Below are positions 1 through 64,000 of a DNA stretch of 64,000 bases, in pieces (the first letter of the stretch is position 1; the number at the start of each line of letters is the position of its first letter). Under the pieces are notes generated by a model. The model searched no databases and was not told the DNA's origin. It saw nothing but the letters and a program-made list of their open reading frames with translations. The position numbers and the translations under genes were made by a program. The stretch is from Lachnospiraceae bacterium (lineage in GTDB: Bacteria > Bacillota > Clostridia > Lachnospirales > Lachnospiraceae): contig JAQUVX010000019.1 of assembly GCA_028693165.1 (NCBI GenBank), positions 1 to 64,000 on the forward strand, in the 5' to 3' direction.

Positions 1-74
1 AATATATAGTATCTAACTATCTAAAGTATATCACATAGTACGACAGTACGCAAGATATAAAAATATATTTGACA

Positions 75-101
75 TAAAAAAATAAGCCTGGCAAGGCTTT
101 T
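75..101 (-). terminator. Rho-independent terminator, minus strand
   Basis: A 6-bp stem (AAGCCT/AGGCTT, 84-99) with a four-base loop is followed, on the minus strand, by a run of T (plus-strand A run at 76-82). It lies just downstream of the minus-strand coding remnant that stops at 129-131. Confidence 0.6.
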
Positions 102-128
102 GAGACTTTAGGGTGTCAAACATCCGGG

Positions 129-227
129 TTATTGTTTTTTGTTGAGATTGCTTTTGGTTAAGATGTACTCTTCAGCCTCGGATAGCCAATCGGTATAGAA
201 GCCCATTGTGAAGCCTTTTGAAAACTG
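129..227 (-). pseudogene. Possible 3' end of a minus-strand gene (remnant)
   Basis: On the minus strand a reading frame runs from an in-frame stop at 228-230 to a TAA at 129-131. It encodes about 32 residues with a protein-like composition, including the stretch MGFYTDWLSEAEEYI, and is followed by a good terminator. No start codon with a ribosome binding site is visible except an internal ATG at 204-206. The simplest reading is the C-terminal tail of a decayed gene, or a very small gene. I do not recognise the family. The promoter of the next plus-strand gene overlaps its upstream end. Confidence 0.25.
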
Positions 228-234
228 TTATAAT
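206..234 (+). promoter_or_regulatory. Sigma-A promoter for the small membrane protein gene
   Basis: TTGTGA (206-211), a 17-bp spacer and TATAAT (229-234). It predicts a transcript start near 241 and a leader of about 120 bases before the ATG at 360. Nothing else recognisable was found in 1-359. Confidence 0.6.
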
Positions 235-359
235 GAAACGGTAAAAGTGAAAACGTAATATCAGAAGAAAAGCGGCTTCTGGATGCTCCGGAAGCAATAG
301 GTAAGCCATTAACCTTTAACGATGGAAAAATGATAATTTAAAATAAGGGGCGAGAAAAA

Positions 360-674
360 ATGGGAGTATACGGATCACCACAACTGGGACGCTATGCAAA
401 TGACAATAGAAGCTACTATGAAGCGCCAACTACAAAAGATTATGTCAAATGGCTGCTAATACCAGGCGCTCTATCGATTTTTACTTGCGGAATAGGCGGC
501 TTAATATTAATTGTTGTTTGGGCGTGCAGCAACGAACAGCCAGCACGAAGAAATCTTATGCGAGCAATTCTCTTTATATCAGCACTGCCAATTATGATAG
601 CATTATTTTTAATGTTCATGAGCGGAGAACATGCAGCAATCATGAGACAATTACAGACAAGACCATTATATTGA
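360..674 (+). CDS. Small two-helix membrane protein, unknown function
   Basis: A 104-residue protein preceded by AAGGGGCG at a suitable distance from ATG 360. The N-terminal 30 residues are polar and rich in Tyr, Asn and Arg. Two hydrophobic segments follow (about residues 31-56 and 66-87), the first with a Cys-Gly-Gly turn, and the tail is short and polar. The hairpin layout resembles small DUF-type membrane proteins of Clostridia, but I cannot assign a family. It stands alone under its own promoter, with a convergent XRE regulator downstream. Membrane location is inferred from hydrophobicity only. Confidence 0.55.
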   Translation: MGVYGSPQLGRYANDNRSYYEAPTTKDYVKWLLIPGALSIFTCGIGGLILIVVWACSNEQPARRNLMRAILFISALPIMIALFLMFMSGEHAAIMRQLQTRPLY

Positions 675-774
675 CTCAATCAGTGAAAATGTCAGGTAGA
701 CAATCAGACACGAATAATAGCATATTCCCCTGTTCTAATGGCTTTGACAGATACATAGTGTGTATGCATAGGGA

Positions 775-1122
775 TTATTTCTCATGATGAAAGTTTTTCG
801 TAATGCGGATGATACGCAATATATCCTGCTTTTGTGACTCAGACATATCATTGAGCAGAAACTCTATTTTTTCAATAAGAGTTACTGGTTTGATGGGGGT
901 TTCGTTAGTTTGATTGTATTCAAATAGAATCGTTAAAGGTACATCAAGGGCATTCGCAATCTCGTTAATGGTTTTTAGTGTGGGATTTTTTTGTGCACGC
1001 TCTATCTGACCTAAGTGTGCGGGGCTTATAGAAGCTTTGAATGCCAGCTCCTCCTGACTCATGTGTTTTGCTTTTCTTAAATCTCGTATACGTGTCCCAA
1101 AAAGATGACAGATATCATTCAT
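775..1122 (-). CDS. XRE-family helix-turn-helix regulator
   Basis: A 115-residue DNA-binding protein. The first 65 residues form a classic HTH_3 (Cro/C1) domain: RIRDLRKAKHMSQEELAFKA, then SPAHLGQIERAQKNPTLKTI and an EIANALDVPLTILFEY end. The remaining 45 residues are a short helical tail (QKQDILRIIRITKNF) that may mediate dimerisation. GAGGAG upstream supports the ATG at 1122. It is transcribed away from the diguanylate cyclase gene. Paired AT-rich repeats in the shared 330-bp intergenic region could be its operators. It is probably a repressor of itself or a neighbour; the signal it senses is unknown. Confidence 0.85.
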   Translation of the reverse strand: MNDICHLFGTRIRDLRKAKHMSQEELAFKASISPAHLGQIERAQKNPTLKTINEIANALDVPLTILFEYNQTNETPIKPVTLIEKIEFLLNDMSESQKQDILRIIRITKNFHHEK

Positions 1123-1215
1123 TGAGCAGGCTCCTCTCTGCGTTATCCATATCTACAGTTAGTATCATAGTAATAAAGTGAAAAGCAAACAAATCATTTT
1201 AGGAATCATAAAATA

Positions 1216-1259
1216 TTAATTGCTAAAAAGATTGACATGAGAGATTAATTTGCTAAAAT
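1216..1259 (+). promoter_or_regulatory. Promoter with a flanking direct repeat, upstream of the GGDEF gene
   Basis: TTGACA (1232-1237), a 16-bp spacer and TAAAAT (1254-1259). Two copies of a TTAATT(T)GCTAAAA element occur at about 1216-1228 and 1246-1258, so one copy covers the -10 box. This suggests an operator, perhaps for the divergent XRE protein. The rest of 1123-1453 is an AT-rich leader with a second possible promoter (TTGCAT 1401-1406, TATATA 1423-1428) and no gene. I saw no c-di-GMP riboswitch consensus in it. Confidence 0.45.
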
Positions 1260-1453
1260 GGAAGTATAATACATTGTATATTAGAATGTTTCCAGGAAAT
1301 ACAAAAAGATACCATATCAGTAGAGATAAAAGTATTTTCCTGACATGGTAAAGCACCTGTTTGAGGAATGTCGGATCGGATAATGTTCATAATTTATATC
1401 TTGCATTGAGCCTATTTCGTATTATATAGTAATCCAATCAAGGAGGGCGGCGT

Positions 1454-3286
<1,833 letters not shown>

Positions 3287-3550
3287 ATGTAGAAGACCGC
3301 TGTAACCCCAGCTAATAAAGTATTTGGAAAATAAAAGCAAAAAAAGGAAATAATTGTCCAAATCAAGCAATTAAGCAACTGTTTGCGGTGGTTTTTGGAC
3401 AATTCCTGAAACATTTGCCTTGAAAGATCCAAAGTAACGAGCCAATTCCATACTTGACAAAGAGGGCGCCTCTTCCCTCCTGAAAAATCAGCTATTTTTC
3501 CCCTTCCGGAAATGATAAAATAGAACCATATCACAGACGGAGGCATAAAT

Positions 3551-4516
3551 ATGTTCAAACTCAGAAAACCGTCATGGCCAGCAGTACCAGCAGTGCCGGC
3601 AGTAACTGCGGTTGCAGCCGCAGCGCTGCTGGCACTCTTTGGCTGCGGAGCGGTCACGGGAACGATAGCGACAACGGGAACGACAAGAGGAACGCCAGTG
3701 GAAGCGCCGCTGGAGGCGGTTGGGGCGCTCACGGAGACATCTTTTACGGCAGATGACATCCCGGCCTATACCGGCGAGCCCTATGCCGTGATCAACAACA
3801 ATATTCCATACTTTGCGGATTTTGAATTGACGACGGAATCATTTGAATGCTATAGCGATTTGGACAGTCTGGGGCGGTGCGGCACCGCTTATGCCAATAT
3901 CAGTCAGGACAGTATGCCGACGGGCGGGCGCGAGCTGATTGGGCAGATCCGGCCCTCAGGCTGGCACACGGTCAAATATGACAACGTGGACGGAAGGTAT
4001 CTGTACAACCGCTGCCATTTGATCGGTTATCAGCTTTCGGGAGAAAATGCCAATGAGAGAAACCTGATCACCGGAACGCGGTACTTAAACACGATCGGTA
4101 TGCTTCCATTTGAGAATCTGGTCGGAAATTATGTAAGGAACACCAATCATCATGTGCTGCAGCGCGTGACGCCTGTATTTGACGGAGATCATCTGGTCGC
4201 AAGCGGCGTGCTGATGGAGGCGAAATCTGTGGAGGACAATGGGGCTGGGGTCTTGTACAATATATTCGTGTACAATGTGCAGCCCGGGATTACCATTGAT
4301 TACGCCACCGGCGACAGCAGCGAGAATGAAGATGCCCCAGTGTTGACGAAGAGTGTGACGGGAACCTATATTTTAAATATCCGTTCCGGGAAGTTTCATC
4401 GGCCGACCTGCCAGAGTGTGAAGGACATGAAGGAGTACAACAAAAGAGGATGCGACGCCAGCCGCGAGGATCTGGTCGCGCAGGGATATTTGCCGTGTAA
4501 AAGCTGCAACCCGTAA
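3551..4516 (+). CDS. Secreted DNA/RNA non-specific endonuclease lipoprotein with Cys-rich tail
   Basis: A 321-residue nuclease of the EndA/NucA beta-beta-alpha-metal type. The N-terminus has a basic start, a hydrophobic stretch and a lipobox-like ALFGC, so it is probably a lipoprotein. The core (about residues 100-255) contains YLYNRCHLIGYQLSGEN and ERNLITGTRYLN. This is the family pattern in which DRGH is replaced by NRCH, followed by the metal-binding Asn region. The last 50 residues form a separate module, FHRPTCQSVKDM ... LPCKSCNP, with spaced Cys and His that look metal-binding. A similar module occurs in the Tad protein at 58839. Residues 8-60 are an Ala/Val/Thr/Gly repeat coded by repetitive DNA. 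GGAGG precedes ATG 3551. Likely roles are nucleic-acid scavenging or DNA uptake. Confidence 0.85.
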   Translation: MFKLRKPSWPAVPAVPAVTAVAAAALLALFGCGAVTGTIATTGTTRGTPVEAPLEAVGALTETSFTADDIPAYTGEPYAVINNNIPYFADFELTTESFECYSDLDSLGRCGTAYANISQDSMPTGGRELIGQIRPSGWHTVKYDNVDGRYLYNRCHLIGYQLSGENANERNLITGTRYLNTIGMLPFENLVGNYVRNTNHHVLQRVTPVFDGDHLVASGVLMEAKSVEDNGAGVLYNIFVYNVQPGITIDYATGDSSENEDAPVLTKSVTGTYILNIRSGKFHRPTCQSVKDMKEYNKRGCDASREDLVAQGYLPCKSCNP

Positions 4517-4555
4517 GCTGCAATCCGCATTCCGCAAATAAAACCAACGACAAAA

Positions 4556-4607
4556 AAATCCCGCCCCTGCCAGGAAATCATTACGATTCCTGCCGGGAGC
4601 GGGATTT
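4556..4607. terminator. Bidirectional terminator between convergent genes
   Basis: AAATCCCGC (4556-4564) pairs with GCGGGATTT (4599-4607), with further pairing inside (CAGGAA/TTCCTG). The seven-base T run is on the minus strand, so it mainly ends the PTS operon; on the plus strand it can stop nuclease transcripts. Confidence 0.75.
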
Positions 4608-4701
4608 GATTATGGATGCATAATCTCTGGGATTTCAGTGTTAAGGCACCCATAATGAAGCTTTACAAAATCAAGGAGTACTGTGCAAACCGGTCCTTCT
4701 T

Positions 4702-5535
4702 CTAGAAGATTCCTACAAATGCACCCAACAGACCTACTACAAGCAGTAAGCCGATACACATAACAGGACTCCATCCTTTTTTCTTAAGCAGGAAATACAG
4801 CCCAAGAGTAATGGTCAGCGGGATCAGTTTCGGCAGTACACCATCCAGAATGCTCTGGATAACGATTGGGCTCTCACCATTTGGAATGGTAAGGGCGATA
4901 CTGGTTCCACCATAGTTGGAGGTCAATGCACCAACGATGAAGACACCCAGCATGGAAGCTGCACGGGTAAATTCTTTTGCGTTGGAGGTCAGCAGATCGA
5001 TAGCTTTCGTACCGAGGTTATAGGACCAGTGCATCAGCCAGAAACGAACACCAAACTGTACTGCGTTGAAGATCAGCAGGAACAGGATTGGTCCGGCTAT
5101 GGAACCTTGTATTGCCATGTTTGCCGTAATACCGGCGGTAATTGGAACCAGGGTGAACCAGAAGATTGCATCGCCGATGCCGCCCAACGGTCCCATTGCT
5201 GCAACACGGACCGCACGGATCGTGTTGATGTCAGCCTTCTGCTGTTCCAGGGATAAGATAATACCCATTACGAAGGTTACCAGGAACGGATGTGTATTGA
5301 AGAATTCCAGGTTATGTTCCATGGAAATCTTTAAATCGTCTTCATTGTCAGCATGGATTTTCTCCAGGCCAGGTAAGATACCATACAGCCAGCCTGCAGC
5401 CTGCATTCTCTCGTAGTTGAAGGATGCCTGCAGGTTCAGGGAACGCCATACCATCTTGTTTAATGTCTTTTTATCCAACGGCTGAGCCGGGGTAAGATTG
5501 TTATACTGAGTCGCATTAGATGCCATCTTCGTCAC
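4702..5535 (-). CDS. PTS mannose/fructose/sorbose family IID component
   Basis: A 277-residue membrane subunit of a mannose-family phosphotransferase permease. It shows the family N-terminus (LNKMVWRSLNLQASFNYERMQ), the AAMGPLGGIGDAIFWFTLVPI signature near the middle and hydrophobic C-terminal helices. IID and IIC together form the sugar channel. It is the last gene of the minus-strand set IIB-IIC-IID and overlaps the end of IIC by 20 bases. The AgaS, deacetylase and tagatose-bisphosphate aldolase genes nearby suggest N-acetylgalactosamine or galactosamine as the sugar. That assignment is from context, not from the permease sequence. Confidence 0.92.
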   Translation of the reverse strand: MTKMASNATQYNNLTPAQPLDKKTLNKMVWRSLNLQASFNYERMQAAGWLYGILPGLEKIHADNEDDLKISMEHNLEFFNTHPFLVTFVMGIILSLEQQKADINTIRAVRVAAMGPLGGIGDAIFWFTLVPITAGITANMAIQGSIAGPILFLLIFNAVQFGVRFWLMHWSYNLGTKAIDLLTSNAKEFTRAASMLGVFIVGALTSNYGGTSIALTIPNGESPIVIQSILDGVLPKLIPLTITLGLYFLLKKKGWSPVMCIGLLLVVGLLGAFVGIF

Positions 5536-6325
5536 CTCCGTTTGAGCTTCCTGCGCCAGATGCCTTCATTGCACAACGTGTCTGGAAATCATACAGTGCG
5601 ATAGCAACGCCGACAAACGCGATCAGAATCAATGCAGATCCACTTAACTCCGGAATGTATCCGATGATAGTAGCCAGTGCAAAACCTGCAAAATAAATGC
5701 CCCAGAAATCATTAGAAAGCATGATACGAAGTAAAATTGCGAAACCAACGAAACGCATCATGCCGCCGGCTGCGCCTAATCCGGTCATGAACCATGCATA
5801 TTTCTCGGAAATAGCACTCAGTGTATCGCCAAGTGCTGCGCCGCCCAGAAGACCGGCTACGCAAACCAGTGCGAACAGTAAACCAAGAGCCCCCATAGCC
5901 AGGTAGTTCAGTCGAACGATACCTTTGGTATCGCCAGCTGCTGCCATCTTATCTGCTACGGACATAACCGGTGACATAACGGTAAACAGAATCGTTACCA
6001 TGTACTGACCGATCAGTGCGAATGGAACAGCAAGACCTACTGCTGCGGTGGTGTCAAGTCCTGAAGAAACAGCAAAAACAGTTGCCATGATTCCACCGAT
6101 TACTGCATTCGGTGGCTGAGCTCCGCCGACCGGCATGTTGCCGATGGTCATCAGCTGATAGGTACCGCCTACAACCAAACCGGTCTTAAGGTCGCCAAGG
6201 ATGGCGCCAATCACTGCTCCGGTTACGATAGGCTGATACAGACATTCCAATAAGTCAAACTGGTCGATTGCTACAATAAAAGCAACGACGAACACCAGAA
6301 AAATCTGAAGTGCGCTATAACTCAT
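5516..6325 (-). CDS. PTS mannose/fructose/sorbose family IIC component
   Basis: A 269-residue polytopic permease subunit. The start MSYSALQIFLVFVVAFIVAI and the GAVIGAILGDLKTGLVVGGTYQLMTIGNMPVGGAQPPNA-type region (about residues 35-80) are typical of EIIC-Man/Aga proteins. Several further membrane helices follow. It lies 41 bases downstream of IIB and overlaps IID by 20 bases, so the three are translated as one unit. The C-terminus (GAGSSNGGDEDGI) is a short acidic cytosolic tail. With IID it carries the sugar while IIB phosphorylates it. Confidence 0.92.
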   Translation of the reverse strand: MSYSALQIFLVFVVAFIVAIDQFDLLECLYQPIVTGAVIGAILGDLKTGLVVGGTYQLMTIGNMPVGGAQPPNAVIGGIMATVFAVSSGLDTTAAVGLAVPFALIGQYMVTILFTVMSPVMSVADKMAAAGDTKGIVRLNYLAMGALGLLFALVCVAGLLGGAALGDTLSAISEKYAWFMTGLGAAGGMMRFVGFAILLRIMLSNDFWGIYFAGFALATIIGYIPELSGSALILIAFVGVAIALYDFQTRCAMKASGAGSSNGGDEDGI

Positions 6326-6366
6326 AGTTGTTTAATCCCCTTTCCACTAAGTCGTTTACATTGCGA

Positions 6367-6843
6367 TCACTTGAATAATTTGTCGAGATTCTCCGCTGAT
6401 TCCGAAGGAACACGTCTGATTTCAAGTTCTACCCCAAGATCGCGTAATTTTGCAAAGGCAGCTACATCGGAATCGTCAACGGCAACAGAGCCGACCACCT
6501 GACGTTTCCCTTCTGCCATATGCATGTTGCCAATGTTTACTTTTTTGATCGGTACGCCGCCTTCTACCAGCTTTAAAACATCCTGCGGATTCTCACATAC
6601 GATGAAAATCAGCTGTTTGTCAGAAGCTTTGTGGATGGTAGAGATGGTTTTGTCAAGGGTCCAGTAACGCATCGCAGCATAACTCGGAGCCGCCATATCC
6701 ATCAGTCCCTGACGCATTTTGTTGCCTGCTACGTCGTCATTCGCCACCAGGATAAGGTTTGCTCCGATGCTTCCGCACCACTGTGTTGCCACCTGACCAT
6801 GTACCAAACGGTTGTCGATTCTTGTCAAAACGATATTTGGCAT
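6367..6843 (-). CDS. PTS mannose/fructose/sorbose family IIB component
   Basis: A 158-residue soluble phosphocarrier. The phosphorylation site is in RIDNRLVHGQVATQW, with His15 as the expected phosphohistidine. It takes phosphate from IIA, encoded separately at 10001, and passes it to the sugar bound by IIC/IID. AGGAGG lies just before ATG 6843. It is the first gene of the IIB-IIC-IID operon and is divergent from the AraC regulator, which is the likely controller. The IIA gene is not in this operon, which is unusual for the family and is noted as a finding. Confidence 0.93.
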   Translation of the reverse strand: MPNIVLTRIDNRLVHGQVATQWCGSIGANLILVANDDVAGNKMRQGLMDMAAPSYAAMRYWTLDKTISTIHKASDKQLIFIVCENPQDVLKLVEGGVPIKKVNIGNMHMAEGKRQVVGSVAVDDSDVAAFAKLRDLGVELEIRRVPSESAENLDKLFK

Positions 6844-7006
6844 TTTTAACCTCCTTGATTATTTTTTCCTGAAATCCCATTCAGATTCATATTTAATTAT
6901 AAGATTTTTTGTTGTATTCGTCTTTGTATTTTTTAGCAAGATAGTTATTCATTTTAGTATTATTTAATTTATTGTTTATCAAAATTTTACTTTTAAGAAA
7001 AGTTTA

Positions 7007-7035
7007 TAGACATCTTTCGGGCGGAATGTTATAAT
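7007..7035 (+). promoter_or_regulatory. Promoter of the AraC regulator gene
   Basis: TAGACA (7007-7012), a 17-bp spacer and TATAAT (7030-7035). The predicted start near 7042 leaves only about 12 bases before the ATG at 7054. It leaves a normal leader with GGGGTGG before the in-frame ATG at 7096, which decides the start of the regulator. Confidence 0.65.
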
Positions 7036-7095
7036 ATATAGGCTATAAAAAAGATGAGACACCGTAAAAATCCAGATGATGGGGTGGTTAATCCA

Positions 7096-8292
7096 ATGCA
7101 ATACAAGACATCCAGTAAACAGTTTTTGAAATATGGTTCTGTCTATGAACAGCCGATGGATATTTCCGAGCCGGACATGCTTGGCAGGGAATGGAATGCG
7201 GTAGCGAAGACGACGATCACGCAGCTTTTGCGTTTTAACTGCGAGGTGTATATCGAGATGCAGTCGGGCATGGCAGTCATTCTGGTGGGAGAGACGCCGG
7301 AGACCTCGAGGCTGGAGGCATTTGCAGTACATCGTTATGTCCGAATCAATCCGGAAATCTGCTTTACGCTGATCGCGGTTACGCCCGGCATTTCTTACAA
7401 ATTGATTGTCGCATCAAAGTATACCGTGACAACAGAACTTCTTGACACTCCCTACATTTACAATCATGTTCTGCCACGCGTGCGGGTTCAGGAGATTTTG
7501 GGATATTACTATAATATACGGACGGCCGGATACAGCTTTCACGGCGAGCGGCACAACTACTTCGAGCTGACATATGTGGATCGTGGCTGTCTGCAGACTG
7601 AGATCGATGGAGTGGAGTATGAGCTGAAGGAAAAAGACCTGATCATTTATGGGCCCGGACAGTTTCACACGCAGTCGATCCGGGATGGGGAATCCAGTTC
7701 GTACGCGACAATTATCTTCGATATGAATACGGAGCAGCTTCAGGCCGGCAATGTGCGGTATGAAAAGCTGCTGAACCGGGTATTTCATTATGATAAGAAG
7801 ATTTACACACTGATCAAGAATTTTGTACAGGAAAGCAACTCCGATGCGCCTTACATGAACAGCCTGGTGCTATGCCTGCTTTCTGAGACGATCATCCGCC
7901 TTCTGCAATCGGAATTTGTCAGCAAGCCGGAGGAGAAACCGGTTACCGGGATACGGCAGCATTATCAGGACGAACTGTTTGAGCGGATCGTCACCCATAT
8001 TAACAACAATATCTGTGAGCCGCTGACGATCGCAGAGATCTGTCAGAAATTCTCACTTTCCCGTTCTTCGCTGCAGATCCTTTTTAAGGATATGCTGGAT
8101 CAGACACCAAAGAGATACATCAGCGACTTAAAGCTGGAGCGCGGCTGCCAGATGATTCGCGAGAACAAATATACGATCAGCGAGATTGCTCTGATGCTGG
8201 GATTTAATTCCATTCATTATTTTTCGAGAGCGTTCACGCAGAAGTACCGCATTTCGCCGAGCGAGTATGCGAAGCAGATGCTGGACAGTTAA
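7096..8292 (+). CDS. AraC-family transcriptional regulator of the amino-sugar locus
   Basis: A 398-residue regulator if started at ATG 7096, chosen because the promoter at 7007-7035 makes the upstream ATG 7054 nearly leaderless. Residues about 140-220 form a cupin-like ligand-binding domain (SFHGERHNYFELTYVDRGCLQTEID). The last 100 residues hold two helix-turn-helix motifs (EPLTIAEICQKFSLSRSSLQ and YTISEIALMLGFNSIHYF). It lies between the divergent PTS IIBCD operon and the aldolase gene, 48 bases upstream of kbaY, with which it is probably cotranscribed. It is likely to activate the locus when a sugar or sugar phosphate is bound. The ligand is not determined. Confidence 0.88.
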   Translation: MQYKTSSKQFLKYGSVYEQPMDISEPDMLGREWNAVAKTTITQLLRFNCEVYIEMQSGMAVILVGETPETSRLEAFAVHRYVRINPEICFTLIAVTPGISYKLIVASKYTVTTELLDTPYIYNHVLPRVRVQEILGYYYNIRTAGYSFHGERHNYFELTYVDRGCLQTEIDGVEYELKEKDLIIYGPGQFHTQSIRDGESSSYATIIFDMNTEQLQAGNVRYEKLLNRVFHYDKKIYTLIKNFVQESNSDAPYMNSLVLCLLSETIIRLLQSEFVSKPEEKPVTGIRQHYQDELFERIVTHINNNICEPLTIAEICQKFSLSRSSLQILFKDMLDQTPKRYISDLKLERGCQMIRENKYTISEIALMLGFNSIHYFSRAFTQKYRISPSEYAKQMLDS

Positions 8293-8340
8293 CCAGAGTT
8301 CCATTAACCAATTTATTTATATATCATGGAGGAAAGAAAA

Positions 8341-9189
8341 ATGGCATTAGTGACAACGAAAGAGCTTTTAATTGATGCACAGAAAAATGGCTACGCAGTT
8401 GGTGCATTCAATGTTGAGAACATGGAGATGGTTCAGGCAGTTATCGCTGCGGCCGAGGAATTGAAGTCCCCGGTGATCATGCAGACCACCCCGTCCACCT
8501 TAAAGTATGCAGATGCAGATTATTTCTATGCAAATGTGGCAACCGCAGCGAGAAAAGCCAGCGTTCCGGTGGTGATGCACCTGGATCACGGCAGCAGCTT
8601 TGAGCTGGCGATGAAGGCGTTCCGCGCAGGCTACACCTCCATTATGATTGACGGTTCGCACAGCCCGTTCGAGGAGAACATCGCGATCACCAAATCAGTA
8701 GTGGATGCCTGCCATGCAGCGGGTGTTCCGGTTGAGGCAGAGCTTGGCAAGGTCGGCGGTAAGGAAGATGACCTGGACGGCGGCGCAGGCGGCTACACAG
8801 TACCGTCCGAGGCGGCAGAATTTGTTGAGAGAACCGGCATCGATTCTCTGGCACCGGCGATCGGCACTGCTCACGGTGTATACAAGATCACCCCGAAGCT
8901 GGACGTTGAGCGCCTCAGCGAGATCCGCAGCCTTGTATCGGTTCCGCTTGTTCTGCACGGTACCTCCGGTGTCCCGGACGAGGCAGTGAAAGAATGCATC
9001 CGCCGTGGTATCTGCAAAGTCAATTATGCCACAGACCTGCGCATCGCATTCACAGGCGGCGTGACCGAGTACTTAAAAGAGAACCCGACCGCGATCGACC
9101 CGAAGAAGTACAATTCACTGGGCCGCGAGAAGGTAAAAGAGTACGTTATGAGCAAGATGATGGTTTGCGGGAGCAATGGGAAGGGCTGA
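8341..9189 (+). CDS. kbaY: Class II fructose/tagatose-1,6-bisphosphate aldolase, catalytic subunit
   Basis: A 282-residue zinc aldolase that splits tagatose 1,6-bisphosphate (or fructose 1,6-bisphosphate) into glyceraldehyde 3-phosphate and dihydroxyacetone phosphate. Visible zinc and catalytic motifs are VVMHLDHGSSFE, AELGKVGGKEDD, IGTAHGVYK and LVLHGTSGVPD. GGAGG at 8329 fixes the start at ATG 8341 rather than the in-frame ATG at 8326, which lies on the ribosome binding site. A KbaZ/GatZ-type partner is encoded at 13005, which favours a tagatose-bisphosphate role. A strong terminator follows. Family certainty is high; substrate certainty is moderate. Confidence 0.9.
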   Translation: MALVTTKELLIDAQKNGYAVGAFNVENMEMVQAVIAAAEELKSPVIMQTTPSTLKYADADYFYANVATAARKASVPVVMHLDHGSSFELAMKAFRAGYTSIMIDGSHSPFEENIAITKSVVDACHAAGVPVEAELGKVGGKEDDLDGGAGGYTVPSEAAEFVERTGIDSLAPAIGTAHGVYKITPKLDVERLSEIRSLVSVPLVLHGTSGVPDEAVKECIRRGICKVNYATDLRIAFTGGVTEYLKENPTAIDPKKYNSLGREKVKEYVMSKMMVCGSNGKG

Positions 9190-9218
9190 GTGTACGGGCC
9201 TGTGATATAGGAATATGA

Positions 9219-9256
9219 GAAAAGGGTTGTTGCGATGTGCGACAACCCCTTTTTTT
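9219..9256 (+). terminator. Terminator after kbaY
   Basis: AAAAGGGTTGT pairs with ACAACCCCTTTT around a GC-rich loop and runs into seven T. It ends the AraC-kbaY transcript. The stretch between it and 9485 holds a 13-bp palindrome (GACCGAATCGGTC, 9375-9387) and the leader of the small toxin-like gene, and nothing else that I recognise. Confidence 0.85.
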
Positions 9257-9485
9257 CTGCTGGACAAAAGCACGTCGAGCCATTACAATAGTAACACATG
9301 AATTACATCCCGGCAGATTTCTTCTGTAGGCGATCCGCTGCCATGATGGCAGTCTGCGTGCAAAGCACGTTTGAGACCGAATCGGTCATAAGAATCAATA
9401 CGATGATCATATAGTGTTTTTATTTGGGCAGTCAGTAGAGCGGCTGTGGTTCCCTGTTCTGAGTTTTGACAGGAAGGGGATGCTT

Positions 9486-9569
9486 ATGAGTACATATGAA
9501 GAATTTATGATTATTTTGACAACTGTCAACGTAATAGTATCAATTCTGAATTTAAACCATAAAAAATAG
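9486..9569 (+). CDS. Hol_Tox/TxpA-like hydrophobic type I toxin peptide
   Basis: A 27-residue peptide beginning MSTYEEFMIILTTVN. It has one hydrophobic helix and a short basic end (NHKK). This is the layout of the holin-like toxin family (Hol_Tox; TxpA relatives), whose members begin M(S/T)xYExxM. A near-perfect ribosome binding site (AGGAAGGGG, 9471-9479) sits 6 bases before the ATG. The gene ends inside a strong terminator. A convergent minus-strand promoter 100 bases downstream would make an RNA complementary to its 3' end, as RatA does for TxpA in Bacillus subtilis. The role as a membrane-damaging toxin held silent by antisense RNA is inferred from this arrangement. Confidence 0.72.
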   Translation: MSTYEEFMIILTTVNVIVSILNLNHKK

Positions 9570-9606
9570 CCGCCCTGTCTTTGACCAGCTAGGCGGCTAT
9601 TTTTTA
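9561..9606. terminator. Shared bidirectional terminator of toxin mRNA and antisense RNA
   Basis: AAAAATAGCCGCC (9562-9574) pairs with GGCGGCTATTTTT (9592-9604), giving a long stem with T runs on both strands. It overlaps the toxin stop codon, so the two convergent transcripts overlap across this structure. Confidence 0.85.
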
Positions 9607-9661
9607 GTCAATTAATTGTGCCAGACGGGGAGCCTCAACCTCCCTTACTGACTGTCTTGAT
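9561..9661 (-). ncRNA. Putative antisense antitoxin RNA (RatA-like)
   Basis: A minus-strand promoter, TTGACA (9690-9695) with a 16-bp spacer and TATAAT (9668-9673), would start an RNA near 9661. It would end at the bidirectional terminator at 9561-9606, giving about 100 bases with no sizeable open reading frame. Its 3' half is complementary to the 3' end of the toxin mRNA. The geometry matches RatA, the antitoxin RNA of txpA. Transcription and pairing are inferred. Confidence 0.65.
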
Positions 9662-9667
9662 AAGAAC

Positions 9668-9695
9668 ATTATATCAAATATTTTTGGAATGTCAA
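9668..9695 (-). promoter_or_regulatory. Consensus promoter for the antisense RNA
   Basis: On the minus strand this is TTGACA, 16 bp, TATAAT: a full match in both hexamers. It lies immediately beyond the yajC-like stop codon and points at the toxin gene. No minus-strand coding sequence lies downstream of it to explain it otherwise. Confidence 0.75.
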
Positions 9696-9713
9696 ATAGG
9701 ATTTACCCCTTCA

Positions 9714-9998
9714 TCAATTCTCAATCGACTGAATCGCATATCTGGATATCTTGATGATCGTGCTTTTGGCGATCTCTACGTTCACATCGTCGCCCTCGAA
9801 GCCCATCACGCGGCCGTAGATTCCGCCGGCGAACATCACCTGGCTGCCGATCTTCAAGTCCGTATGTACCTCACCCAGTTCTTTTCTGCGCTTGCGCATG
9901 TTTTTGGATGAGATGAACAGCAGGATCAGCCCGATCACGCCCATGATGAACACAAGCGTAATGCAGCTCCACAGTACCACTTCCCAATTGATTCTCAT
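9714..9998 (-). CDS. yajC: YajC-family membrane protein in the PTS operon
   Basis: A 94-residue protein with one N-terminal membrane helix (about residues 8-30), a basic RKRRKE cytosolic stretch and the YajC core (LKIGSQVMFAGGIYGRVMGFEGDDVNVEIA). YajC is normally an accessory of the SecDF translocase. Here it is the third gene of agaS-IIA-yajC, two bases after IIA, and no secDF is nearby. YajC-like genes are also known inside mannose-family PTS loci for host glycans in other Bacillota. It may therefore serve the permease rather than Sec. This is a contextual inference. Confidence 0.85.
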   Translation of the reverse strand: MRINWEVVLWSCITLVFIMGVIGLILLFISSKNMRKRRKELGEVHTDLKIGSQVMFAGGIYGRVMGFEGDDVNVEIAKSTIIKISRYAIQSIEN

Positions 9999-10000
9999 AC

Positions 10001-10435
10001 TTAGATTCCGTCCTCTTCCACATTGTCTTTATGCTCTTCCAGTACAAACTTCACGATGAAGTTCTTGCCGCTCTCCGATACGGCATTCGCCATGACATCC
10101 GGATCATCATACATCGTCATGGACATGGAAGCTTCAATCAGCATCGGAAGGTTCGTTCCTGCCAGAACCTCGATCGGCTGCTGCGGGCGTGCAAATTTGC
10201 ATTCTACTGCGCATTTGAATGGAGATCCGCCTGCCAGGTCGGACAGTACCAGAACGCCTGCGCATTCTTTCATCTGATCCAGACCTTTGTTTATGTTTGC
10301 TGTGAGCGTCTCGGTCGAATGATCTGCTTCAAAATCGACATAGACAATGTTCGGGTTCTCCCCTGCGATCAGCTGCAGCGCTGAACCAAGTCCGGTTGCA
10401 AAATGTCCGTGTCCGGTAACCAGTAAGCCTACCAT
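10001..10435 (-). CDS. PTS mannose/fructose/sorbose family IIA component
   Basis: A 144-residue soluble phosphocarrier. The start MVGLLVTGHGHFATGLGSAL carries the active-site His (His9) that accepts phosphate from HPr and passes it to IIB. The SDLAGGSPFKCAVE region is also typical. It lies 22 bases after agaS and 2 bases before yajC, in an operon separate from IIB-IIC-IID at 4.7-6.8 kb. It is the only IIA in the window, so it very probably serves that permease. Confidence 0.93.
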   Translation of the reverse strand: MVGLLVTGHGHFATGLGSALQLIAGENPNIVYVDFEADHSTETLTANINKGLDQMKECAGVLVLSDLAGGSPFKCAVECKFARPQQPIEVLAGTNLPMLIEASMSMTMYDDPDVMANAVSESGKNFIVKFVLEEHKDNVEEDGI

Positions 10436-10457
10436 ATGAATACCCCTTTCCGATCTC

Positions 10458-11636
10458 TTATTTCAATGTGTATGGATACAGTGTAACACCCTTGACAACA
10501 CGGTTTACTTCACCGGTCGGGCATGGGTTATCCGGAGTGATGCCCAGAGACAGGGACTTCATCACAGCCAGAGTCTGTGCAAACAGAATGAAGTCAAATC
10601 CAAGCTGTACATTCTCCATCGCTTCGCCGGAAGAAATCTCGATGGTATAGTCAACCAGACCTTCCAGGCCTGCGCACGGCGTGTTCATCACGGCTACAAT
10701 GCGGTTCTTCTTGCGCTGTGGTCCCATCTCTTTGATCAGGTCAATTTCATACTGTCTTCTGTAGGCGTCATCGCTTAAATAGATTACCGTCAGTGTGCGG
10801 TCGTCAATGATGGACTTCGGTCCATGACGGAAGCCGAGAGGTGAATCATACATGGTTGCAACCTGTCCAGCGGTCAGCTCCAGCATCTTCAGTGCGGATT
10901 CCTGAGCAACACCCTTCAGTGCAAGGTTGCCAAGGTATACGATACGGTTAAAGTCAAATTCATCCACGATCTTCTGAACGGCCGGATAGGTCTCGTTTAA
11001 GAAGCCTTCGCCTGCCTTGCAGATCTTTTCGATCTTCTCGGTGATCGCATCGAGCTCGTCCAGATTGAATGCCAGGTAGGTTGCCAGATACATATTGGAG
11101 AAGCTGGAGGTCATGGCGAAGGACTGGTCATGAGTCTCCGGTGTCAGATTCAGTGCAAAGCAGTTGTGGCGGTCATTTGCCAGCTTTGACAGGGTTCCAT
11201 CGTGGTTGCAGGTTACGAACAGATGATACAGGTTCTGGCATACAGCCTCAGCAGCCTGAACGGAGCCCAGGGATTCCGGTGAGTTGCCGGAACGCCCGAA
11301 GTTTACCAGAATCGTAGGTTTGGTTCTGGAAAGGAAATACTCCGGTGACGGAACAATGTCGGTGGATGCGTAGGATTTTGCCTTGTGATTGTATTTTGTG
11401 TTTAATGCCTGATACAGAGAGTTGCCAACGAATTCGCTGGTGCCTGCACCGGTCAGAACGATGTCGAAATCATCTGCCTTTACAACCTGATCAATGAAAG
11501 CCTGGAGTTCGGTTTTGCATGCTGCGATCTGTGCACAGGTTTTTCTCCAGGTAGATGGCTGCTGGTAGATTTCCTGTAACGTGAACGCAGATGACGTTTC
11601 CTGCATCTTTTCTGCAGAAATGTTGAAAATATTCAT
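10458..11636 (-). CDS. agaS: AgaS-type sugar-phosphate isomerase/deaminase (two SIS domains)
   Basis: A 392-residue protein with two SIS domains. The first (about residues 40-190) has VLTGAGTSEFVGNS and NFGRSGNSPESLGSV. The second (about 215-370) has YDSPLGFRHGPKSIID. AgaS converts galactosamine 6-phosphate to tagatose 6-phosphate with release of ammonia. It is the first gene of a minus-strand operon with IIA and yajC and is divergent from the deacetylase gene. A possible minus-strand promoter is TTGTTT (11714-11719), 18 bp, TATAAT (11690-11695). The homologous GlmS-type glutaminase domain is absent, as expected. Confidence 0.88.
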   Translation of the reverse strand: MNIFNISAEKMQETSSAFTLQEIYQQPSTWRKTCAQIAACKTELQAFIDQVVKADDFDIVLTGAGTSEFVGNSLYQALNTKYNHKAKSYASTDIVPSPEYFLSRTKPTILVNFGRSGNSPESLGSVQAAEAVCQNLYHLFVTCNHDGTLSKLANDRHNCFALNLTPETHDQSFAMTSSFSNMYLATYLAFNLDELDAITEKIEKICKAGEGFLNETYPAVQKIVDEFDFNRIVYLGNLALKGVAQESALKMLELTAGQVATMYDSPLGFRHGPKSIIDDRTLTVIYLSDDAYRRQYEIDLIKEMGPQRKKNRIVAVMNTPCAGLEGLVDYTIEISSGEAMENVQLGFDFILFAQTLAVMKSLSLGITPDNPCPTGEVNRVVKGVTLYPYTLK

Positions 11637-11842
11637 AGTGGATACCTCCTAGGTATGTTAGAATGATACAAAAGTTTTTTGATAGTGTTATTATATAGCA
11701 TTTCCCTATTGAAAAACAAGACAACTACTAAAACAGATAATCAATAGTTTAAAAAATGCAAATTCATTTTGCAATTCACAGTCTATAATGAAGCTATAGG
11801 TAACGGGATTTGAAGAAAACAGATAAGAAGGGGGTATTTTTG

Positions 11843-12982
11843 ATGGTCATTCAAAGTAAGAAGGTCTGGATTGCAGACCAGTTTGTGCCTGCGGCTGTTG
11901 AGATCGAGGACGGAAAAATCGTCAATATCATGCCGTACGGAAGTGTGAAGGCAGATACCGATTACGGCGAGAAGCGGGTCGTTCCGGGCTTCATTGATGT
12001 CCATTGTCATGGCGCGTATAAGTTCGATACCAATGATGCAAATGAGGAAGGACTGCGCAACTGGACCAAGAATATTGTGGGGGAGGGCGTTACCGGCTTT
12101 TTGCCGACGACGATCACACAGAGCGAGGAGGTTCTGACGAAGGCGCTTGCCAACGTGGCGAAGGTTATGGACGACGGCTACGAGGGAGCGGAAATCCTGG
12201 GCATTCATTTCGAGGGGCCGTATCTTGACATGGTATACAAGGGCGCTCAGCCGGAGCAGTTCATCGCCAAACCGAGCGTGGAGCAGTTCAAGCGCTATCA
12301 GGCAGCGGCGAAGGGGCATATTAAATATGTAACGATGGCGACCGAGACAGACGATGATTTTGCGCTGACCAGTTATCTGACGGAGCATAATGTAGTCGTC
12401 AGTGTGGGACATTCTGCGGCAACGTACGAGGAGGCAGTTATGGCCTATGCTCACGGTGCGCGTTCTATGACCCATGTCTATAATGGAATGACACCGTTTA
12501 AACATCGTGAAAATGGTCTGGTGGGAGCGGCTTACCGGATTCGCACCATGTATGGCGAGATTATTTGCGACGGCAATCACTCCACACCGGTGGCATTGAA
12601 CAACTATTTCATGTCCAAGGGGCCGGATTACGGCATCATGATTTCCGATGCATTGATGGCAAAGGGAACGCCGATTGGCAGCAGGTTCATCTTCGGCGGC
12701 AATGAGATCGAGATTTACCCGGACGGAAGCGCACATCTGACGTCCACCAAGGGACTGGCAGGTTCTACGCTGAAATTGAATGACGGTCTGCGGATTCTCG
12801 TGGAAGAGGCGCTGATTCCGTTCAACTATGCGATCAATGCCTGCACGATCAACCCGGCACGCTGTCTTGGCATCGACGACCGCAAGGGCTTCATCGGTGT
12901 GGGAGCGGATGCGGATATCGTGGTTCTGGATTCGGATTACAATGTTTGCCAGACCTATTGCATGGGCGAGGCGCAGCTTTAA
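11843..12982 (+). CDS. nagA: N-acetylhexosamine-6-phosphate deacetylase (NagA/AgaA)
   Basis: A 379-residue amidohydrolase that removes acetate from N-acetylglucosamine or N-acetylgalactosamine 6-phosphate. Family motifs are present in order: VPGFIDVHCHGAY, GIHFEGPYLD, VSVGHSAATYEEA, THVYNGMTPFKHRENG, CDGNHSTP and MISDALMAKGTP. AAGAAGGGGG supports ATG 11843; an in-frame TTG at 11810 has no such site. It is divergent from agaS, with TATAAT at 11784-11789 as its likely -10. It sits between agaS and kbaZ, so the substrate is probably N-acetylgalactosamine 6-phosphate (AgaA role). Sequence alone does not separate AgaA from NagA. Confidence 0.9.
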   Translation: MVIQSKKVWIADQFVPAAVEIEDGKIVNIMPYGSVKADTDYGEKRVVPGFIDVHCHGAYKFDTNDANEEGLRNWTKNIVGEGVTGFLPTTITQSEEVLTKALANVAKVMDDGYEGAEILGIHFEGPYLDMVYKGAQPEQFIAKPSVEQFKRYQAAAKGHIKYVTMATETDDDFALTSYLTEHNVVVSVGHSAATYEEAVMAYAHGARSMTHVYNGMTPFKHRENGLVGAAYRIRTMYGEIICDGNHSTPVALNNYFMSKGPDYGIMISDALMAKGTPIGSRFIFGGNEIEIYPDGSAHLTSTKGLAGSTLKLNDGLRILVEEALIPFNYAINACTINPARCLGIDDRKGFIGVGADADIVVLDSDYNVCQTYCMGEAQL

Positions 12983-13004
12983 ATAAAAAGGAGGAGGAAA
13001 TATC

Positions 13005-14300
13005 ATGCAGCATCCAATTCAGGAAATGATGGAACAGAGAAGAAAAGGAATCAAGTGTGGCATTCCGTCCTACTGCAGCGCCAACGAGCTGGTGTTGGAG
13101 ATGGCCCTGCGCCGCGCGAAGGAGCTTGACACCCCAGTGCTGATCGAGGCGACCGCAAATCAGGTCAACCAGTTCGGCGGCTACACTGGCATGGTTCCCA
13201 AGGATTTCTACGAGATGGTTCTCAAGATGGCAAAAGCGATCGATTTGCCGGAGCACAGAATCATTCTGGCCGGCGATCACTTAGGCCCGCTGACCTGGCA
13301 GAATCTGCCGGAGAAAGAGGCGATGGAGAATTCGGTTGAGCTGGTTTATCAGTATGCACGTGCGGGATTTACCAAGATTCATCTGGATACCAGCATGAAG
13401 GTTGCGGATGACCCGGAAGGACTGCTCTCTACAGAGACCATTGCACGCAGAGGTGCAGAGCTTTATAAGGCGGCGATGAAGGGATATGAGGAGCTGAAGG
13501 CGGAGAAGCCGGAGGCCATGCGTCCGGTATTTGTAATCGGAAGCGAAGTGCCGATTCCGGGCGGTGCACAGGAGGTGGAGGATTCGCTGGCAGTGACTTC
13601 CCCGGCGGCATTTAAAGATACGGTGGCAACCTACAGCAAGGTATTTGCAGATGCAGGAATTGCCGAGGGCATGAACGACGTGGTTGCAGTGGTTGTGCAG
13701 CCGGGAGTGGAATTTGGCGACGCGCAGGTATTCTTATATGATCATGACGCGGCGGTCGAGCTCTGCGAGACCTTGAAAGAATTCCCGAACGTCTGCTTTG
13801 AGGGACATTCGACGGATTACCAGAGTGCGGCGTGCTTAAAGAAGATGGTGGAGGACGGCATTGCCATCTTAAAAGTCGGCCCGGCCCTGACCTTTGGCCT
13901 GCGGGAAGCACTGTTTGCGCTCAGCATGATGGAAAATGAACTGGTTCCGGAGGAGAAGCGCGCGCATTTCATTGAGACTTTGGATCAGGTAATGCTGAAG
14001 AATCCGGGTAACTGGCAGAAGCATTATCACGGGGATGACGAGCAGCTTGCACTGGCAAGAAAATACAGCTTTTCCGACCGTGCCCGCTACTATATCGGAC
14101 AGCCGGAGGTGGTTGCTTCCATGAATCAGCTGTTTGAGAACCTGCGGGAATATCCGATTCCGCTGAATATGCTGCATCAGTATCTGCCGGTTTCTTATGA
14201 GAAGGTAAGAGATGGTGTGATCACGGAGGACCCGCGTGAACTTGCGCTGGACGGCGTTGCAAACTTTATGGCGGATTATGAGAAGGCCGTTGCACTGTAA
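13005..14300 (+). CDS. kbaZ: Tagatose-1,6-bisphosphate aldolase, non-catalytic subunit (KbaZ/GatZ)
   Basis: A 431-residue member of the GatZ/KbaZ family, needed for full activity and stability of the KbaY-type aldolase. Typical segments are GIPSYCSANELVLEMALRRA, IEATANQVNQFGGYTGM, HRIILAGDHLGPLTWQ, IHLDTSMKVADDP, VIGSEVPIPGGAQE and FEGHSTDYQ. AGGAGGAGG precedes ATG 13005. It is 22 bases after the deacetylase gene and in the same operon. The partner kbaY is on the far side of the divergent genes at 8341. Confidence 0.9.
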   Translation: MQHPIQEMMEQRRKGIKCGIPSYCSANELVLEMALRRAKELDTPVLIEATANQVNQFGGYTGMVPKDFYEMVLKMAKAIDLPEHRIILAGDHLGPLTWQNLPEKEAMENSVELVYQYARAGFTKIHLDTSMKVADDPEGLLSTETIARRGAELYKAAMKGYEELKAEKPEAMRPVFVIGSEVPIPGGAQEVEDSLAVTSPAAFKDTVATYSKVFADAGIAEGMNDVVAVVVQPGVEFGDAQVFLYDHDAAVELCETLKEFPNVCFEGHSTDYQSAACLKKMVEDGIAILKVGPALTFGLREALFALSMMENELVPEEKRAHFIETLDQVMLKNPGNWQKHYHGDDEQLALARKYSFSDRARYYIGQPEVVASMNQLFENLREYPIPLNMLHQYLPVSYEKVRDGVITEDPRELALDGVANFMADYEKAVAL

Positions 14301-14330
14301 CAGAAGTCAGACAATCAAACTGGATTTTTC

Positions 14331-14368
14331 ACACAGCTCGTGTCCCAAAGCGGATGCGGGCTGTGTTT
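14331..14368 (+). terminator. Weak terminator after kbaZ
   Basis: ACACAGC (14331-14337) pairs with GCTGTGT (14360-14366) followed by a short T stretch. The loop is long, so readthrough into the jet genes is possible. Confidence 0.4.
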
Positions 14369-14395
14369 GCGTGTGTGCGCCAGGTGTGGTAAAAT
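14367..14395 (+). promoter_or_regulatory. Promoter of the jetABC operon
   Basis: TTGCGT (14367-14372), a 17-bp spacer and TAAAAT (14390-14395), about 25 bases before the jetA ATG. It begins in the 3' arm of the preceding hairpin. Confidence 0.5.
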
Positions 14396-14419
14396 AGATC
14401 CTATTAAGGAGAAGAGGCT

Positions 14420-15814
14420 ATGAGTTTAATACAGGAGATACCGGACCATTTCTGGGGCTTATTTCGCTCCTGCAACCGGGAGATTTATATGGAAGCACTG
14501 CGCTGTATCAATGAAGAATATGAATACAGCAACTATTACCTGAGCCGGGAAGTCTGCATTCAGACCTTGAACGCGTATTTTTCGCAGAAGAATGTCGGGC
14601 TTTTGTGGGACGAGTACGAGGGGGAGCTGGACGTGCTGGAACCGGTGGCGACCCGCATTCTCAACTGGCTGATCCGCACCGGATGGCTTCGGAAGGTGGA
14701 GGATTACAATTCCCTGACGACCAATATCGTGATCCCGGATTATGCGGCGGTGATGATCGAGGCCATGGACAAGCTGATGAGCGAGGAAGAGGACGAGACG
14801 CAGATCTATATTCAGAATGTCTACGCGATCCTGTTTTCATTAAAGCATGACCGCCGGGCCAATATGAGTCTGCTGAACACGGCGCTGGTCAACACGCGCA
14901 GGCTCAACAAGACGCTGCAGGACATGCTTCACAACATGGACAAATTTTTCGGGAGCCTGCTGGAGCAGCGGGTTTACGGGGAACTTCTGCGCGACCATCT
15001 GGAGGGGTACGTGGAGGAGGTCGTCCGAAAGAAATATCATATTTTGAAGACATCAGATAATTTTTATATGTACAAAGCGGACATCAAGCAGTGGCTGCGG
15101 CAGATGCGGGAGGACACCACGTGGATGGCGGGACTCTGCGGGCGCAGCCGGGGACGGTCGGGGACGGAGACGCAGCCGTCGGAGGCGGATGTCATCGAGA
15201 AACTGGATCTGATTGAGCGGGGCTTTGACGACATCGAGCACCGCATTGCCAACATGGACAAGGAGCATAGCAAGTATGTCCGCGCGACCGTGAGCCGGCT
15301 GAATTATCTTCTGAACGAGGACGATGATATGCGCGGCATGGTGATCCAGCTTTTGAATCAACTGGCGGCGGGCTCCGGGGAGAAGCAGGAGCGGATGATT
15401 CGGGCCATCGGCGGGCGGATGAATCTGTCTCAGGTGGACCTTCTTTCGGCAGAGTCCCTCTACAGGCGGCGGAAGCGAAAGGTGGATTTCCAGGAGGGGC
15501 TGGTGCCGGAAGAGGTGCAGGAGGAATTATCCAGGGAAGAGCTGTTGGATCTCAACAAGATCAAACGGCGCTACAGCCAGCAGCAGATCGAGACGTTTGT
15601 GTCGGAGCGGATGAAGAATGGTGTCATGGAAGTGACGGAGGATACGGTGCAGGAGAAAGAAGATTTTGAAAAACTGATTCTGGCCTATGATTATTCCATC
15701 CGCAGGCGAAGTCTGTTTGAGGCTGTGCAGTGCGGGGACGGCGAGGAGCCGGAGATGGTGGACAACGGCAGATTCCGTTATCCGAAACTGATGTTTATAA
15801 GGAGAGGAAAATGA
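14420..15814 (+). CDS. jetA: Wadjet JetA (DUF5716), kleisin-like subunit
   Basis: A 464-residue protein of the DUF5716/JetA family, the kleisin-like arm of the type II Wadjet SMC complex that recognises and removes plasmid DNA. The N-terminal region (ECxIQTLNAYF-like helices, LWDEYEGELDVLEPVATRIL, RTGWLRKVEDYNSL) reads as a winged-helix/kleisin head. The middle is helical and the end charged (RRKRKVDFQEGLVPEEVQEE). AAGGAGAAG precedes the ATG. It overlaps jetB by the ATGA at 15811-15814, indicating coupled translation. Assignment rests on family pattern and the jetBC context. Confidence 0.82.
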   Translation: MSLIQEIPDHFWGLFRSCNREIYMEALRCINEEYEYSNYYLSREVCIQTLNAYFSQKNVGLLWDEYEGELDVLEPVATRILNWLIRTGWLRKVEDYNSLTTNIVIPDYAAVMIEAMDKLMSEEEDETQIYIQNVYAILFSLKHDRRANMSLLNTALVNTRRLNKTLQDMLHNMDKFFGSLLEQRVYGELLRDHLEGYVEEVVRKKYHILKTSDNFYMYKADIKQWLRQMREDTTWMAGLCGRSRGRSGTETQPSEADVIEKLDLIERGFDDIEHRIANMDKEHSKYVRATVSRLNYLLNEDDDMRGMVIQLLNQLAAGSGEKQERMIRAIGGRMNLSQVDLLSAESLYRRRKRKVDFQEGLVPEEVQEELSREELLDLNKIKRRYSQQQIETFVSERMKNGVMEVTEDTVQEKEDFEKLILAYDYSIRRRSLFEAVQCGDGEEPEMVDNGRFRYPKLMFIRRGK

Positions 15815-16449
15815 TACCATATTACGAGGAGCTGATACCGGAGGAACAGGCGGAGCTGACGGGAATCATCCGTCTGCTCTACAGACAGACGTTCATTCTG
15901 GAGCGGAAATATGACAAAAAGACGGGGCGTTATCAGTATAATAAAGAATTTCGGCTGTGCAATCAGCACCTGGAATTTATCCGGGAATATTTGAAAATCG
16001 CAGGGATTGATGTGCGGGAAAACAGCCAGCTCGGCGTAATTTATATGCAGGGCGAGGGACAGGTGGGGGAGAAGCTGCCGCGGCTGGCGACGCTGTATCT
16101 GCTGGTTCTGAAGCTGATTTACGACGAGCAGATGGCGAGCGTGTCCAACAGTGTACATATCGTTACGTCTCTGAGTGAGATGCATGAGCGGCTGGGGAGC
16201 AATCTGGGACTTCTGCCGCGCAAACCGGCACCCACGGAGATTCGCCGGGCGCTGCGGCTACTTAAAAAATATCAGGTGATCGAGCCGCTGGATATGATGG
16301 AGGGAGCAGACTCACAGAGCCGGATGCTCATCTATCCGAGCATCAATGTAGTGCTGTTTGGCGAGGACGCGCGGAGACTTTTGAGCTCCTTTGCGGAGGA
16401 GGATTCTTTGGAGGAAGGAGGAACGACCGATGGCGAAGACACGCTTTGA
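15811..16449 (+). CDS. jetB: Wadjet JetB (DUF4194), KITE-like subunit
   Basis: A 212-residue DUF4194 protein, the small winged-helix (KITE, MksE-like) subunit that bridges JetA and the SMC heads. It begins MIPYYEELIPEEQAELTGII and contains LYRQTFILERKYDKKTGRY, LPRLATLYLLVLKLIYDEQ and ALRLLKKYQVIEPLDM. AAGGAGAGG is placed correctly before ATG 15811, the start within the ATGA overlap; an upstream in-frame ATG lies inside jetA. The last 20 bases overlap jetC. Confidence 0.85.
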   Translation: MIPYYEELIPEEQAELTGIIRLLYRQTFILERKYDKKTGRYQYNKEFRLCNQHLEFIREYLKIAGIDVRENSQLGVIYMQGEGQVGEKLPRLATLYLLVLKLIYDEQMASVSNSVHIVTSLSEMHERLGSNLGLLPRKPAPTEIRRALRLLKKYQVIEPLDMMEGADSQSRMLIYPSINVVLFGEDARRLLSSFAEEDSLEEGGTTDGEDTL

Positions 16450-19400
16450 GGCATTATCGAGAATTGCACTGAACAACTGGCATTACATCAACCATCGAAT
16501 TCTTTCCTTCAATGAGGGGATCAACTTTTTCACCGGGCACTCCGGGAGCGGCAAATCGACGGTGATCGACGCGATGCAGATCGTGCTTTATGCTAATACC
16601 GACGGCCGCGGATTTTTTAATAAGGCGGCGGCGGACGACTCAGACCGAAGCCTGATCGAATACCTGCGCGGCATGGTCAACATCGGGGACAATAATGAAT
16701 TTTCTTATCTGCGGAACCGCAATTTTTCCAGTACGATCGTGCTGGAGTTAAAGCAGACGGATACGGAGCGCTGTCAGTGTGTGGGCGTGGTGTTTGACGT
16801 GGAGACGGATACCAATGAGATCAGCCGTCTGTTTTTCTGGCATGAAGGGCCGATGTGGGAGAATGAATACCGCACCGATGGGCGCACCATGACTACGGAG
16901 GAGGTCAAGGATTATCTGCAGGGACATTATGGGAAGGAAGATTTTTACTGCGGTTCCCACAATGAGCGTTTCCGCAAACAGCTCTATGATATCTATCTGG
17001 GCGGCCTGGACGCAGAGAAATTCCCGCTGCTGTTCAAGCGGGCGATTCCCTTTCGGATGAACATCAAGCTGGAGGATTTTGTGAAGGAATATATCTGTAT
17101 GGAGCAGGATATTCACATCGAGGACATGCAGGAAAGCGTCATGCAGTACGGGCGGATGCAGAAGAAAATCGCGGATACCCAGGCGGAGATTCAGGCGCTT
17201 GAGGAGCTGCAGACGCGCTACGGCACCGTGACGGCGAAGCGGGAGGAGCAGGAGAAATGGAGCTGTTTTTGCAGGACGCTGGAGATTCGCAGGCAGGAGG
17301 CGGAGCTTGCGGAGCTGCGGGAGCGGATCGGCCAGGATGAGCAGGACTGTGAGCGGCAGAAAAGTCAGCTTGCCGTTCTGGATCAGAATATTGCAGAGCT
17401 GACAGCCCAGGCGGATGCGCTGCTCAAACAGGTGGCGGAGTCGGGATATGACAATCTGAAGAAAGAACTGGCGCTGATCAATGAGATGATTGAGCAGCTT
17501 GGGGTCAATAAGGCGCATTATCAGCGGACAGCGGAGCAGCTGCACGCCTGGACGGATCTGGATGTGACCTACAATTCCACAATCTGGGCAATCGAGTCCT
17601 TTGAGAAGGGAGAGATCACGGAGGGGGAGCTTGGCAAGCTGCAGCGGGAGCTGACGGAGATCCGCAAGGATGTGGCCGAACAGCAGCAGGATGCGAAGGA
17701 GAAGCTGCGTCAGCTCAAGAAGGAAGAGAAGCTGGCAAGCGAGGAATTAAACCGCTTAAAGCAGGGCGACCGTGCCTACCCGGACGAGGTGGAGCAGGCG
17801 AGAGCACATCTGCTGCGGCGTCTGGCCCAGGAGACCGGCAAGGCGGTTTCGGTGGAGGTGCTGGCGGATCTTCTGGAGATCCGAAACGAGCGCTGGCGCA
17901 ATGCGGTGGAAGGCTATCTGGGCGGCAGCAAGCTGTCTCTGATTGTGGAACCGCGCTATGCGAAGCTGGCGCTGGAGCTTTACCGGGAGCTGGACCCCAA
18001 ACAGTATTATGGCGTAGCGGTTTTGGACACGGAACGGATCGAGCAGGATGAGCACAGGGTGCTGGAGCACGCGTTGTCGGAGGAAGTCACGGCGAGCCGT
18101 TCCTACGTCCGGGCTTATATCGATTATCAGCTGGGAAAGGTTGTGAAGTGTGAGTCGGTGGAGGAGCTTCGCCGGTGCAGGATCGGTGTGACGGCGGACT
18201 GTGTGCTGTATCACAGCTATCGAATCCAGCACATGAACCCGGTCAGCTACACCCGGATGGCTTATATCGGGAAAAGCAGTATGAAGCAGCGCATGAAGCT
18301 GCTGAAAAAGCAGCTGGAGGAGATCGCAAAGAAGCGGGAACCGCAGGAATCGATGGAGAACGAGTGCACAGAAATCTTGAATCTGGAAGCACTGTCGCAG
18401 CGCCCGGAAATCTATCTTGGCTGGCTGGCCGATCAGAAGACCCTGAAGGGCAAGCTTCAGGAGAAGTCCCGCCTTGAGAAGAAGATCGAGGAGCTGCAGA
18501 GTCAGAATGTGGCGCAGTGGGAGGAAGAACGCAGCGCTGTACTTGCAGTCTGTGACGGCAAAAAGCAGGAACGCACGCTGGTGGAACATACTGTTTGGGA
18601 GATCGAAACCCGACTGGCACAGTACAAGGCTAATATATTAGACAAGCAGGAACTCTCGCTGAAGGCGCAGGATGCATTGAAATTGTGGAGTAAGGACCGC
18701 GAAGAGGCATGGCTTGTGGATTGTGATCAAAAGCTTCAGGACTGGACTCAGCAGGTCTCCAAGGGACATGTCCGCTATGGCCGGCTGACAGAACTGGCGG
18801 CAGCGGAAGCGGAGCATGCGGGGCACGAGGTACAGGCCGCGTGGAACGAACTGGTGGATGGCCGGACCGTATACTTGAGACAGTATGTGAACCGCACGAC
18901 CTTCTCGCCGACGGAAGCGGATAACGGCAAATACGAAGAGCTTCTGGAACGTCTTTCCTGTGATCGCCTGGACGAGTACCAGAAGATTGCGGCGGAGCAG
19001 GCGAAATCTGCGGTGGAGCATTTTAAGGATGACTTTATCTACAAGATCCGGACAGCGATCAAGGAAGCACTGGAGCGCAAGGACGAGCTAAACCGTGTGA
19101 TCAGCCGCCTGGATTTCGGAAAAGATAAGTACCGTTTCGTTATTGGGCGCAATAAGGGGGCGTTTGGTTCCTATTATGATATGTTCATGGATGAAGCGCT
19201 GGAGATCAACCCCTCGCAGCTGAATGATAATATGGACTATCAGCTGAATATGTTTTCCATGGAGCATGAGAACCGTTATGGGGAATTGATGAATGAGCTG
19301 ATCAGCGTGTTCATTCCGCCGGAGAATGCGACGCAGGAACAGATGGAGGAGGCGAAGCGGAATATGGACCGGTTCGCGGACTACCGGACGTATCTGTCCT

Positions 19401-19828
19401 TTGATATGGAGCAGTTGATCGAGAATGAAGAGGGCACCATGAAGATCGGCCTCAGCAAGATGATCCGCAAGAATTCCGGCGGTGAGGGGCAGAATCCGCT
19501 TTACGTGGCGCTGCTTGCCAGCTTTGCGCAGGCTTACCGCATCAATCTGACGCCGAAGCTGCAGCGCCGCCCGACCATCCGCCTGGTGGTATTGGATGAG
19601 GCATTTTCCAAGATGGATTCGGAGAAGGTGGCGAGCTGCATCGAGCTGATCCGCGGCCTCGGCTTCCAGGCACTGATCAGTGCGACCAATGACAAGATCC
19701 AGAACTATCTGGAGAATGTGGACAAGACCTTCGTATTTGCCAATCCAGGCAAGAAGGGGATCTCGATTCAGGAATTTGAGAAATCGGAGTTTGCGGAGCT
19801 GTCGGCGGAGGCGGAGGAATCGACGTAA
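16430..19828 (+). CDS. jetC: Wadjet JetC, SMC-like ATPase
   Basis: A 1132-residue SMC/MukB-like ATPase. Walker A is GHSGSGKST (residues 36-44). An ABC-signature-like NSGGEGQ lies near residue 1015 and Walker B (VVLDEAFSKMD) near 1055, so the two head halves are at the ends. Between them are long Glu/Lys/Gln-rich coiled coils (about 230-330, 400-480, 620-830 and 850-960) and a hinge region around 490-600. GAAGGAGGA precedes ATG 16430; the in-frame ATG at 16391 lacks this. A strong terminator follows at once and no jetD nuclease gene is present, so DNA cleavage by a resident nuclease is not accounted for here. Confidence 0.88.
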   Translation: MAKTRFEALSRIALNNWHYINHRILSFNEGINFFTGHSGSGKSTVIDAMQIVLYANTDGRGFFNKAAADDSDRSLIEYLRGMVNIGDNNEFSYLRNRNFSSTIVLELKQTDTERCQCVGVVFDVETDTNEISRLFFWHEGPMWENEYRTDGRTMTTEEVKDYLQGHYGKEDFYCGSHNERFRKQLYDIYLGGLDAEKFPLLFKRAIPFRMNIKLEDFVKEYICMEQDIHIEDMQESVMQYGRMQKKIADTQAEIQALEELQTRYGTVTAKREEQEKWSCFCRTLEIRRQEAELAELRERIGQDEQDCERQKSQLAVLDQNIAELTAQADALLKQVAESGYDNLKKELALINEMIEQLGVNKAHYQRTAEQLHAWTDLDVTYNSTIWAIESFEKGEITEGELGKLQRELTEIRKDVAEQQQDAKEKLRQLKKEEKLASEELNRLKQGDRAYPDEVEQARAHLLRRLAQETGKAVSVEVLADLLEIRNERWRNAVEGYLGGSKLSLIVEPRYAKLALELYRELDPKQYYGVAVLDTERIEQDEHRVLEHALSEEVTASRSYVRAYIDYQLGKVVKCESVEELRRCRIGVTADCVLYHSYRIQHMNPVSYTRMAYIGKSSMKQRMKLLKKQLEEIAKKREPQESMENECTEILNLEALSQRPEIYLGWLADQKTLKGKLQEKSRLEKKIEELQSQNVAQWEEERSAVLAVCDGKKQERTLVEHTVWEIETRLAQYKANILDKQELSLKAQDALKLWSKDREEAWLVDCDQKLQDWTQQVSKGHVRYGRLTELAAAEAEHAGHEVQAAWNELVDGRTVYLRQYVNRTTFSPTEADNGKYEELLERLSCDRLDEYQKIAAEQAKSAVEHFKDDFIYKIRTAIKEALERKDELNRVISRLDFGKDKYRFVIGRNKGAFGSYYDMFMDEALEINPSQLNDNMDYQLNMFSMEHENRYGELMNELISVFIPPENATQEQMEEAKRNMDRFADYRTYLSFDMEQLIENEEGTMKIGLSKMIRKNSGGEGQNPLYVALLASFAQAYRINLTPKLQRRPTIRLVVLDEAFSKMDSEKVASCIELIRGLGFQALISATNDKIQNYLENVDKTFVFANPGKKGISIQEFEKSEFAELSAEAEEST

Positions 19829-19830
19829 TA

Positions 19831-19878
19831 AAAACCAGTGTCAATGGGCAAGGACTGACCCAATGGCACTGGTTTTTT
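19831..19878 (+). terminator. Terminator of jetABC
   Basis: AAAACCAGTG (19831-19840) pairs with CACTGGTTTT (19867-19876), with inner pairing (CAATGGG/CCCAATG) and a T run. It begins two bases after the jetC stop, so no fourth cotranscribed gene follows. Confidence 0.9.
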
Positions 19879-19905
19879 ATGTTTGGTCTTTGACTATGCA
19901 GGAAA

Positions 19906-20553
19906 CTAAAACAGCAGCGAATAATATTCCTCAAAGGTCCTGCGCACATTCGCGATGTGCTGGCGGATGCACCGCTCGGCCTCGGCGCTGTCTCTGGTCT
20001 TGATGGCATGGTAGATGGCTGTATGCTCCTGGAAGGAGCGTTCGTCGCGGCCCGGAATCAGGATGGTCTTGCTGTTGTACTTGCGCATCTGGTTTTTCAG
20101 GCGGACGGTGACATCGACGGCGGTGCGGTTCGGGCAGTTGTCGTAGATGATGTTGTGGAACTTCTGGTTGCAGACAGAGTAGGAGAGCAGGTCTGATTTC
20201 GCGCGGCATTCGGACATCTGCTTCAACAGCTTCTCCAGCTGCTTTAAGCCTTCTGCCGGAAAGTCCGGCACAGCAAGACGGACGATAAAGCCCTCCAGTT
20301 CCTGACGAAGCTCCAGAAATTCCAGAACTTCGGTGCGGGAGTAGCTGCGCACCTTGGCGCCTTTGTTTTGTTCGATTGTCACATAAGAATCATTCTCAAG
20401 CATTAGCAATGCTTTCTTGATCGTATTCCTGCTGACGTTATATTCGCTTGCCAGGTCAATCTCAGGAAGACTTTCCGCAGGGGAGTAATAGCCCTGTTCG
20501 ATTCGTTCTTTCAAATTCTCATATACAATAGTGGTTTGATTTGCTTTAGCCAT
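19906..20553 (-). CDS. GntR-family (FadR/FCD) repressor of the TRAP operon
   Basis: A 215-residue regulator. The N-terminal winged helix (YENLKERIEQGYYSPAESLP ... DLASEYNVSRNTIKKALLML) is followed from about residue 75 by an all-helical FCD ligand domain. That domain carries the metal-ligand pattern of the family (CNQKFHNIIYDNCPNR and EHTAIYHAIKTRD, with H near AERCIRQHIANVRR). CGAGGA upstream favours ATG 20553 over the ATG at 20580. It is divergent from the operon starting at 20870. The matching 17-base repeats next to both promoters are its likely operators. The inducer is probably the transported carboxylate or an intermediate. Confidence 0.88.
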   Translation of the reverse strand: MAKANQTTIVYENLKERIEQGYYSPAESLPEIDLASEYNVSRNTIKKALLMLENDSYVTIEQNKGAKVRSYSRTEVLEFLELRQELEGFIVRLAVPDFPAEGLKQLEKLLKQMSECRAKSDLLSYSVCNQKFHNIIYDNCPNRTAVDVTVRLKNQMRKYNSKTILIPGRDERSFQEHTAIYHAIKTRDSAEAERCIRQHIANVRRTFEEYYSLLF

Positions 20554-20588
20554 AGGGCAGTTTCCTCGACATCCTTGCAATATTTAAA

Positions 20589-20642
20589 TGTTCAACATTC
20601 ATGATATACATTGAGTATACGTTCTCTTTATTTTACTGTCAA
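20589..20642 (-). promoter_or_regulatory. gntR promoter with operator
   Basis: On the minus strand: TTGACA (20637-20642), 17 bp, TATACT (20614-20619). Just downstream lies TGTTCAACATTCATGAT (20589-20605), nearly identical to the element beyond the divergent operon promoter. This placement suggests autorepression by the GntR protein. Confidence 0.65.
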
Positions 20643-20744
20643 GGAAAAATAGCGGTGAAATGCGGTGTTTTGCAGAAAATAAGACGTTTTGCACAAAAAA
20701 TGAATTGAAAATTAGGCAAATCAGCACAAAATTCATATAGGTAA

Positions 20745-20812
20745 TTGACAAATGCAATTGAGGATGCTAGAATCAAAAACATAACAAAACAAAATTGTTC
20801 AACAATCATGAT
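20745..20812 (+). promoter_or_regulatory. Promoter and operator of the DUF6282-galB-TRAP operon
   Basis: TTGACA (20745-20750), 17 bp, TAGAAT (20768-20773). TGTTCAACAATCATGAT (20796-20812) follows about 15 bases after the expected start; it contains the palindrome TTGTTCAACAA and matches the gntR-side element in 16 of 17 bases. The spacing fits repression by roadblock. The rest of the 20554-20869 intergenic region shows no gene. Confidence 0.65.
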
Positions 20813-20869
20813 GAAAAGATGGTGGAACAATAGAAAAAACAAGAAGCGATTCTGAGGAGGAAAACCAGT

Positions 20870-21778
20870 ATGATGGATTACAGAGAATTGATTCGCGGCG
20901 GATATGATCTTCATGTTCATTCTGCGCCGGACGTATTGCCAAGAAAGATGGATGATATCGAGATGGCACAGAGGATTTCGGCCAGCGGCATGAGCGGTTA
21001 CGCGATTAAGAGTCATTATTTTTGCACTTCCGAGCGGGCAGAGCTGATCAACAAACTTTATCCGGAGTGTGATGCAGTCGGAACGATCACATTGAACAGC
21101 TCCGTAGGCGGAATCAACCCGACGGCCATGGAGATGGCGGCAAGAAGCGGCGCAAAGCTGGTATGGTTTCCGACCTGCGATTCCGCACATGAGATCGCAC
21201 ACGTATTCAACGGAGATCCGAACAAGAAGCTTCCATATTGGGCACAGATTATCATTCAGATGAAGGAGGCCGGGATTCAGGCTCCGACGATCACCATTTT
21301 AGATGAGGACGGGAAACTGAAGGCACCGGTGTACGAGGTGCTGGACATTATTGCAAAATACGACATCATCCTGACGACCGGACATATCTCTCATGAAGAG
21401 GCATTTGCGTTGGTGGCGGCGGCCAAAGAGCGGGGAGTGAAGAAGATCGTGATCACACATGTGGATTTCCCGACGACCTTCTACTCGATTGACGACCAGA
21501 AACGTCTCGTGGAGATGGGGGCAGTCATGGAACACTGCTACACCACCTGGGCGACTGGAAAAGTGGATTTTGAGGTGACGAAGGAACAGATTCGCGCCGT
21601 GGGCCCGGAGAACTGTATTCTGGCGACTGACTTAGGACAGAAGACAGCGCTTTACCCGGATGAGGGATTTCTGGAATTTGCAAGACGGCTGTATGACGAT
21701 GGTTTTACCGCAGACGAGATTCGCACGATGACCGTCAAAAATCCACGCAGATTATTGGGGAAAGAGGAGGACATCTAA
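20870..21778 (+). CDS. DUF6282 amidohydrolase-like protein
   Basis: A 302-residue protein of the DUF6282 family, related to metal-dependent TIM-barrel hydrolases. The N-terminal GGYDLHVHSAPDVLPRKMDD carries an HxH motif (His15, His17) for a metal. Later His-bearing segments are LTTGHISHEEAF, VITHVDFPTTFY and EHCYTTWATG, and an acidic LATDLGQKTA segment near residue 265 supplies the expected Asp. GAGGAGG precedes ATG 20870. It is the first gene of an operon with a GalB-like hydratase, a TAXI-TRAP importer and an RraA-type aldolase. A lactonase-like step such as 2-pyrone-4,6-dicarboxylate opening is possible, but the function is unproven. Confidence 0.75.
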   Translation: MMDYRELIRGGYDLHVHSAPDVLPRKMDDIEMAQRISASGMSGYAIKSHYFCTSERAELINKLYPECDAVGTITLNSSVGGINPTAMEMAARSGAKLVWFPTCDSAHEIAHVFNGDPNKKLPYWAQIIIQMKEAGIQAPTITILDEDGKLKAPVYEVLDIIAKYDIILTTGHISHEEAFALVAAAKERGVKKIVITHVDFPTTFYSIDDQKRLVEMGAVMEHCYTTWATGKVDFEVTKEQIRAVGPENCILATDLGQKTALYPDEGFLEFARRLYDDGFTADEIRTMTVKNPRRLLGKEEDI

Positions 21779-21780
21779 TT

Positions 21781-22521
21781 ATGATAAAAGGGAAAAAAAT
21801 GCTGGTAGTCAGCGCACACGCCGCCGACTATGTATGGCGCAGCGGTGGCACGATCGCAAAATATATTAAAAACGGAGCAGAGGTTCACGTCGTTGTGCTG
21901 AGCTTTGGTATCCGCGGAGAGAGCAACGATCTGTGGAAGGCGGAGGGGGCGACCGCAGAGAGTGTGAAAGCGATTCGCCTGGGAGAGACCAAAGAGGCAG
22001 CGAAGACGCTGGGAATCACAAACATTGAATTCTGGGATCTGCCGGATTACCCGATGGAGCCGGCGCTGAATGAGGAGGTTCGTGAGCGCCTGATCCGCAA
22101 GATCCGCGAGGTGCAGCCGGATATCATCCTGACGCACGACAAGAACGGAGAAGACATCCTAAACCCGGATCACAACGCAGTCAGCCGTTTCGTATTTGCC
22201 TGCAGTATTCAGAGTAATTCAAACGGAGTGCGGATCGAGGGGACCAGGACGACGAAGCAGATGCAGCTGTATGGATTTGAACCGCATCAGACGGAGTTGA
22301 GTCAGTTTGTTCCGGGAAGTCTGATTGACATTTCGGAAGTATATGATCAGAAGGTGGCGGCAATGAAGTGCTTTAAGGCACAGGGACATTTGATCGAGTA
22401 TTATACGGAGCGTGCGTTCTTGCGGGGCAATCATATCAGAAGAATTTCCGGCAATCAGACGTATCGATATGCGGAGAGTTTTTCCAATTTCTTCCCGGTA
22501 GCAGGAGAAGAATTATACTAA
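21781..22521 (+). CDS. galB: GalB-like 4-oxalomesaconate hydratase (PIG-L family)
   Basis: A 246-residue PIG-L (LmbE) fold protein. It does not carry the usual AHPDD of deacetylases. It has VVSAHAADYVWRSGGTIA, LSFGIRGESNDLWK, FWDLPDYPM, YGFEPHQTEL and IDISEVYDQKVAAMKCF, which closely follow the remembered sequence of Pseudomonas GalB, a PIG-L-fold hydratase adding water to 4-oxalomesaconate. Probable metal ligands are His13, Asp16 and His131. The product would be 4-carboxy-4-hydroxy-2-oxoadipate, which the RraA-type gene at 25544 could cleave. It starts two bases after the DUF6282 stop. A deacetylase role is less likely because the deacetylase motif is changed. Confidence 0.72.
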   Translation: MIKGKKMLVVSAHAADYVWRSGGTIAKYIKNGAEVHVVVLSFGIRGESNDLWKAEGATAESVKAIRLGETKEAAKTLGITNIEFWDLPDYPMEPALNEEVRERLIRKIREVQPDIILTHDKNGEDILNPDHNAVSRFVFACSIQSNSNGVRIEGTRTTKQMQLYGFEPHQTELSQFVPGSLIDISEVYDQKVAAMKCFKAQGHLIEYYTERAFLRGNHIRRISGNQTYRYAESFSNFFPVAGEELY

Positions 22522-22560
22522 TAACGATAGAAAGCCAAAGATGAGAAGGAGAAGGGTCTT

Positions 22561-23625
22561 ATGAAAAAGAAAATGATGGCGTTGGGATTGGCAATGGTAA
22601 TGACAACGGGCTGTCTGAGCGGATGCGGCGGGAGCAACAGCAGTACGGCAACAGAGGCGGCAAAGACAGAGGAAGCTAAGACGGAAGCAGCGGCGGGGGC
22701 AGCAGCGGAGGGAGCGGCTTCTGATGTGGATGCGTATACCGTAAGCGGAAATATGACGCTGGGTACGGCTTCTTCTACCGGAACCTTTTATTATGTAGGC
22801 GCGGCAATCGGAACCGCTGTTTCCAGCGCAGGTAAGCTGAATGTGCTGGTGCAGGCAACCAATGGTTCCAACGAGAACGTTGCCATGTGTCAGAGCGGTG
22901 ATATCGATATGGGCATGGGCAACAGCGATGCATTGTATGCTGCATACAATGGCGAGATGTCTTATAAAGAGGCGGGCAAGCAGGATATCCTGGAGGTTGC
23001 TTCTCTGTATGATTCTCAGCTTCACGTCTTTGTAAATGAGAAGAGCGGCATCAAAGATATTGCCGATTTAAAGGGCAAGAAGGTCTGCGTGGGTTCTCAG
23101 GGAACCAGTTACCTGTTCGTGAACCAGTCTCTTCTGGAAGCGTATGGTATTACTATGAATGACATTGAACCATTTTACATGAACTATGCGGAGGCGGCAC
23201 AGGCTCTGGCGGACGGTGATATCGATGCTGCGTTCCAGACCGGCGGTTATCCGATTGCAGGAATTCAGCAGTCTGCGGCAACCACCAGCTTCCGTATGCT
23301 TCCGCTGGATGATAAGATCATGGATACCATTATTGAGGGCTATCCATTCATTACCAAGACGACCATCCCGGCTGGAACTTATGAGAATCAGGCAAATGAA
23401 GATGCAGTTGCAACCTTCGGTTATCAGACCTGCCTGTTTGCTTCTTCTAAGGCAGACGCGGATCAGGTGTATGCATTCGTGAAGCTGATGATGGAGACAT
23501 TGGATTCTTATAAAGAAACAAACGACGCAACCCGCCAGATCTCTCCGGAGACCATTGCAACCGAGTATATTCCGTTCCACCCGGGCGCAGAAAAATACTA
23601 CAAAGAGGCAGGTCTTTTGAAATAA
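22561..23625 (+). CDS. TAXI-family TRAP transporter substrate-binding lipoprotein
   Basis: A 354-residue extracytoplasmic binding protein. The signal ends in a lipobox (LSGC at about residues 19-22) followed by a Ser/Thr/Ala/Glu-rich linker. The mature domain begins MTLGTASSTGTFYYVGAAIG, diagnostic of TAXI proteins, and continues with GDIDMGMGNSDALYAAYNG and LKGKKVCVGSQGTSYLFV. TRAP systems use ion gradients and mostly import carboxylates. It is 39 bases after galB and 26 bases before the fused permease, so substrate capture for the pathway in this operon is the natural reading. Confidence 0.93.
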   Translation: MKKKMMALGLAMVMTTGCLSGCGGSNSSTATEAAKTEEAKTEAAAGAAAEGAASDVDAYTVSGNMTLGTASSTGTFYYVGAAIGTAVSSAGKLNVLVQATNGSNENVAMCQSGDIDMGMGNSDALYAAYNGEMSYKEAGKQDILEVASLYDSQLHVFVNEKSGIKDIADLKGKKVCVGSQGTSYLFVNQSLLEAYGITMNDIEPFYMNYAEAAQALADGDIDAAFQTGGYPIAGIQQSAATTSFRMLPLDDKIMDTIIEGYPFITKTTIPAGTYENQANEDAVATFGYQTCLFASSKADADQVYAFVKLMMETLDSYKETNDATRQISPETIATEYIPFHPGAEKYYKEAGLLK

Positions 23626-23651
23626 GATCCCTGAAACAGGAGGAATGATTC

Positions 23652-25547
23652 GTGGAAAATAATAATAAAAGTTCTGCTTTGGATCGGATATTCACGGTAT
23701 TGGCACTGACTGTTTCTGTGGTGTTGTGTGTGTTCCATCTGCTGGCGGCATCTCCTATGCTGACGTTGAACAACACCGAGCAGGCAGTTATCCATGGTGC
23801 GATGGTGGTAACCTTTTTCCTGCTGGTCCGCCATCTGAAATTCAAAGGTGGTAAGTTCATCGATCTGGCCCTGATTGCAGTGACGATCATCGCAGCGTTT
23901 GAGGTTATTGCCATGCGAAATTCCAACTCTGCATCTGCGACATTGTACTCCGTGTTCCAGCAGAGAATCTCAATTGTTTTCGTGATTGTGGCACTGATCG
24001 TCGGCTATCGGGCACTCGGAAAGATTCTGCCGTCCCTGTGTGTGCTGTTTCTGGCATACACCTTGCTTGGAAGATATCTGCCGGGAACCTGGGCGACGGC
24101 GAAGGTTTCTCTGACCCGCATGAGCACGTATCTGATGGTAAGCAGCGAAGGTTTGTTTGGAAATGCGCTGAGCACCGCAGCAAACTTTATCTTCTTATTT
24201 GTAATATTTGGTTCAGTTTTGAGCTTTATCGGGGCAGGCGAATTCTTCGTTAAGATCGCGTTTGCTGCGTTTGGCAAGATCTGCGGTGGCCCGGCTCAGG
24301 CTGCAGTTTACTCCAGTATGCTGATGGGCATGGTCAATGGTTCCGGTGCGGCAAATGTAGTGACGACCGGTACGTTCACGATTCCGCTGATGAAACAGAC
24401 CGGATTTGATTCCGATACGGCGGGCGCGATCGAGGCGGTTGCCTCCAACGGTGGCCAGATTATGCCGCCGGTTATGGGTGCGGTTGCATTCCTGATGGCA
24501 GATGCTACCAGCCTTCCGTATACGGTGATCTGTCTTGCAGCATTGCTGCCGGCAATCCTGTATTACATAACGCTGTCAACTTCGATTGTTGCATATTCTC
24601 ACAGAAATAAAATTCCGGTTAAAGCACCGGATCCCAATGCAGAGACCGTTTGGCAGATCTTTAAATCCGGCTGGTTCTACTTCCTGCCGATCTTCCTACT
24701 GATTGCGCTGATGGTCAAAGGATTCAGCACACAGCGGGCCGCATTGATTACGATTATTCTCTGCGCGATCATCGGGCTTTTGACAGACCGCAAAAAGTTT
24801 ACAGCAAAGAATCTGCTTGATTTGTGCGAGCAGTCGGCGAAATCCATCATGACGGTATCCATTGCCTGCATGATCGCCGGTATCATCGTAGGAAGTATCA
24901 ACATTACCGGATTTGGACTCAAGATCAGCGGACTGATCACGGCAGCATCCGGCGGAAGGATCATTATTATGGGTGTCCTGACGGCGATTGTATGTATTAT
25001 CCTTGGCATGGGTCTTCCGACCTCCGCATGCTACATTGTGCTGGCAGTTTTAGTTGCTCCGGCCATGATTGAGCTGGGAATAGCAACGATTTCTGCACAC
25101 ATGTTCGTCCTGTATTATGGTGTGGTTGCTGCAATTACGCCCCCGGTGGCGCTGGCGGTGTTTGCCGCCATTGGAATATCTCATGGTGATATGTGGAAGA
25201 CGGGCCTGCAGGCGATGAAGATGGCAGCTTCCGGATTTGTTATTCCATTCATTTTCTTATATAACACGGATCTTTTGATGTTCAATCCGATCACGAACAG
25301 CTTTGGCTTCTCTGCTAACGTGGTGGTCAGCTTTATTACGGCAATGCTTGGTTGTATGATCATGGCTCTGGGGTTGTTTGGATGGTTCTTCCGCGATTTT
25401 AAATTGTGGGAACGGATTCTGCTTCTGGTATGTGCGGTGTGTCTGATGCTGAATGAACCGTTTGTTTTAAATGTGGTTGGACTGGCTGTGGCGGTTGTGG
25501 TGCTGATTCGTGCCAAGGCTACAGCGAAGAAGGAGGTATTGATATGA
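23652..25547 (+). CDS. TRAP transporter permease, fused 4TM-12TM (DctQM type)
   Basis: A 631-residue fused small/large TRAP membrane subunit. The first 170 residues give about four membrane helices (DctQ part). The rest is the DctM part, with MVNGSGAANVVTTGTFTIPL, EAVASNGGQIMPPVMGAVAF and GMGLPTSACYIVLAVLVAP typical of TAXI-TRAP permeases. The start is GTG 23652, placed after AGGAGG. The stop overlaps the next gene in ATGA, so permease and aldolase are translationally coupled. A fused subunit is the usual form for TAXI systems. Confidence 0.93.
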   Translation: MENNNKSSALDRIFTVLALTVSVVLCVFHLLAASPMLTLNNTEQAVIHGAMVVTFFLLVRHLKFKGGKFIDLALIAVTIIAAFEVIAMRNSNSASATLYSVFQQRISIVFVIVALIVGYRALGKILPSLCVLFLAYTLLGRYLPGTWATAKVSLTRMSTYLMVSSEGLFGNALSTAANFIFLFVIFGSVLSFIGAGEFFVKIAFAAFGKICGGPAQAAVYSSMLMGMVNGSGAANVVTTGTFTIPLMKQTGFDSDTAGAIEAVASNGGQIMPPVMGAVAFLMADATSLPYTVICLAALLPAILYYITLSTSIVAYSHRNKIPVKAPDPNAETVWQIFKSGWFYFLPIFLLIALMVKGFSTQRAALITIILCAIIGLLTDRKKFTAKNLLDLCEQSAKSIMTVSIACMIAGIIVGSINITGFGLKISGLITAASGGRIIIMGVLTAIVCIILGMGLPTSACYIVLAVLVAPAMIELGIATISAHMFVLYYGVVAAITPPVALAVFAAIGISHGDMWKTGLQAMKMAASGFVIPFIFLYNTDLLMFNPITNSFGFSANVVVSFITAMLGCMIMALGLFGWFFRDFKLWERILLLVCAVCLMLNEPFVLNVVGLAVAVVVLIRAKATAKKEVLI

Positions 25548-26245
25548 TAAACCCATGTGCACCGCTTTTGCCGGACGAAATTATTGCAAGAGCGGAAAAG
25601 TTAAATGTGCCGCTGCTGCTTGATGGTTTGAAGGCGGCAAAGATTGATATTCCAAATGGGGGCTGCATGGATGCGTCTGTCATGCCGGTCGAGCGCAGGA
25701 TGCAGGTGGTCGGGACGGCGATGACGGTGGAGTCCTGCGACGGCGATAATTTTCCGATTCACGTGGCAAGCTACAGCGTGAAGGAGGACGGCTATGTGAT
25801 GGTGATCGACGGAAAAGGTTACATGGGCCGCGCTTATTTTGGAGATCTGATCATGGGGGCCTGTCAGGCGGCCGGATTTAAGGGAATGGTCATCGATGGC
25901 TGCACCCGTGACCGCGACGGCAATATCGAGTTGGATTTCCCTGTATACAGCAAAGGCTTCATGCCGAGAGGGCCGATCAAGAAGGATGAGGGCAATATTA
26001 ATACGCCAATCCTGTGTGCTGGCGTGAAAGTGGAGCCGGGAGATCTGGTCGTCGGAGATTCGGATGGCGTGTGCGTGATTCCGAAGGAGTATATTGAGAC
26101 GGTTTTGGCGGAAGCTGAGAAGAAACAGATTTATGAGGAAAAGCGGGTCGAGACCATTGCTGCTTATAAAAAGGCAAAGGCCGAGGGCAGCGAGCTTCCA
26201 CAGCTTGCACCGCAGTGGGTTCTTGACATGCTGGAAGAACGTTGA
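25544..26245 (+). CDS. RraA-family protein, probable 4-carboxy-4-hydroxy-2-oxoadipate/HMG aldolase
   Basis: A 233-residue RraA-fold protein. The family signature is GDLIMGACQAAGFKGMVIDG followed by CTRDRDG, with the Gly-x20-Arg-Asp pattern of class II pyruvate aldolases of the HMG/CHA group. The C-terminal helical end (ELPQLAPQWVLDMLEER) is also seen in aldolase-type members. Such enzymes split 4-carboxy-4-hydroxy-2-oxoadipate into pyruvate and oxaloacetate. It overlaps the TRAP permease by four bases and ends the operon before a terminator. Coexistence with the GalB-like gene supports the aldolase reading over a ribonuclease-inhibitor RraA, which lacks such neighbours. Confidence 0.78.
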   Translation: MINPCAPLLPDEIIARAEKLNVPLLLDGLKAAKIDIPNGGCMDASVMPVERRMQVVGTAMTVESCDGDNFPIHVASYSVKEDGYVMVIDGKGYMGRAYFGDLIMGACQAAGFKGMVIDGCTRDRDGNIELDFPVYSKGFMPRGPIKKDEGNINTPILCAGVKVEPGDLVVGDSDGVCVIPKEYIETVLAEAEKKQIYEEKRVETIAAYKKAKAEGSELPQLAPQWVLDMLEER

Positions 26246-26265
26246 TCAAATTTAAGAGTTATGGG

Positions 26266-26293
26266 CGCCCGGGTGATTATCCGGGCGTTTTTT
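26266..26293 (+). terminator. Terminator of the TRAP operon
   Basis: CGCCCGG (26266-26272) pairs with CCGGGCG (26281-26287) and is followed by six T. Confidence 0.88.
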
Positions 26294-26340
26294 AATGGAG
26301 TGGTGCGGAAAAAAATTTAAGTTGGATATCAGGTCATAGT

Positions 26341-26891
26341 ATGGTAAGATGTAAGAATCATAAAGGGCGGATATCTTTGAGAGAGACTCCACTGGCAGAT
26401 ATTTTGAATGATATAGCAAGATACCGTGCCAATTATATTGATACAATGGTTCAGGGGAATTTGATTGGATCGAGATTTAAAAGTGAAGACTCAATTATAA
26501 GGAAGTATGAAAAGACACTTAAGAATGATGGTGGATTTAAGCAATACTTTAATGATGTTCTTGGGTTCAGATTAAGATTTGATCATTATCCAGATGAATT
26601 TCCGGCGTATTTTCGGGTAGTAGATTTGAGAAATGGGAAAATCATTGATGATGGGTATAGAGCAATCCATTTGTATTATCAAAGGGACAGCATTCCTATC
26701 CGATAGAGATACAATTATGGTGTGGGGCAGATTATTATTTTAATATCTGCAGTCACCGGTATGTTTACAAGTATAAAAATCCGGAAATGGGGAAACGGTT
26801 ATATTTAGAATATCAATCAGGTTCTATTTCTTGTGAACAGGATTTCGTGGATCGTTTAAGTGAAATGGAAGGTGAGAGTCATGGGCGATAA
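26341..26891 (+). pseudogene. Frameshifted RelA/SpoT-domain (p)ppGpp synthetase-like gene
   Basis: The first frame (26341-26706) encodes a RelA/SpoT nucleotidyltransferase-like region: GSRFKSEDSIIRKYEK, YFNDVLGFRLRFDHYP and DDGYRAIHLYYQRD, and then stops. The expected continuation is in another frame from about 26690 to 26891 (HSYPIEIQLWCGADYYFN, then KYKNPEMGKRLYLEYQSGS). A single-base change near 26685-26695 joins the two parts into one protein of about 180 residues. There is no homopolymer at the break, so a true mutation is at least as likely as a sequencing error. The initiation site is weak, and TTG 26377 behind AGGGCGG is an alternative. The AT-rich composition suggests acquisition. 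The next small gene begins inside its last codons. Confidence 0.7.
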
Positions 26892-27132
26892 AAGAATTTT
26901 TGTTGTGGCGAAAATATTTGATAAACAGGGGTGTCTTGCCTACCGCTGCAAGACTGTAAATGAAGCTCGTTGTCTTCCGGGAACTTTGGAGGCGCTAAGG
27001 GCGGAGGGAGTACAAATTGTGATTCTGGATGATCCTGATATCTATTCGGAATATGCACCTTATGTTTATGAGGAAGATATGAAATCATTTATAGACCAGG
27101 TAAGCGCTATGAACCGCACTGCTGTTGTGTAA
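26881..27132 (+). CDS. Small conserved-looking protein after the RelA/SpoT gene
   Basis: An 83-residue soluble protein starting MGDKRIFVVAKIFDKQG, preceded by GGAAGGTGAG. An alternative in-frame ATG at 26860 lies further upstream. It has alternating strands and helices (VQIVILDDPDIYSEYAPYVY, then a C-terminal helix) and no membrane segment. It overlaps the end of the broken RelA/SpoT frame by 11 bases, so the two formed one unit. A regulator or antitoxin of a toxic small alarmone synthetase is conceivable but unsupported by recognised motifs. I do not recognise the family with confidence. Confidence 0.6.
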   Translation: MGDKRIFVVAKIFDKQGCLAYRCKTVNEARCLPGTLEALRAEGVQIVILDDPDIYSEYAPYVYEEDMKSFIDQVSAMNRTAVV

Positions 27133-27156
27133 GAAGAACGGCAGTGCGGTTTTATA
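27112..27156. terminator. Terminator between convergent genes
   Basis: A 15-base arm (27112-27126) pairs with 27138-27152 with a single G-T type mismatch and is followed by TTTTAT. The 5' arm lies inside the last codons of the preceding gene. It probably also stops the convergent ybaK-like transcript. Confidence 0.75.
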
Positions 27157-27164
27157 ATGTATTT

Positions 27165-27632
27165 TTACCAGTTCTTGCACACATCAATCCAGGAAACCGG
27201 ATGGGCGTATTGTTCCAGCTCGTCAATGGTCAGTTCGATTGCGCTGTTGCTGCTTCCGCAGGCAGGAAATACGGTTTCAAAGCGTTTAAGCGATACGTCA
27301 AGATAAACGGAAACACCGGTGTTGACGGCAAAGGGGCAGACACCGCCAATGGCATGGCCGATCAAGGTCTCAACCTCCTCTGGTGTCAGCATTTTTGCTT
27401 TTGTAGCGAATTGAGTTTTGTATTTGTGGTTGTCGATTTTTGCGTCACCTGCTGTGACAATCAGAATGGCACTTCCATCGATCAGGAAGGAAAGGGTTTT
27501 GGCAATTCTTGCAGGTTCGCAGTGCAGAGCGGCAGCAGCCAGTTCTACAGTCGCGCTTGACACATCAAATTCTAATACGCGGGATTCCATGCTATATTGT
27601 TTGAAATATGCTTTTACTTTTTCAATTGCCAT
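27165..27632 (-). CDS. YbaK/EbsC-family aminoacyl-tRNA deacylase
   Basis: A 155-residue protein of the YbaK/ProX editing family, which hydrolyses mischarged aminoacyl-tRNAs such as Cys- or Ala-tRNA(Pro). Motifs include EPARIAKTLSFLIDGSAILI, HKYKTQFATKAKMLTPEEVE and IGGVCPFAV. The last Gly-Gly-x-Cys-Pro-Phe is typical of the bacterial YbaK/EbsC group. It is monocistronic and converges on the small gene at 26881. It is a housekeeping-type gene next to a visibly patchwork region. Confidence 0.88.
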   Translation of the reverse strand: MAIEKVKAYFKQYSMESRVLEFDVSSATVELAAAALHCEPARIAKTLSFLIDGSAILIVTAGDAKIDNHKYKTQFATKAKMLTPEEVETLIGHAIGGVCPFAVNTGVSVYLDVSLKRFETVFPACGSSNSAIELTIDELEQYAHPVSWIDVCKNW

Positions 27633-28098
27633 GATTTGGGCCTCCGTACTTTTTGTTTTGGGTGGTCAGAAACTTGTCTGATATGAATGTTACTATGAAT
27701 TGTACGGAAATTCAAGAGTGGATGTTGGGATTGGCTGTTTGGTTGCCGGGAAAAGGATTTTGGAATTTCATTTTACTATTCCGAATGGAGATCCGGATTG
27801 CAATTTGATTTGTGGCCTGCCATTTTACAATTAAGCTACTATTTGGTAATTTCAGGTAGAATATTGCTAAAACTACCAAAAATATCCTTGGAAATCTGCG
27901 TTATGTAAACCGTCTGGGCGATTTTTGAGGAATACACCGCCGGCTGTCCAGGAAACCTGGGTTTCTTTTGTAATTGAAGCCAAATCAACGACAGAATTAC
28001 CAAAATGCCGCGGCAAAGGGTGTATTTGCTGGCTTTGCCAGGAGGTGTTTGGACAAGTTGGGCGCAAATGCGAGATTGTTGTCCAAACGGTTCGGAAA

Positions 28099-28147
28099 GT
28101 TGACATAAAATCGAGATCGAGGGGGAGCTCAGGCCAACCAAAATCAA
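28099..28147 (+). repeat. Dispersed repeat, left copy (upstream of RhuM gene)
   Basis: It begins GTTGACATAAAA and ends CAACCAAAATCAAC. The copy at 29456-29503 shares the beginning, the CGAGA core and the end with a few substitutions and a one-base gap. The two copies are in the same orientation and bracket the RhuM gene. Confidence 0.55.
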
Positions 28148-28222
28148 CGATAGAATTACCAAAACGCTGTGTAAAATGTTATTTGTGTTTGGATTAATCG
28201 TTTCGAGAAATCGAGGATTTAA

Positions 28223-28251
28223 TTGTTAAAGCGAAGAGGGGATGCTATAAT
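28223..28251 (+). promoter_or_regulatory. Promoter of the RhuM-family gene
   Basis: TTGTTA (28223-28228), a 17-bp spacer and TATAAT (28246-28251), about 100 bases before the ATG. Confidence 0.6.
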
Positions 28252-28350
28252 AATTTTAAATATGCGTTCCTCAATTTGTTTTCATGTAAGGATAGAAAAT
28301 GACAGCGGAACGTATCAGAGTAAATGATCGCCTATCTGGAGGGATAAGAC

Positions 28351-29370
28351 ATGAAAGACGAAATAATGAATCCACTTTCTGATATTATTATGTATAAACG
28401 TGATGATGGAATGGTTAATGTGGAAATTCTTGTACAAAATGATACGTTATGGCTTACTCAAGATAGGATGGCCGAATTATTTGGGGTTCAAAGACCTGCA
28501 ATTACGAAGCATTTAAATAATATTTTCAAAGCAGGGGAACTGGAAGCGCATTCAGTGTGTTCCATTTTGGAACGTACTGCTGCTGATGGCAAGAATTATT
28601 CTGTAAAGTACTACAATCTGGACGCAATTCTCTCTGTGGGATATAGAGTAAATAGTAAACAGGCAACATTATTTCGGGTTTTTGCAAGTCAGGTTTTGAA
28701 AGAATATTTGATCAAAGGGTTTGTCATGAACGATGAACGACTGAAAAATCCTGAGAATATCTTTGGTAAAGATTATTTTGACGAGCAGTTAGAACGTATT
28801 CGTGATATCAGATCCAGTGAGAGAAGATTTTATCAGAAGATTACCGATATTTATTCTCAATGCAGTGCCGATTACGATGTAAACGCTTTAGAAACAAAGC
28901 ATTTTTTTGCAACGGTGCAGAATAAATTACATTATGCAGCAACACAGCATACGGCCGCCGAAATCGTATATCAAAGGGCTGACAGTGCCAGGCAGAATAT
29001 GGGTTTAACATCATGGAAAAATGCACCCGATGGCGCGATTCGAAAAAGTGATGTGGCGATTGCAAAGAATTATTTGGATGAAAAGGAAATCAAGAATTTA
29101 AACGAAATCGTGAGCATGTATCTTGATTATGCAGAACGCCAGGCAAATCGTGGAATTGTCATGTATATGAAGGATTGGGCGGAGCGTCTGGACGCCTTCT
29201 TGCAGTTTAATGAAGAAGAGATCTTGCATGACAAAGGAAAAGTGACACATGCAATCGCAAAGGCATTTGCGGAAAATGAATTCGAGAAGTATAGAACAAT
29301 TCGAGATCAGAAATACATATCAGATTTTGATAAGCTGATGTTAGAAGTACAAAAAAAGGAAGAATCATAA
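28351..29370 (+). CDS. RhuM-family protein (virulence/phage-type)
   Basis: A 339-residue RhuM protein. The N-terminal 110 residues carry a helix-turn-helix/Bro-N-like module (LTQDRMAELFGVQRPAITKHLNNIF) and the family motif YYNLDAILSVGYRVNSKQATLFR. The helical C-terminal part includes EIVYQRADSARQNMGL and SMYLDYAERQANRG. RhuM genes are found in genomic islands and near restriction or phage-defence genes; the molecular role is not established. GGAGGG precedes ATG 28351. It is visibly richer in A and T than neighbouring operons and is bracketed by copies of one repeat, so it was probably acquired as a single-gene cassette. Confidence 0.9.
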   Translation: MKDEIMNPLSDIIMYKRDDGMVNVEILVQNDTLWLTQDRMAELFGVQRPAITKHLNNIFKAGELEAHSVCSILERTAADGKNYSVKYYNLDAILSVGYRVNSKQATLFRVFASQVLKEYLIKGFVMNDERLKNPENIFGKDYFDEQLERIRDIRSSERRFYQKITDIYSQCSADYDVNALETKHFFATVQNKLHYAATQHTAAEIVYQRADSARQNMGLTSWKNAPDGAIRKSDVAIAKNYLDEKEIKNLNEIVSMYLDYAERQANRGIVMYMKDWAERLDAFLQFNEEEILHDKGKVTHAIAKAFAENEFEKYRTIRDQKYISDFDKLMLEVQKKEES

Positions 29371-29455
29371 ACGTTCAATGCTATCTTAATTCATTTTCTG
29401 CGGGTAACTTGACGGCACTTGGCTTCTGGGTTATCCATATGAGATCCTTGGGGCG

Positions 29456-29503
29456 GTTGACATAAAACGAGACCGGGCAGGCGCAGGTCAACCAAAAGCA
29501 ACC
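29456..29503 (+). repeat. Dispersed repeat, right copy (downstream of RhuM gene)
   Basis: It begins GTTGACATAAAACGAGACCG and ends CAACCAAAAGCAAC, matching the left copy at 28099-28147 in order and orientation. Confidence 0.55.
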
Positions 29504-29552
29504 CAGATTACTCCCACCCAACCCAGATTACCCCAGATTACCCCAACTCCCC
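29501..29552 (+). repeat. Short tandem repeat (CCCAGATTAC units)
   Basis: Three to four imperfect units of ACCCAGATTACCCC between the dispersed repeat and the thioesterase stop codon. They are C-rich on this strand and noncoding. Confidence 0.6.
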
Positions 29553-29567
29553 CAAAATCCTCCTAAC

Positions 29568-30077
29568 TCACACTGCATCCCCCAAAAACATCGTCATCGT
29601 AGCTGTTGCAATCAGGCGGTTCTGTTCGTCGGTAATCTGCACCTGGTTGACGACGGTTTTGCGGCCCTTGTGGACGGCGTTGGATTCGACGCAGATTCTT
29701 CCTGCACTCACGCCGCGCAGGAACTGAATGTTGCCGGCCTGGGTGACATTCAAAATTTGATATGCATAAGTGGACATCCCGGCGGCCATATCGCACAGGG
29801 AGAAAAGAAATCCGCCGTGTGCGTTGCCGTACAGGTTCAGGCATTCCGGCAAGACCTCGATGGCAAGTTTTACGTGGCCGGGCGCGATCTCCAGAATTTC
29901 CGCTTTTTCAAGGCCGCCGATCGCTTGGACATGGCGGCGAAGCCCTTCCTGAATCTCCGGTCTGAACTTCTCAAATCCCAACTCCATACCCTTTGACTTC
30001 TCGCCCCTCAACTCCGAAACCCCGAACTCCTCACCGCTCAACTTCTCACCCCTCAACCCTTCTAATTTAAAGTTCAT
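29568..30077 (-). CDS. PaaI-type hotdog thioesterase with repetitive N-terminus
   Basis: About 169 residues if started at ATG 30077, which has GGTGGAGG upstream; an upstream in-frame ATG at 30164 would add 29 residues without such a site. The C-terminal 120 residues form a hotdog fold with LNLYGNAHGGFLFSLCDMAA and LRGVSAGRICVESNAVHKGR, the PaaI/YdiI pattern for hydrolysis of acyl- or aryl-CoA. The N-terminal 40 residues (LRGEKLSGEEFGVSELRGEK) come from an internal DNA repeat and are unlike the family. It is divergent from the acyl-CoA cluster at 30.4 kb, so it may release CoA from intermediates of that pathway. Confidence 0.82.
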   Translation of the reverse strand: MNFKLEGLRGEKLSGEEFGVSELRGEKSKGMELGFEKFRPEIQEGLRRHVQAIGGLEKAEILEIAPGHVKLAIEVLPECLNLYGNAHGGFLFSLCDMAAGMSTYAYQILNVTQAGNIQFLRGVSAGRICVESNAVHKGRKTVVNQVQITDEQNRLIATATMTMFLGDAV

Positions 30078-30274
30078 CAATCTATAACCTCCACCAAAAT
30101 GTGATTTAATTAACGAAGATACACAATCATTCAACGAATCTATAAGATCGTCCCGCATAACCAATCCAGAAAAAGATTTTGTGTATTATAATTCAAAAAC
30201 GGCATAAATACAAGGGGAAAAAGGATTGATAGGAAATACCTATGGATTGCGAAGAAGAACCAAGAGAGAGCCGA

Positions 30275-30304
30275 TTGGATTTATTCGTGTACATAATCTA
30301 TAAT
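30275..30304 (+). promoter_or_regulatory. Promoter upstream of the first acyl-CoA dehydrogenase gene
   Basis: TTGGAT (30275-30280), 18 bp, TATAAT (30299-30304), giving a leader of about 80 bases. The remaining intergenic sequence back to 30078 is AT-rich with another TATAAT at 30187-30192 and no gene. Confidence 0.5.
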
Positions 30305-30389
30305 AAATACATCGAGGTTGTTAAAAAAACATCAAACAAGCTCAACAAGAAAACTCAAAAACATAACATGGATAAGAGGAGGAAACGCA

Positions 30390-31577
30390 ATGAGCAAATT
30401 ATCTCAGGAACAGTTCCAGGCTTACTTGATGCAGATTCGTGAGCTGGCAGAGGGACCGCTGGAGGAAATCCAGAAAGAGGTAGAGGTTACCAACAAATTC
30501 CCGCAGGAGTTTTACGATCTTGCAATCAAAAATGATTTATACAGATGTGCACTTCCGGAGCAGTACGGCGGATATGGTCTGAGCGAGTTAGAGATTTTAC
30601 AGGTACAGGAGGAGTTCTCCAGAGGACCGGGCGGAATGAGAATGCATCTGCATTATGCAATGGATCTGAACTGGAGAATCCTTGATGATTACGGCAATGC
30701 AGAGCTGAAAGCAGAGTGGATGCCGAAATTCCAGGATAAATCCGTATTTACCTGCTTTGCACTGACCGAGATCACCGGAGGAACCGGCGCTGACTTACAT
30801 ACAACCGCTGTTAGAGACGGCGATTCTTATGTATTGAATGGTGAGAAGACCTTGATTTCCCACACCGACTGCTGCGAATTTGCATATGTAATCGCAGTGA
30901 CCGATCCGGATGCTGCTGACAAGAACAAGAGACTGTCTGCATTCTTCGTACCGATGGATGCTCCGGGATTTGAAGTAATCAACATGCCTCATATGATGGG
31001 CTGCCGCGGTGCTGGCCATGGTGATCTGAAATTCACCGACTGCCGCATCGACAAGAAATATCTGTTAGGCGAAGAGGGACAGGGTCTTGAGATTGCACTG
31101 CACTCCTTATCCGTATCCCGTGCACATATCGCAGCTTCCAACCTGGGTATGGCTCAGAGAATGTTAGAGCTGTCCCTGACCTACGCTGAAGAGCGTGTAA
31201 CCTTCGGCAAGCCGATCGGAACCCGTCAGGCCATCAAGATGAAAATCGCTGATATGTCCATGATGGTACACGCACTGCGCTGCATGGTTTATGATTTCGC
31301 GAAAGATTACGAAGAGAACCCGACCGGTGAGTACATCGAGGAGAAGGCTGCTATGTGTAAGCTGTACAGCATCGATACCACCAGAAGAGTCAGCGATGAG
31401 ATGCTGGAGATCTTCGGCGGCGTTGGCTACTTCGAGGACTGCAAGTACGGCCCGACCGAGCGTCTGTATCGTGACTGCCGCGCAATGTGGTTAGAGGAAG
31501 GTGCTCCGACCGTTCAGAGAATCACCATCGCAAGAAACACTGTAAAACATAACGGACAGATCAAATACGTTCTGTAA
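30390..31577 (+). CDS. Acyl-CoA dehydrogenase family flavoenzyme (first of two)
   Basis: A 395-residue FAD enzyme of the acyl-CoA dehydrogenase fold, acting on the alpha-beta bond of a CoA thioester with ETF as redox partner. The FAD-binding region FTCFALTEITGGTGADLHT and the C-terminal EIFGGVGYFEDCKYGPTERL are typical. The catalytic Glu is probably Glu370 in WLEEGAPTVQR, in the position of the YEG motif of short-chain enzymes. GAGGAGG precedes ATG 30390; an in-frame TTG at 30318 does not have it. It shares the general pattern of CaiA-like reductases. It is separated from the rest of the cluster by a terminator, so it may be expressed more strongly. Confidence 0.9.
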   Translation: MSKLSQEQFQAYLMQIRELAEGPLEEIQKEVEVTNKFPQEFYDLAIKNDLYRCALPEQYGGYGLSELEILQVQEEFSRGPGGMRMHLHYAMDLNWRILDDYGNAELKAEWMPKFQDKSVFTCFALTEITGGTGADLHTTAVRDGDSYVLNGEKTLISHTDCCEFAYVIAVTDPDAADKNKRLSAFFVPMDAPGFEVINMPHMMGCRGAGHGDLKFTDCRIDKKYLLGEEGQGLEIALHSLSVSRAHIAASNLGMAQRMLELSLTYAEERVTFGKPIGTRQAIKMKIADMSMMVHALRCMVYDFAKDYEENPTGEYIEEKAAMCKLYSIDTTRRVSDEMLEIFGGVGYFEDCKYGPTERLYRDCRAMWLEEGAPTVQRITIARNTVKHNGQIKYVL

Positions 31578-31610
31578 TCAAACAGACAGAATCGGATAAA
31601 CAGAAATGAC

Positions 31611-31655
31611 AAAGGCTGTCGCATGAAGGATCTCCTTTGTGTGACAGCCTTTTTG
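31611..31655 (+). terminator. Terminator inside the acyl-CoA cluster
   Basis: AAAGGCTGTC (31611-31620) pairs with GACAGCCTTT (31643-31652) and ends in a T run. It lies between the first dehydrogenase and the CoA transferase gene and would split the cluster or attenuate the downstream part. Confidence 0.8.
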
Positions 31656-31720
31656 TCTCAAAAACAGCTGAAAACAGCTCAAAACGGCTGAAAAACAGGA
31701 ATCAGAAGGGATCTGTAAGC

Positions 31721-32947
31721 ATGAAACCATTAGAAGGTGTGAAAATAGTTGATCTGACCACATACCTTGCGGCACCGACGACCGTCCGCGTGCTGGGGGA
31801 GTGGGGAGCCGATTGTATCAAGATTGAATCGGCAAAAGGCGATCCGGCCAGAACCCAGGGTGCGGTATTCAATATGCCTTATACGGATGACGAAAATCTG
31901 GCATTTGATGTAGCCAACATGAATAAGCGTTTTATTACTCTGAATCTGAAATCAGAGAAGGGACTTGAGATTGCATATAAGCTGCTCTCCGAGGCAGATG
32001 TATTTGTAACGAACACCAGAACGAAATCGCTGGTAAAGCTTGGACTTGATTATGAGACTCTGAAGGAGAAATTCCCGAAGCTGATCTTCGCGCAGGTACT
32101 CGGCTATGGTGAGTTCGGACCGGAGAAAGACAGCGCCGGATTCGACGTGACCTGCTACATGGCAAGAGGCGGTGTATTTGGAACCACGGTGAATAAGGGC
32201 GATGCCCCGATGATCCCGACCAATGGATTCGGTGATTTCCAGGTTTCCATGAGCCTTGCTTCCGGCATCTGTGCCGCGTTGTATCAGAGAGAGAAGACCG
32301 GTAAGGGCGACAAAGTGACCGTCGGTCTGCATCATGCAGCGGTATTTGCACTGAGCACCGGCGTCATTTCCGCGCAGTACGGCAACCAGTATCCAAAGAG
32401 CCGTCTGGAAGTGGTCAATCCGTTCAACAACGTATATCGTTCCAAGGATCAGAAATGGGTTGTGATCTGCTGTCCGGAATATGACAGAGATTATGAGAAG
32501 ATCTTCACATTGTTAGGAAGAGACGACATGGTCGGCAATCCAAAATATATGAAATGCGATGACATCAATGCAAATGGACTGAACCATGAAGTAGTCGGCG
32601 CACTGGATGAGGCATTCGCGCAGCTGACCAGAGACGAGATCATGAGCATGTTCAAGGGCGCTGATCTTGCATGTGAAGCGGCTTATGAGCCGGTTGATAT
32701 GTATACCGATGAGCAGGTATGGGCAAATGACATTATTCGGAAGATTCCATATCCGTCAGGCGAGAGATGTATGCCGACCAACCCGGTCAGCTTCAACAAT
32801 ATGGGCAGACCGGAATTCGCCATCGGCGGTTCTCAGGGCGCGCAGACGGTAGAGATCATGAAGCATCTGGGCTATGGCGATGCCGAGATCGAAGAGGCAC
32901 TTGCCTCCGGAGCAGCTGAGGCTGAGAAAAAGCTGAAGAAACTGTAG
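31721..32947 (+). CDS. CaiB/BaiF-type (family III) CoA transferase
   Basis: A 408-residue family III CoA transferase that moves CoA between carboxylates. The N-terminus MKPLEGVKIVDLTTYLAAPT and WGADCIKIESAKGDPARTQG are characteristic. The catalytic Asp lies in EFGPEKDSAGFDVTCYMARGG. GAAGGGAT precedes ATG 31721. A CoA ligase in the same cluster (36019) could prime the first CoA ester, while this enzyme recycles CoA from product to new substrate, as in the CaiB/CaiC pair of carnitine reduction. The substrate is unknown. A 10-base tandem repeat (AAAACAGCTG-like) lies just upstream. Confidence 0.9.
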   Translation: MKPLEGVKIVDLTTYLAAPTTVRVLGEWGADCIKIESAKGDPARTQGAVFNMPYTDDENLAFDVANMNKRFITLNLKSEKGLEIAYKLLSEADVFVTNTRTKSLVKLGLDYETLKEKFPKLIFAQVLGYGEFGPEKDSAGFDVTCYMARGGVFGTTVNKGDAPMIPTNGFGDFQVSMSLASGICAALYQREKTGKGDKVTVGLHHAAVFALSTGVISAQYGNQYPKSRLEVVNPFNNVYRSKDQKWVVICCPEYDRDYEKIFTLLGRDDMVGNPKYMKCDDINANGLNHEVVGALDEAFAQLTRDEIMSMFKGADLACEAAYEPVDMYTDEQVWANDIIRKIPYPSGERCMPTNPVSFNNMGRPEFAIGGSQGAQTVEIMKHLGYGDAEIEEALASGAAEAEKKLKKL

Positions 32948-32977
32948 GAAAGAATAAATATAAGGAAGGTGAAACAC

Positions 32978-34120
32978 ATGAGTTTACTTTACACCGAGGA
33001 GCAGAAGGAACTGCTGGCCATGGTTCGTGAGATGGCTGAGAACGAAATTAAGCCTTTCGTTAAGGATGCAGACGAAAAAGGTGAGTGTCCTAAGGAATTG
33101 TACAAATGGGGCTTTGACATGGGACTTCATATGCTGGAGATCCCGGAGCAGTACGGCGGAACCGGTCTTTCTTATGAGACCACAGCCATGATTTTCGAGG
33201 AGTTGGCTAAGGTGGATGCCGGTTATGCAATCACATTTGTAACCACATTCGTTGCACTGAGAAATGTAATTCTGGCAGGAACCCCGGAGCAGGGTCAGTA
33301 TTTTGCAGACAAGATCGCTCCTGGAGCATTTGCAGGCTTTGCACTGACCGAGCCGAATGCGGGATCTGATCCGGCAGGCATGCGAGCAACCGCTGTGAAG
33401 GACGGCGACGATTATATTTTAAACGGCACCAAGACCTTCATCACCAACGGCGCAGTATCAGACGTATTTGTAGGCTTCTTCAAGACCGATGTGGCGGCAG
33501 GACACAAGGGCATCTCCGCATTTATCGTAGATGCAGATGCACCTGGCGTGACCGTAGGCGCACACGAGAACAAGATGGGCCTGCGTCTTTCCAACACCAC
33601 CGACCTGATTTTTGAAAACGTGCGTGTGAAGGCTTCTGCAATGGTGGGCCCGGAAGGTTCCGGCTTCAAGCTGGCACTGAACGCCCTGAATCTGTCCCGC
33701 GCATTCGTTGCCACCATGGCAGTCGGCATCATGCAGAGAGCACTGGATGAATCCGTGAGATATGCAAAAGAGAGAAAACAGTTCGGCAAGCCGATCATCA
33801 AATTCCAGATGGTTCAGCAGATGCTGGCAGATATGGCAATCAAGATCGAAGCTTCCCGCTGCGTGGTCAACAACACCATGAAGATGATGGATGCAGGCAT
33901 CATGGTTCAGAAGGAAGGTTCCATCTGTAAGACATTCGTATCCGACTGTGCACAGGAGGTTACCTCCAACGCTGTTCAGATTTTCGGCGGCTACGGCTAC
34001 AGCAAAGAATATCCGGTAGAAAAACTGATGAGAGATGTAAAAGTATTCCAGATTTTCGAGGGCGCAAACCAGATCCAGAGAATGACCATCGCAGGAGTGC
34101 TTGAGAAGGAATACAAATAA
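32978..34120 (+). CDS. Acyl-CoA dehydrogenase (second), short-chain/butyryl-type
   Basis: A 380-residue acyl-CoA dehydrogenase close to the butyryl-CoA dehydrogenase pattern. It has IPEQYGGTGLSYETTAMIFE, FALTEPNAGSDPAGMRATAV, ITNGAVSDVFVGFFKT, RKQFGKPIIKFQMVQQMLAD and IFGGYGYSKEYPVEKLMRD. The catalytic Glu is Glu361 in FEGANQIQRM. AAGGAAGG precedes ATG 32978. It is directly upstream of etfBA, its likely electron partner. Together with the first dehydrogenase it suggests either two sequential redox steps or an electron-confurcating reductase. Confidence 0.93.
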   Translation: MSLLYTEEQKELLAMVREMAENEIKPFVKDADEKGECPKELYKWGFDMGLHMLEIPEQYGGTGLSYETTAMIFEELAKVDAGYAITFVTTFVALRNVILAGTPEQGQYFADKIAPGAFAGFALTEPNAGSDPAGMRATAVKDGDDYILNGTKTFITNGAVSDVFVGFFKTDVAAGHKGISAFIVDADAPGVTVGAHENKMGLRLSNTTDLIFENVRVKASAMVGPEGSGFKLALNALNLSRAFVATMAVGIMQRALDESVRYAKERKQFGKPIIKFQMVQQMLADMAIKIEASRCVVNNTMKMMDAGIMVQKEGSICKTFVSDCAQEVTSNAVQIFGGYGYSKEYPVEKLMRDVKVFQIFEGANQIQRMTIAGVLEKEYK

Positions 34121-34146
34121 ACAATCATAAACGAGGAGGAAGAAAC

Positions 34147-34935
34147 ATGAATATCGTTGTTTGTATAAAACAGGTTCCGGATACCACCGAGATCAAGATC
34201 GATCCGGTTAAGAACACGCTGATTCGTACCGGTGTACCGAGTATCATGAATCCATTTGATAAGAATGCATTAGAGACTGCTCTTCAGCTCAAGGATCAGT
34301 ACGGCGGCAAGGTCACCGCGCTGTGTATGGGACTGCCGCAGGCAAAGGCGGTTCTGCGGGAAGCACTTTCCATGGGCGCAGACGAGGCCTATCTGGCGAC
34401 AGACCGCGCATTCGGCGGCTCTGACACCTACGCAACCAGCTACATTCTGTCAAAAGCAATCGAGAAATTAGGGCCGTTCGACGTGATTCTAGGCGGCAAA
34501 CAGGCCATCGATGGAGATACCGGTCAGACCGCTCCGTCTATCGCAGAGCATCTGGGAGCCACCCGTCTGACTTATGTGCTGGATCTGAAGATTGAGGGTG
34601 ACAAGGTCATCGCGAGACGTCAGGTTGAGGAAGGAATTGAAGTCGTTGAGACTAGGTTCCCGATTCTGTGCACCGCAACCAAGGAGAGCAACAAGCCGAG
34701 ATATGCGACCGTCAAGAGAAAAATTGCATCCTTAAAAGCAGAGATTCCGGAAATTCATCTGGCGGACCTGATCGATGCGGATACCACCAAGATGGGTCTG
34801 AAGGGATCACCGACCAAGGTAAAAGCAACCTTCACACCTCAGAGAACTGCAAACGGTGTAACCATCGAAGGCAACAGCCCGATCGAGGTTGCAGACAATC
34901 TGATCGGCAAGCTGGTTGACGCAAAGGTACTTTAA
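34147..34935 (+). CDS. etfB: Electron transfer flavoprotein beta subunit
   Basis: A 262-residue EtfB/FixA-type protein beginning MNIVVCIKQVPDTTEIKIDP, with ALQLKDQYGGKVTALCMG, the nucleotide-binding region DVILGGKQAIDGDTGQTAPS and the recognition-loop-like TATKESNKPRYATVKRKI. With EtfA it carries electrons to or from the acyl-CoA dehydrogenases, and in anaerobes it may bifurcate electrons from NADH. AGGAGG precedes the ATG. It lies between the second dehydrogenase and etfA, spaced by 26 and 18 bases, in one operon. Confidence 0.95.
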   Translation: MNIVVCIKQVPDTTEIKIDPVKNTLIRTGVPSIMNPFDKNALETALQLKDQYGGKVTALCMGLPQAKAVLREALSMGADEAYLATDRAFGGSDTYATSYILSKAIEKLGPFDVILGGKQAIDGDTGQTAPSIAEHLGATRLTYVLDLKIEGDKVIARRQVEEGIEVVETRFPILCTATKESNKPRYATVKRKIASLKAEIPEIHLADLIDADTTKMGLKGSPTKVKATFTPQRTANGVTIEGNSPIEVADNLIGKLVDAKVL

Positions 34936-34953
34936 AAAAGGAGGTTTTTGGAA

Positions 34954-35964
34954 ATGAGTTTTGAGACATGTAAGGACGTATGGGTATTTATAGACACATT
35001 CCAGGGACAGCCAAAGAGCGTCGGCCTGGAACTTCTCGGACAGGGAAGAAAGCTGGCGGAGGGTTTGAAGCAGAAGCTGTGTGCCGTCGTAATCGGTAAG
35101 GATGTAGAGCCGGCGGTCAAGGCGGCCAATGAATATGGCGCTGACAAAATCTATGTGGTAAAGGGTGATGAGTATGAGAATTACTCTGCAGATGCATATG
35201 GACATGTATTCCTGGAACTGTGCAAAAAGTATGACCCGAACACCATTTTGGTGGGTGCTACCGTAAACGGAAGAGATCTGGGTTCCAAGATTGCAGTCAG
35301 CCTTCGCACAGGTCTGACCGCAGACTGTACCGCACTGAGTGTGGATGAGGAGACTGGAAACGTCGTGTGGGAGAGACCTGCATTTGGCGGTAACCTTTAT
35401 GCACAGATCCTGTGCAGCGAGACCCGTCCTCAGATGGGAACCTGCCGCCCGGGTGCATTTAAGAAACAGACACCGAACCCGGACAACAAGGCTGAAATCA
35501 TTTATGAAGAGATTCACACTCCGGCAGAGCTGATCCGCACGAAGGTGCTTGAGATCATCAAGGCATGTGAGAATGACGATATGAGACTGGACGAGGCGGA
35601 TGTCATCGTATCCGGCGGCCGCGGCATGAAATCTGCTGAGAATTTTGCAATCTTAAAAGAGCTGGCAGATGTGATGGGCGGAACCGTAGGCTGCTCCAGA
35701 GCAGCAGTGGATTCCGGCTGGATGCCGCAGACCAAGCAGGTTGGACAGACCGGTTCTACCGTAGCACCGAAAATCTACATCGCATGCGGTATCTCCGGTG
35801 CCGTACAGCACGTGGCAGGCATGAGCGAATCCGATACGATCATTGCGATCAACAAGGACGAGACCGCTCCGATCTTTGAAGTTGCGGATTACTGCATCGT
35901 GGGAGATCTCTTCGAGATCGTGCCGGCCCTGACCAAAGAGCTGAAAGCAAAGCAGCAGGGCTGA
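34954..35964 (+). CDS. etfA: Electron transfer flavoprotein alpha subunit
   Basis: A 336-residue EtfA/FixB-type protein. The N-terminal nucleotide-binding half contains NTILVGATVNGRDLGSKIAV. The C-terminal FAD domain has IVSGGRGMKSAENFAILKEL, KQVGQTGSTVAPKIYIACGI and GAVQHVAGM, the standard FAD motifs. GGAGG supports ATG 34954; the in-frame TTG at 34948 is too close to it. No fused ferredoxin domain is present. Confidence 0.95.
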   Translation: MSFETCKDVWVFIDTFQGQPKSVGLELLGQGRKLAEGLKQKLCAVVIGKDVEPAVKAANEYGADKIYVVKGDEYENYSADAYGHVFLELCKKYDPNTILVGATVNGRDLGSKIAVSLRTGLTADCTALSVDEETGNVVWERPAFGGNLYAQILCSETRPQMGTCRPGAFKKQTPNPDNKAEIIYEEIHTPAELIRTKVLEIIKACENDDMRLDEADVIVSGGRGMKSAENFAILKELADVMGGTVGCSRAAVDSGWMPQTKQVGQTGSTVAPKIYIACGISGAVQHVAGMSESDTIIAINKDETAPIFEVADYCIVGDLFEIVPALTKELKAKQQG

Positions 35965-36018
35965 TCTGGAAACAGGAATCAGGAAGCGCGGCTTTCGGGA
36001 GTTTGAGGGAGATGGGTT

Positions 36019-37659
36019 ATGTTTGAAGAAATGAAGATCAACCCGGGTCTGAAGCAGCAGTATATCGAACAAGGTTACTGGACAGAAGAAACACTTCTGG
36101 AATGCTGGGAGCGGTCGGCGGATCGCTTCCCGGACCGGGAATATGTGGTGGATGACCGGGGAAATCGTTATACCTACAGGCAGATGGACGAGGCGGCGGG
36201 AAAAGTTGCAGCCTTCCTTCTGAGCAATGGCGTGCAGCCGCAGGATGTGGTTTCCTATCAGGTCCCGATCTGGAGTGAATTTGCCATCATCACAATCGCC
36301 TGTCTGAAGGCCGGAGCCGTAGCGCATCCGATTGCCATGTCCTATGAGGAAAAAGAACTGATAAGAGGCATGAACACAACCGAGTCCAAGGTATACTTTG
36401 GGCCGACCTTCTTTTACAAGACCGATTACGAGAAGCGGATTCTGGCGGCACAGCCGGAGCTTCCGTTTTTGAAACGGATCGTCCTTCTGGATGCGATGAA
36501 AGAAAAAGAAGGCAGCAGCATCACGCTGACACAGATCTTAAGAACCTATCAGCCGCTTCCGAGAGAAGCCTCTCCGAGACAAAGCGGCATGGCGCTCGCC
36601 GTCATTTTATGCACCTCCGGTACGACGGGAGGGACAAAGGGTGTCATGCTGACCCATGATAATGTCCGATACAGCGAGCAGGTGTTTAACGAAGAACTGG
36701 GGCTGACCGAGGAGGACATCATGTTCATGCCGGCTCCGCTGAATCATGCAACCGGGTTTCATCACGGACTGATCGCACCGATGTTGATCGGAGCGAAGGT
36801 GGTGCTCCAGCAGAAATACAAATGCCGGGAAGCCATCGACCTGATGAATCGGGAACACTGCACCTATTCCATGGGTGCAACGCCGTTTATCTATGATATT
36901 CTGCGTGAGATCGAGACCAACGGCGGCGGACTTCCGGACCTGAAGTTTTATCTCTGCGGCGGTGCTCCGGTACCGGGATATATGGTGCAGAAGGCGTGGA
37001 AATATGGGATTCTTCTCTGCGAGGTCTACGGCTCCACAGAGAGCGTGCCGCACGTGTTCGTCCGTCCGTCCGAGGCACTTAAGCTGAACGGAACGACCTC
37101 GGGAAGAGCCATTGCGGGCATGGAGGTTCGCGTGGTGGATGATCAGGGCAACGAGGTTCCGATCGGAACTCCGGGTGAGGAGGTTTCGAGAGGCCCGGCG
37201 CTGTTTGTCGGATATCTGAAAGCACGTGACATCACGGATGGAGTTCTGGATGAGGATGGCTGGTTTCACAGCGGGGACATCTGCGTCATGGATGAGTCCG
37301 GCAATATCCATATTATAGGAAGAAAAAAGGATATGATTGTCCGCGGCGGCGAGAATTTGAATTCCAACGAGATCAACGATGCGCTGGAGGGCTGTCCGGG
37401 GATGGGCGACCACACGGTGATCGGTATGCCGGATGACCGCATGGGAGAGAAAATCTGTGCGTTCGCGGTGCCAAAGCCGGGAGCGGAACATTTAAAGCTG
37501 GAGGACGTCATCGCCTATTTGCAGGAAAAACAGGTGCCGAAGCGTTTCTGGCCGGAACGGCTGGAGCTGATCGACCGAATCCCACATACGGGAAGCGGGA
37601 AGGTAAAGAAATATCAGCTGCAGGAAGAATTAAAAAACAGAATGAAGGGATGTTTATGA
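36019..37659 (+). CDS. AMP-forming acyl-CoA synthetase (CaiC-like)
   Basis: A 546-residue ANL-superfamily ligase that activates a carboxylate as acyl-AMP and then acyl-CoA. Motifs are ILCTSGTTGGTKGVMLTHDN (P-loop), EVYGSTESVPHVF, GWFHSGDICVMDESG, GRKKDMIVRGGENL and the catalytic Lys in HTGSGKVKKYQL. It follows etfA by 54 bases and overlaps the next gene by ATGA. The cluster composition (ligase, CaiB-like transferase, two dehydrogenases and ETF) parallels carnitine and gamma-butyrobetaine pathways. The acid activated here cannot be read from sequence. Confidence 0.9.
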   Translation: MFEEMKINPGLKQQYIEQGYWTEETLLECWERSADRFPDREYVVDDRGNRYTYRQMDEAAGKVAAFLLSNGVQPQDVVSYQVPIWSEFAIITIACLKAGAVAHPIAMSYEEKELIRGMNTTESKVYFGPTFFYKTDYEKRILAAQPELPFLKRIVLLDAMKEKEGSSITLTQILRTYQPLPREASPRQSGMALAVILCTSGTTGGTKGVMLTHDNVRYSEQVFNEELGLTEEDIMFMPAPLNHATGFHHGLIAPMLIGAKVVLQQKYKCREAIDLMNREHCTYSMGATPFIYDILREIETNGGGLPDLKFYLCGGAPVPGYMVQKAWKYGILLCEVYGSTESVPHVFVRPSEALKLNGTTSGRAIAGMEVRVVDDQGNEVPIGTPGEEVSRGPALFVGYLKARDITDGVLDEDGWFHSGDICVMDESGNIHIIGRKKDMIVRGGENLNSNEINDALEGCPGMGDHTVIGMPDDRMGEKICAFAVPKPGAEHLKLEDVIAYLQEKQVPKRFWPERLELIDRIPHTGSGKVKKYQLQEELKNRMKGCL

Positions 37660-38213
37660 TTGAGCAGACCTATGGTCCAAGAAGATGCAGGGACAGCAGA
37701 AAGCCACCCTTAAGTGAATGTCCGGACACGTTTCTTTATCGGTGTCCCGTCTGCGGAGCCGTCTTTACCGTCAGCAGCTTTCCCAACCGGAAGGCGGACG
37801 AGGGCAGCAGACAGATCCGATGCTGCGGGGAGACAGCAGAGCGGCTGGTTCCGAAATCATTGGAGGAAGCGTCGCTGACTGAGATCTTGAGCTACAAGAT
37901 CACCGGCGGCTACAATGACAATGCGGTACAGGTTTCCTGGAAGGCATATCAGAAGGAACTGATCCCGGAATGGATCTATCTAAAGACGTTTACGGGGGGA
38001 TATTTAAAGCATGTATTTCCCGGAAAGCGCCCGCCCATGATCTTTGCACTGGCGGATCTGGATGCATTCGCGTATTGTGACGAAGACCCGTGCCTGGAAT
38101 GTACATTCCGGTGCAAGCGAGGCTTTATCATCTACAGCTACATAAAGGAAAAGGGACTTATTGAAATACCACTTGATAAGATGAACCCTTACTGGCAGTC
38201 CGACGCACAATAG
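37656..38213 (+). CDS. Desulfoferrodoxin/superoxide-reductase-like protein lacking iron ligands
   Basis: A 185-residue protein with an N-terminal rubredoxin/desulforedoxin-like zinc or iron site (YRCPVCGAVFTV and RCCGETAERLVP). A second domain has the strand pattern of neelaredoxin: VQVSWKAYQKELIPEWIYLK, LKHVFPGKRPPMIFAL and AFAYCDEDPCLE. In real superoxide reductases the equivalent places hold His ligands (VSHxxxxEHYIxWI, CNxHG). Here the first is Trp and others are missing, so iron catalysis is unlikely. AAGGGA and the ATGA overlap support ATG 37656. It may be an electron carrier or scaffold for the neighbouring ETF enzymes. The family call is moderate. Confidence 0.55.
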   Translation: MIEQTYGPRRCRDSRKPPLSECPDTFLYRCPVCGAVFTVSSFPNRKADEGSRQIRCCGETAERLVPKSLEEASLTEILSYKITGGYNDNAVQVSWKAYQKELIPEWIYLKTFTGGYLKHVFPGKRPPMIFALADLDAFAYCDEDPCLECTFRCKRGFIIYSYIKEKGLIEIPLDKMNPYWQSDAQ

Positions 38214-38257
38214 CAGGCAATCGTGTTTTACAAGGTAAAAGGATTTTTGGATTCGAA

Positions 38258-38277
38258 TTTGTTAAATTTCTAACAAA
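38258..38277. promoter_or_regulatory. Inverted repeat upstream of the YkvI-type transporter gene
   Basis: TTTGTTA, six bases, TAACAAA. This is a perfect 7-base inverted repeat in AT-rich DNA, about 35 bases before the transporter start. It could be an operator, for example of the LysR protein at 40902, or part of a weak hairpin. Confidence 0.4.
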
Positions 38278-38310
38278 ATGATATCAATAAAACTCAGGAG
38301 GGTTATCGTT

Positions 38311-39609
38311 ATGGGAAAGTCACAAACAATGGACAAGAGCCAGGTCATTGACTGGAGAACCGTCATCGTATTTGTATCAATCGCGTTCAGCTCCCAATGT
38401 GGAGGCGGATTTGCGGCAGGTTCGACACCGTGGTCCTATTTCTTTCAGAATACCGGTTTCTATGGGATGCTGCCGGAGGTGACACAGCCGTATTTCTGTC
38501 TGTTCATGCCTCTGATCGTAGCAGCAATCAACTGCTTCATGATCTATTTCTTCATGAAATTTGCAATGGATTTCCGCACCTTCGACTATGGAAACTTCCT
38601 CGGAAAATACGGCGAGCGTTTCTTTGGCGGAAAACTGGCAAAACCCATGCAGTATGTGTATGAACTGAACTTCAACTGGCTGCTGATCGTATGTATGGCA
38701 CTGGCTTATTCTTCCTCAGGCTCCGCACTTCACGAGCTGACCGGAATTCCTTATATGCTGACCACCTTCATCGTGGGTGTCATCATGTTCGTTCTCTGCA
38801 TGAAGGGTTCCTCACTGGTGCGTAAGAATGCAGTATTCATGAGCAGCGTGATCTTCCTTGCACTGGTTGTAGTCAATGTACCAAACCTGTTTTTCAACAT
38901 CGCCTCCGGCAACCTCACAAGAGAGCTGGGCGTCATGTCAGAGCAGATCCATACAAGCATCGCTTCCGGTGCAGGCAGCATGATCAAATATCTTCTGATC
39001 GCATTTGCATGGGCCTACATTTTCTCAGGACAGAACCTGGGCGGCTTCGGTGCTTATGTAAACCACGCACAGTTGTTCACAAACAAGAAGACCCTGCGTT
39101 GGGCGGTTATATTATCCGTTATTGCAAACTGGGCATTCCTGGAAATGACCGTTGTCAACCTTGCTGCAAACTACAGTCAGGTTATGGAAGGATGGAAAGC
39201 CGGCAAAGCAGTTTATACCATCCTTGTTGTTCAGAACGGCGTCGGAACGGGCGTGGTAAAGGGCATCATGCTGACCCTGATCACGGTAGCGATCTTCTTT
39301 GCGACAATCTCAACTGCAATCAACTATGCACAGGGCTTCAATGACCGTGCACTGAACTGGTATCAGAAGAAAACCAACGAAGCACCGGAGATTTCAGCTG
39401 CAAAGCGCAACAAACGCGGTGCGGTTCTGACCCTGATCTACATCTGTCTGACATGGGGCGTTTCCCAGGCAGGTCTGACGGCACTGGTATCCAAGGGCCT
39501 GACGCTGGTATCCTTCATCAACCTGTTCACCCTGATCTTCCCGACCATCATGAACGTGATTATTGGGTGGAAGGATGCGGATTATACAAAGCTGGAAAAA
39601 ATGGAATAA
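38311..39609 (+). CDS. YkvI-type membrane transporter (LeuT-fold relative)
   Basis: A 432-residue polytopic protein with about ten to eleven hydrophobic segments. It begins WRTVIVFVSIAFSSQCGGGFAAGS, the Gly-rich first helix typical of YkvI-like members of the APC/LeuT superfamily. ALAYSSSGSALHELTG and a charged tail also fit. CAGGAGGG supports ATG 38311. It is 97 bases after the superoxide-reductase-like gene and directly before an MFS transporter. It is a candidate importer of the acid processed by the CoA cluster. Substrates of this family are largely unknown. Confidence 0.82.
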   Translation: MGKSQTMDKSQVIDWRTVIVFVSIAFSSQCGGGFAAGSTPWSYFFQNTGFYGMLPEVTQPYFCLFMPLIVAAINCFMIYFFMKFAMDFRTFDYGNFLGKYGERFFGGKLAKPMQYVYELNFNWLLIVCMALAYSSSGSALHELTGIPYMLTTFIVGVIMFVLCMKGSSLVRKNAVFMSSVIFLALVVVNVPNLFFNIASGNLTRELGVMSEQIHTSIASGAGSMIKYLLIAFAWAYIFSGQNLGGFGAYVNHAQLFTNKKTLRWAVILSVIANWAFLEMTVVNLAANYSQVMEGWKAGKAVYTILVVQNGVGTGVVKGIMLTLITVAIFFATISTAINYAQGFNDRALNWYQKKTNEAPEISAAKRNKRGAVLTLIYICLTWGVSQAGLTALVSKGLTLVSFINLFTLIFPTIMNVIIGWKDADYTKLEKME

Positions 39610-39633
39610 GTGGATCACAGGAGAATATTATTT

Positions 39634-40839
39634 ATGAAAATTAAAGGAAATCGCTGGGCAGTTTTTATAGCAGGATACGCCTGTGTATTTGCCATTGCTT
39701 TAACCAATGTGTGGAGTGTGTTTGTCAATCCGCTGGTCGCGGCCAACGGATGGGAGAAGAGTAATGTATTAAATGCCTATGCGTACTATTCGCTGGTCAT
39801 GGCTGTGTTTGGTATCGTGTCAGCAAAGCTGATTCAGCGGTTTCCAACCCGTGGAGTGCTGTACTTCGGTTCTGCCTGCATGGCGGTGGGACTGCTTGGA
39901 ACCGGACTTGTAAAAAACATATCAGGTCTGTATCTGATGTTCAGCGTTCTGTTTGCGATCGGCGGAGGGTGCACCTACAATCTGTCGATCACCAATACCC
40001 TGAAATGGTTTCCGGATAAGAAGGGGCTGGTCTCCGGCCTGCTCTTATCCGGAGCTTCTCTGGGCGGCATGGTGTTCGCGCCGGTTATGAACGGCCTCTT
40101 TACAAAGTACGGAGTCCGCACGGCCTGTATCATCATGGCCTGTGTGTTTGCGGTCTATCTTGGACTGACGGTATGGATGGCACAGGCGGCGCCGGAAGGA
40201 TACCGGCCGGAGGGCTGGGAGCCGCCGGCGGTGAAGGCGGGAACGACCGGGGGCAGAGATTTTCACTGGACGGAAATGGTTAAGACCCCTCTGTTCTACC
40301 TGATCTTTTTCCTGTTCATCAGCGCCAATACGGGAAGTGCCATGATGATCAGCTCCGCGTCGGTGATCGGCCAGTCCTATGCGGGACTGTCTGCGGCGGC
40401 GGCAGCGACCGCGGTGGGAACGATGTCCTGTTTTAACTTTGTGGGGCGGATGTTCTTTGGCTGGCTGTCCGATCGGATCGGGCGCTACAACGCACTGATG
40501 ATTTCGGTCAGTGTGTGCACCTGCGTGATGATTATGCTGTTTTTAAACAGTTCCCCGACGGTATTTATCGGCGGCATGTGCCTGACAGGGATGTGCGGCG
40601 GATCAATTCTCGCGCTGCTTCCGTCCATCTGCTCGGATGCATTCGGAACGAAGAACTCCACGATGAACTACAGCATTCTGTTTCTTGGCTTTGCGGGAAG
40701 CTCCTTTCTGGCACCGAGAATCGCGGCAAAGTTCGCCGGAAATTATTCCCTTGCCTTTTTGACGGCCTGTGGCCTGTGCGTGGCGGGGCTGGTGCTTCTG
40801 TGCTGCATCAAGAGCATGATTAAGAAAAGCATCGGCTAG
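39634..40839 (+). CDS. MFS transporter, oxalate/formate antiporter (OFA)-like
   Basis: A 401-residue twelve-helix MFS protein. The first helix region (FIAGYACVFAIALTNVWSVF) and GGGCTYNLSITNTLKWFPDK between helices 4 and 5 are typical of OFA and monocarboxylate-type carriers. VGRMFFGWLSDRIGRYNAL is the MFS loop motif in the second half. AGGAGA precedes ATG 39634; a GTG at 39610 is a weaker option. It lies 24 bases after the YkvI-type gene. Two transporters of different families in tandem suggest one for uptake of the acid and one for product export. Confidence 0.87.
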   Translation: MKIKGNRWAVFIAGYACVFAIALTNVWSVFVNPLVAANGWEKSNVLNAYAYYSLVMAVFGIVSAKLIQRFPTRGVLYFGSACMAVGLLGTGLVKNISGLYLMFSVLFAIGGGCTYNLSITNTLKWFPDKKGLVSGLLLSGASLGGMVFAPVMNGLFTKYGVRTACIIMACVFAVYLGLTVWMAQAAPEGYRPEGWEPPAVKAGTTGGRDFHWTEMVKTPLFYLIFFLFISANTGSAMMISSASVIGQSYAGLSAAAAATAVGTMSCFNFVGRMFFGWLSDRIGRYNALMISVSVCTCVMIMLFLNSSPTVFIGGMCLTGMCGGSILALLPSICSDAFGTKNSTMNYSILFLGFAGSSFLAPRIAAKFAGNYSLAFLTACGLCVAGLVLLCCIKSMIKKSIG

Positions 40840-40846
40840 GAAAGAC

Positions 40847-40875
40847 TTGTTTTTTGTTTGCGAATCAGGCATAAT
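40847..40875 (+). promoter_or_regulatory. Promoter of the LysR gene
   Basis: TTGTTT (40847-40852), 17 bp, CATAAT (40870-40875). The palindrome ATAATGGTATTAT (40871-40883) overlaps the -10 and may be a LysR autoregulatory site. Confidence 0.5.
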
Positions 40876-40901
40876 GGTATTATAAACAAGTCGGAGGTAC
40901 C

Positions 40902-41786
40902 ATGAATTTACCACAACTGTATTATTTTCGTAAGCTGGCCGAGGTGCAGCATTACACACAGGCAGCGAAAGAACTTTTTATCACACAGCCGAGTCTCAGC
41001 GACTCCATTGCGTCCCTGGAAAAAGAGCTTGGGGTGCGCCTGTTTCAGAAAAAGGGGCGGAACATTCAGTTAACAAAATACGGAAGAGAATTTTATCAGT
41101 ATGTGTCGGAATCGCTGGGCATTCTGGAACACGGGATTGCCCTTTTGAAGGAAGGGGCCGGCAGCAGCAGCGGTGTCGTCGATGTCGGATGTATTCCGAC
41201 ACTGCTGGGAGATTATCTTCCGGATGTGGTTGACAGCTATTCCGTGCTCAACCCGCAGGTGCATGTCAATGTCTACCAGGGTATGTCGATCGAGGTCGCG
41301 CAGGGCGTTGCGGAAGGCCGGTTTGACATTGGATTCTGCTCGATGGTGGAAAATCAGCCGGATCTTGTCTTTGTGCCGGTCACCTATCAGGAGCTGATTG
41401 CGATTGTCAACAAAGAGCATCCGCTGGCTGACCGCAAAGAGCTTCTTTTGGAGGAACTGCGGGATTATCACCTGACGACGTATCGGGACACGATTCCGAT
41501 CGGAAAGGTGGTCACGGGGCTTTTGAAGGAAAAGGGTGTGAAAGCGGCTTATTCCTACGATGATGAAATCTCCATCGGCGGTCATATTTCCAAGTATGCG
41601 CAGGTTGCGATCGTGGCGGATACTCCTTTTTTGCGTCAGTTTGACGATCTGGTCAAGATCAGACTTCCGGAAGTGCCGAAGGATACGCGGATGATCTATA
41701 TGGTTTACAGCAAGAAGAATTTCATCACCTCAGCGGTGGAAGGCTTCGCCAATTACGTGGTGGCACATGCCCTGAGACTGCCGTAG
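40902..41786 (+). CDS. LysR-family transcriptional regulator
   Basis: A 294-residue LysR protein. The N-terminal winged helix is LPQLYYFRKLAEVQHYTQAA, ITQPSLSDSIASLEKELGVR and LFQKKGRNIQLTKYGREF. The effector domain (about 90-294) has the periplasmic-binding-protein fold pattern (VDVGCIPTLLGDYLPDVV, FDIGFCSMVENQPDL). CGGAGG precedes the ATG. It closes the acyl-CoA/transporter cluster in the same direction and probably senses its substrate or a CoA-pathway intermediate. LysR genes are more often divergent from their targets, so its targets are not certain. Confidence 0.9.
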   Translation: MNLPQLYYFRKLAEVQHYTQAAKELFITQPSLSDSIASLEKELGVRLFQKKGRNIQLTKYGREFYQYVSESLGILEHGIALLKEGAGSSSGVVDVGCIPTLLGDYLPDVVDSYSVLNPQVHVNVYQGMSIEVAQGVAEGRFDIGFCSMVENQPDLVFVPVTYQELIAIVNKEHPLADRKELLLEELRDYHLTTYRDTIPIGKVVTGLLKEKGVKAAYSYDDEISIGGHISKYAQVAIVADTPFLRQFDDLVKIRLPEVPKDTRMIYMVYSKKNFITSAVEGFANYVVAHALRLP

Positions 41787-41820
41787 AAACAACAAGAGAG
41801 AACGGATGCAATCTAACGGA

Positions 41821-41849
41821 TTGAAACTCTTCCTCAAATGTGTTAGAAT
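41821..41849 (+). promoter_or_regulatory. Promoter of the NlpC/P60 hydrolase gene
   Basis: TTGAAA (41821-41826), 17 bp, TAGAAT (41844-41849), about 30 bases before the start codon. Confidence 0.7.
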
Positions 41850-41879
41850 AAACAGTATTCGACAAAGGAAGAGAGGTCA

Positions 41880-43523
41880 GTGCGTTTTATGACTGAAAGA
41901 TATAAAAGATTAACAGGAGCGGTGCGGCGGTACGGCATCGCGGTTCTGGCGGCGGGGCTGCTGGCAGGCTGCGGGGCTGCGGCGCAGTCGGCGAATGCCA
42001 CCGAGGCGACGACGGAAGAGATCGTGCTTATGGAAGAGACGCTGCCGCAGACCGCGGCGGATGAGACAGTGATGGCGCTGTCCCCGGATGGCCCGATTCT
42101 GCCGTCTGTGGCCGGTGTGGATGCGGAGTATTCCGAACCGATTCCAGATTATCTGCGGGTCGGCGAACAGCATCCCATCGTAGTGAAGTTGCAGGAACGT
42201 CTGATGGAGCTGGGCTTCATGGACAACGATGAACCGACGGATTATTATGGGGAAGTGACCCAGAGTGCGGTCAAGATCTATCAGCGCCAGAACCAGTTGG
42301 CGCAGGACGGCGTGATCGGTCCGGAGACGCTGAAGGCGATCTTGTCCCCGGATGCCAAATATTATGCGGCGCAGCCGGGAGATCAGGGTGACGATATTCA
42401 GCGGATTCAGATTCGTCTGTACGAGCTGGGTTATCTGGCGAGCGAAGGTCAGCTGACGGGCAGCTTCGGTGAGAGCACCGAGGAGGCTGTGAAGAAGATG
42501 CAGAGCGTCAATGCGCTGGAGCAGGACGGCAAGGTCGGACGAAAGACCATGAACCTGCTGTACAGTGAGGACGTGAAGCCGAATATGCTCTCCTATGGTG
42601 AGAAGAGTGAAGTGGTGCTGGCTGCACAGAAGCGGTTGAAGGAGCTGGGCTACATGACGACAGACCCGGACGGCTCCTATGGAAACGATACGATCATCGC
42701 GGTCAAACAGTTCCAGTCGAAGAATGATCAGGTTGTGGACGGTTATCTTGGGCCATCCACCCGTATTGCACTTAACAGCGGGGATGCGCTTCCCAACGGC
42801 CTCAGCCTGGGCGACAGCGGTGACAACATTCAGCGCGTGCAGAATCTGTTAAGCAAGCTGGGCTATCTGACGGCGGCGAATGCCACCGGCTATTACGGCG
42901 AGGTGACGGAGAACGCGGTGAAGCTGTTCCAGAGAACCAACGGCCTGTCTTCGGACGGTCAGGTTGGCGCGATGACGATGGCGAAGCTGACCAGCACAGA
43001 CGCGAAGAAGGCACCGGCGAATACGCCGAGAAACAACAACAATTCCTCCAACAGAGGTTCTTCAGGCAGTTCTTCGGGCCAAAGCTCCTCCGGCGGCAGT
43101 TCTTCCGGTGGAAAACAGAGCGGTGGAAGCACCAGTGTTCCGAATACGGGAAGTGCAAGCGGCGGAGCCAGTGCTTTGATCTCCGTGGCAAGCTCCAAGC
43201 TGGGAAGCCCATATGTATGGGGAGCAAAGGGACCGAACTCCTTTGACTGCTCCGGTTTCGTGTACTGGTGTCTGAATCAGGTCGGCGTAAGACAGAGCTA
43301 CATCACCTCCTCCGGCTGGCGGAGCGTAGGGAAATATACCCGTATTTCCAGCTTCTCAAACCTGCGCGCAGGTGACATCATCGTCGTGAGCGGCCATGTG
43401 GGCATTGTGGCAGGCGGCGGCACCGTGATTGATGCTTCCTCCGGTAACGGCAAGGTCGTACATCGTTCCTTGAGCTCCTGGTGGGCAAACAACTTCATCG
43501 TAGGGTGGAGAATCTTCGGATAA
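41880..43523 (+). CDS. Cell-wall hydrolase lipoprotein: four PG-binding repeats and NlpC/P60
   Basis: A 547-residue secreted endopeptidase. A basic start and hydrophobic stretch end in a lipobox (GLLAGC). Four PG_binding_1 repeats follow (about residues 98-155, 166-228, 235-295 and 304-367), each with an LQ/QxRLxELGY helix and a Y/FGxxTxxAVKxFQ motif. A Ser/Gly/Asn linker (about 370-425) leads to NlpC/P60 with catalytic Cys457 (FDCSGFVYWC) and His506 (GHVGIV). It cleaves peptide stems of peptidoglycan. GTG 41880 behind AAGGAAG and ATG 41889 behind GAGAGG are both possible starts. Monocistronic. Confidence 0.92.
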   Translation: MRFMTERYKRLTGAVRRYGIAVLAAGLLAGCGAAAQSANATEATTEEIVLMEETLPQTAADETVMALSPDGPILPSVAGVDAEYSEPIPDYLRVGEQHPIVVKLQERLMELGFMDNDEPTDYYGEVTQSAVKIYQRQNQLAQDGVIGPETLKAILSPDAKYYAAQPGDQGDDIQRIQIRLYELGYLASEGQLTGSFGESTEEAVKKMQSVNALEQDGKVGRKTMNLLYSEDVKPNMLSYGEKSEVVLAAQKRLKELGYMTTDPDGSYGNDTIIAVKQFQSKNDQVVDGYLGPSTRIALNSGDALPNGLSLGDSGDNIQRVQNLLSKLGYLTAANATGYYGEVTENAVKLFQRTNGLSSDGQVGAMTMAKLTSTDAKKAPANTPRNNNNSSNRGSSGSSSGQSSSGGSSSGGKQSGGSTSVPNTGSASGGASALISVASSKLGSPYVWGAKGPNSFDCSGFVYWCLNQVGVRQSYITSSGWRSVGKYTRISSFSNLRAGDIIVVSGHVGIVAGGGTVIDASSGNGKVVHRSLSSWWANNFIVGWRIFG

Positions 43524-43544
43524 TAGAGAATGGGTTTAAAACAT

Positions 43545-43591
43545 AAAAAAGGTATGGATCGCGGCCGGTTGGCTGCGTTCCATACCTTTTT
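43545..43591. terminator. Bidirectional terminator between convergent genes
   Basis: AAAAAAGGTATGGA pairs with TCCATACCTTTTT around a GC-rich loop, with T runs on both strands. It serves the hydrolase gene and the kinase gene. Confidence 0.9.
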
Positions 43592-43603
43592 GTTATGTTG
43601 CGG

Positions 43604-45931
43604 TTATGCCTGGGCTTCCTCCGGCCGTTCCGATGAGATGATCTTGACCGGGAATCCGATGCGAACCTTGAATAAATCGCCGTCGATGAGGATCTGGAAG
43701 GTACCGCCCTGCAGCTTTGTCAGGCTCTCCGCGATGGACAGGCCAAGGCCGCTTCCCTCTGTGGTGCGCGATACATCGCCCCGCACAAATCGCTCGGTCA
43801 GCTCATCCGCCTTGACGTTGAGCGGAGACTCGGATACGTTCTTGATGGTGAAATGGGCGTAATCCTGTTCGCGCGTCAGCTCGGTGTAGACACGGCTGTG
43901 TTCCATGGCATATTTAAAGGCGTTGTTGTAGATGTTTTCCAGAACGCGCCACAGGTGCCGTCCGTCGGCATCGATCAGCAGGCTTCCATCGGGAAGCGAG
44001 GATACCAGCTCTAAGTGGCGGGTGGCGAATTTCTCTTCAAATTCTCCGTTGGTTTGCCAGATCATCTCCACCAAATCCAGCGTGATGACATCCAGCTTGA
44101 CGTTGCCGGAGCTTGCCTTGGAGGCCTCGACCAGATCCTCGGTTAAGTTCTTTAAGCGCTGGGATTTCTGATCCAGCACCTTCAAATATTCCTGCGTCTT
44201 TTCGCCTGGCAGATTCTCCCGCTTTAATAGATCCACATAGTTGATGATGGAGGTCAGCGGCGTCTTGATATCGTGGGACACATTGGTGATCAGGTTGGCC
44301 TTCAGGCGCTCGCTGCGCACCTGCTCCTGCAGGGCCTGTTCCAGTCCGACTCCGATGCTGTTGATCATGGTTCCGAGATGCAGTTCTTTCCCGCGCAGAC
44401 CGTTTAGATCCATCTGGTAGCTGGTGTCGCCGCCGGCAATCTTGGCGATCGCATCGGCGATCTGATCCTCCTGTTTCGATTTGACAAACAGGCTGTGGAA
44501 GGTGCGGTAATCCAGCACAATCAGGCCGATGAAAAGCACCAGGATCAAAAGCAGGGCAGCCGGGTAATGGCGCAGGCGAAAGAGCACTGCAATCAGCCCG
44601 ATGACAACAATCTGTGCAGCCGCAAAGCCGACGTACAGGCAGGCCAGGCGGTGGGAAAAGGTTCGGTCGGCGAAATACAGTTCAAAATTTTGCTGGACAT
44701 GGTGAAGGATACTGTTCTCCCAAAGCTGGCGTGATTTGTAACGGCGCAGCAGACTGAACGCACTGACCATGCAGCAGGTGTAAATGATCACGGCACGCAG
44801 CATGCGTTCCGCAAAGGGCCAGGAGGTTTCCTGAATCAGCAGATGGATCAGCAGATACCCCACCTTTTCTCCCAGAAACAGCATAAACAGGGTGCAGATC
44901 GCCGTCATGACGATGCAGCTTTCCGTGGTGATCATATCGAAGCCGTGCAGGTAGGGATTGACGCGATCCTCTGTGCGATACCCGGATACGACCACCAGAT
45001 AGTAGAGGGTGATCAGACAGCCGATGATGCCGACCGCCAGTGCCAGCAGTGCCTCAAGAAAACGACCGCGCAGATGCTGATAGTCAGAGGCCAGCTGCGC
45101 ATAGATATCATCGGCCGCGTAATGCGTGTCAATCGATGCGATCATATAATAATTTTCGGCATCGTAAAGATTGTTCTTTTCCATGGAGACGCTGAGGTTT
45201 TTTGGAACTGCTTCCAGGTTGGTCTCGATGAAGATCGAATCGCTGCTGAGGAAACAGTAGCGTCCCTTGCTTCGCAGCTCCTCCAGTGACAGCTCCTCGG
45301 CATTGCTGTAGCGAATCTGATCCCCGTCGTCACTCTCATACAAAATCTGGAAGTACAGGTTGGACGGGTTGGCCAGCATGCGGTAATATACGGTGTAATA
45401 TTCACTCAGGCAGTCGAGAACCTCCCGGGACAGCGCCAGCAGAGAGGTGTAGGCATCGCCGGGCTCGCTTAAGGTCGCATCCGGGTCGTAGGCCCGCCAC
45501 TTGACGAGCTGGTCCTTGGTGGTGGAGACATTGTCATAGATGTATAAATCGTTGACGACCTGAAACTGGTCGTTCAGATAATACCCCTGGCTCTTTGCAT
45601 AGCGAAGAACCTCCTCCAGGGTGTAGACGATCTCGGGATTGTCGCCGCGGGATACAGCAAACATCTCCTTGGATACGTCCAGTTTGCCGTCTGTCTCAAA
45701 GACATCCCGGTATGCCACGTAGTCGAAGATGAGATCCAGATCTGACTGGAACTGCTCCTGAAACTGCGGGGAATCTTCGTATTTGCGATCCCGCAGCCAG
45801 GACAGGCCGGAACCGATCTGTGTGTTCAGATACATCACGCTGATGGAGGCAAGCGCCAGCGTGAGAAACATGATATGCAGCAGTACGGCAATGTTTTTCT
45901 TGAGCCGCATGGAATAATCTTTTAATCTCAT
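43604..45931 (-). CDS. Membrane sensor histidine kinase
   Basis: A 775-residue kinase. One membrane helix at about residues 13-33 is followed by an extracytoplasmic domain of roughly 260 residues. A cluster of about five helices follows (about 295-485), then a HAMP-like linker and the kinase core. The H-box is NVSHDIKTPLTSIINYVDLL with phospho-His553. The N-box is YNNAFKYAMEHS and the G-box GSGLGLSIAESLTKLQGG. AGGAGCGG precedes ATG 45931, nine bases after the response-regulator stop. Vancomycin-type or peptide-sensing kinases of Clostridia share this long multi-helix layout. The signal is unknown. No target ABC transporter is adjacent. Confidence 0.9.
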   Translation of the reverse strand: MRLKDYSMRLKKNIAVLLHIMFLTLALASISVMYLNTQIGSGLSWLRDRKYEDSPQFQEQFQSDLDLIFDYVAYRDVFETDGKLDVSKEMFAVSRGDNPEIVYTLEEVLRYAKSQGYYLNDQFQVVNDLYIYDNVSTTKDQLVKWRAYDPDATLSEPGDAYTSLLALSREVLDCLSEYYTVYYRMLANPSNLYFQILYESDDGDQIRYSNAEELSLEELRSKGRYCFLSSDSIFIETNLEAVPKNLSVSMEKNNLYDAENYYMIASIDTHYAADDIYAQLASDYQHLRGRFLEALLALAVGIIGCLITLYYLVVVSGYRTEDRVNPYLHGFDMITTESCIVMTAICTLFMLFLGEKVGYLLIHLLIQETSWPFAERMLRAVIIYTCCMVSAFSLLRRYKSRQLWENSILHHVQQNFELYFADRTFSHRLACLYVGFAAAQIVVIGLIAVLFRLRHYPAALLLILVLFIGLIVLDYRTFHSLFVKSKQEDQIADAIAKIAGGDTSYQMDLNGLRGKELHLGTMINSIGVGLEQALQEQVRSERLKANLITNVSHDIKTPLTSIINYVDLLKRENLPGEKTQEYLKVLDQKSQRLKNLTEDLVEASKASSGNVKLDVITLDLVEMIWQTNGEFEEKFATRHLELVSSLPDGSLLIDADGRHLWRVLENIYNNAFKYAMEHSRVYTELTREQDYAHFTIKNVSESPLNVKADELTERFVRGDVSRTTEGSGLGLSIAESLTKLQGGTFQILIDGDLFKVRIGFPVKIISSERPEEAQA

Positions 45932-45940
45932 AAGCCGCTC

Positions 45941-46636
45941 CTACTGTTTCTCAATCTTATAGCCGACACCCCAGACAACCTTTAAGTAGCGCGGTTCCCG
46001 CGGATTGATCTCAATCTTTTCCCGGATGTGACGGATGTGGACGGCCACAGTGTTGTCCGCGCCGATGGCTTCCTCGTTCCAGATCTGCTCGTAGATCTCG
46101 TCGATGGAGAATACCTTGCCTGCATTTTTGACCAGCAGCAGAAGGATATTGTACTCGATGGGGGTCAGCTTGATCGGGTCATCCTCCACCCAGACCTCCT
46201 TGGTGTCGTCGTTGATCGTCAGGCCGCCGCATTTGTAGACCTGATCGCTGGTCTGCTGGGTCAGATTGCCCAGCTGGGTGTAGCGGCGCAGCTGGGATTT
46301 GACCCGCGCCACCAGCTCTAACGGGTTGAACGGTTTGGACAGATAGTCGTCTGCTCCGATGTTCAGGCCAAGGATCTTGTCGGTGTCCTCGGACTTGGCG
46401 GACAGAATGATGATCGGGATGCTGCTGGTCTCGCGCACCTTCAGTGTGGTGCGGATCCCGTCCAGTCCGGGCATCATCACGTCCAGAATCATCAAATCCA
46501 CCTTCTGCTGCTCTAAAAGCTCCAGGGCTTCATAGCCGTCATAGGCTTTGATAATCTGAAAGCCCTCGCCGGTCAAGTAGATGTCTATGGCATCTACGAT
46601 TTCTTTATCGTCATCACATACTAAAATTGTTTGCAT
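45941..46636 (-). CDS. OmpR/PhoB-family response regulator (VanR-like)
   Basis: A 231-residue regulator. The receiver domain begins MQTILVCDDDKEIVDAIDIY with the acidic pocket at Asp8-10 and the phospho-acceptor Asp52 in LMILDVMMPGLDG. A Trans_reg_C winged helix covers about 130-228 (IKLTPIEYNILLLLVKNAGK, ADNTVAVHIRHIREK). AGAGGAGG fixes ATG 46636; upstream in-frame codons lack a site. It is cotranscribed with the kinase gene. An 11-base tandem repeat at 46736-46757, upstream of a TTGCGG-17-TATACT promoter, is the kind of direct repeat OmpR-type dimers bind, so autoregulation is likely. Confidence 0.93.
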   Translation of the reverse strand: MQTILVCDDDKEIVDAIDIYLTGEGFQIIKAYDGYEALELLEQQKVDLMILDVMMPGLDGIRTTLKVRETSSIPIIILSAKSEDTDKILGLNIGADDYLSKPFNPLELVARVKSQLRRYTQLGNLTQQTSDQVYKCGGLTINDDTKEVWVEDDPIKLTPIEYNILLLLVKNAGKVFSIDEIYEQIWNEEAIGADNTVAVHIRHIREKIEINPREPRYLKVVWGVGYKIEKQ

Positions 46637-46681
46637 GGTTCCTCCTCTTGTCGATGTTGGGGATACGTATCGTTTGTCCTT

Positions 46682-46757
46682 AGTATAACTCAAATGAGGT
46701 CTCACCGCAATCGGCAAGACCTCAACTTGATAAAACTTCATGAAACCTTAATGAAAC
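46682..46757 (-). promoter_or_regulatory. Response-regulator promoter and 11-base tandem repeat
   Basis: Minus strand: TTGCGG (46705-46710), 17 bp, TATACT (46682-46687). Upstream of the -35 lies GTTTCATTAAG then GTTTCATGAAG (46736-46757), an 11-base direct repeat that places one dimer of an OmpR-type regulator on one face of the helix. Confidence 0.55.
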
Positions 46758-46772
46758 GGTCGGATCTTTCGC

Positions 46773-47522
46773 TTAGTATTCGCAGACATTCAGCCATTTG
46801 TGAAGCAGATCCGCCTCTTCCGGGCGTTTCTTGGTGAGCTGCGCGGCTGCCACCAGCGGAAGCCACTGCTGTACATAACGGATATCGGTACCGGTTTTCT
46901 GGCAGAACAGCTTCATGTAGCGGTCGGCTGTCTCCTGGTTTTCCAGGCAAAACAGCAGATACGTCCTTGCCACATCGGCGCTTGCGTTGCCCTGGGTCGC
47001 GTGAACCCAGTCCAGTACATAGAGTGTGCCGTCCGGCTTGACGATGATATTGTCCGGCTGAAAATCGCCGTGACACAGTTTCGTATGTTTGGGAGTGCAG
47101 TCGAGCCGGGTCAGGAGATCATAGCGGCTGACCGGATTCAACTGGCTGATCTCGGAAATCTGACGGGCCATCTTATCCTTCAGCCGGGTCAGCAGCGGGC
47201 AGGATTTGGAATGAATCAAAAGCTGCAAATCCACCATCTTGTCCAGATAGTCATCAAGATTCTCCGGATGTTCTGCGATGAGCTGTTTGAGGGTCTTTCC
47301 TTCGATAAAATCCTTGGTGATGGACCAGCATCCATCCTCCTCGACCGCTACGGCCAGGGTTGCCGGAATGTTGATCCCGCCGATCTCCTCGATGCGTGCA
47401 CTGATCAGTGCTTCGTTCAGCACCTCTGATTTCGGAAATCCCTTGCAGAATACTTTGATTGCAAGGTCTCCATCACGGTAAACACTTTTGGCTGCATTGC
47501 TGGATAATAATTCTCTCGCCAT
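46773..47522 (-). CDS. APH-family phosphotransferase (small-molecule kinase)
   Basis: A 249-residue kinase-fold protein of the aminoglycoside phosphotransferase/choline kinase superfamily. The catalytic loop is CHGDFQPDNIIVKPDG and the metal-binding motif VLDWVHATQGNASADVART. The N-terminal Lys for ATP is in DLAIKVFCKGF. GGAAGGAG supports ATG 47522; a longer frame to 47585 would run into glgB. It lies 34 bases after glgB. Trp in place of the usual Phe/Asp-Tyr near the DxD and the sugar-gene context argue for a metabolite kinase rather than antibiotic resistance. The substrate is unknown. Confidence 0.85.
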   Translation of the reverse strand: MARELLSSNAAKSVYRDGDLAIKVFCKGFPKSEVLNEALISARIEEIGGINIPATLAVAVEEDGCWSITKDFIEGKTLKQLIAEHPENLDDYLDKMVDLQLLIHSKSCPLLTRLKDKMARQISEISQLNPVSRYDLLTRLDCTPKHTKLCHGDFQPDNIIVKPDGTLYVLDWVHATQGNASADVARTYLLFCLENQETADRYMKLFCQKTGTDIRYVQQWLPLVAAAQLTKKRPEEADLLHKWLNVCEY

Positions 47523-47556
47523 ACGAAACGCTCCTTCCTGGTTTTTCATTCTAAAT

Positions 47557-49476
47557 TTAGCTGAACCGTAAGATCGCGGTTCCATATGCGGAAAGCGGAA
47601 GCGCGATGGAATACGGCTGACCGTCGCATTCCTGCTTGACGGCCTTCAATACCGGTGCCTTTTCTGCGGAGGTGTACATGCCATGTTCATTGTCCAGCAG
47701 AAGTGTATAATTGCCGCGTTTCGGAACACCGACACGGTAGTCCGGGCGCGGAACCGGTGTGAAATTGCCGATGAACATCAGGCTCTTTTTGTGGTTCTTT
47801 GCGTAGCGCACGAAGCTGAAAATGCTGCGTTCGTTGTCGTTGGCGTTGATCCACTGGAAGCCGTCCCAGTCATCGTCGGACTCGTAGAGAGCCGGATATT
47901 TCTGGTAAATATGTAACAGATCACGGACGTAATTTTTGAGGTCGCCATGCAGCGGCTCCTCGGTCAGATACCAGTCCAGTGCGACCTTTTCGTCCCATTC
48001 ATGGAGCTGTCCGAAGTCCTGGCCCATGAACAGAAGCTTCTTGCCCGGATGGCCCATCATGAAGGTGTAGCCCGCCTTTAAGTTGGCGAATTTCTCCTCA
48101 AATTCTCCCGGCATCTTGTTGAGCATGGAGCATTTTAAGTGAACGACCTCATCATGGGAGAGTACCAGGATGAAATTCTCGCTGTTGAAATAGGACAGTC
48201 CGAAGGTCATCTTGTTGTGGTTGAATTTGCGGAAATACGGGTCCAGCTTCATGTATTCCAGGAAGTCATGCATCCAGCCCATATTCCATTTGAAGGTAAA
48301 GCCCAGTCCGCCGATCTTGGGATCGTGCGTTACCAGAGGCCATGCGGTGGATTCCTCGGCGATGACCATGGCACCGTGTCCGCGGCTTCCCATAATGCTG
48401 TTTAAGTGGCGGAAGAATTCGATCGCCTCCAGATTCTGGTTGCCGCCGTATTCGTTGGGGATCCACTGTCCGTCCTGACGTCCGTAGTCCAGATACAGCA
48501 TGGAAGCAACTGCATCCACGCGAAGTCCGTCTACATGGAACTTATCCACCCAGTAGAGTGCGTTGGCGATCAGGAAGTTGGATACCTCGTGTTTGCTGTA
48601 ATCGAACACGTTGGTGCCCCAGTCCGGGTGCTCGCCCTTGCGTGGGTCCGCATATTCGTAGAGCGGCTGTCCGTCAAAATCGGCCAGTCCGTGCGCGTCC
48701 TTCGGGAAGTGAGCCGGAACCCAGTCCAGAAGAATGCCGATGCCCTTCTTGTGCAGGTAATTGACAAAGTACATGAACTCCTCCGGCGTGCCGTAGCGGG
48801 AGGTGGGAGCGTAATAGCCGGTGACCTGATAGCCCCAGGAACCGTCATAAGGATGTTCTGCGATCCCCATCAGCTCCACGTGGGTGTAGCCCATGTCCTT
48901 CACGTAGTCGGCCAGCTCCTGTGCAGCTTCCTTGTAGGTGTAGAAACCCTCATGCTCCTCGCGGGCCTTCTTTTTCCAGGAACCGATATGCACCTCATAG
49001 ATACTCATGGCGGATTCCCGCGGATTTGATTCCAGACGTTTCGCCATCCAGGCATCATCCGTCCAGCCGAAGCTGGAAATGTCGGCGGTGATGGAGGCTG
49101 TGCCCGGGCGATATTCTGCATACTGTGCATAAGGATCGGCCTTTAACAGCACTTTTCCGCTTTGGGTGGTGATTGCAAATTTGTATAATTCGTTGGTTCC
49201 AAGACCCGGCACAAAGGCTTCGTAGATGCCGGAGGTGTCCAAAACCTCCATCGGAGAAGCCTCCGAATCCCAGCCATTGAAATCGCCCACAACGCTTACT
49301 GCCTCTGCATGAGGAGCCCAGACTGCAAAATAGATTCCGGCTTTCCCGTTCAATGTCATCGGGTGCGCGCCCATCTTGTCATAGATCTCATAATGAGTTC
49401 CCTGACCGAACAGATAACGGTCCACATCGGTGATTACACCGAGTCCAATCTGTGTAGTATTCTTTTTGACAGCCAT
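47557..49476 (-). CDS. glgB: 1,4-alpha-glucan (glycogen) branching enzyme
   Basis: A 639-residue GH13 enzyme that forms alpha-1,6 branches in glycogen. An N-terminal CBM48 domain (YFAVWAPHAEAVSVVGDFNG) precedes the catalytic barrel. It has MSIYEVHIGSWKKK, ELMGIAEHPYDGSWGYQVTG, the nucleophile in VDGLRVDAVASMLYLDYGRQ, the acid Glu in AMVIAEESTAWP and LVLSHDEVVHLK. A C-terminal beta domain ends the protein. It is four bases downstream of the GH13 amylase stop, so they are cotranscribed. No glgA, glgC or glgP lies in the window. Confidence 0.95.
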   Translation of the reverse strand: MAVKKNTTQIGLGVITDVDRYLFGQGTHYEIYDKMGAHPMTLNGKAGIYFAVWAPHAEAVSVVGDFNGWDSEASPMEVLDTSGIYEAFVPGLGTNELYKFAITTQSGKVLLKADPYAQYAEYRPGTASITADISSFGWTDDAWMAKRLESNPRESAMSIYEVHIGSWKKKAREEHEGFYTYKEAAQELADYVKDMGYTHVELMGIAEHPYDGSWGYQVTGYYAPTSRYGTPEEFMYFVNYLHKKGIGILLDWVPAHFPKDAHGLADFDGQPLYEYADPRKGEHPDWGTNVFDYSKHEVSNFLIANALYWVDKFHVDGLRVDAVASMLYLDYGRQDGQWIPNEYGGNQNLEAIEFFRHLNSIMGSRGHGAMVIAEESTAWPLVTHDPKIGGLGFTFKWNMGWMHDFLEYMKLDPYFRKFNHNKMTFGLSYFNSENFILVLSHDEVVHLKCSMLNKMPGEFEEKFANLKAGYTFMMGHPGKKLLFMGQDFGQLHEWDEKVALDWYLTEEPLHGDLKNYVRDLLHIYQKYPALYESDDDWDGFQWINANDNERSIFSFVRYAKNHKKSLMFIGNFTPVPRPDYRVGVPKRGNYTLLLDNEHGMYTSAEKAPVLKAVKQECDGQPYSIALPLSAYGTAILRFS

Positions 49477-49480
49477 AATG

Positions 49481-50815
49481 TCAATCCTCCCTGATCTTCA
49501 GGACAACGCCTGTGTTGCCTGATAGTGTTAAATGCAGTCTTCCGTCTGTAACTGGAATGATGGTACCGTCCATCAGATTCTCCGCCTGAGACGCTTTGCA
49601 TGGAACCGGAACGGAGAACGAACTTTCTTTGTCGTCGTTGTTCGCCGCAGTAATGACCATGGAACCTTCTCCGTGGCGTGCGAACGCATACTGCCGGTTG
49701 GTCAGTATCAGCTCCTGATACCGCCCGCCGTGAAACTCCGGCTGCCCGGTGTGAATCTGCCCCAGTTTGGCAATGAACTCTGTCAGCTCACCGGAAAGGG
49801 CCTGTCCCTCGGCCAGAGGAATGCAGGGCCGAAGTGCCGCATCGCTGTCCCGGCTCCGCATGCCCTCCACACCCCATTCTCCGCCGTAATAGATGGACGG
49901 AATGCCGGGAAGGGTAAACAGAAGCAGGTAGGCCAGACCAAGCTGTGCCTTGTCGTTTAGCTTGCTGGCAATCCGGTTCTCGTCGTGGTTGTCCAGGAAC
50001 GTGTAGAGCTTCGTGCCAAGGGCCTCCAGCCGCCGCACGTTGTGTGCAATCTCGAAGAAATTGTGGTCATTTAAGCCGGAGTACAGACTTTTATGTAGCT
50101 CGTAATTAGTGACCGAATGAAGCATCTCATCATTGACCCAGCGGCCATAGTCGCCGTGGATGACCTCGCCCATCAGCCAGAACTCCTCCTTCATCTGCCC
50201 CGTCTGCTGCCGCATCTCCTTCATGAACTGGAAGTCCAGCACATTGGCGCAATCCAGCCGGATCCCATCAATGTCGAAGGTGTCGACCCAGAAGCGTATC
50301 ACATCAAACAGATATTGTTTGACCTCGGGATTTTGCAGGTTCAGACAGGGGAGCTCAAAATGCCCCTGCCATGCATCGTAACCAAATCCGTCATTGTACG
50401 GGCTGTTCCAGCCGAAATTTACACCGCGGTACCAGCCGCAGTACGGGGAATGCTCTCGGTTCTTCTGAATGTCCTGAAATGCGAAAAACTCCCGGCCGGT
50501 GTGGTTGAACACACCGTCCACCACCACGCGGATGCCCGCGTCGTGGCACAGCCGGACAAATTGGATAAAATGTTCGTTGTCTCCCAGGCGGCGGTCCACC
50601 AGCTTATAGTCGCGGGTATCGTAACCGTGGGAGGAAGATTCGAAAAGCGGTCCGATGTAGAGGGCGTTGCAGCCAAGCTCCTTCATGTGCGGAATCCACT
50701 GATTCAGCTCCTCAAAGCGATTCGTGACGGCGTCCCCCGTGTGCTCATGGGGTGCGCCGGTCATGCCAAGCGGGTACATGTGATAAAAACAAGCTTTTTC
50801 ATACCAGGTGCTCAT
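49481..50815 (-). CDS. GH13 alpha-amylase family alpha-glucan hydrolase
   Basis: A 444-residue cytosolic GH13 enzyme. The conserved regions are VVVDGVFNHTG, DGIRLDCAN (nucleophile Asp), LMGEVIHGDY (acid Glu) and FLDNHDENR (third Asp). It has no signal peptide and is shorter than secreted amylases, which points to intracellular trimming of maltodextrins or glycogen. CTGGAGG precedes ATG 50815. It is the first gene of a unit with glgB and the kinase gene, 24 bases after the small DUF2508 gene. Oligo-1,6-glucosidase or cyclomaltodextrinase activity are alternatives. Confidence 0.88.
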   Translation of the reverse strand: MSTWYEKACFYHMYPLGMTGAPHEHTGDAVTNRFEELNQWIPHMKELGCNALYIGPLFESSSHGYDTRDYKLVDRRLGDNEHFIQFVRLCHDAGIRVVVDGVFNHTGREFFAFQDIQKNREHSPYCGWYRGVNFGWNSPYNDGFGYDAWQGHFELPCLNLQNPEVKQYLFDVIRFWVDTFDIDGIRLDCANVLDFQFMKEMRQQTGQMKEEFWLMGEVIHGDYGRWVNDEMLHSVTNYELHKSLYSGLNDHNFFEIAHNVRRLEALGTKLYTFLDNHDENRIASKLNDKAQLGLAYLLLFTLPGIPSIYYGGEWGVEGMRSRDSDAALRPCIPLAEGQALSGELTEFIAKLGQIHTGQPEFHGGRYQELILTNRQYAFARHGEGSMVITAANNDDKESSFSVPVPCKASQAENLMDGTIIPVTDGRLHLTLSGNTGVVLKIRED

Positions 50816-50839
50816 AATCTTCCAGTCCTCCAGATGTAA

Positions 50840-51088
50840 TTAATATGTCTGCGTGAAGCGCAGTTCCTCAAGCAGTTTGAAACGCCTGAGCAGGAACTGA
50901 TAGCGGAGCTGCGCGGCATTCAGCTCGTAAATATAACAATCGATCAGCGTGGGGTCTACCACCTGTTCGAAATGATTGCGCGCGGACTCCATAGTGTGGC
51001 GGGTTCGGTCGATCTCCGCAATCAGTTCCAGATCTTCGGGCAGGAGCGCAGCGGCCCGTGTCCGTCGAAACCAATGTCCTGTGTTCAT
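50840..51088 (-). CDS. YaaL-like DUF2508 protein
   Basis: An 82-residue helical protein. LELIAEIDRTRHTMESARNH, FEQVVDPTLIDCYIYELNAA and LRYQFLLRRFKLLEEL match the remembered DUF2508/YaaL pattern. In Bacillus this gene sits between recR and bofA; here it precedes the amylase gene, so the context is different. GGAGATGG precedes the ATG at 51088. Function is unknown, and cytosolic location is expected. Confidence 0.75.
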   Translation of the reverse strand: MNTGHWFRRTRAAALLPEDLELIAEIDRTRHTMESARNHFEQVVDPTLIDCYIYELNAAQLRYQFLLRRFKLLEELRFTQTY

Positions 51089-51178
51089 ATGTCCATCTCC
51101 TGATTCTCCCGGTTCGGGATTCTTAATCCTGAATCATAGTATCTGCAGAAAATGGAAAACGATACAGAATTTTGAAAA

Positions 51179-51511
51179 TTAATCCTGCTGAAACGCCGAC
51201 TCCACCAGAGTCCCCAGCCTCATCAGCCGTCGCGTGCTGTTGATCAGGTTCGGGCGGTAGTAGTTGGACGTGCCGGAATGCTCGACCTCTACCAGTCCGC
51301 AGTCCTTTAAAATCTTCAAATGATGAGAAATCGCGGGACGGGAAAGGCTCGTCTGACGCGTGATCTCGTTGACATTCAGCCCATTCGGTCTGCCGGTCTG
51401 CGCGGCGTAAGTCAGGACTTCAATAATATCAAGCCGTACTTCATCGCCAAGTGCGATAAACAGCGGCATGCAGCTATGAAAGTGCTGCTCCAGTTCTTTG
51501 CCGTTCGCCAT
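51179..51511 (-). CDS. ArsR-family winged-helix regulator
   Basis: A 110-residue HTH protein. LFIALGDEVRLDIIEVLTYA starts the domain, and the recognition region is VNEITRQTSLSRPAISHHLK followed by ILKDCGLVEVEHSGTSNYYR. The metal-binding ELCVCDL motif of ArsR/SmtB is absent, so it is not an obvious metal sensor. AAGGAGGGG precedes ATG 51511. It is monocistronic, divergent from the Tad operon, and could regulate that operon; the two share the 51512-51827 intergenic region. Confidence 0.87.
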   Translation of the reverse strand: MANGKELEQHFHSCMPLFIALGDEVRLDIIEVLTYAAQTGRPNGLNVNEITRQTSLSRPAISHHLKILKDCGLVEVEHSGTSNYYRPNLINSTRRLMRLGTLVESAFQQD

Positions 51512-51645
51512 GAAACCCCTCCTTGGTTTAAAAATTTGAACTGACTTCATTCTAACACGATTGTTTGTTCACGTCAACCAAAATAGCGGGGGATGATTTG
51601 ACAATTTCCGTCAAAATGCACGAAAAAGTTTTTTTGAAAAGGGGA

Positions 51646-51674
51646 TTGACAAGCGGAGAAAAAGTGTGCATAAT
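51646..51674 (+). promoter_or_regulatory. Promoter of the Tad pilus operon
   Basis: TTGACA (51646-51651), 17 bp, CATAAT (51669-51674). It predicts a leader of about 150 bases before GTG 51828. The leader contains an open frame that stops in the GTGA overlapping the first gene, but without a good start site. Confidence 0.75.
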
Positions 51675-51827
51675 AAAAAAACAATCAACGCCCGTTCTGG
51701 GCAGACGATTCTGTTTTATTCCGGTTCTGAGGCAGCAGGTGCTGCAGCGGGACATGAGCCGTATCGGCAAAGATTTCAATGTGACTGACGACGCTGTTTT
51801 TGTTGTGAAGAGAGGTGATCTGTATTT

Positions 51828-52343
51828 GTGAGTATGTGGTCTGAGGGACTGCTCTGTGTGATTCTGGCGGGAGCGGGCTGGACGGACCTGCGTTTCGGGA
51901 AGGTTTCAAACCGCTGGCTGCTTTTGGGTGCACTCGCGGGGGTCTGCTGCCGCGGCCCGGATTTTGGGTGGTCGGCACTCGCGCTGCTGATTCCGGCATT
52001 TGTGCTGTTTCGCTTTCGGATGATGGGAGCGGGCGACGGGAAGCTGATGGGAGTCATCGCAGGATATCTGGGCGTGGAGGCCGGAGTGCAGGCAGTCGCT
52101 GCCGGTCTGGCAGTCGGAGCAATATGGTCGCTGTGCCGTCTGTGGTGCAGTCAGGGCTTTCGAGCTCGTTTTTGGTATTTATCAGCATATTTCATGCGTT
52201 TTTTTCGGAAAAAAAAGATAGAGGCATATGACACGTTTGCGGGGCCGGACCAGGAGAACCGCATTCCGCTGGCGGCCTGTCTGGCAGTCGGGGGATATCT
52301 GTACCTGGCGGGGCAGGCGTGTCTGGAAAGGGGGATTTTATGA
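51828..52343 (+). CDS. Prepilin peptidase (A24, TadV/CpaA type), first copy
   Basis: A 171-residue membrane aspartic protease that cleaves Flp prepilin leaders. The two catalytic Asp motifs are AGWTDLRFGKVSNRW (first) and MMGAGDGKLMG (GxGD, second). About four to five membrane helices are visible. The start is GTG 51828, after GAGGTGAT. The stop overlaps the tadZ start in ATGA. A second, different A24 gene lies at 59859 in the same operon. Confidence 0.88.
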   Translation: MSMWSEGLLCVILAGAGWTDLRFGKVSNRWLLLGALAGVCCRGPDFGWSALALLIPAFVLFRFRMMGAGDGKLMGVIAGYLGVEAGVQAVAAGLAVGAIWSLCRLWCSQGFRARFWYLSAYFMRFFRKKKIEAYDTFAGPDQENRIPLAACLAVGGYLYLAGQACLERGIL

Positions 52344-53371
52344 AACGGATTATGGCGGTCTATGATGTGGACCCGTTTTATGCGGACCGGTTTGCGGAGT
52401 TTACAAATCAGAGGGAGGCGATCCCGTTTACGGCGGTGGCATTTACCAGCCTTGCACGACTCAGGGAATATGCCGCGCAGCAGCCGGTGGAGCTTTTGCT
52501 GATCGGAGATGAAGTGAAGGATGGCGAGCTGGAAGGGATCGCGACGGGACAGATCGTGCGCCTGAGCGAGACCGGGGCAGCCGGCGGCGGAACCTCCAAC
52601 GGCGGAACACCCGCCGTATACAAATATCAGGCGACGGACAGTGTGCTGCGTGAGGTCATGGCCTGCTACCAGGTAAAGCGTCCGGCGGTCTTTGCGTTGA
52701 CTGGCACGCGCAGTCAGATCATCGGGGTGTATTCACCCATTGGAAGGTGCGGAAAGACCGGTTTTGCGCTGACGCTGGGGCAGATTCTGGCGCGGGAAAA
52801 CAAGGTGCTGTTTGTCAGCCTGGAGGAGTGTTCGGGCCTGTCAAGGCTGACGGCCTCCGAGTATGGAAAGACGCTGACGGATCTGGTGTACGATGTGCGG
52901 CAGGGGAAGTACAGCCATCTGCGGCTCGGAAGCGTGGTCTACAACTGGGGAGGTCTTGACTATGTGCCGCCGGTGACCTATGCGGAGGACCTTGCAGATA
53001 TGAGCGGGGAGGAGCTGGCCGGGATTCTGGGACGGATTGCGGGGGAGGGCATCTACGCGACAATCGTGGTGGATTTCGGACATTTTGTGAACGGTGTGGA
53101 GCAGCTTTTGGCCCTGTGTTCGGTCATCTACGCACCGGTCAAGGAGGACGTGGTGGCCTCGGCGAAGCTTAAGGAGTGGAAGGACTATCTGGAGATCTCC
53201 GGGCGCATGGAGCTGTGGGAGCGGGTTCGGATTCTGAAGCTTCCGAGACCGGCGATGGCTGCGCGGCGGGAGAATTATCTGGAGCAGCTTTTGTGGGGAG
53301 AGATGGGCGATTACGTGCGGACTTTGACTGGAAAGCAGAGAGAGGGCGGCAGGCATGGAACGAAATCGTGA
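52340..53371 (+). CDS. tadZ: TadZ/CpaE-like ATPase
   Basis: A 343-residue MinD/ParA-superfamily protein. Residues 1-110 look like a degenerate receiver domain (MAVYDVDPFYADRFAEFTNQ, VELLLIGDEV). The ATPase part starts IIGVYSPIGRCGKTGFALTL, a deviant Walker A at about 132-142. TadZ places the pilus machine at the cell pole. AAAGGGGG precedes ATG 52340. It overlaps the peptidase by four bases and tadA by 17 bases. The following VLFVSLEECSGLS segment is typical of Bacillota CpaE-like proteins. Confidence 0.85.
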   Translation: MKRIMAVYDVDPFYADRFAEFTNQREAIPFTAVAFTSLARLREYAAQQPVELLLIGDEVKDGELEGIATGQIVRLSETGAAGGGTSNGGTPAVYKYQATDSVLREVMACYQVKRPAVFALTGTRSQIIGVYSPIGRCGKTGFALTLGQILARENKVLFVSLEECSGLSRLTASEYGKTLTDLVYDVRQGKYSHLRLGSVVYNWGGLDYVPPVTYAEDLADMSGEELAGILGRIAGEGIYATIVVDFGHFVNGVEQLLALCSVIYAPVKEDVVASAKLKEWKDYLEISGRMELWERVRILKLPRPAMAARRENYLEQLLWGEMGDYVRTLTGKQREGGRHGTKS

Positions 53372-54662
53372 GGAAGCGGAGAGCAGCGCGCAGGATTTGC
53401 GGCTGGGACAAAAGGAGACGCTGATGCGGCTGAAGGAGCAGATTCGTGAGGAGCTGCAGAGCCGCAGTCAGATCGAGGACGGGGAGCTTTACGACTGCAT
53501 CGAGGAAGCCATCGAGGCGGAGGGAAAACGGCGGTATCTTCCGCTGAAACGGCGCGTGGAGCTGAAAAACCGGCTGTTTGACGGCTTTCGGCGGCTGGAT
53601 ATTTTACAGGAGCTGGTGGATGATCCCCAGGTGACCGAGATCATGGTAAACGGAAAGGACCACATTTTTGTGGAGAAAAAGGGACGGCTGTGCCAGTGGG
53701 AACATGGGTTTGATCAGAATGAACAGCTGGAGGACATGATTCAGCAGATCGTGAGCCGGATCAACCGGACTGTCAACGTGTCCCACCCCATTGCGGATGC
53801 CCGATTGGAGGACGGTTCCCGCGTGCATGTGGTGCTGCCGCCGGTGGCACTGGACGGCCCCGTGGTCACGATTCGGAAATTTCCGGAACCGATCACCACG
53901 GAAAAGCTGATTGCGCTTGGCTCTTTGAATGACGAGGCGGCGGCATTTCTGGAACGGCTGGTAAAGGCGGGATACAACCTTTTTATCAGCGGGGGAACCG
54001 GTTCGGGAAAGACGTCCTTTCTCAACGCCATGTCCGGCTTTATCCCGGAGACGGAGCGGGTCATTACGATCGAGGATTCAGCCGAATTACAGATTCGGCA
54101 GGTGCGCAACCTCGTGCGGCTGGAGACGCGCAATGCCAACGTGGAGGGTGAGGGGGCGATTGAGATCAGTGATTTGATCCGGGCATCGCTCCGTATGCGG
54201 CCAAATCGAATTATTGTCGGAGAGGTCCGTGGAAAGGAGGCGCTGGATATGCTTCAGGCTCTGAACACCGGGCATTCCGGCAGTCTGTCCACGGGACATG
54301 CCAACAGCCCGCGGGATATGCTGACGCGGCTGGAGACGATGACGCTGATGGCGGCGGATCTTCCCCTGGCCGCGGTGCGCAGCCAGATTGCCTCTGCAAT
54401 CGATGTGCTGGTGCATCTGGGACGGCTGCGGGACAAGAGCCGGAAGGTGCTGGAAATCGTGGAGGTTGGAGACTGTGTGGCTGGGGAGATTCAGTTGAAT
54501 CCATTATATCGGTTTGTGGAGGAGCGGAAGGAGGAAGAGTGTGAGCAGGATGAGTGTGGAAAAGTCTGCGGGCGGCTTGAACAGGTCGGGGAACTCAGGG
54601 CCGTCGAAAAGCTGCGGGCAGCAGGTTATCCGGTACGACCGGTATCGCCTGACTCCGGCTGA
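53355..54662 (+). CDS. tadA: TadA/CpaF secretion ATPase
   Basis: A 435-residue VirB11/PulE-family hexameric ATPase powering pilus assembly. Walker A is SGGTGSGKTSFLNAMSG (about 212-220). The Asp box is VITIEDSAELQI, Walker B-like IIVGEVRGKEALDM, and the His box STGHANSPRDML. The N-terminal DDPQVTEIMVNGKDHIFVE is the CpaF pattern. The C-terminal 120 bases overlap tadB in another frame, although both ends look conserved. Confidence 0.95.
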   Translation: MERNREEAESSAQDLRLGQKETLMRLKEQIREELQSRSQIEDGELYDCIEEAIEAEGKRRYLPLKRRVELKNRLFDGFRRLDILQELVDDPQVTEIMVNGKDHIFVEKKGRLCQWEHGFDQNEQLEDMIQQIVSRINRTVNVSHPIADARLEDGSRVHVVLPPVALDGPVVTIRKFPEPITTEKLIALGSLNDEAAAFLERLVKAGYNLFISGGTGSGKTSFLNAMSGFIPETERVITIEDSAELQIRQVRNLVRLETRNANVEGEGAIEISDLIRASLRMRPNRIIVGEVRGKEALDMLQALNTGHSGSLSTGHANSPRDMLTRLETMTLMAADLPLAAVRSQIASAIDVLVHLGRLRDKSRKVLEIVEVGDCVAGEIQLNPLYRFVEERKEEECEQDECGKVCGRLEQVGELRAVEKLRAAGYPVRPVSPDSG

Positions 54663-55365
54663 ACTTGTGTGGGCGCTGGCGAAAGGGGCAGCGATCTGCG
54701 GCCTGCTTGCCTACACGTTTTATCGGAGCTGGACGGCGTTTGGGATCATGCTTCCGTTTGGCTTTTGCTATCCGCTTTGTGAGCGAAGGCAGCGGCAGGA
54801 AAAACGGCTTTTGGAGCTGGCGCAGCAGTTTAAGGAGAGCATGGTCATTTTGGCGGCTTCTTTAAGCGCCGGATTTGCCATGGAAAATGCCCTGGCGGTC
54901 AGCCGGGATGAGCTGGCTATGCTGTACGGGGAGGAGGGGATGATCACGCGGGAATTTGCTTACATGGTGCAGCAGATTCGGATGAACCGCTCGGTGGAAC
55001 ACGTGCTGGCGGAATTTGCGGACCGCAGCGGGCTGGAGGATGTGCAGAATTTCTCGGAGGTATTTGCGGTTGCAAAACGCAGCGGTGGTGATTTGAGCGG
55101 CATCATGCGGCACACGTCGGAGGTCATTCGGGACAAGATGCAGGTCAAGGAAGAGATCCGCACGCTGACGGCTTCCAAACAGTTTGAGCAGAAGATCATG
55201 AACCTGATTCCGTTTTTCATTGTGTTCTATGTGGAAGGCTCCTCGCCGGGCTTCTTTTCGCAGATGTACGGAACCGGGCTGGGGCGGATGCTGATGACGG
55301 GCTGTCTGATTGTGTATGGGATCTCGTATGTGCTGGCGTGGAAAATTCTTGCGATCGAGGTGTAG
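54541..55365 (+). CDS. tadB: TadB-like type II secretion F-domain protein
   Basis: A 274-residue inner-membrane platform protein. A first membrane hairpin (about 55-85) follows YDRYRLTPAELVW. The T2SSF domain contains QFKESMVILAASLSAGFAME, MVQQIRMNRSVEHVLAEFAD and FAVAKRSGGDLSGIMRHTSE. Two C-terminal membrane segments end it. AAGGAGG lies just before GTG 54541; ATG 54550 is also possible. The overlap of about 120 bases with tadA is unusually long but is supported by the ribosome binding site and by conserved-looking sequence in both frames. Confidence 0.87.
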   Translation: MSRMSVEKSAGGLNRSGNSGPSKSCGQQVIRYDRYRLTPAELVWALAKGAAICGLLAYTFYRSWTAFGIMLPFGFCYPLCERRQRQEKRLLELAQQFKESMVILAASLSAGFAMENALAVSRDELAMLYGEEGMITREFAYMVQQIRMNRSVEHVLAEFADRSGLEDVQNFSEVFAVAKRSGGDLSGIMRHTSEVIRDKMQVKEEIRTLTASKQFEQKIMNLIPFFIVFYVEGSSPGFFSQMYGTGLGRMLMTGCLIVYGISYVLAWKILAIEV

Positions 55366-55366
55366 G

Positions 55367-56614
55367 ATGGAGCGAAAAAACAGGCAGGTAAAATTAAAGG
55401 AACCGGGGAAATGGGTAGCTCCGGCCCTGTGTATCGCCGGAAGTCTGGCGCTTTATCTGGTTCTGACATTTACGGCAAAGCCGCTGGGGTCGGTATCGCC
55501 GGACGGCGTGATCGTCCGGGAACCCTATGGCGGGAAGGAAGAACAGTACGAGCTGTTTGTGGAAGGGCTGGAGGCGGAAGAAATTCCGATCGTGGTAGCG
55601 GTGGAGCCGCGTGTATACACGGAGAAAGAGGCGGAGACGGTATTCTATTCCATCATGGATGGGATGGAGGAGCGTATTCGTGGGAACAATCCATCGCTGT
55701 TGGAGGTAACCTCGGATTTGGAGCTTCCGACTGCGATCGCGGGAACCGGGGTGCGACTGCGCTGGCACAGCTCGGAGCCGGATTACATAAATGCGTCGGG
55801 AATGCTTGGAAAGGCGGTCGAAACGCCGATGGATGTTTTGCTGGCCGTGCAGTGCTCGGACGGAATGCACAAGGCGGAGTTTGAGATGCAGATCCGGCTG
55901 GTGCCGCCAGACCGCACGGAGCAGGAGGCGAGAGCGGAGGGACTTAAAAAGGAGATCACAGGCCGGGAGGCTGCGCAGCGCACGGAAGAATCGCTCACCC
56001 TTCCGCTGGAATATGAGGGAAAAACGCTGCGCTACCGGACGCGGGAGAGCAATCCGTACAGTGCAATTCTGCTGCTTGGCGTTGTGCTGGCGCTCCTTCT
56101 GGCGGCGCGGGAGCAGTCGGGCAAAAAGGAGAAAGAGAAACAGCGGGAGCAGGAGCTTTTGCTGGATTATGCGGAGCTGGTATCCAAGCTCATGGTGCTC
56201 ATCGGGGCGGGCATGACGATCCGCAATGCCTGGGAGCGCATGGTGCGGGATTACGAGGAGAACCAGCGCCGCAGGAAGCAGAAGCCCCGCGCGGCCTATG
56301 AGGAGATGAAGCTGGCCTGCTTTCAGATGGATAACAAAACGCCGGAGGGGACTGTTTACCGGGAATTCGGACGGCGCTGCCGCCTGCAGCCCTATCTGAA
56401 GCTCAGCAGCCTGCTGGAGCAGAACCGCAGAACCGGAACGAAGAATCTCCGCGCAATTTTACAGACGGAGATGGAGGACGCCTTTGAGCTGCGCAAGAAT
56501 CTGGCCCGCAGGATGGGTGAGGAGGCGGGAACCAAACTGCTGCTGCCGCTGTTTTTACTGCTCGGTATCGTGATGGTCATGATCATGGTACCGGCTATGA
56601 TGACAATGGGTTGA
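55367..56614 (+). CDS. tadC: TadC-like protein with N-terminal Ig-like domain
   Basis: A 415-residue protein. After one membrane helix (about 18-38) comes a region of about 180 residues. It includes EVTSDLELPTAIAGTGVRLR followed by WHSSEPDYINASGML, the pattern of atrophied bacterial Ig (aBig) domains. A second helix (about 225-243) leads to the T2SSF-like part (LVSKLMVLIGAGMTIRNAWE, AYEEMKLACFQM, GTKLLLPLFLLLGIVMVMIM). Standard TadC proteins lack the outside domain. GAGGTGTAGG precedes ATG 55367, which follows tadB by one base. The Ig-like domain probably faces the cell wall and may hold the growing pilus or peptidoglycan. Confidence 0.8.
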   Translation: MERKNRQVKLKEPGKWVAPALCIAGSLALYLVLTFTAKPLGSVSPDGVIVREPYGGKEEQYELFVEGLEAEEIPIVVAVEPRVYTEKEAETVFYSIMDGMEERIRGNNPSLLEVTSDLELPTAIAGTGVRLRWHSSEPDYINASGMLGKAVETPMDVLLAVQCSDGMHKAEFEMQIRLVPPDRTEQEARAEGLKKEITGREAAQRTEESLTLPLEYEGKTLRYRTRESNPYSAILLLGVVLALLLAAREQSGKKEKEKQREQELLLDYAELVSKLMVLIGAGMTIRNAWERMVRDYEENQRRRKQKPRAAYEEMKLACFQMDNKTPEGTVYREFGRRCRLQPYLKLSSLLEQNRRTGTKNLRAILQTEMEDAFELRKNLARRMGEEAGTKLLLPLFLLLGIVMVMIMVPAMMTMG

Positions 56615-56642
56615 TGAAACGAAGAAAAGGAGGATTTTTTAT

Positions 56643-56822
56643 ATGAAAGTAAGACAGGAACTGGGCGAATTTATGCGTCAGGAGGATGGAGTTGGAGTGA
56701 TCGAAGTGGTGTTAATATTAGTCGTCTTGATCGGTCTGGTAATCATCTTTAAGTCACAGATCACAGCATTGCTGGAAAATATTTTCAAGGAAATCAACAG
56801 TCAGTCCAAGGAAGTATATTAA
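56643..56822 (+). CDS. Flp-type major pilin, 59 residues
   Basis: A very small pilin. MKVRQELGEFMRQEDGVGVI is followed by EVVLILVVLIGLVIIF, one hydrophobic helix preceded by a Gly-Val-Gly-Val-Ile-Glu cleavage-type site (Glu at mature position 5 or nearby). The tail is short and polar (NSQSKEVY). AAAGGAGG precedes the ATG. It sits between tadC and the DUF5702 gene, the normal place of flp in Bacillota Tad loci. Cleavage by one of the two A24 peptidases is expected. Its stop overlaps the next start by one base (TAATG). Confidence 0.88.
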   Translation: MKVRQELGEFMRQEDGVGVIEVVLILVVLIGLVIIFKSQITALLENIFKEINSQSKEVY

Positions 56823-58795
56823 TGAAGCCGGTGCGGAGTCAGGTTACCGTTTTTATCAGTCTGGTCATGATGTGCGTATTTTCGTTTTTCTGTGTGCTGC
56901 TGGAATCGGCGCGGACGGCCGGGGCACGCTGGTATTTGCAGATGGCGGCTGACTCGGCACTGGATTCGGTGTTCAGCCGGTATCACCGGGAGTTGTGGGA
57001 TTCTTACCGGCTGTTGTTTGCCGAGTATGAGGACGAGGAGGCGCTGGCGGCGGATTTTCAGTTGTTGATGCAGCCGTATCTGGACACGGAAAACTGGTAT
57101 CCCATGGAATATGAGTCAGCTTCCGTGGAGGAGATTTTTCGGGCAACGGAGGAGGACGGACTTTACTTTGAGAAGGAGATTCTGGACTATATGAAATATG
57201 GGATCTGGAATATGGACTTCGATGAGAAGACGGCGGAAAGTCTCTGGGATACGGCAAAGGAGGCGACGGCGGTCAAAGAGGTGGCGGGTACTTATCGCGC
57301 TCATGCGAAGGAGGCGCTGAAGCTGGAAAAGTCTCTGGAGAAGATCAGTGAGAGTCTGGCGGAGCAGCTGCGGCGAAAGCAGGCAGGATTGTCGGAGCTG
57401 CACGATTATGACGGACCGGGATTTCGCAGGAGCGCACAGTCTCTGATCCGGGAGCTGGAGCGGATTCCGGGATTGGTGCAGACGTATCAGAAACGGGCGG
57501 ATGAGCTGGCGGCGGGGCTGGCGAAAAGCAGGACAACGTATGAGCAGAAACGCCAGGAATGTCAGGGGCAGGTACAGGAGCTTTTGGAGTCGGAGGTTCA
57601 GGAATACGAGGCCTATGTGGCGGCGGACGGCGAGCGGCGTCAGGAGGTGGAGGCATTGTCACCAAAGTCGCAGGAGCAGATCCGAATGGTGGAGGCTGTG
57701 ATTGAGGAGGCAGAGGAAGTGGAGCGGATCATAGAGGAATGGGAGGAGGACGAAGAGGATGAGGAGGGCGGCGACGGACCGGATCTGGAGGCGCTGTGGA
57801 GGCCGGTGATCCGTCACTTCAGTCAGTTGGAGATCAGTCCAATGTCATTTGTTCACGGGGTGAAGGACAAGGAGAAGGAAGGCTGGCTGAATCAGGTGGG
57901 AGCGCTGTATCAGTCTGGCTTGCTGGAGCTGGTGGTTCCGGCAGAGGCGACGATCTCTGAGCGCACGGCCAACCGGGCGCAGGTGCCGTCCGAGACAGAG
58001 ATGTTGCTTGTGGGCAGCCGTGGGATCGGATTTCTGGATCATCTGCTGGTGGACGAATATAGCGGAGACTTTTTTGGAAATTTCTGCGCGGCGGAGCGTG
58101 GAGCAGGGGGCGGAGACGCGGGTGCGGGATCACAAAGGCCGGAGCGGACGGTTTTGCAGTATGAAGTGGAATACTTGCTGGGCGGAGAATCGGGCGACCG
58201 GGACAATCTCTCTTCGGTGGTGCACCAGCTTCTGGCAGTCCGCGAGGGCTTAAATATGGTCCATATCCTGTCGGATGCAGCCAAGCGGGCACAGGCGCGG
58301 ACTCTGGCGATGACCATTACCGGACTTGCCAGCGCTACGCCGCTTCTGCTTGTGACGACCTTTTTTGTCATGTCCGTGTGGGCGCTGGGTGAGGCCCTGA
58401 TGGATGTGCGCGGTCTGTTGGCGGGGAAGCGGGTGCCGCTTCTTAAGACGGCGGAGGACTGGACACTGGGGATCGATGCGCTGCTGGAGGCAGGAAAAAA
58501 CCGGCGGGTGGAGACCGGAGGAAGCGAGCGGGGGCTTGACTATCTGGCCTGGCTGAAGATCCTGCTCTTTCGGATGCCGATTGTGCAGCAGGAGTATCGG
58601 ATGATGGATTTGATGCAGATCAATCTTGGGCTTGGACAGCAGGATTTTCAGATGCGAAATGGTGTGTACAAAGTGAAGCTTCGCGGGAAACTCTGTGGAA
58701 AACATGTATTCTTTTCGCTTGGGTTTGTGGAAAACCTTTTGGGAAAGGATGCGCATACCTATCCGATGGAGGTTTCGGCAGAACGAATTTACTGA
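56822..58795 (+). CDS. DUF5702-like Tad-locus protein with coiled coil
   Basis: A 657-residue protein. The N-terminus (QVTVFISLVMMCVFSFFCVL then LESARTAGARWYLQMAADSA) resembles TadG/TadE-type pilin-like starts, with one membrane helix and a following amphipathic region. The middle (about 160-315) is a long charged coiled coil with a Glu/Asp-rich end (EEWEEDEEDEEGGDGPD). The C-terminal third has another hydrophobic region (LAMTITGLASATPLLLVTTF). This layout fits the DUF5702 family found in Lachnospiraceae Tad loci. It may be a minor pilin or anchor; function is unproven. Confidence 0.7.
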   Translation: MKPVRSQVTVFISLVMMCVFSFFCVLLESARTAGARWYLQMAADSALDSVFSRYHRELWDSYRLLFAEYEDEEALAADFQLLMQPYLDTENWYPMEYESASVEEIFRATEEDGLYFEKEILDYMKYGIWNMDFDEKTAESLWDTAKEATAVKEVAGTYRAHAKEALKLEKSLEKISESLAEQLRRKQAGLSELHDYDGPGFRRSAQSLIRELERIPGLVQTYQKRADELAAGLAKSRTTYEQKRQECQGQVQELLESEVQEYEAYVAADGERRQEVEALSPKSQEQIRMVEAVIEEAEEVERIIEEWEEDEEDEEGGDGPDLEALWRPVIRHFSQLEISPMSFVHGVKDKEKEGWLNQVGALYQSGLLELVVPAEATISERTANRAQVPSETEMLLVGSRGIGFLDHLLVDEYSGDFFGNFCAAERGAGGGDAGAGSQRPERTVLQYEVEYLLGGESGDRDNLSSVVHQLLAVREGLNMVHILSDAAKRAQARTLAMTITGLASATPLLLVTTFFVMSVWALGEALMDVRGLLAGKRVPLLKTAEDWTLGIDALLEAGKNRRVETGGSERGLDYLAWLKILLFRMPIVQQEYRMMDLMQINLGLGQQDFQMRNGVYKVKLRGKLCGKHVFFSLGFVENLLGKDAHTYPMEVSAERIY

Positions 58796-58838
58796 ATGGC
58801 AGTCAGGGATCAGACATAAGAAATGGAGGTGGACCGGA

Positions 58839-59759
58839 ATGCCTTTTTCCATAATGCGGAAGAGAAGAAATCAAATAAAAAACAATATCGTGACTCTCCA
58901 AGTGCGAATCCCTGCGTCATCTGCATGTGGCAAAAAGGCATTCCCGTCCGCCTCCGCAAGCATGACGCTGGAGGCAGCGCTTTGCCTGTCCCTGTTTATT
59001 TTTGCGGCGGTCAGTCTGATTTTGCCGATGAAAATCATGGCGACCGAGCGGCGCATCCAGGCAGGATTGGAGGCGGTTGGCGAGGATTTCAGCCGCTATG
59101 CTTACCTTCAGGATGCGCTGGAGAGTGGGAAGATAAGCACCATACCGGGGGCAGATGAATTTGCAAAGGGATTTTGCAGGAATCTGGGTGCAGGAGTGGC
59201 GAAGGGTTACGCGCAGGCCGTGGCAATGAAGCATGCGGACACCGGAAATGTGCAGAACGTGAATGCGCTGCGCTCATCGATTCGGGAGGACGGAGAAACC
59301 TTTGATCTGATTCTGGATTACCAGATTCGGATGCCATTTCCAGTGCTCGGTTTGCAGGTGATTGACCGAACGGCTCGCTGCACGAGGCGGGCGTGGATTG
59401 GCAAATCAGGAAAAGACGAGGCGGGAGGTGGTTCCGGAAGCGATGACGATGATGAGATCGTTTATGTGGGCCGGGACAGCACGCGTTATCACAGGAATCG
59501 AAACTGCCATTATCTGTCTAATGCGCTGACTGCCGTATCCTTTGAAGAAGTGGGAGAGCGGCGCAATAACAGCGGCGGAATTTATCACGCCTGCTCCAGT
59601 TGCGGACGCAGTGCCGGGGCCGGAAGCACGGTGTATATCATGCCGAGCGGAAGCAGTTATCACACGACGAAGGAATGCAAGGCAATTCTCGCCTATGTGC
59701 GGGCGGTAAAGCTTTCGACGGTAAAGCATCTGGGAGCTTGTTCTTACTGCGGGCGATGA
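58839..59759 (+). CDS. TadE-like protein with two C-terminal Cys/His modules
   Basis: A 306-residue protein. GGAGGTGG supports ATG 58839. A pilin-like signal helix (SASMTLEAALCLSLFIFAAV) is followed by a globular region. From about residue 205 come two tandem modules: VYVGRDSTRYHRNRNCHYL ... YHACSSCGRS and VYIMPSGSSYHTTKECKAIL ... GACSYCGR. Each has the spacing His-x(n)-Cys ... Cys-x2-Cys-Gly, very like the tail of the nuclease at 3551. They look like small metal-binding or disulfide domains displayed outside the cell. This suggests a pilus-associated minor subunit with a binding role. Confidence 0.75.
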   Translation: MPFSIMRKRRNQIKNNIVTLQVRIPASSACGKKAFPSASASMTLEAALCLSLFIFAAVSLILPMKIMATERRIQAGLEAVGEDFSRYAYLQDALESGKISTIPGADEFAKGFCRNLGAGVAKGYAQAVAMKHADTGNVQNVNALRSSIREDGETFDLILDYQIRMPFPVLGLQVIDRTARCTRRAWIGKSGKDEAGGGSGSDDDDEIVYVGRDSTRYHRNRNCHYLSNALTAVSFEEVGERRNNSGGIYHACSSCGRSAGAGSTVYIMPSGSSYHTTKECKAILAYVRAVKLSTVKHLGACSYCGR

Positions 59760-59858
59760 TGCGGGGTCCGAGGGTCGATCATCCTCGCAGCAAGATGCTG
59801 CGGATGTGGCGTGAGAGAGTTGGGGGAGCAGAGAAAAGAGGTAAAAGGAGAGGCAGAT

Positions 59859-60305
59859 ATGGAAAAAATGGTATTGACAGGGTTCCTGCTGACAGCGGCG
59901 TGGCAGGATCTGAGGAGACAGGAAGTGGACGCGTGGGTGTTTGGATTATTCGGTGCACTTGGCGTTGTGCTGGCCGTTTATCGGTGGCTGGTGCCGGGAG
60001 AGACGTATGCACTTTTAGAGCATGGTGCGGGGATTGCATTGGGTCTTGCGCTGCTCGGGATTTGCAGGCTCAGCCGCGGCGGCATGGGGATAGGGGATGG
60101 ATGTTTTTTCCTTGTGAGTGGGGTATTGCTGGGATTTTGGGAGAATGTGGCGCTGCTGTGCTATGGGACCTTATGCTGTGGGTTGTATTGTCTGTGCTGG
60201 TTTGTCTGGGGAAGTCTGCGCGGCAGGCGCGATCTGCGCGAAAAGACGGTGCCGTTTCTCCCATTCGTGGCACTGCCGGGCATCTGGCTGGTATGGGGCC
60301 TATGA
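59859..60305 (+). CDS. Prepilin peptidase (A24), second copy
   Basis: A 148-residue membrane protease. LTAAWQDLRRQEVDAWVFGL has the first catalytic Asp, and RGGMGIGDGCFFLVSGVLL has the GxGD. About four membrane helices follow. AAAGGAGAGG supports ATG 59859 rather than an upstream in-frame codon. It differs clearly from the first copy at 51828. The two may cleave different substrates, for example Flp versus the TadE-like proteins that flank this gene. The stop overlaps the next start in ATGA. Confidence 0.85.
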   Translation: MEKMVLTGFLLTAAWQDLRRQEVDAWVFGLFGALGVVLAVYRWLVPGETYALLEHGAGIALGLALLGICRLSRGGMGIGDGCFFLVSGVLLGFWENVALLCYGTLCCGLYCLCWFVWGSLRGRRDLREKTVPFLPFVALPGIWLVWGL

Positions 60306-60604
60306 GAAACAGGATACATGGCATAAGGGCCAGTTATACCGTCGAAGCAGCCGGTGTCATGGCGGTGGTATTGTTTACAATCATGATCCTGATGAATCAG
60401 GCGCTTCGGCTTCGGGCAGAGACGGTTGGCGGATTTTCGCTGCATGAAGCAGTGGAGCGGGAACGGCATTCCGTGGAATCAATTGAAGAACGGGAAATCT
60501 GCAGCCAGGCTTCGCACGAAGCCTGGAATCTGGAAATTACGATGCCGGTATTTCGGCCGGAGAACTCCCTGCGGATGTGGAGCCTTGCGGAGGATAACAC
60601 ATGA
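60302..60604 (+). CDS. TadE-like minor pilin, 100 residues
   Basis: Starts at ATG 60302 in the ATGA overlap with the peptidase gene. MRNRIHGIRASYTVEAAGVM followed by AVVLFTIMILMNQA gives the pilin-like signal (basic start, Ala-Ser-Tyr-Thr-Val-Glu, then one helix) of TadE/pseudopilins. The polar rest (REICSQASHEAWNLEI) is short. It overlaps the FHA gene by four bases. The coupled arrangement suggests it is a substrate of the second peptidase. Confidence 0.8.
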   Translation: MRNRIHGIRASYTVEAAGVMAVVLFTIMILMNQALRLRAETVGGFSLHEAVERERHSVESIEEREICSQASHEAWNLEITMPVFRPENSLRMWSLAEDNT

Positions 60605-61884
60605 AGATCAGCTACAGAAGAGAAATGAAGCATAATTATATGATAATCGATCCGGAGGCATTAGTATGGAAGAATTATGAGTGCCGGATGCTGACGGCCA
60701 ATACGCTGGAGGGCGTTTTACATTTTCAGATTCGGCAGATCGATGATGAGATTCGTTTTTATTATGAGATTACATCGAAGCAGCCACTGTCACGGCTTTT
60801 GGAAAGCAGGAGCGTGCGGACAGAAGAAATCCGAAGTCTGATTCTTGGAATATCGGCGGTGTTGGATCGGATGGAAACCTATCTGCTGCGTGAGAACAGT
60901 GTGCTTCTTGATCCGGACCAGATCTATGTGGAACCGGAGTCCTTCCGCATCTGGCTCTGCGTGGTGCCGGGCATGGATCAGGGTTTCCCGGAGCATTATG
61001 GAAAACTTTTGGAGTATCTGCTGGGGAAGGTGGATCATCAGGACAAGGACAGCGTGGTGCTGGCTTACGGATTGTATCAGGAAACGCGAAAAGACAATTA
61101 TGGAATGGAAGATATTCTGAGATTATTGTACGCGGGACAGGAAAAACCGCAAAAGCCACAGGAACCGCAATATACAGAGGAAGAACCTGTTCCGGCGGAA
61201 GCGGTGGCGGAGAGTTATCGCGGACAGGCAGAAAGAAAGCGGGAAGGGAGGTCGGAAAGGAGGTCGGAAGGGAAAGCGGAAGCGCCGGAGGAGAAACCGG
61301 GGCTTTTGGAACGTCTGAAAAACTGGTGGAACCGTCGCGGGAAGAAGCACAAAGAGCCGGATTTGATTCAGGTTCCCTGGAATATGATGTTTCATGAGGA
61401 AGATGAGGAGAAGGTGGGAGCGGAAGTTCGAGATGGTAAGTTGGGATTTGGAGGTAATGGGTCGGAATTCCGAAGTAGTAGATCGGAATTTGTAGGTACT
61501 AGGTCGGAAATGATAGGTAGTCAGCCAGAATCTGAAATACCGGATGGATCGGATACCGTCCTCTTAGCCGACCTTTCGCTGCATTCCGCAGAAACTGTGC
61601 GCAAGCTGCGTGCGTTAGAACCGGGGACAGAGGATATTGTGCTGTCCTATTATCCCTTTGTGATTGGGAAGCAGGAAAATCTGGTGGATTATCTGCTGGC
61701 GAAGGACACGGTGAGCCGTCTGCATCTTCGGATTGACCGGGAGGGGGATCAGTATTATGTTCAGGATTTGAACTCAACTAACGGAACAACGGTGGGAGGT
61801 GTCTTGCTGGAGAATAATGCGCGCACGGAACTGAAGGTCGGAGATGAAGTGGGAATTGCGGAGTGCCGATACCGGTTCGAATAA
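60601..61884 (+). CDS. DUF6382-FHA domain protein of the Tad locus
   Basis: A 427-residue cytosolic protein. The N-terminal 180 residues (KHNYMIIDPEALVWKNYECR, VLHFQIRQIDDEIRFYYEI) match the remembered DUF6382 pattern. A charged linker (about 185-310) holds a degenerate repeat (GSEFRSSRSEFVGTRSEM). The C-terminal 95 residues are an FHA domain: FVIGKQENLVDYLLAKDTVS, then RLHLRI and VQDLNSTNGTTVGG. FHA domains bind phospho-Thr, so pilus assembly may be tied to a Ser/Thr kinase encoded elsewhere. It ends the Tad operon. Confidence 0.82.
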   Translation: MKISYRREMKHNYMIIDPEALVWKNYECRMLTANTLEGVLHFQIRQIDDEIRFYYEITSKQPLSRLLESRSVRTEEIRSLILGISAVLDRMETYLLRENSVLLDPDQIYVEPESFRIWLCVVPGMDQGFPEHYGKLLEYLLGKVDHQDKDSVVLAYGLYQETRKDNYGMEDILRLLYAGQEKPQKPQEPQYTEEEPVPAEAVAESYRGQAERKREGRSERRSEGKAEAPEEKPGLLERLKNWWNRRGKKHKEPDLIQVPWNMMFHEEDEEKVGAEVRDGKLGFGGNGSEFRSSRSEFVGTRSEMIGSQPESEIPDGSDTVLLADLSLHSAETVRKLRALEPGTEDIVLSYYPFVIGKQENLVDYLLAKDTVSRLHLRIDREGDQYYVQDLNSTNGTTVGGVLLENNARTELKVGDEVGIAECRYRFE

Positions 61885-62449
61885 TGGAAGAAGTAAAAGC
61901 AGAAATCCAAAGGCAGCGGATTTCGGTTGTGCAAAATGCAAATTCCAGCATAATTTGTCTTTAATGGAATATCGGAAAAGTCATTTTGAAAAAACAGGAA
62001 AAGAAGGAGGGGGCGCAAAGGTTATTGACCGCATGGCCAAGGATTTAAAGGATGCCTTCCCTGAAATGTACGGATTTTCTCCAAGGGACATCCAATATAT
62101 GAGAAAGTTTGCCGAGAGTTGGCCTGATTTTGAAATTGTGCAACTGGCCGTTGCACAAATACCGTGGCGAGCCAATATATCCTTAATGGACAAATTGAAG
62201 GATGAGGAAAGCCGCATTTGGTATGCACACAAAGCAATCGAAAATGGCTGGAGCAAAACGATTTTAGATTTACAGATAGAAGGCAAACTGATGGGGCGTT
62301 CTGGTAGAAGTGTGAATAATTTCCCGGCAGCACTGCCACCGATGGATTCTGATCTGGTTAATCAAGTATTCAAAGATCCATATCTGTTTGATTTTCTTGG
62401 TACAGATATGCCGTGGCGAGAGGTGGAAATCGAAAAAGAGCTGGAGTAA
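61884..62449 (+). pseudogene. Broken YhcG/DUF1016 nuclease-family gene
   Basis: From ATG 61884 one frame gives KAEIQRQRISVVQNANSSII then a TAA at 61962. The same frame continues WNIGKVILKKQEK, and a frameshift near 62005-62015 leads into GGAKVIDRMAKDLKDAFPEM, YGFSPRDIQYMRKFAESWPD and KDPYLFDFLGTDMPWREVEI. Together these are the DUF1016 N-terminal region. The gene then stops at 62449, before the C-terminal PD-(D/E)XK nuclease domain. It therefore has a nonsense codon, a frameshift and a missing C-terminus. Its ATG overlaps the stop of the FHA gene, which is probably chance. It is a decayed defence/mobile gene. Confidence 0.8.
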
Positions 62450-62496
62450 TTGTGCCACAGCCTGTGGCTCAATTAGAATCCGGCTATGCAGAACAA

Positions 62497-62556
62497 CACT
62501 GGTAAGAATAAGGCGCTTGAGCCTTTGAGGGTTCGAGCGTTTTATTCTTACCAGTG
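62497..62556. terminator. Long palindrome, probable bidirectional terminator
   Basis: CACTGGTAAGAATAA (62497-62511) pairs perfectly with TTATTCTTACCAGTG (62542-62556), with partial pairing inside (GCGCTTGA/TCGAGCG). It lies between the broken YhcG gene and the convergent LacI gene. There is no long T run, so it may instead be a mobile palindromic unit. Confidence 0.55.
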
Positions 62557-62606
62557 AAACTGTCAGCAAAATAATTTACACTACCGACTGACCACAATTC
62601 TCATTC

Positions 62607-63650
62607 CTAATTTAAATCACAAAGATTCTCATAGAAATATATTTTTGTTGGAATATAGTTATACTTTTGAATAGGAATTAAGTGATTACCTGTAAGGTGC
62701 TCGAAAAGCAGTTTTACAGCGATATATCCCTGATCCTGCGGATTTTGAACGATGGTAGCAGTGATGTCGCGGTTTTCTATATATTTACGAATACTGTTGG
62801 AATAATCGTAGCATATAACTTTGGCCTTCTTAAAGAAGCCAGCTTCTTCTAATGCCTGGAGATTCCCGTGGCTATAAGCTCCGGGGCAGACGATAAGATC
62901 GGTGTCAGGATATTTTTCTAAGGATTTCATGGTAATCTGATAGTCTTTTATATTATCTCCTGTTAATTCGCACGTTTTTTGTAAAGAAATTGCTGTGTAG
63001 TGTTCAGCTAACTGCTGTTTTAACCCTTGTGCACGAAGTGTATGTCCCATCATATGGAAACTTGGGGAGAATAGAAGTAATTTTCCTGCTCCGGAGTGAA
63101 CCATATTTAAGAGACCGGCTGTAATTTCACCGGATAATTTGTAGTTGCAGCCAACAAAAGATAAAAAATCACATTGATCAATAATGTTAGATAATAATAT
63201 GACGGGGAAGCCGCTCTGGTGCAATTCGTTGATTTTGGTCTTGATGGTAGGGTGATTGATTGGAACAATAGCAATAGCAGAGGTTTCTTCCTGGATGGCC
63301 TGGTTTATCAGCTTTAACTGTTCGGCAGCATCAAAATCTGGACACGATTTTGTTTCAATCGTGACACCAAAGTCAGATAATTCCTGTTGGCATTTTTCTA
63401 TTCCTTTTGAGACATCATCAAAATATGGATTGCGACTCTCTATATGAAGTATAACGGTGATTTTAAATTTCTTATTTCTATTATACAGACTCTTTGCAAT
63501 AGAGTTGGGTTTGTAATTTAATTCTTTGGCAATTTTTTGGATTCGCTGTGCAACATCTGGGTTAACACGTCCACGGTTATGAAGTGCACGATCCACCGTT
63601 CCCATAGATACTCCTGCCAATTCAGCGATTTTTTTAATTGTAGCAGCCAT
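62607..63650 (-). CDS. LacI-family transcriptional repressor
   Basis: A 347-residue regulator. The HTH is MAATIKKIAELAGVSMGTVD, RALHNRGRVNPDVAQRIQKI and AKELNYKPNSIAKSLYNR. A periplasmic-binding-protein-like domain follows (FKITVILHIESRNPYFDDVS, IAIVPINHPTIKTKIN, DLIVCPGAYSHGNLQALEEA), of the ribose/xylose-binding type. AAGGAGGTG supports ATG 63650. A near-perfect inverted repeat lies 20 bases upstream and a related element overlaps the start of the divergent sugar-binding gene's transcript. It very likely controls that ABC uptake system and itself. Confidence 0.92.
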   Translation of the reverse strand: MAATIKKIAELAGVSMGTVDRALHNRGRVNPDVAQRIQKIAKELNYKPNSIAKSLYNRNKKFKITVILHIESRNPYFDDVSKGIEKCQQELSDFGVTIETKSCPDFDAAEQLKLINQAIQEETSAIAIVPINHPTIKTKINELHQSGFPVILLSNIIDQCDFLSFVGCNYKLSGEITAGLLNMVHSGAGKLLLFSPSFHMMGHTLRAQGLKQQLAEHYTAISLQKTCELTGDNIKDYQITMKSLEKYPDTDLIVCPGAYSHGNLQALEEAGFFKKAKVICYDYSNSIRKYIENRDITATIVQNPQDQGYIAVKLLFEHLTGNHLIPIQKYNYIPTKIYFYENLCDLN

Positions 63651-63669
63651 AGACACCTCCTTGTATGCG

Positions 63670-63687
63670 TGCGTTAACAATAACGCA
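63670..63687. promoter_or_regulatory. LacI-type operator near the repressor start
   Basis: TGCGTTAACAATAACGCA, an 18-base imperfect palindrome with TGCGTTA/TAACGCA half-sites, in the leader of the repressor gene. It shares GCGTTAAC with the element at 63866-63875, supporting one repressor for both. Confidence 0.6.
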
Positions 63688-63829
63688 TTTATATTGTACC
63701 TTTTTGGACGGTAAATGTCAATGTGACATGTTAAAATAAAAAAATAATGATGATACAATAAAAATGCACAAATAGCAATGGATATAAATGTGAAAAACAT
63801 ACAAATCGCACGCTAAAAAATAAATCATA

Positions 63830-63881
63830 TTGACAAAAGATAAATCTAAACGTATAGTTAGGATAGCGTTAACGTACACGC
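63830..63881 (+). promoter_or_regulatory. Promoter and operator of the sugar ABC gene
   Basis: TTGACA (63830-63835), 17 bp, TATAGT (63853-63858). GCGTTAACGT (centred on the CGTTAACG palindrome, 63867-63874) lies at the expected transcript start, where a bound LacI protein would block initiation. GTGGGAGG precedes the next ATG. Confidence 0.65.
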
Positions 63882-63915
63882 AAAAAAGCAAACATATAAT
63901 TGTGGGAGGTATTTT

Positions 63916-64000
63916 ATGAAAGCAAGAAAGCTCGTAGTTCTGACACTGGCACTGGGTATGACAGCAGGACTGACCGCATGTGGTGGTTCTTCTTCGGGAA
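63916..64000 (+). CDS. Sugar ABC transporter substrate-binding lipoprotein (5' part only)
   Basis: Only 28 codons are inside the window. MKARKLVVLTLALGMTAGLT is followed by an Ala-Cys-Gly-Gly lipobox and a Ser-rich linker, the standard start of a Bacillota substrate-binding lipoprotein. The divergent LacI regulator with a ribose-type ligand domain suggests a sugar ABC system. The rest of the gene is cut off by the window edge. Confidence 0.75.
   Translation, partial: MKARKLVVLTLALGMTAGLTACGGSSSG

Follow-up and report, generated by a model that had tools for sequence, protein, structure and literature searches.

A conserved operon of a Lachnospiraceae bacterium proposed to take up and ferment 2-pyrone-4,6-dicarboxylate or a very close relative

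The window analyzed here, a 64,000-nucleotide stretch from a Lachnospiraceae bacterium, carries five plus-strand open reading frames lying behind a divergent gene for a GntR/FCD-family regulator (Table 1). Spacings between the five frames range from -4 to 39 bases. An initial annotation had described an operon joining a DUF6282 protein, a GalB-like hydratase, a TAXI-TRAP system and an RraA protein, and the open reading frames and Pfam/NCBIfam assignments agree with this description; its start at 20553 was corrected, as the coding part begins at 20870. The transporter belongs to the TAXI-TRAP class, with both the TAXI solute-binding protein and the fused TRAP permease scoring above cut-off. The identical five-gene order behind a divergent GntR gene was found in loci L008-L012, the first of them from a cultured Hungatella strain; L013 and L014 are truncated by contig ends and L015 has a different gene order. 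Because the order recurs in L008-L012, we regard the arrangement as conserved, and a chance neighbourhood was set aside, the arrangement being kept in many loci.

Table 1. Genes and candidate operator of the locus, with positions in the window.
Feature	Position	Strand	Basis
GntR/FCD-family regulator	19906..20580	-	Pfam GntR + FCD; divergent from operon
Candidate operator, palindrome ATTGTTCAACAAT	20794..20806	.	Motif recurrence in GalB-locus promoter regions
DUF6282 protein with amidohydrolase fold; candidate PDC (lactone) hydrolase	20870..21778	+	PF19799, 238 bits (cut-off 26.8)
GalB-like 4-carboxy-2-hydroxymuconate / 4-oxalomesaconate hydratase (predicted)	21781..22521	+	PIG-L, 103 bits (cut-off 28.2); PDB 5cgz
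TAXI-type TRAP solute-binding lipoprotein	22561..23625	+	TIGR02122 (TRAP_TAXI), 267 bits (cut-off 84)
Fused TRAP membrane subunit	23652..25547	+	TIGR02123 (TRAP_fused), 561 bits (cut-off 321)
RraA-family HMG/CHA-aldolase-like protein, proposed last step	25544..26245	+	RraA-like, 127 bits (cut-off 24.5)

The host appears to live without oxygen. Its genome (94% complete) gave no match to LigB (PF02900), COX1 or cytochrome bd, and aerobic ring cleavage by LigB in the host was set aside on these grounds. The earlier remark that no dioxygenase is present held for the window and, as regards LigB, genome-wide.

Among solved PIG-L structures, the GalB-like protein is closest to GalB both by sequence and by fold. 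Its best PDB sequence match is 5cgz (E = 1.9e-44, 155 bits), the next lying at E = 6e-11 and 45.5 bits. Structure prediction, which had been recommended for this protein, likewise placed GalB closest: the model superposes on Pseudomonas putida KT2440 GalB (5cgz) with TM 0.92/0.94 and an rmsd of 1.5 Å, and the structures that follow reach at most 0.79 by query length. H13, D16, H131 and A15 are invariant in 25 sequences; the first three we take to be metal-ligand positions, going by residue roles in deacetylases. The PIG-L family consists mostly of deacetylases, whose general base is the first Asp of the AHPDD motif, and this residue is replaced by Ala (A15) here as in GalB. The sequence AHAADYVW in place of AHPDD is present as first annotated; rather than being unusual, it is the signature motif of GalB itself, which reads AHSADFVW in the P. 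putida protein (5cgz). An N-deacetylase reading was set aside, as fold and motif are those of GalB, and the protein is predicted to be a 4-carboxy-2-hydroxymuconate / 4-oxalomesaconate hydratase.

The RraA-family protein has its best PDB match in the HMG/CHA aldolase 3noj (E = 1.7e-28). Residues H75, D102, R123, D124, K147 and E199 of 3noj correspond to H73, D101, R122, D123, K146 and E198 of the window protein, and R195 is replaced by lysine (K194). D102 is an active-site residue; roles in the HMG/CHA aldolase have been assigned to the other five and to R195 (PMC5065237). The curated CHA-aldolase models were matched below their cut-offs (NF006731, 142 vs 179; TIGR02798, 133.5 vs 304.5). Seven other RraA proteins were scanned: those of L079 and L033 scored above both cut-offs, those of L024, L027 and L075 above NF006731 only, and those of L016 and L018 above neither. 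The HMG/CHA-aldolase features annotated at the outset therefore stand for the six residues, and not for the curated cut-offs or for R195. We propose, from its residues, that this protein catalyzes a CHA-aldolase-type last step.

We then surveyed the surroundings of GalB in the best 80 of at least 573 confirmed relatives. These loci were chosen by GalB peptide patterns, making the motif count across them circular but not the neighbour counts. Each neighbour family was identified with phmmer, using a single representative sequence. At least 3 kb was available on both sides of GalB in only 60 of the 80 loci, so that absences from these loci are not proven. Within this best-80 set, RraA was found in 77 loci, lying no more than 1.2 kb from GalB in 65, and PrpF in 45, LigI in 20, LigB in 12 and LigC in 9; many GalB relatives therefore sit among gallate/protocatechuate 4,5-cleavage genes. 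LigI and/or PrpF (PDC hydrolase and tautomerase) occurred in 46 of these 80 loci, DUF6282 in 20 and neither in 14. The DUF6282 gene lies 0-73 bases from GalB in each of its 20 loci, and the neighbour search found it together with LigI in none of the 80 and together with PrpF in none. G003, a genome of the same genus, carries a more extensive cluster that holds DUF6282, a further amidohydrolase and two GalB genes.

These data bear on the view that the operon has an unrelated function, its PIG-L protein being an N-deacetylase and its RraA protein non-enzymatic, with uptake of an amino-sugar or some other compound. Such a function would fit the prevalence of deacetylases in the family and the matches of the BshB, MshB and Mca models to the GalB-like protein, all below their cut-offs. 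We consider it very improbable, given the gap in TM between GalB and the deacetylases, the alanine at the position of the general base, the intact aldolase residues and the joint occurrence of GalB and RraA in nearly all of the best 80 loci.

The DUF6282 protein, for which structure prediction had also been advised, was modeled with a pLDDT of 95.1 as an amidohydrolase-superfamily barrel. Residues H15, H17, H172, H197 and D254 are invariant in 20 DUF6282 sequences, so that sequence and model together fit the superfamily pattern of a barrel with HxH, His, His and Asp. Among the 50 Foldseek matches listed for the model, other amidohydrolases rank first with modest scores (TM 0.44-0.62 by query length over the 50), lactonases and phosphotriesterase-like proteins are included and LigI is absent. 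Foldseek places DUF6282 by superfamily, not by reaction. LigI is itself a member of the amidohydrolase superfamily; DUF6282 falls outside the Amidohydro_2/LigI sequence family, Pfam giving PF19799 only, and a PDB sequence search returned only repeat and designed proteins and no LigI. The conserved metal-site pattern and the lactonase and phosphotriesterase-like fold matches suggest that DUF6282 is a hydrolase, and its position beside GalB and RraA is suggestive of PDC hydrolysis. A literature search found no paper naming DUF6282.

In a DUF6282 tree (40 rows, 38 of them different, after L135 and L136 were dropped in filtering), 24 GalB-adjacent sequences from four phyla all fell on one side of one branch, and the window protein is in this group. 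Residues K231 and W124 are peculiar to this GalB-adjacent clade. The dividing branch is weakly supported (89/26; 94% of 200 bootstrap trees). One gene, from G497, entered twice (L129 and L152); some 6 kb separate it from GalB, it shares a same-strand run with RraA, a TTT transporter and DUF1932, and in the tree it groups with the unlinked DUF6282s. We labelled it unlinked because of this distance, and if it is counted as linked the tree groups are not cleanly split. DUF6282 is also found elsewhere without a neighbouring GalB; for example, a second copy in the window's genome adjoins a CitMHS-type transporter with no GalB nearby.

The role of DUF6282 could be read differently: the lower pathway would be unchanged, but the compound imported would be an open-chain tricarboxylate such as CHA, 4-oxalomesaconate or the enol of the latter, and DUF6282 would catalyze some other reaction, for instance the tautomerisation otherwise carried out by PrpF/GalD. 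The lack of PrpF in all 20 DUF6282 loci agrees with this, as do two rumen loci, L018 and L019, that keep GntR, GalB and the window's type of RraA beside a TTT transporter and in whose genomes, of unknown completeness, DUF6282 was not found. The hydrolase-like metal site and fold matches argue against it, as does the absence of DUF6282 from all 20 LigI loci among the best 80, and we know of no report of oxalomesaconate as an abundant free compound. On balance we judge open-chain import unlikely.

The closest parallel was found in Sphaerochaeta, where two near-identical loci (L060 and L079, counted as one observation) show the order TAXI-TRAP-LigI-GalB-GntR-PrpF-RraA. The LigI of this cluster matches PDB LigI 4d8l with E = 1.1e-82, its sole NCBIfam match being 4-sulfomuconolactone hydrolase, far under cut-off; the PrpF exceeds the OMA-tautomerase cut-off (469.8 vs 440). 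No LigB/extradiol gene was found in the stretches examined, and no DUF6282 in either genome. The GntR of this cluster is 55% identical to the window GntR (245 bits), and no other match in 61 related genomes exceeded 93 bits, apart from a single one at 154 bits and 42%.

Sites resembling ATTGTTCAACAAT with up to 2 mismatches occur in 13 of 14 GalB-locus promoter regions, hand-picked and partly related, against 5-7 in four mononucleotide shuffles. The candidate operator of the window has no second exact copy in the 3.6-Mb genome. At 2 mismatches the motif is common by chance, with 5 sites observed in the 64-kb window and 3.2 expected, and the operator-like site of Sphaerochaeta is such a 2-mismatch match. 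The GntR protein probably senses a pathway metabolite and probably represses the operon at this candidate operator until that metabolite appears.

Comparison of the transporters gave a less direct link. The window TAXI ranks 24th of 43 against the Sphaerochaeta TAXI, behind many unlinked TAXIs. The TAXI set assembled from the loci had no L014 (cut) or L024 (length and score filter), and the counts omit two hits unlikely to be true TAXIs, at 36 bits in L046 and 48 bits in L055. Three loci in which a TAXI gene accompanies DUF6282, GalB and RraA (L075, L150 and L151) encode TAXIs 55-59% identical to that of Sphaerochaeta, the best background being about 35%. As the window TAXI is not close to that of Sphaerochaeta, the transporter link runs through these three loci, whose DUF6282 proteins are more distant (46% identity to the window's in L075). 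By sequence comparison, LigI clusters and other DUF6282 clusters thus have a transporter in common, and the shared GntR together with these orthologous TAXIs suggests the same inducer and ligand.

This also weighs on the idea of a parallel pathway, in which lactone opening, hydration and retro-aldol cleavage would act on another hydroxy-/oxo-acid or lactone (4-methylene- or 4-hydroxy-4-methyl-2-oxoglutarate, or another pyrone). The HMG/CHA aldolase accepts HMG besides CHA (PMC5065237), the window RraA falls with that of L018 in a divergent group that does not reach the curated cut-offs, and the window TAXI has little similarity to those linked with LigI. The GntR common to the Sphaerochaeta cluster and the window, the orthologous TAXIs and the retained GalB fold and aldolase residues all tell against it, and a parallel pathway seems to us rather improbable.

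We return to PDC, and consider it somewhat probable that the operon lets its host import PDC, or a very closely related compound, and ferment it by way of the lower 4,5-cleavage pathway, with DUF6282 as the lactonase. The TAXI-TRAP system would import the compound, the GalB-adjacent DUF6282, non-orthologous to LigI, would open the lactone, the GalB-like enzyme would hydrate 4-carboxy-2-hydroxymuconate / 4-oxalomesaconate, and the RraA protein would perform the last step. The pyrone may be supplied ready-made by plants or aerobic lignin degraders, in which case no ring-cleaving dioxygenase would be needed. Import of a ready-made tricarboxylate or lactone, with DUF6282 in the LigI role, was already suggested by the initial annotation and gains comparative support from the Sphaerochaeta parallel, the TAXIs orthologous between LigI and other DUF6282 clusters, the mutual exclusion of DUF6282 and LigI/PrpF among the best 80 loci and the lack of a LigB match in the genome. 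Weighing against it are the missing sequence match of DUF6282 to LigI, the low RraA scores and the lysine at R195, the distant window TAXI, the G497 gene, the rumen loci L018 and L019, the G003 cluster, the DUF6282 genes with no GalB nearby and the chance frequency of operator-like sites. Whether the GalB-adjacent DUF6282 clade represents a new PDC lactonase, non-orthologous to LigI, that lets anaerobes of several phyla in gut, rumen and sediment ferment PDC by a free-standing lower-pathway module with its own TAXI/TTT importer and a shared GntR regulon, we put at close to an even chance.

PDC is a pseudo-aromatic plant metabolite. Contents of 0.1-2% have been reported for genera of the Rosoideae, and its presence for many genera of Rosaceae, including relatives of strawberry, rose and raspberry (PMC9415522). 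A compound tentatively assigned as PDC was detected in lady's mantle extract but no longer after 24 h of anaerobic faecal incubation with 3 of 3 donors, and many other constituents vanished likewise (PMC11794788). Among the papers listed in our literature search, covering titles and the starts of abstracts, none on an anaerobic PDC pathway was seen, which is no proof of absence. If the proposal is true, one clade of the unnamed family DUF6282 gains a function, TAXI-TRAP transporters a new ligand class and the disappearance of a dietary compound from faecal cultures a possible explanation, and the lower 4,5-cleavage pathway would no longer be strictly aerobic metabolism. For PDC as a polymer precursor, the operon would also supply candidates for an importer, a lactonase and a biosensor regulator.

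The known part of the proposed route is the lower pathway best known from oxygen-using bacteria; the new part is probably the ring-opening enzyme at the first step. DUF6282 resembles LigI (4d8l) in its amidohydrolase-superfamily barrel and takes the place beside GalB and RraA that LigI has in other loci, but it belongs to another sequence family (PF19799, not Amidohydro_2). The GalB-like protein is 39% identical to P. putida KT2440 GalB (5cgz) in structural alignment, and both have the AHxAD(F/Y)VW motif and are clustered with an aldolase of the RraA family; unlike the P. putida system, the window has an importer and lacks the dioxygenase. Similarly, the window RraA keeps 6 of 7 checked active-site residues of the HMG/CHA aldolase 3noj, from which its divergent grouping and the lysine at R195 set it apart. 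The window TAXI shares its family with VcGluP of Vibrio cholerae and TtGluBP (1us4), but has N and S where VcGluP contacts glutamate through Q93 and E125; a glutamate-type ligand was set aside on this residue-level argument. Finally, the Sphaerochaeta cluster resembles the window in TAXI-TRAP class, GntR type, GalB, RraA and the lack of a dioxygenase in the stretches examined, and differs in having LigI and PrpF for DUF6282, a canonical aldolase (above both CHA-aldolase cut-offs in L079) and a TAXI that is 30% identical to the window's.

The operon that the initial annotation had claimed, joining DUF6282, GalB-like, TAXI-TRAP and RraA genes, is present: coordinates and family profiles agree, and the five genes lie on one strand with close spacing. 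The predicted family assignments of all six genes, regulator included, are firm.

Genes of the module and its regulator (window positions)
Gene	Position	Strand	Remark
GntR/FCD regulator	19906-20580	-	faces DUF6282 gene
DUF6282	20870-21778	+	family profile
PIG-L/GalB-like protein	21781-22521	+	family profile
TAXI binding protein	22561-23625	+	family profile
Fused TRAP permease	23652-25547	+	family profile
RraA protein	25544-26245	+	family profile

Since GalB was found in few relatives (2/145, E <= 1e-25) and few genomes of the phylum (4/398, E <= 1e-40; own genome counted in both), we consider the module sporadic and accessory. Wadjet genes JetA, JetB and JetC (14420-19828, strong PADLOC matches) end next to the GntR gene. 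JetD is absent there and JetD_C (PF09983) had no match in the genome (94% complete); this Wadjet would thus either lack its nuclease subunit or carry a diverged or replaced one. A RhuM-family protein (28351-29370) matches PADLOC candidate defence family PDC-S05. Positions 30318-41786 encode a CoA-transferase III and an AMP-binding ligase, to which inspection by eye adds a pair of acyl-CoA dehydrogenases along with EtfBA-like and membrane proteins and a LysR regulator, a set that we take to resemble carnitine/crotonobetaine metabolism.

The GalB-like identity was borne out by structure prediction. In a PDB sequence search, the closest solved relative was Pseudomonas putida GalB (5cgz, E 1.9e-44; runner-up 6e-11), and a model built from 25 sequences (pLDDT 94.9) superimposes on it with TM-scores of 0.92/0.94 at 1.5 Å, with deacetylases ranking behind (TM <= 0.79 by query length). 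The PDB title of 5cgz is "4-carboxy-2-hydroxymuconate hydratase". This substrate is an enol that opening of 2-pyrone-4,6-dicarboxylate (PDC) could yield directly, so the tautomerase PrpF/GalD may be dispensable.

The closest solved relative of the RraA protein is the HMG/CHA aldolase 3noj (E 1.7e-28). Roles are described for Arg-123, Asp-124, Glu-199, His-75, Lys-147 and Arg-195 of HMG/CHA aldolase (PMC5065237), and the 3noj chain carries all of them at matching numbers. The aldolase features ascribed to RraA held in part: six of seven active-site positions checked are kept (R195 is Lys), but the protein scores below both curated CHA-aldolase cut-offs. Among seven other RraA proteins from GalB loci, two pass both cut-offs and three pass one; those of loci L016 and L018 fall below both. 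The protein thus probably works like a CHA aldolase, although the curated models would not allow it to be filed as one.

For DUF6282, a structure model (20 sequences, pLDDT 95.1) gave the expected amidohydrolase-superfamily barrel in Foldseek, but the PDC hydrolase LigI, whose role had been proposed for it, was missing among the 50 matches listed. These had modest TM-scores (0.44-0.62 by query length) and were headed by phosphotriesterase-like proteins, lactonases, deacetylases, dipeptidases and dihydroorotases; 4mup, a relative of LigI, ranked 34. Residues H15, H17, H172, H197, D254, K47, H49 and E221 are invariant in 20/20 sequences and also kept in DUF6282 proteins unlinked to GalB, while K231 and W124 are invariant in 24 GalB-adjacent proteins and nearly missing from 15 unlinked ones. 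In a tree of 40 rows, these 24, from Bacillota, Spirochaetota, Thermomicrobiota and Thermoplasmatota, sit on one side of a single branch, which has support values of 89/26 and recurs in 94% of bootstrap trees. The split is imperfect: genome G497 has DUF1932, DUF6282, a tripartite tricarboxylate transporter (TTT), RraA and GalB in a single same-strand run, with DUF6282 and GalB about 6 kb apart, yet this DUF6282 falls with the unlinked proteins. Genes away from GalB include a second copy in the window's genome (contig C26, 189319-189900), which sits next to genes for a CitMHS-type transporter and a member of the beta-lactamase family and may have another role.

We then scanned 84,980 species, each represented by one genome, which gave 573 confirmed GalB relatives; neighbour families were identified on cluster representatives and counted over the best 80 of 573 loci. 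RraA was found in 77/80, within 1.2 kb of GalB in 65/80, and two of the three loci without it (L013 and L014) are interrupted by contig ends. PrpF occurred in 45 loci, LigI in 20, DUF6282 in 20, LigB in 12, LigC in 9 and a type I extradiol enzyme in 23. DUF6282 never co-occurred with LigI or PrpF, whereas LigI and PrpF shared 19 loci; 14/80 had none of the three. Much of this split is explained by lineage, DUF6282 loci being mostly Bacillota and PrpF/LigI loci mostly records titled as proteobacteria; in Spirochaetes records both states occur. Excluding weak matches in L046 and L055, TAXI is present in 13/20 DUF6282 and 8/20 LigI loci, and none of those 13 has a LigB or extradiol gene within the available stretch. 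Elsewhere among the 80, an extradiol enzyme lies within the GalB-RraA stretch (L025, L026, L027, L029, L046 and 17/46 LigI/PrpF loci), often accompanied by a DUF1932 dehydrogenase; that of L025 passes the catechol 2,3-dioxygenase cut-off. Such loci may represent a way into the lower 4,5-cleavage pathway that has yet to be described.

The binding protein VcGluP holds the glutamate amine via Q93 and E125, among others (PMC11574862). The window TAXI has N and S at these columns, as do DUF6282-linked TAXIs generally (N in 12/13, S in 13/13), which speaks against an amino-acid ligand. LigI-linked TAXIs have N in 7/8 and S, L or A in 2, 5 and 1, compared with Q in 18/26 and E in 17/26 background TAXIs; five alphaproteobacterial sequences align poorly here.

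ATTGTT-N-AACAAT occurs exactly at 20794-20806, with no second exact copy and nine one-mismatch sites in the genome. Allowing two mismatches, it is found in 13/14 hand-picked promoter regions (all but L024; shuffles 5, 5, 7 and 6). Two-mismatch sites also arise readily by chance, the window having 5 where 3.2 are expected. It is a likely operator candidate in Clostridia and a weak one in Sphaerochaeta, where the site is a two-mismatch match sharing AACAAAATTGTTC with the window's.

LigB, COX1 and cytochrome bd had no match in the genome (94% complete), as expected of an anaerobe devoid of LigB-type ring cleavage, and the claimed lack of a dioxygenase thus extends, for the LigB type, beyond the window. 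PDC is reported as a chemotaxonomic marker of Rosoideae (0.1-2%), at 1-1.7% of dry matter in strawberry leaf (PMC9415522). In lady's mantle extract, two peaks tentatively assigned as PDC isomers were gone after 24 h of anaerobic incubation with faeces from 3/3 donors, as were many other compounds (PMC11794788). Two kinds of cluster fit this picture poorly and may serve related but different acids. Clusters from rumen Clostridia (L018, L019) carry GntR, GalB, a TctA-type TTT transporter and RraA; they share the window's regulator type and operator-like site but not its importer, and no DUF6282 was found in their genomes as assembled. A larger variant in same-genus G003 combines TAXI-TRAP and DUF6282 with a pair of GalB-like genes, RraA and an Amidohydro_2 protein.

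Two near-identical Sphaerochaeta clusters (L060, L079) run TAXI, TRAP, LigI, GalB, GntR, PrpF, RraA, and neither genome has DUF6282. Their LigI matches PDB LigI (E 1.1e-82), its sole NCBIfam match being 4-sulfomuconolactone hydrolase, under cut-off; PrpF clears the cut-off for 4-oxalomesaconate tautomerase, and the L079 aldolase clears both of those for CHA aldolase. Transporter and regulator similarity ties these clusters to DUF6282 clusters. TAXIs from a Spirochaetes record and two genomes of the window's phylum (G500, G591), each adjoining DUF6282-GalB-RraA, share 55-59% identity with the Sphaerochaeta TAXI, whereas the closest of 26 background TAXIs reaches about 35%. Comparative genomics appears to bear out the overall pathway idea, and PDC as substrate with DUF6282 as lactonase is the best single reading, favoured somewhat above even chances; our confidence is reduced because the window TAXI is distant and the G497 DUF6282 lies outside the clade. 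Compared with the Sphaerochaeta cluster, the window lacks the TAXI link (30% identity, behind many background TAXIs; its nearest relatives, 84% down to 37%, belong to other DUF6282 clusters) but retains the GntR link, at 55% identity and 245 bits, with other matches across 61 related genomes at 93 bits or less save one at 154.
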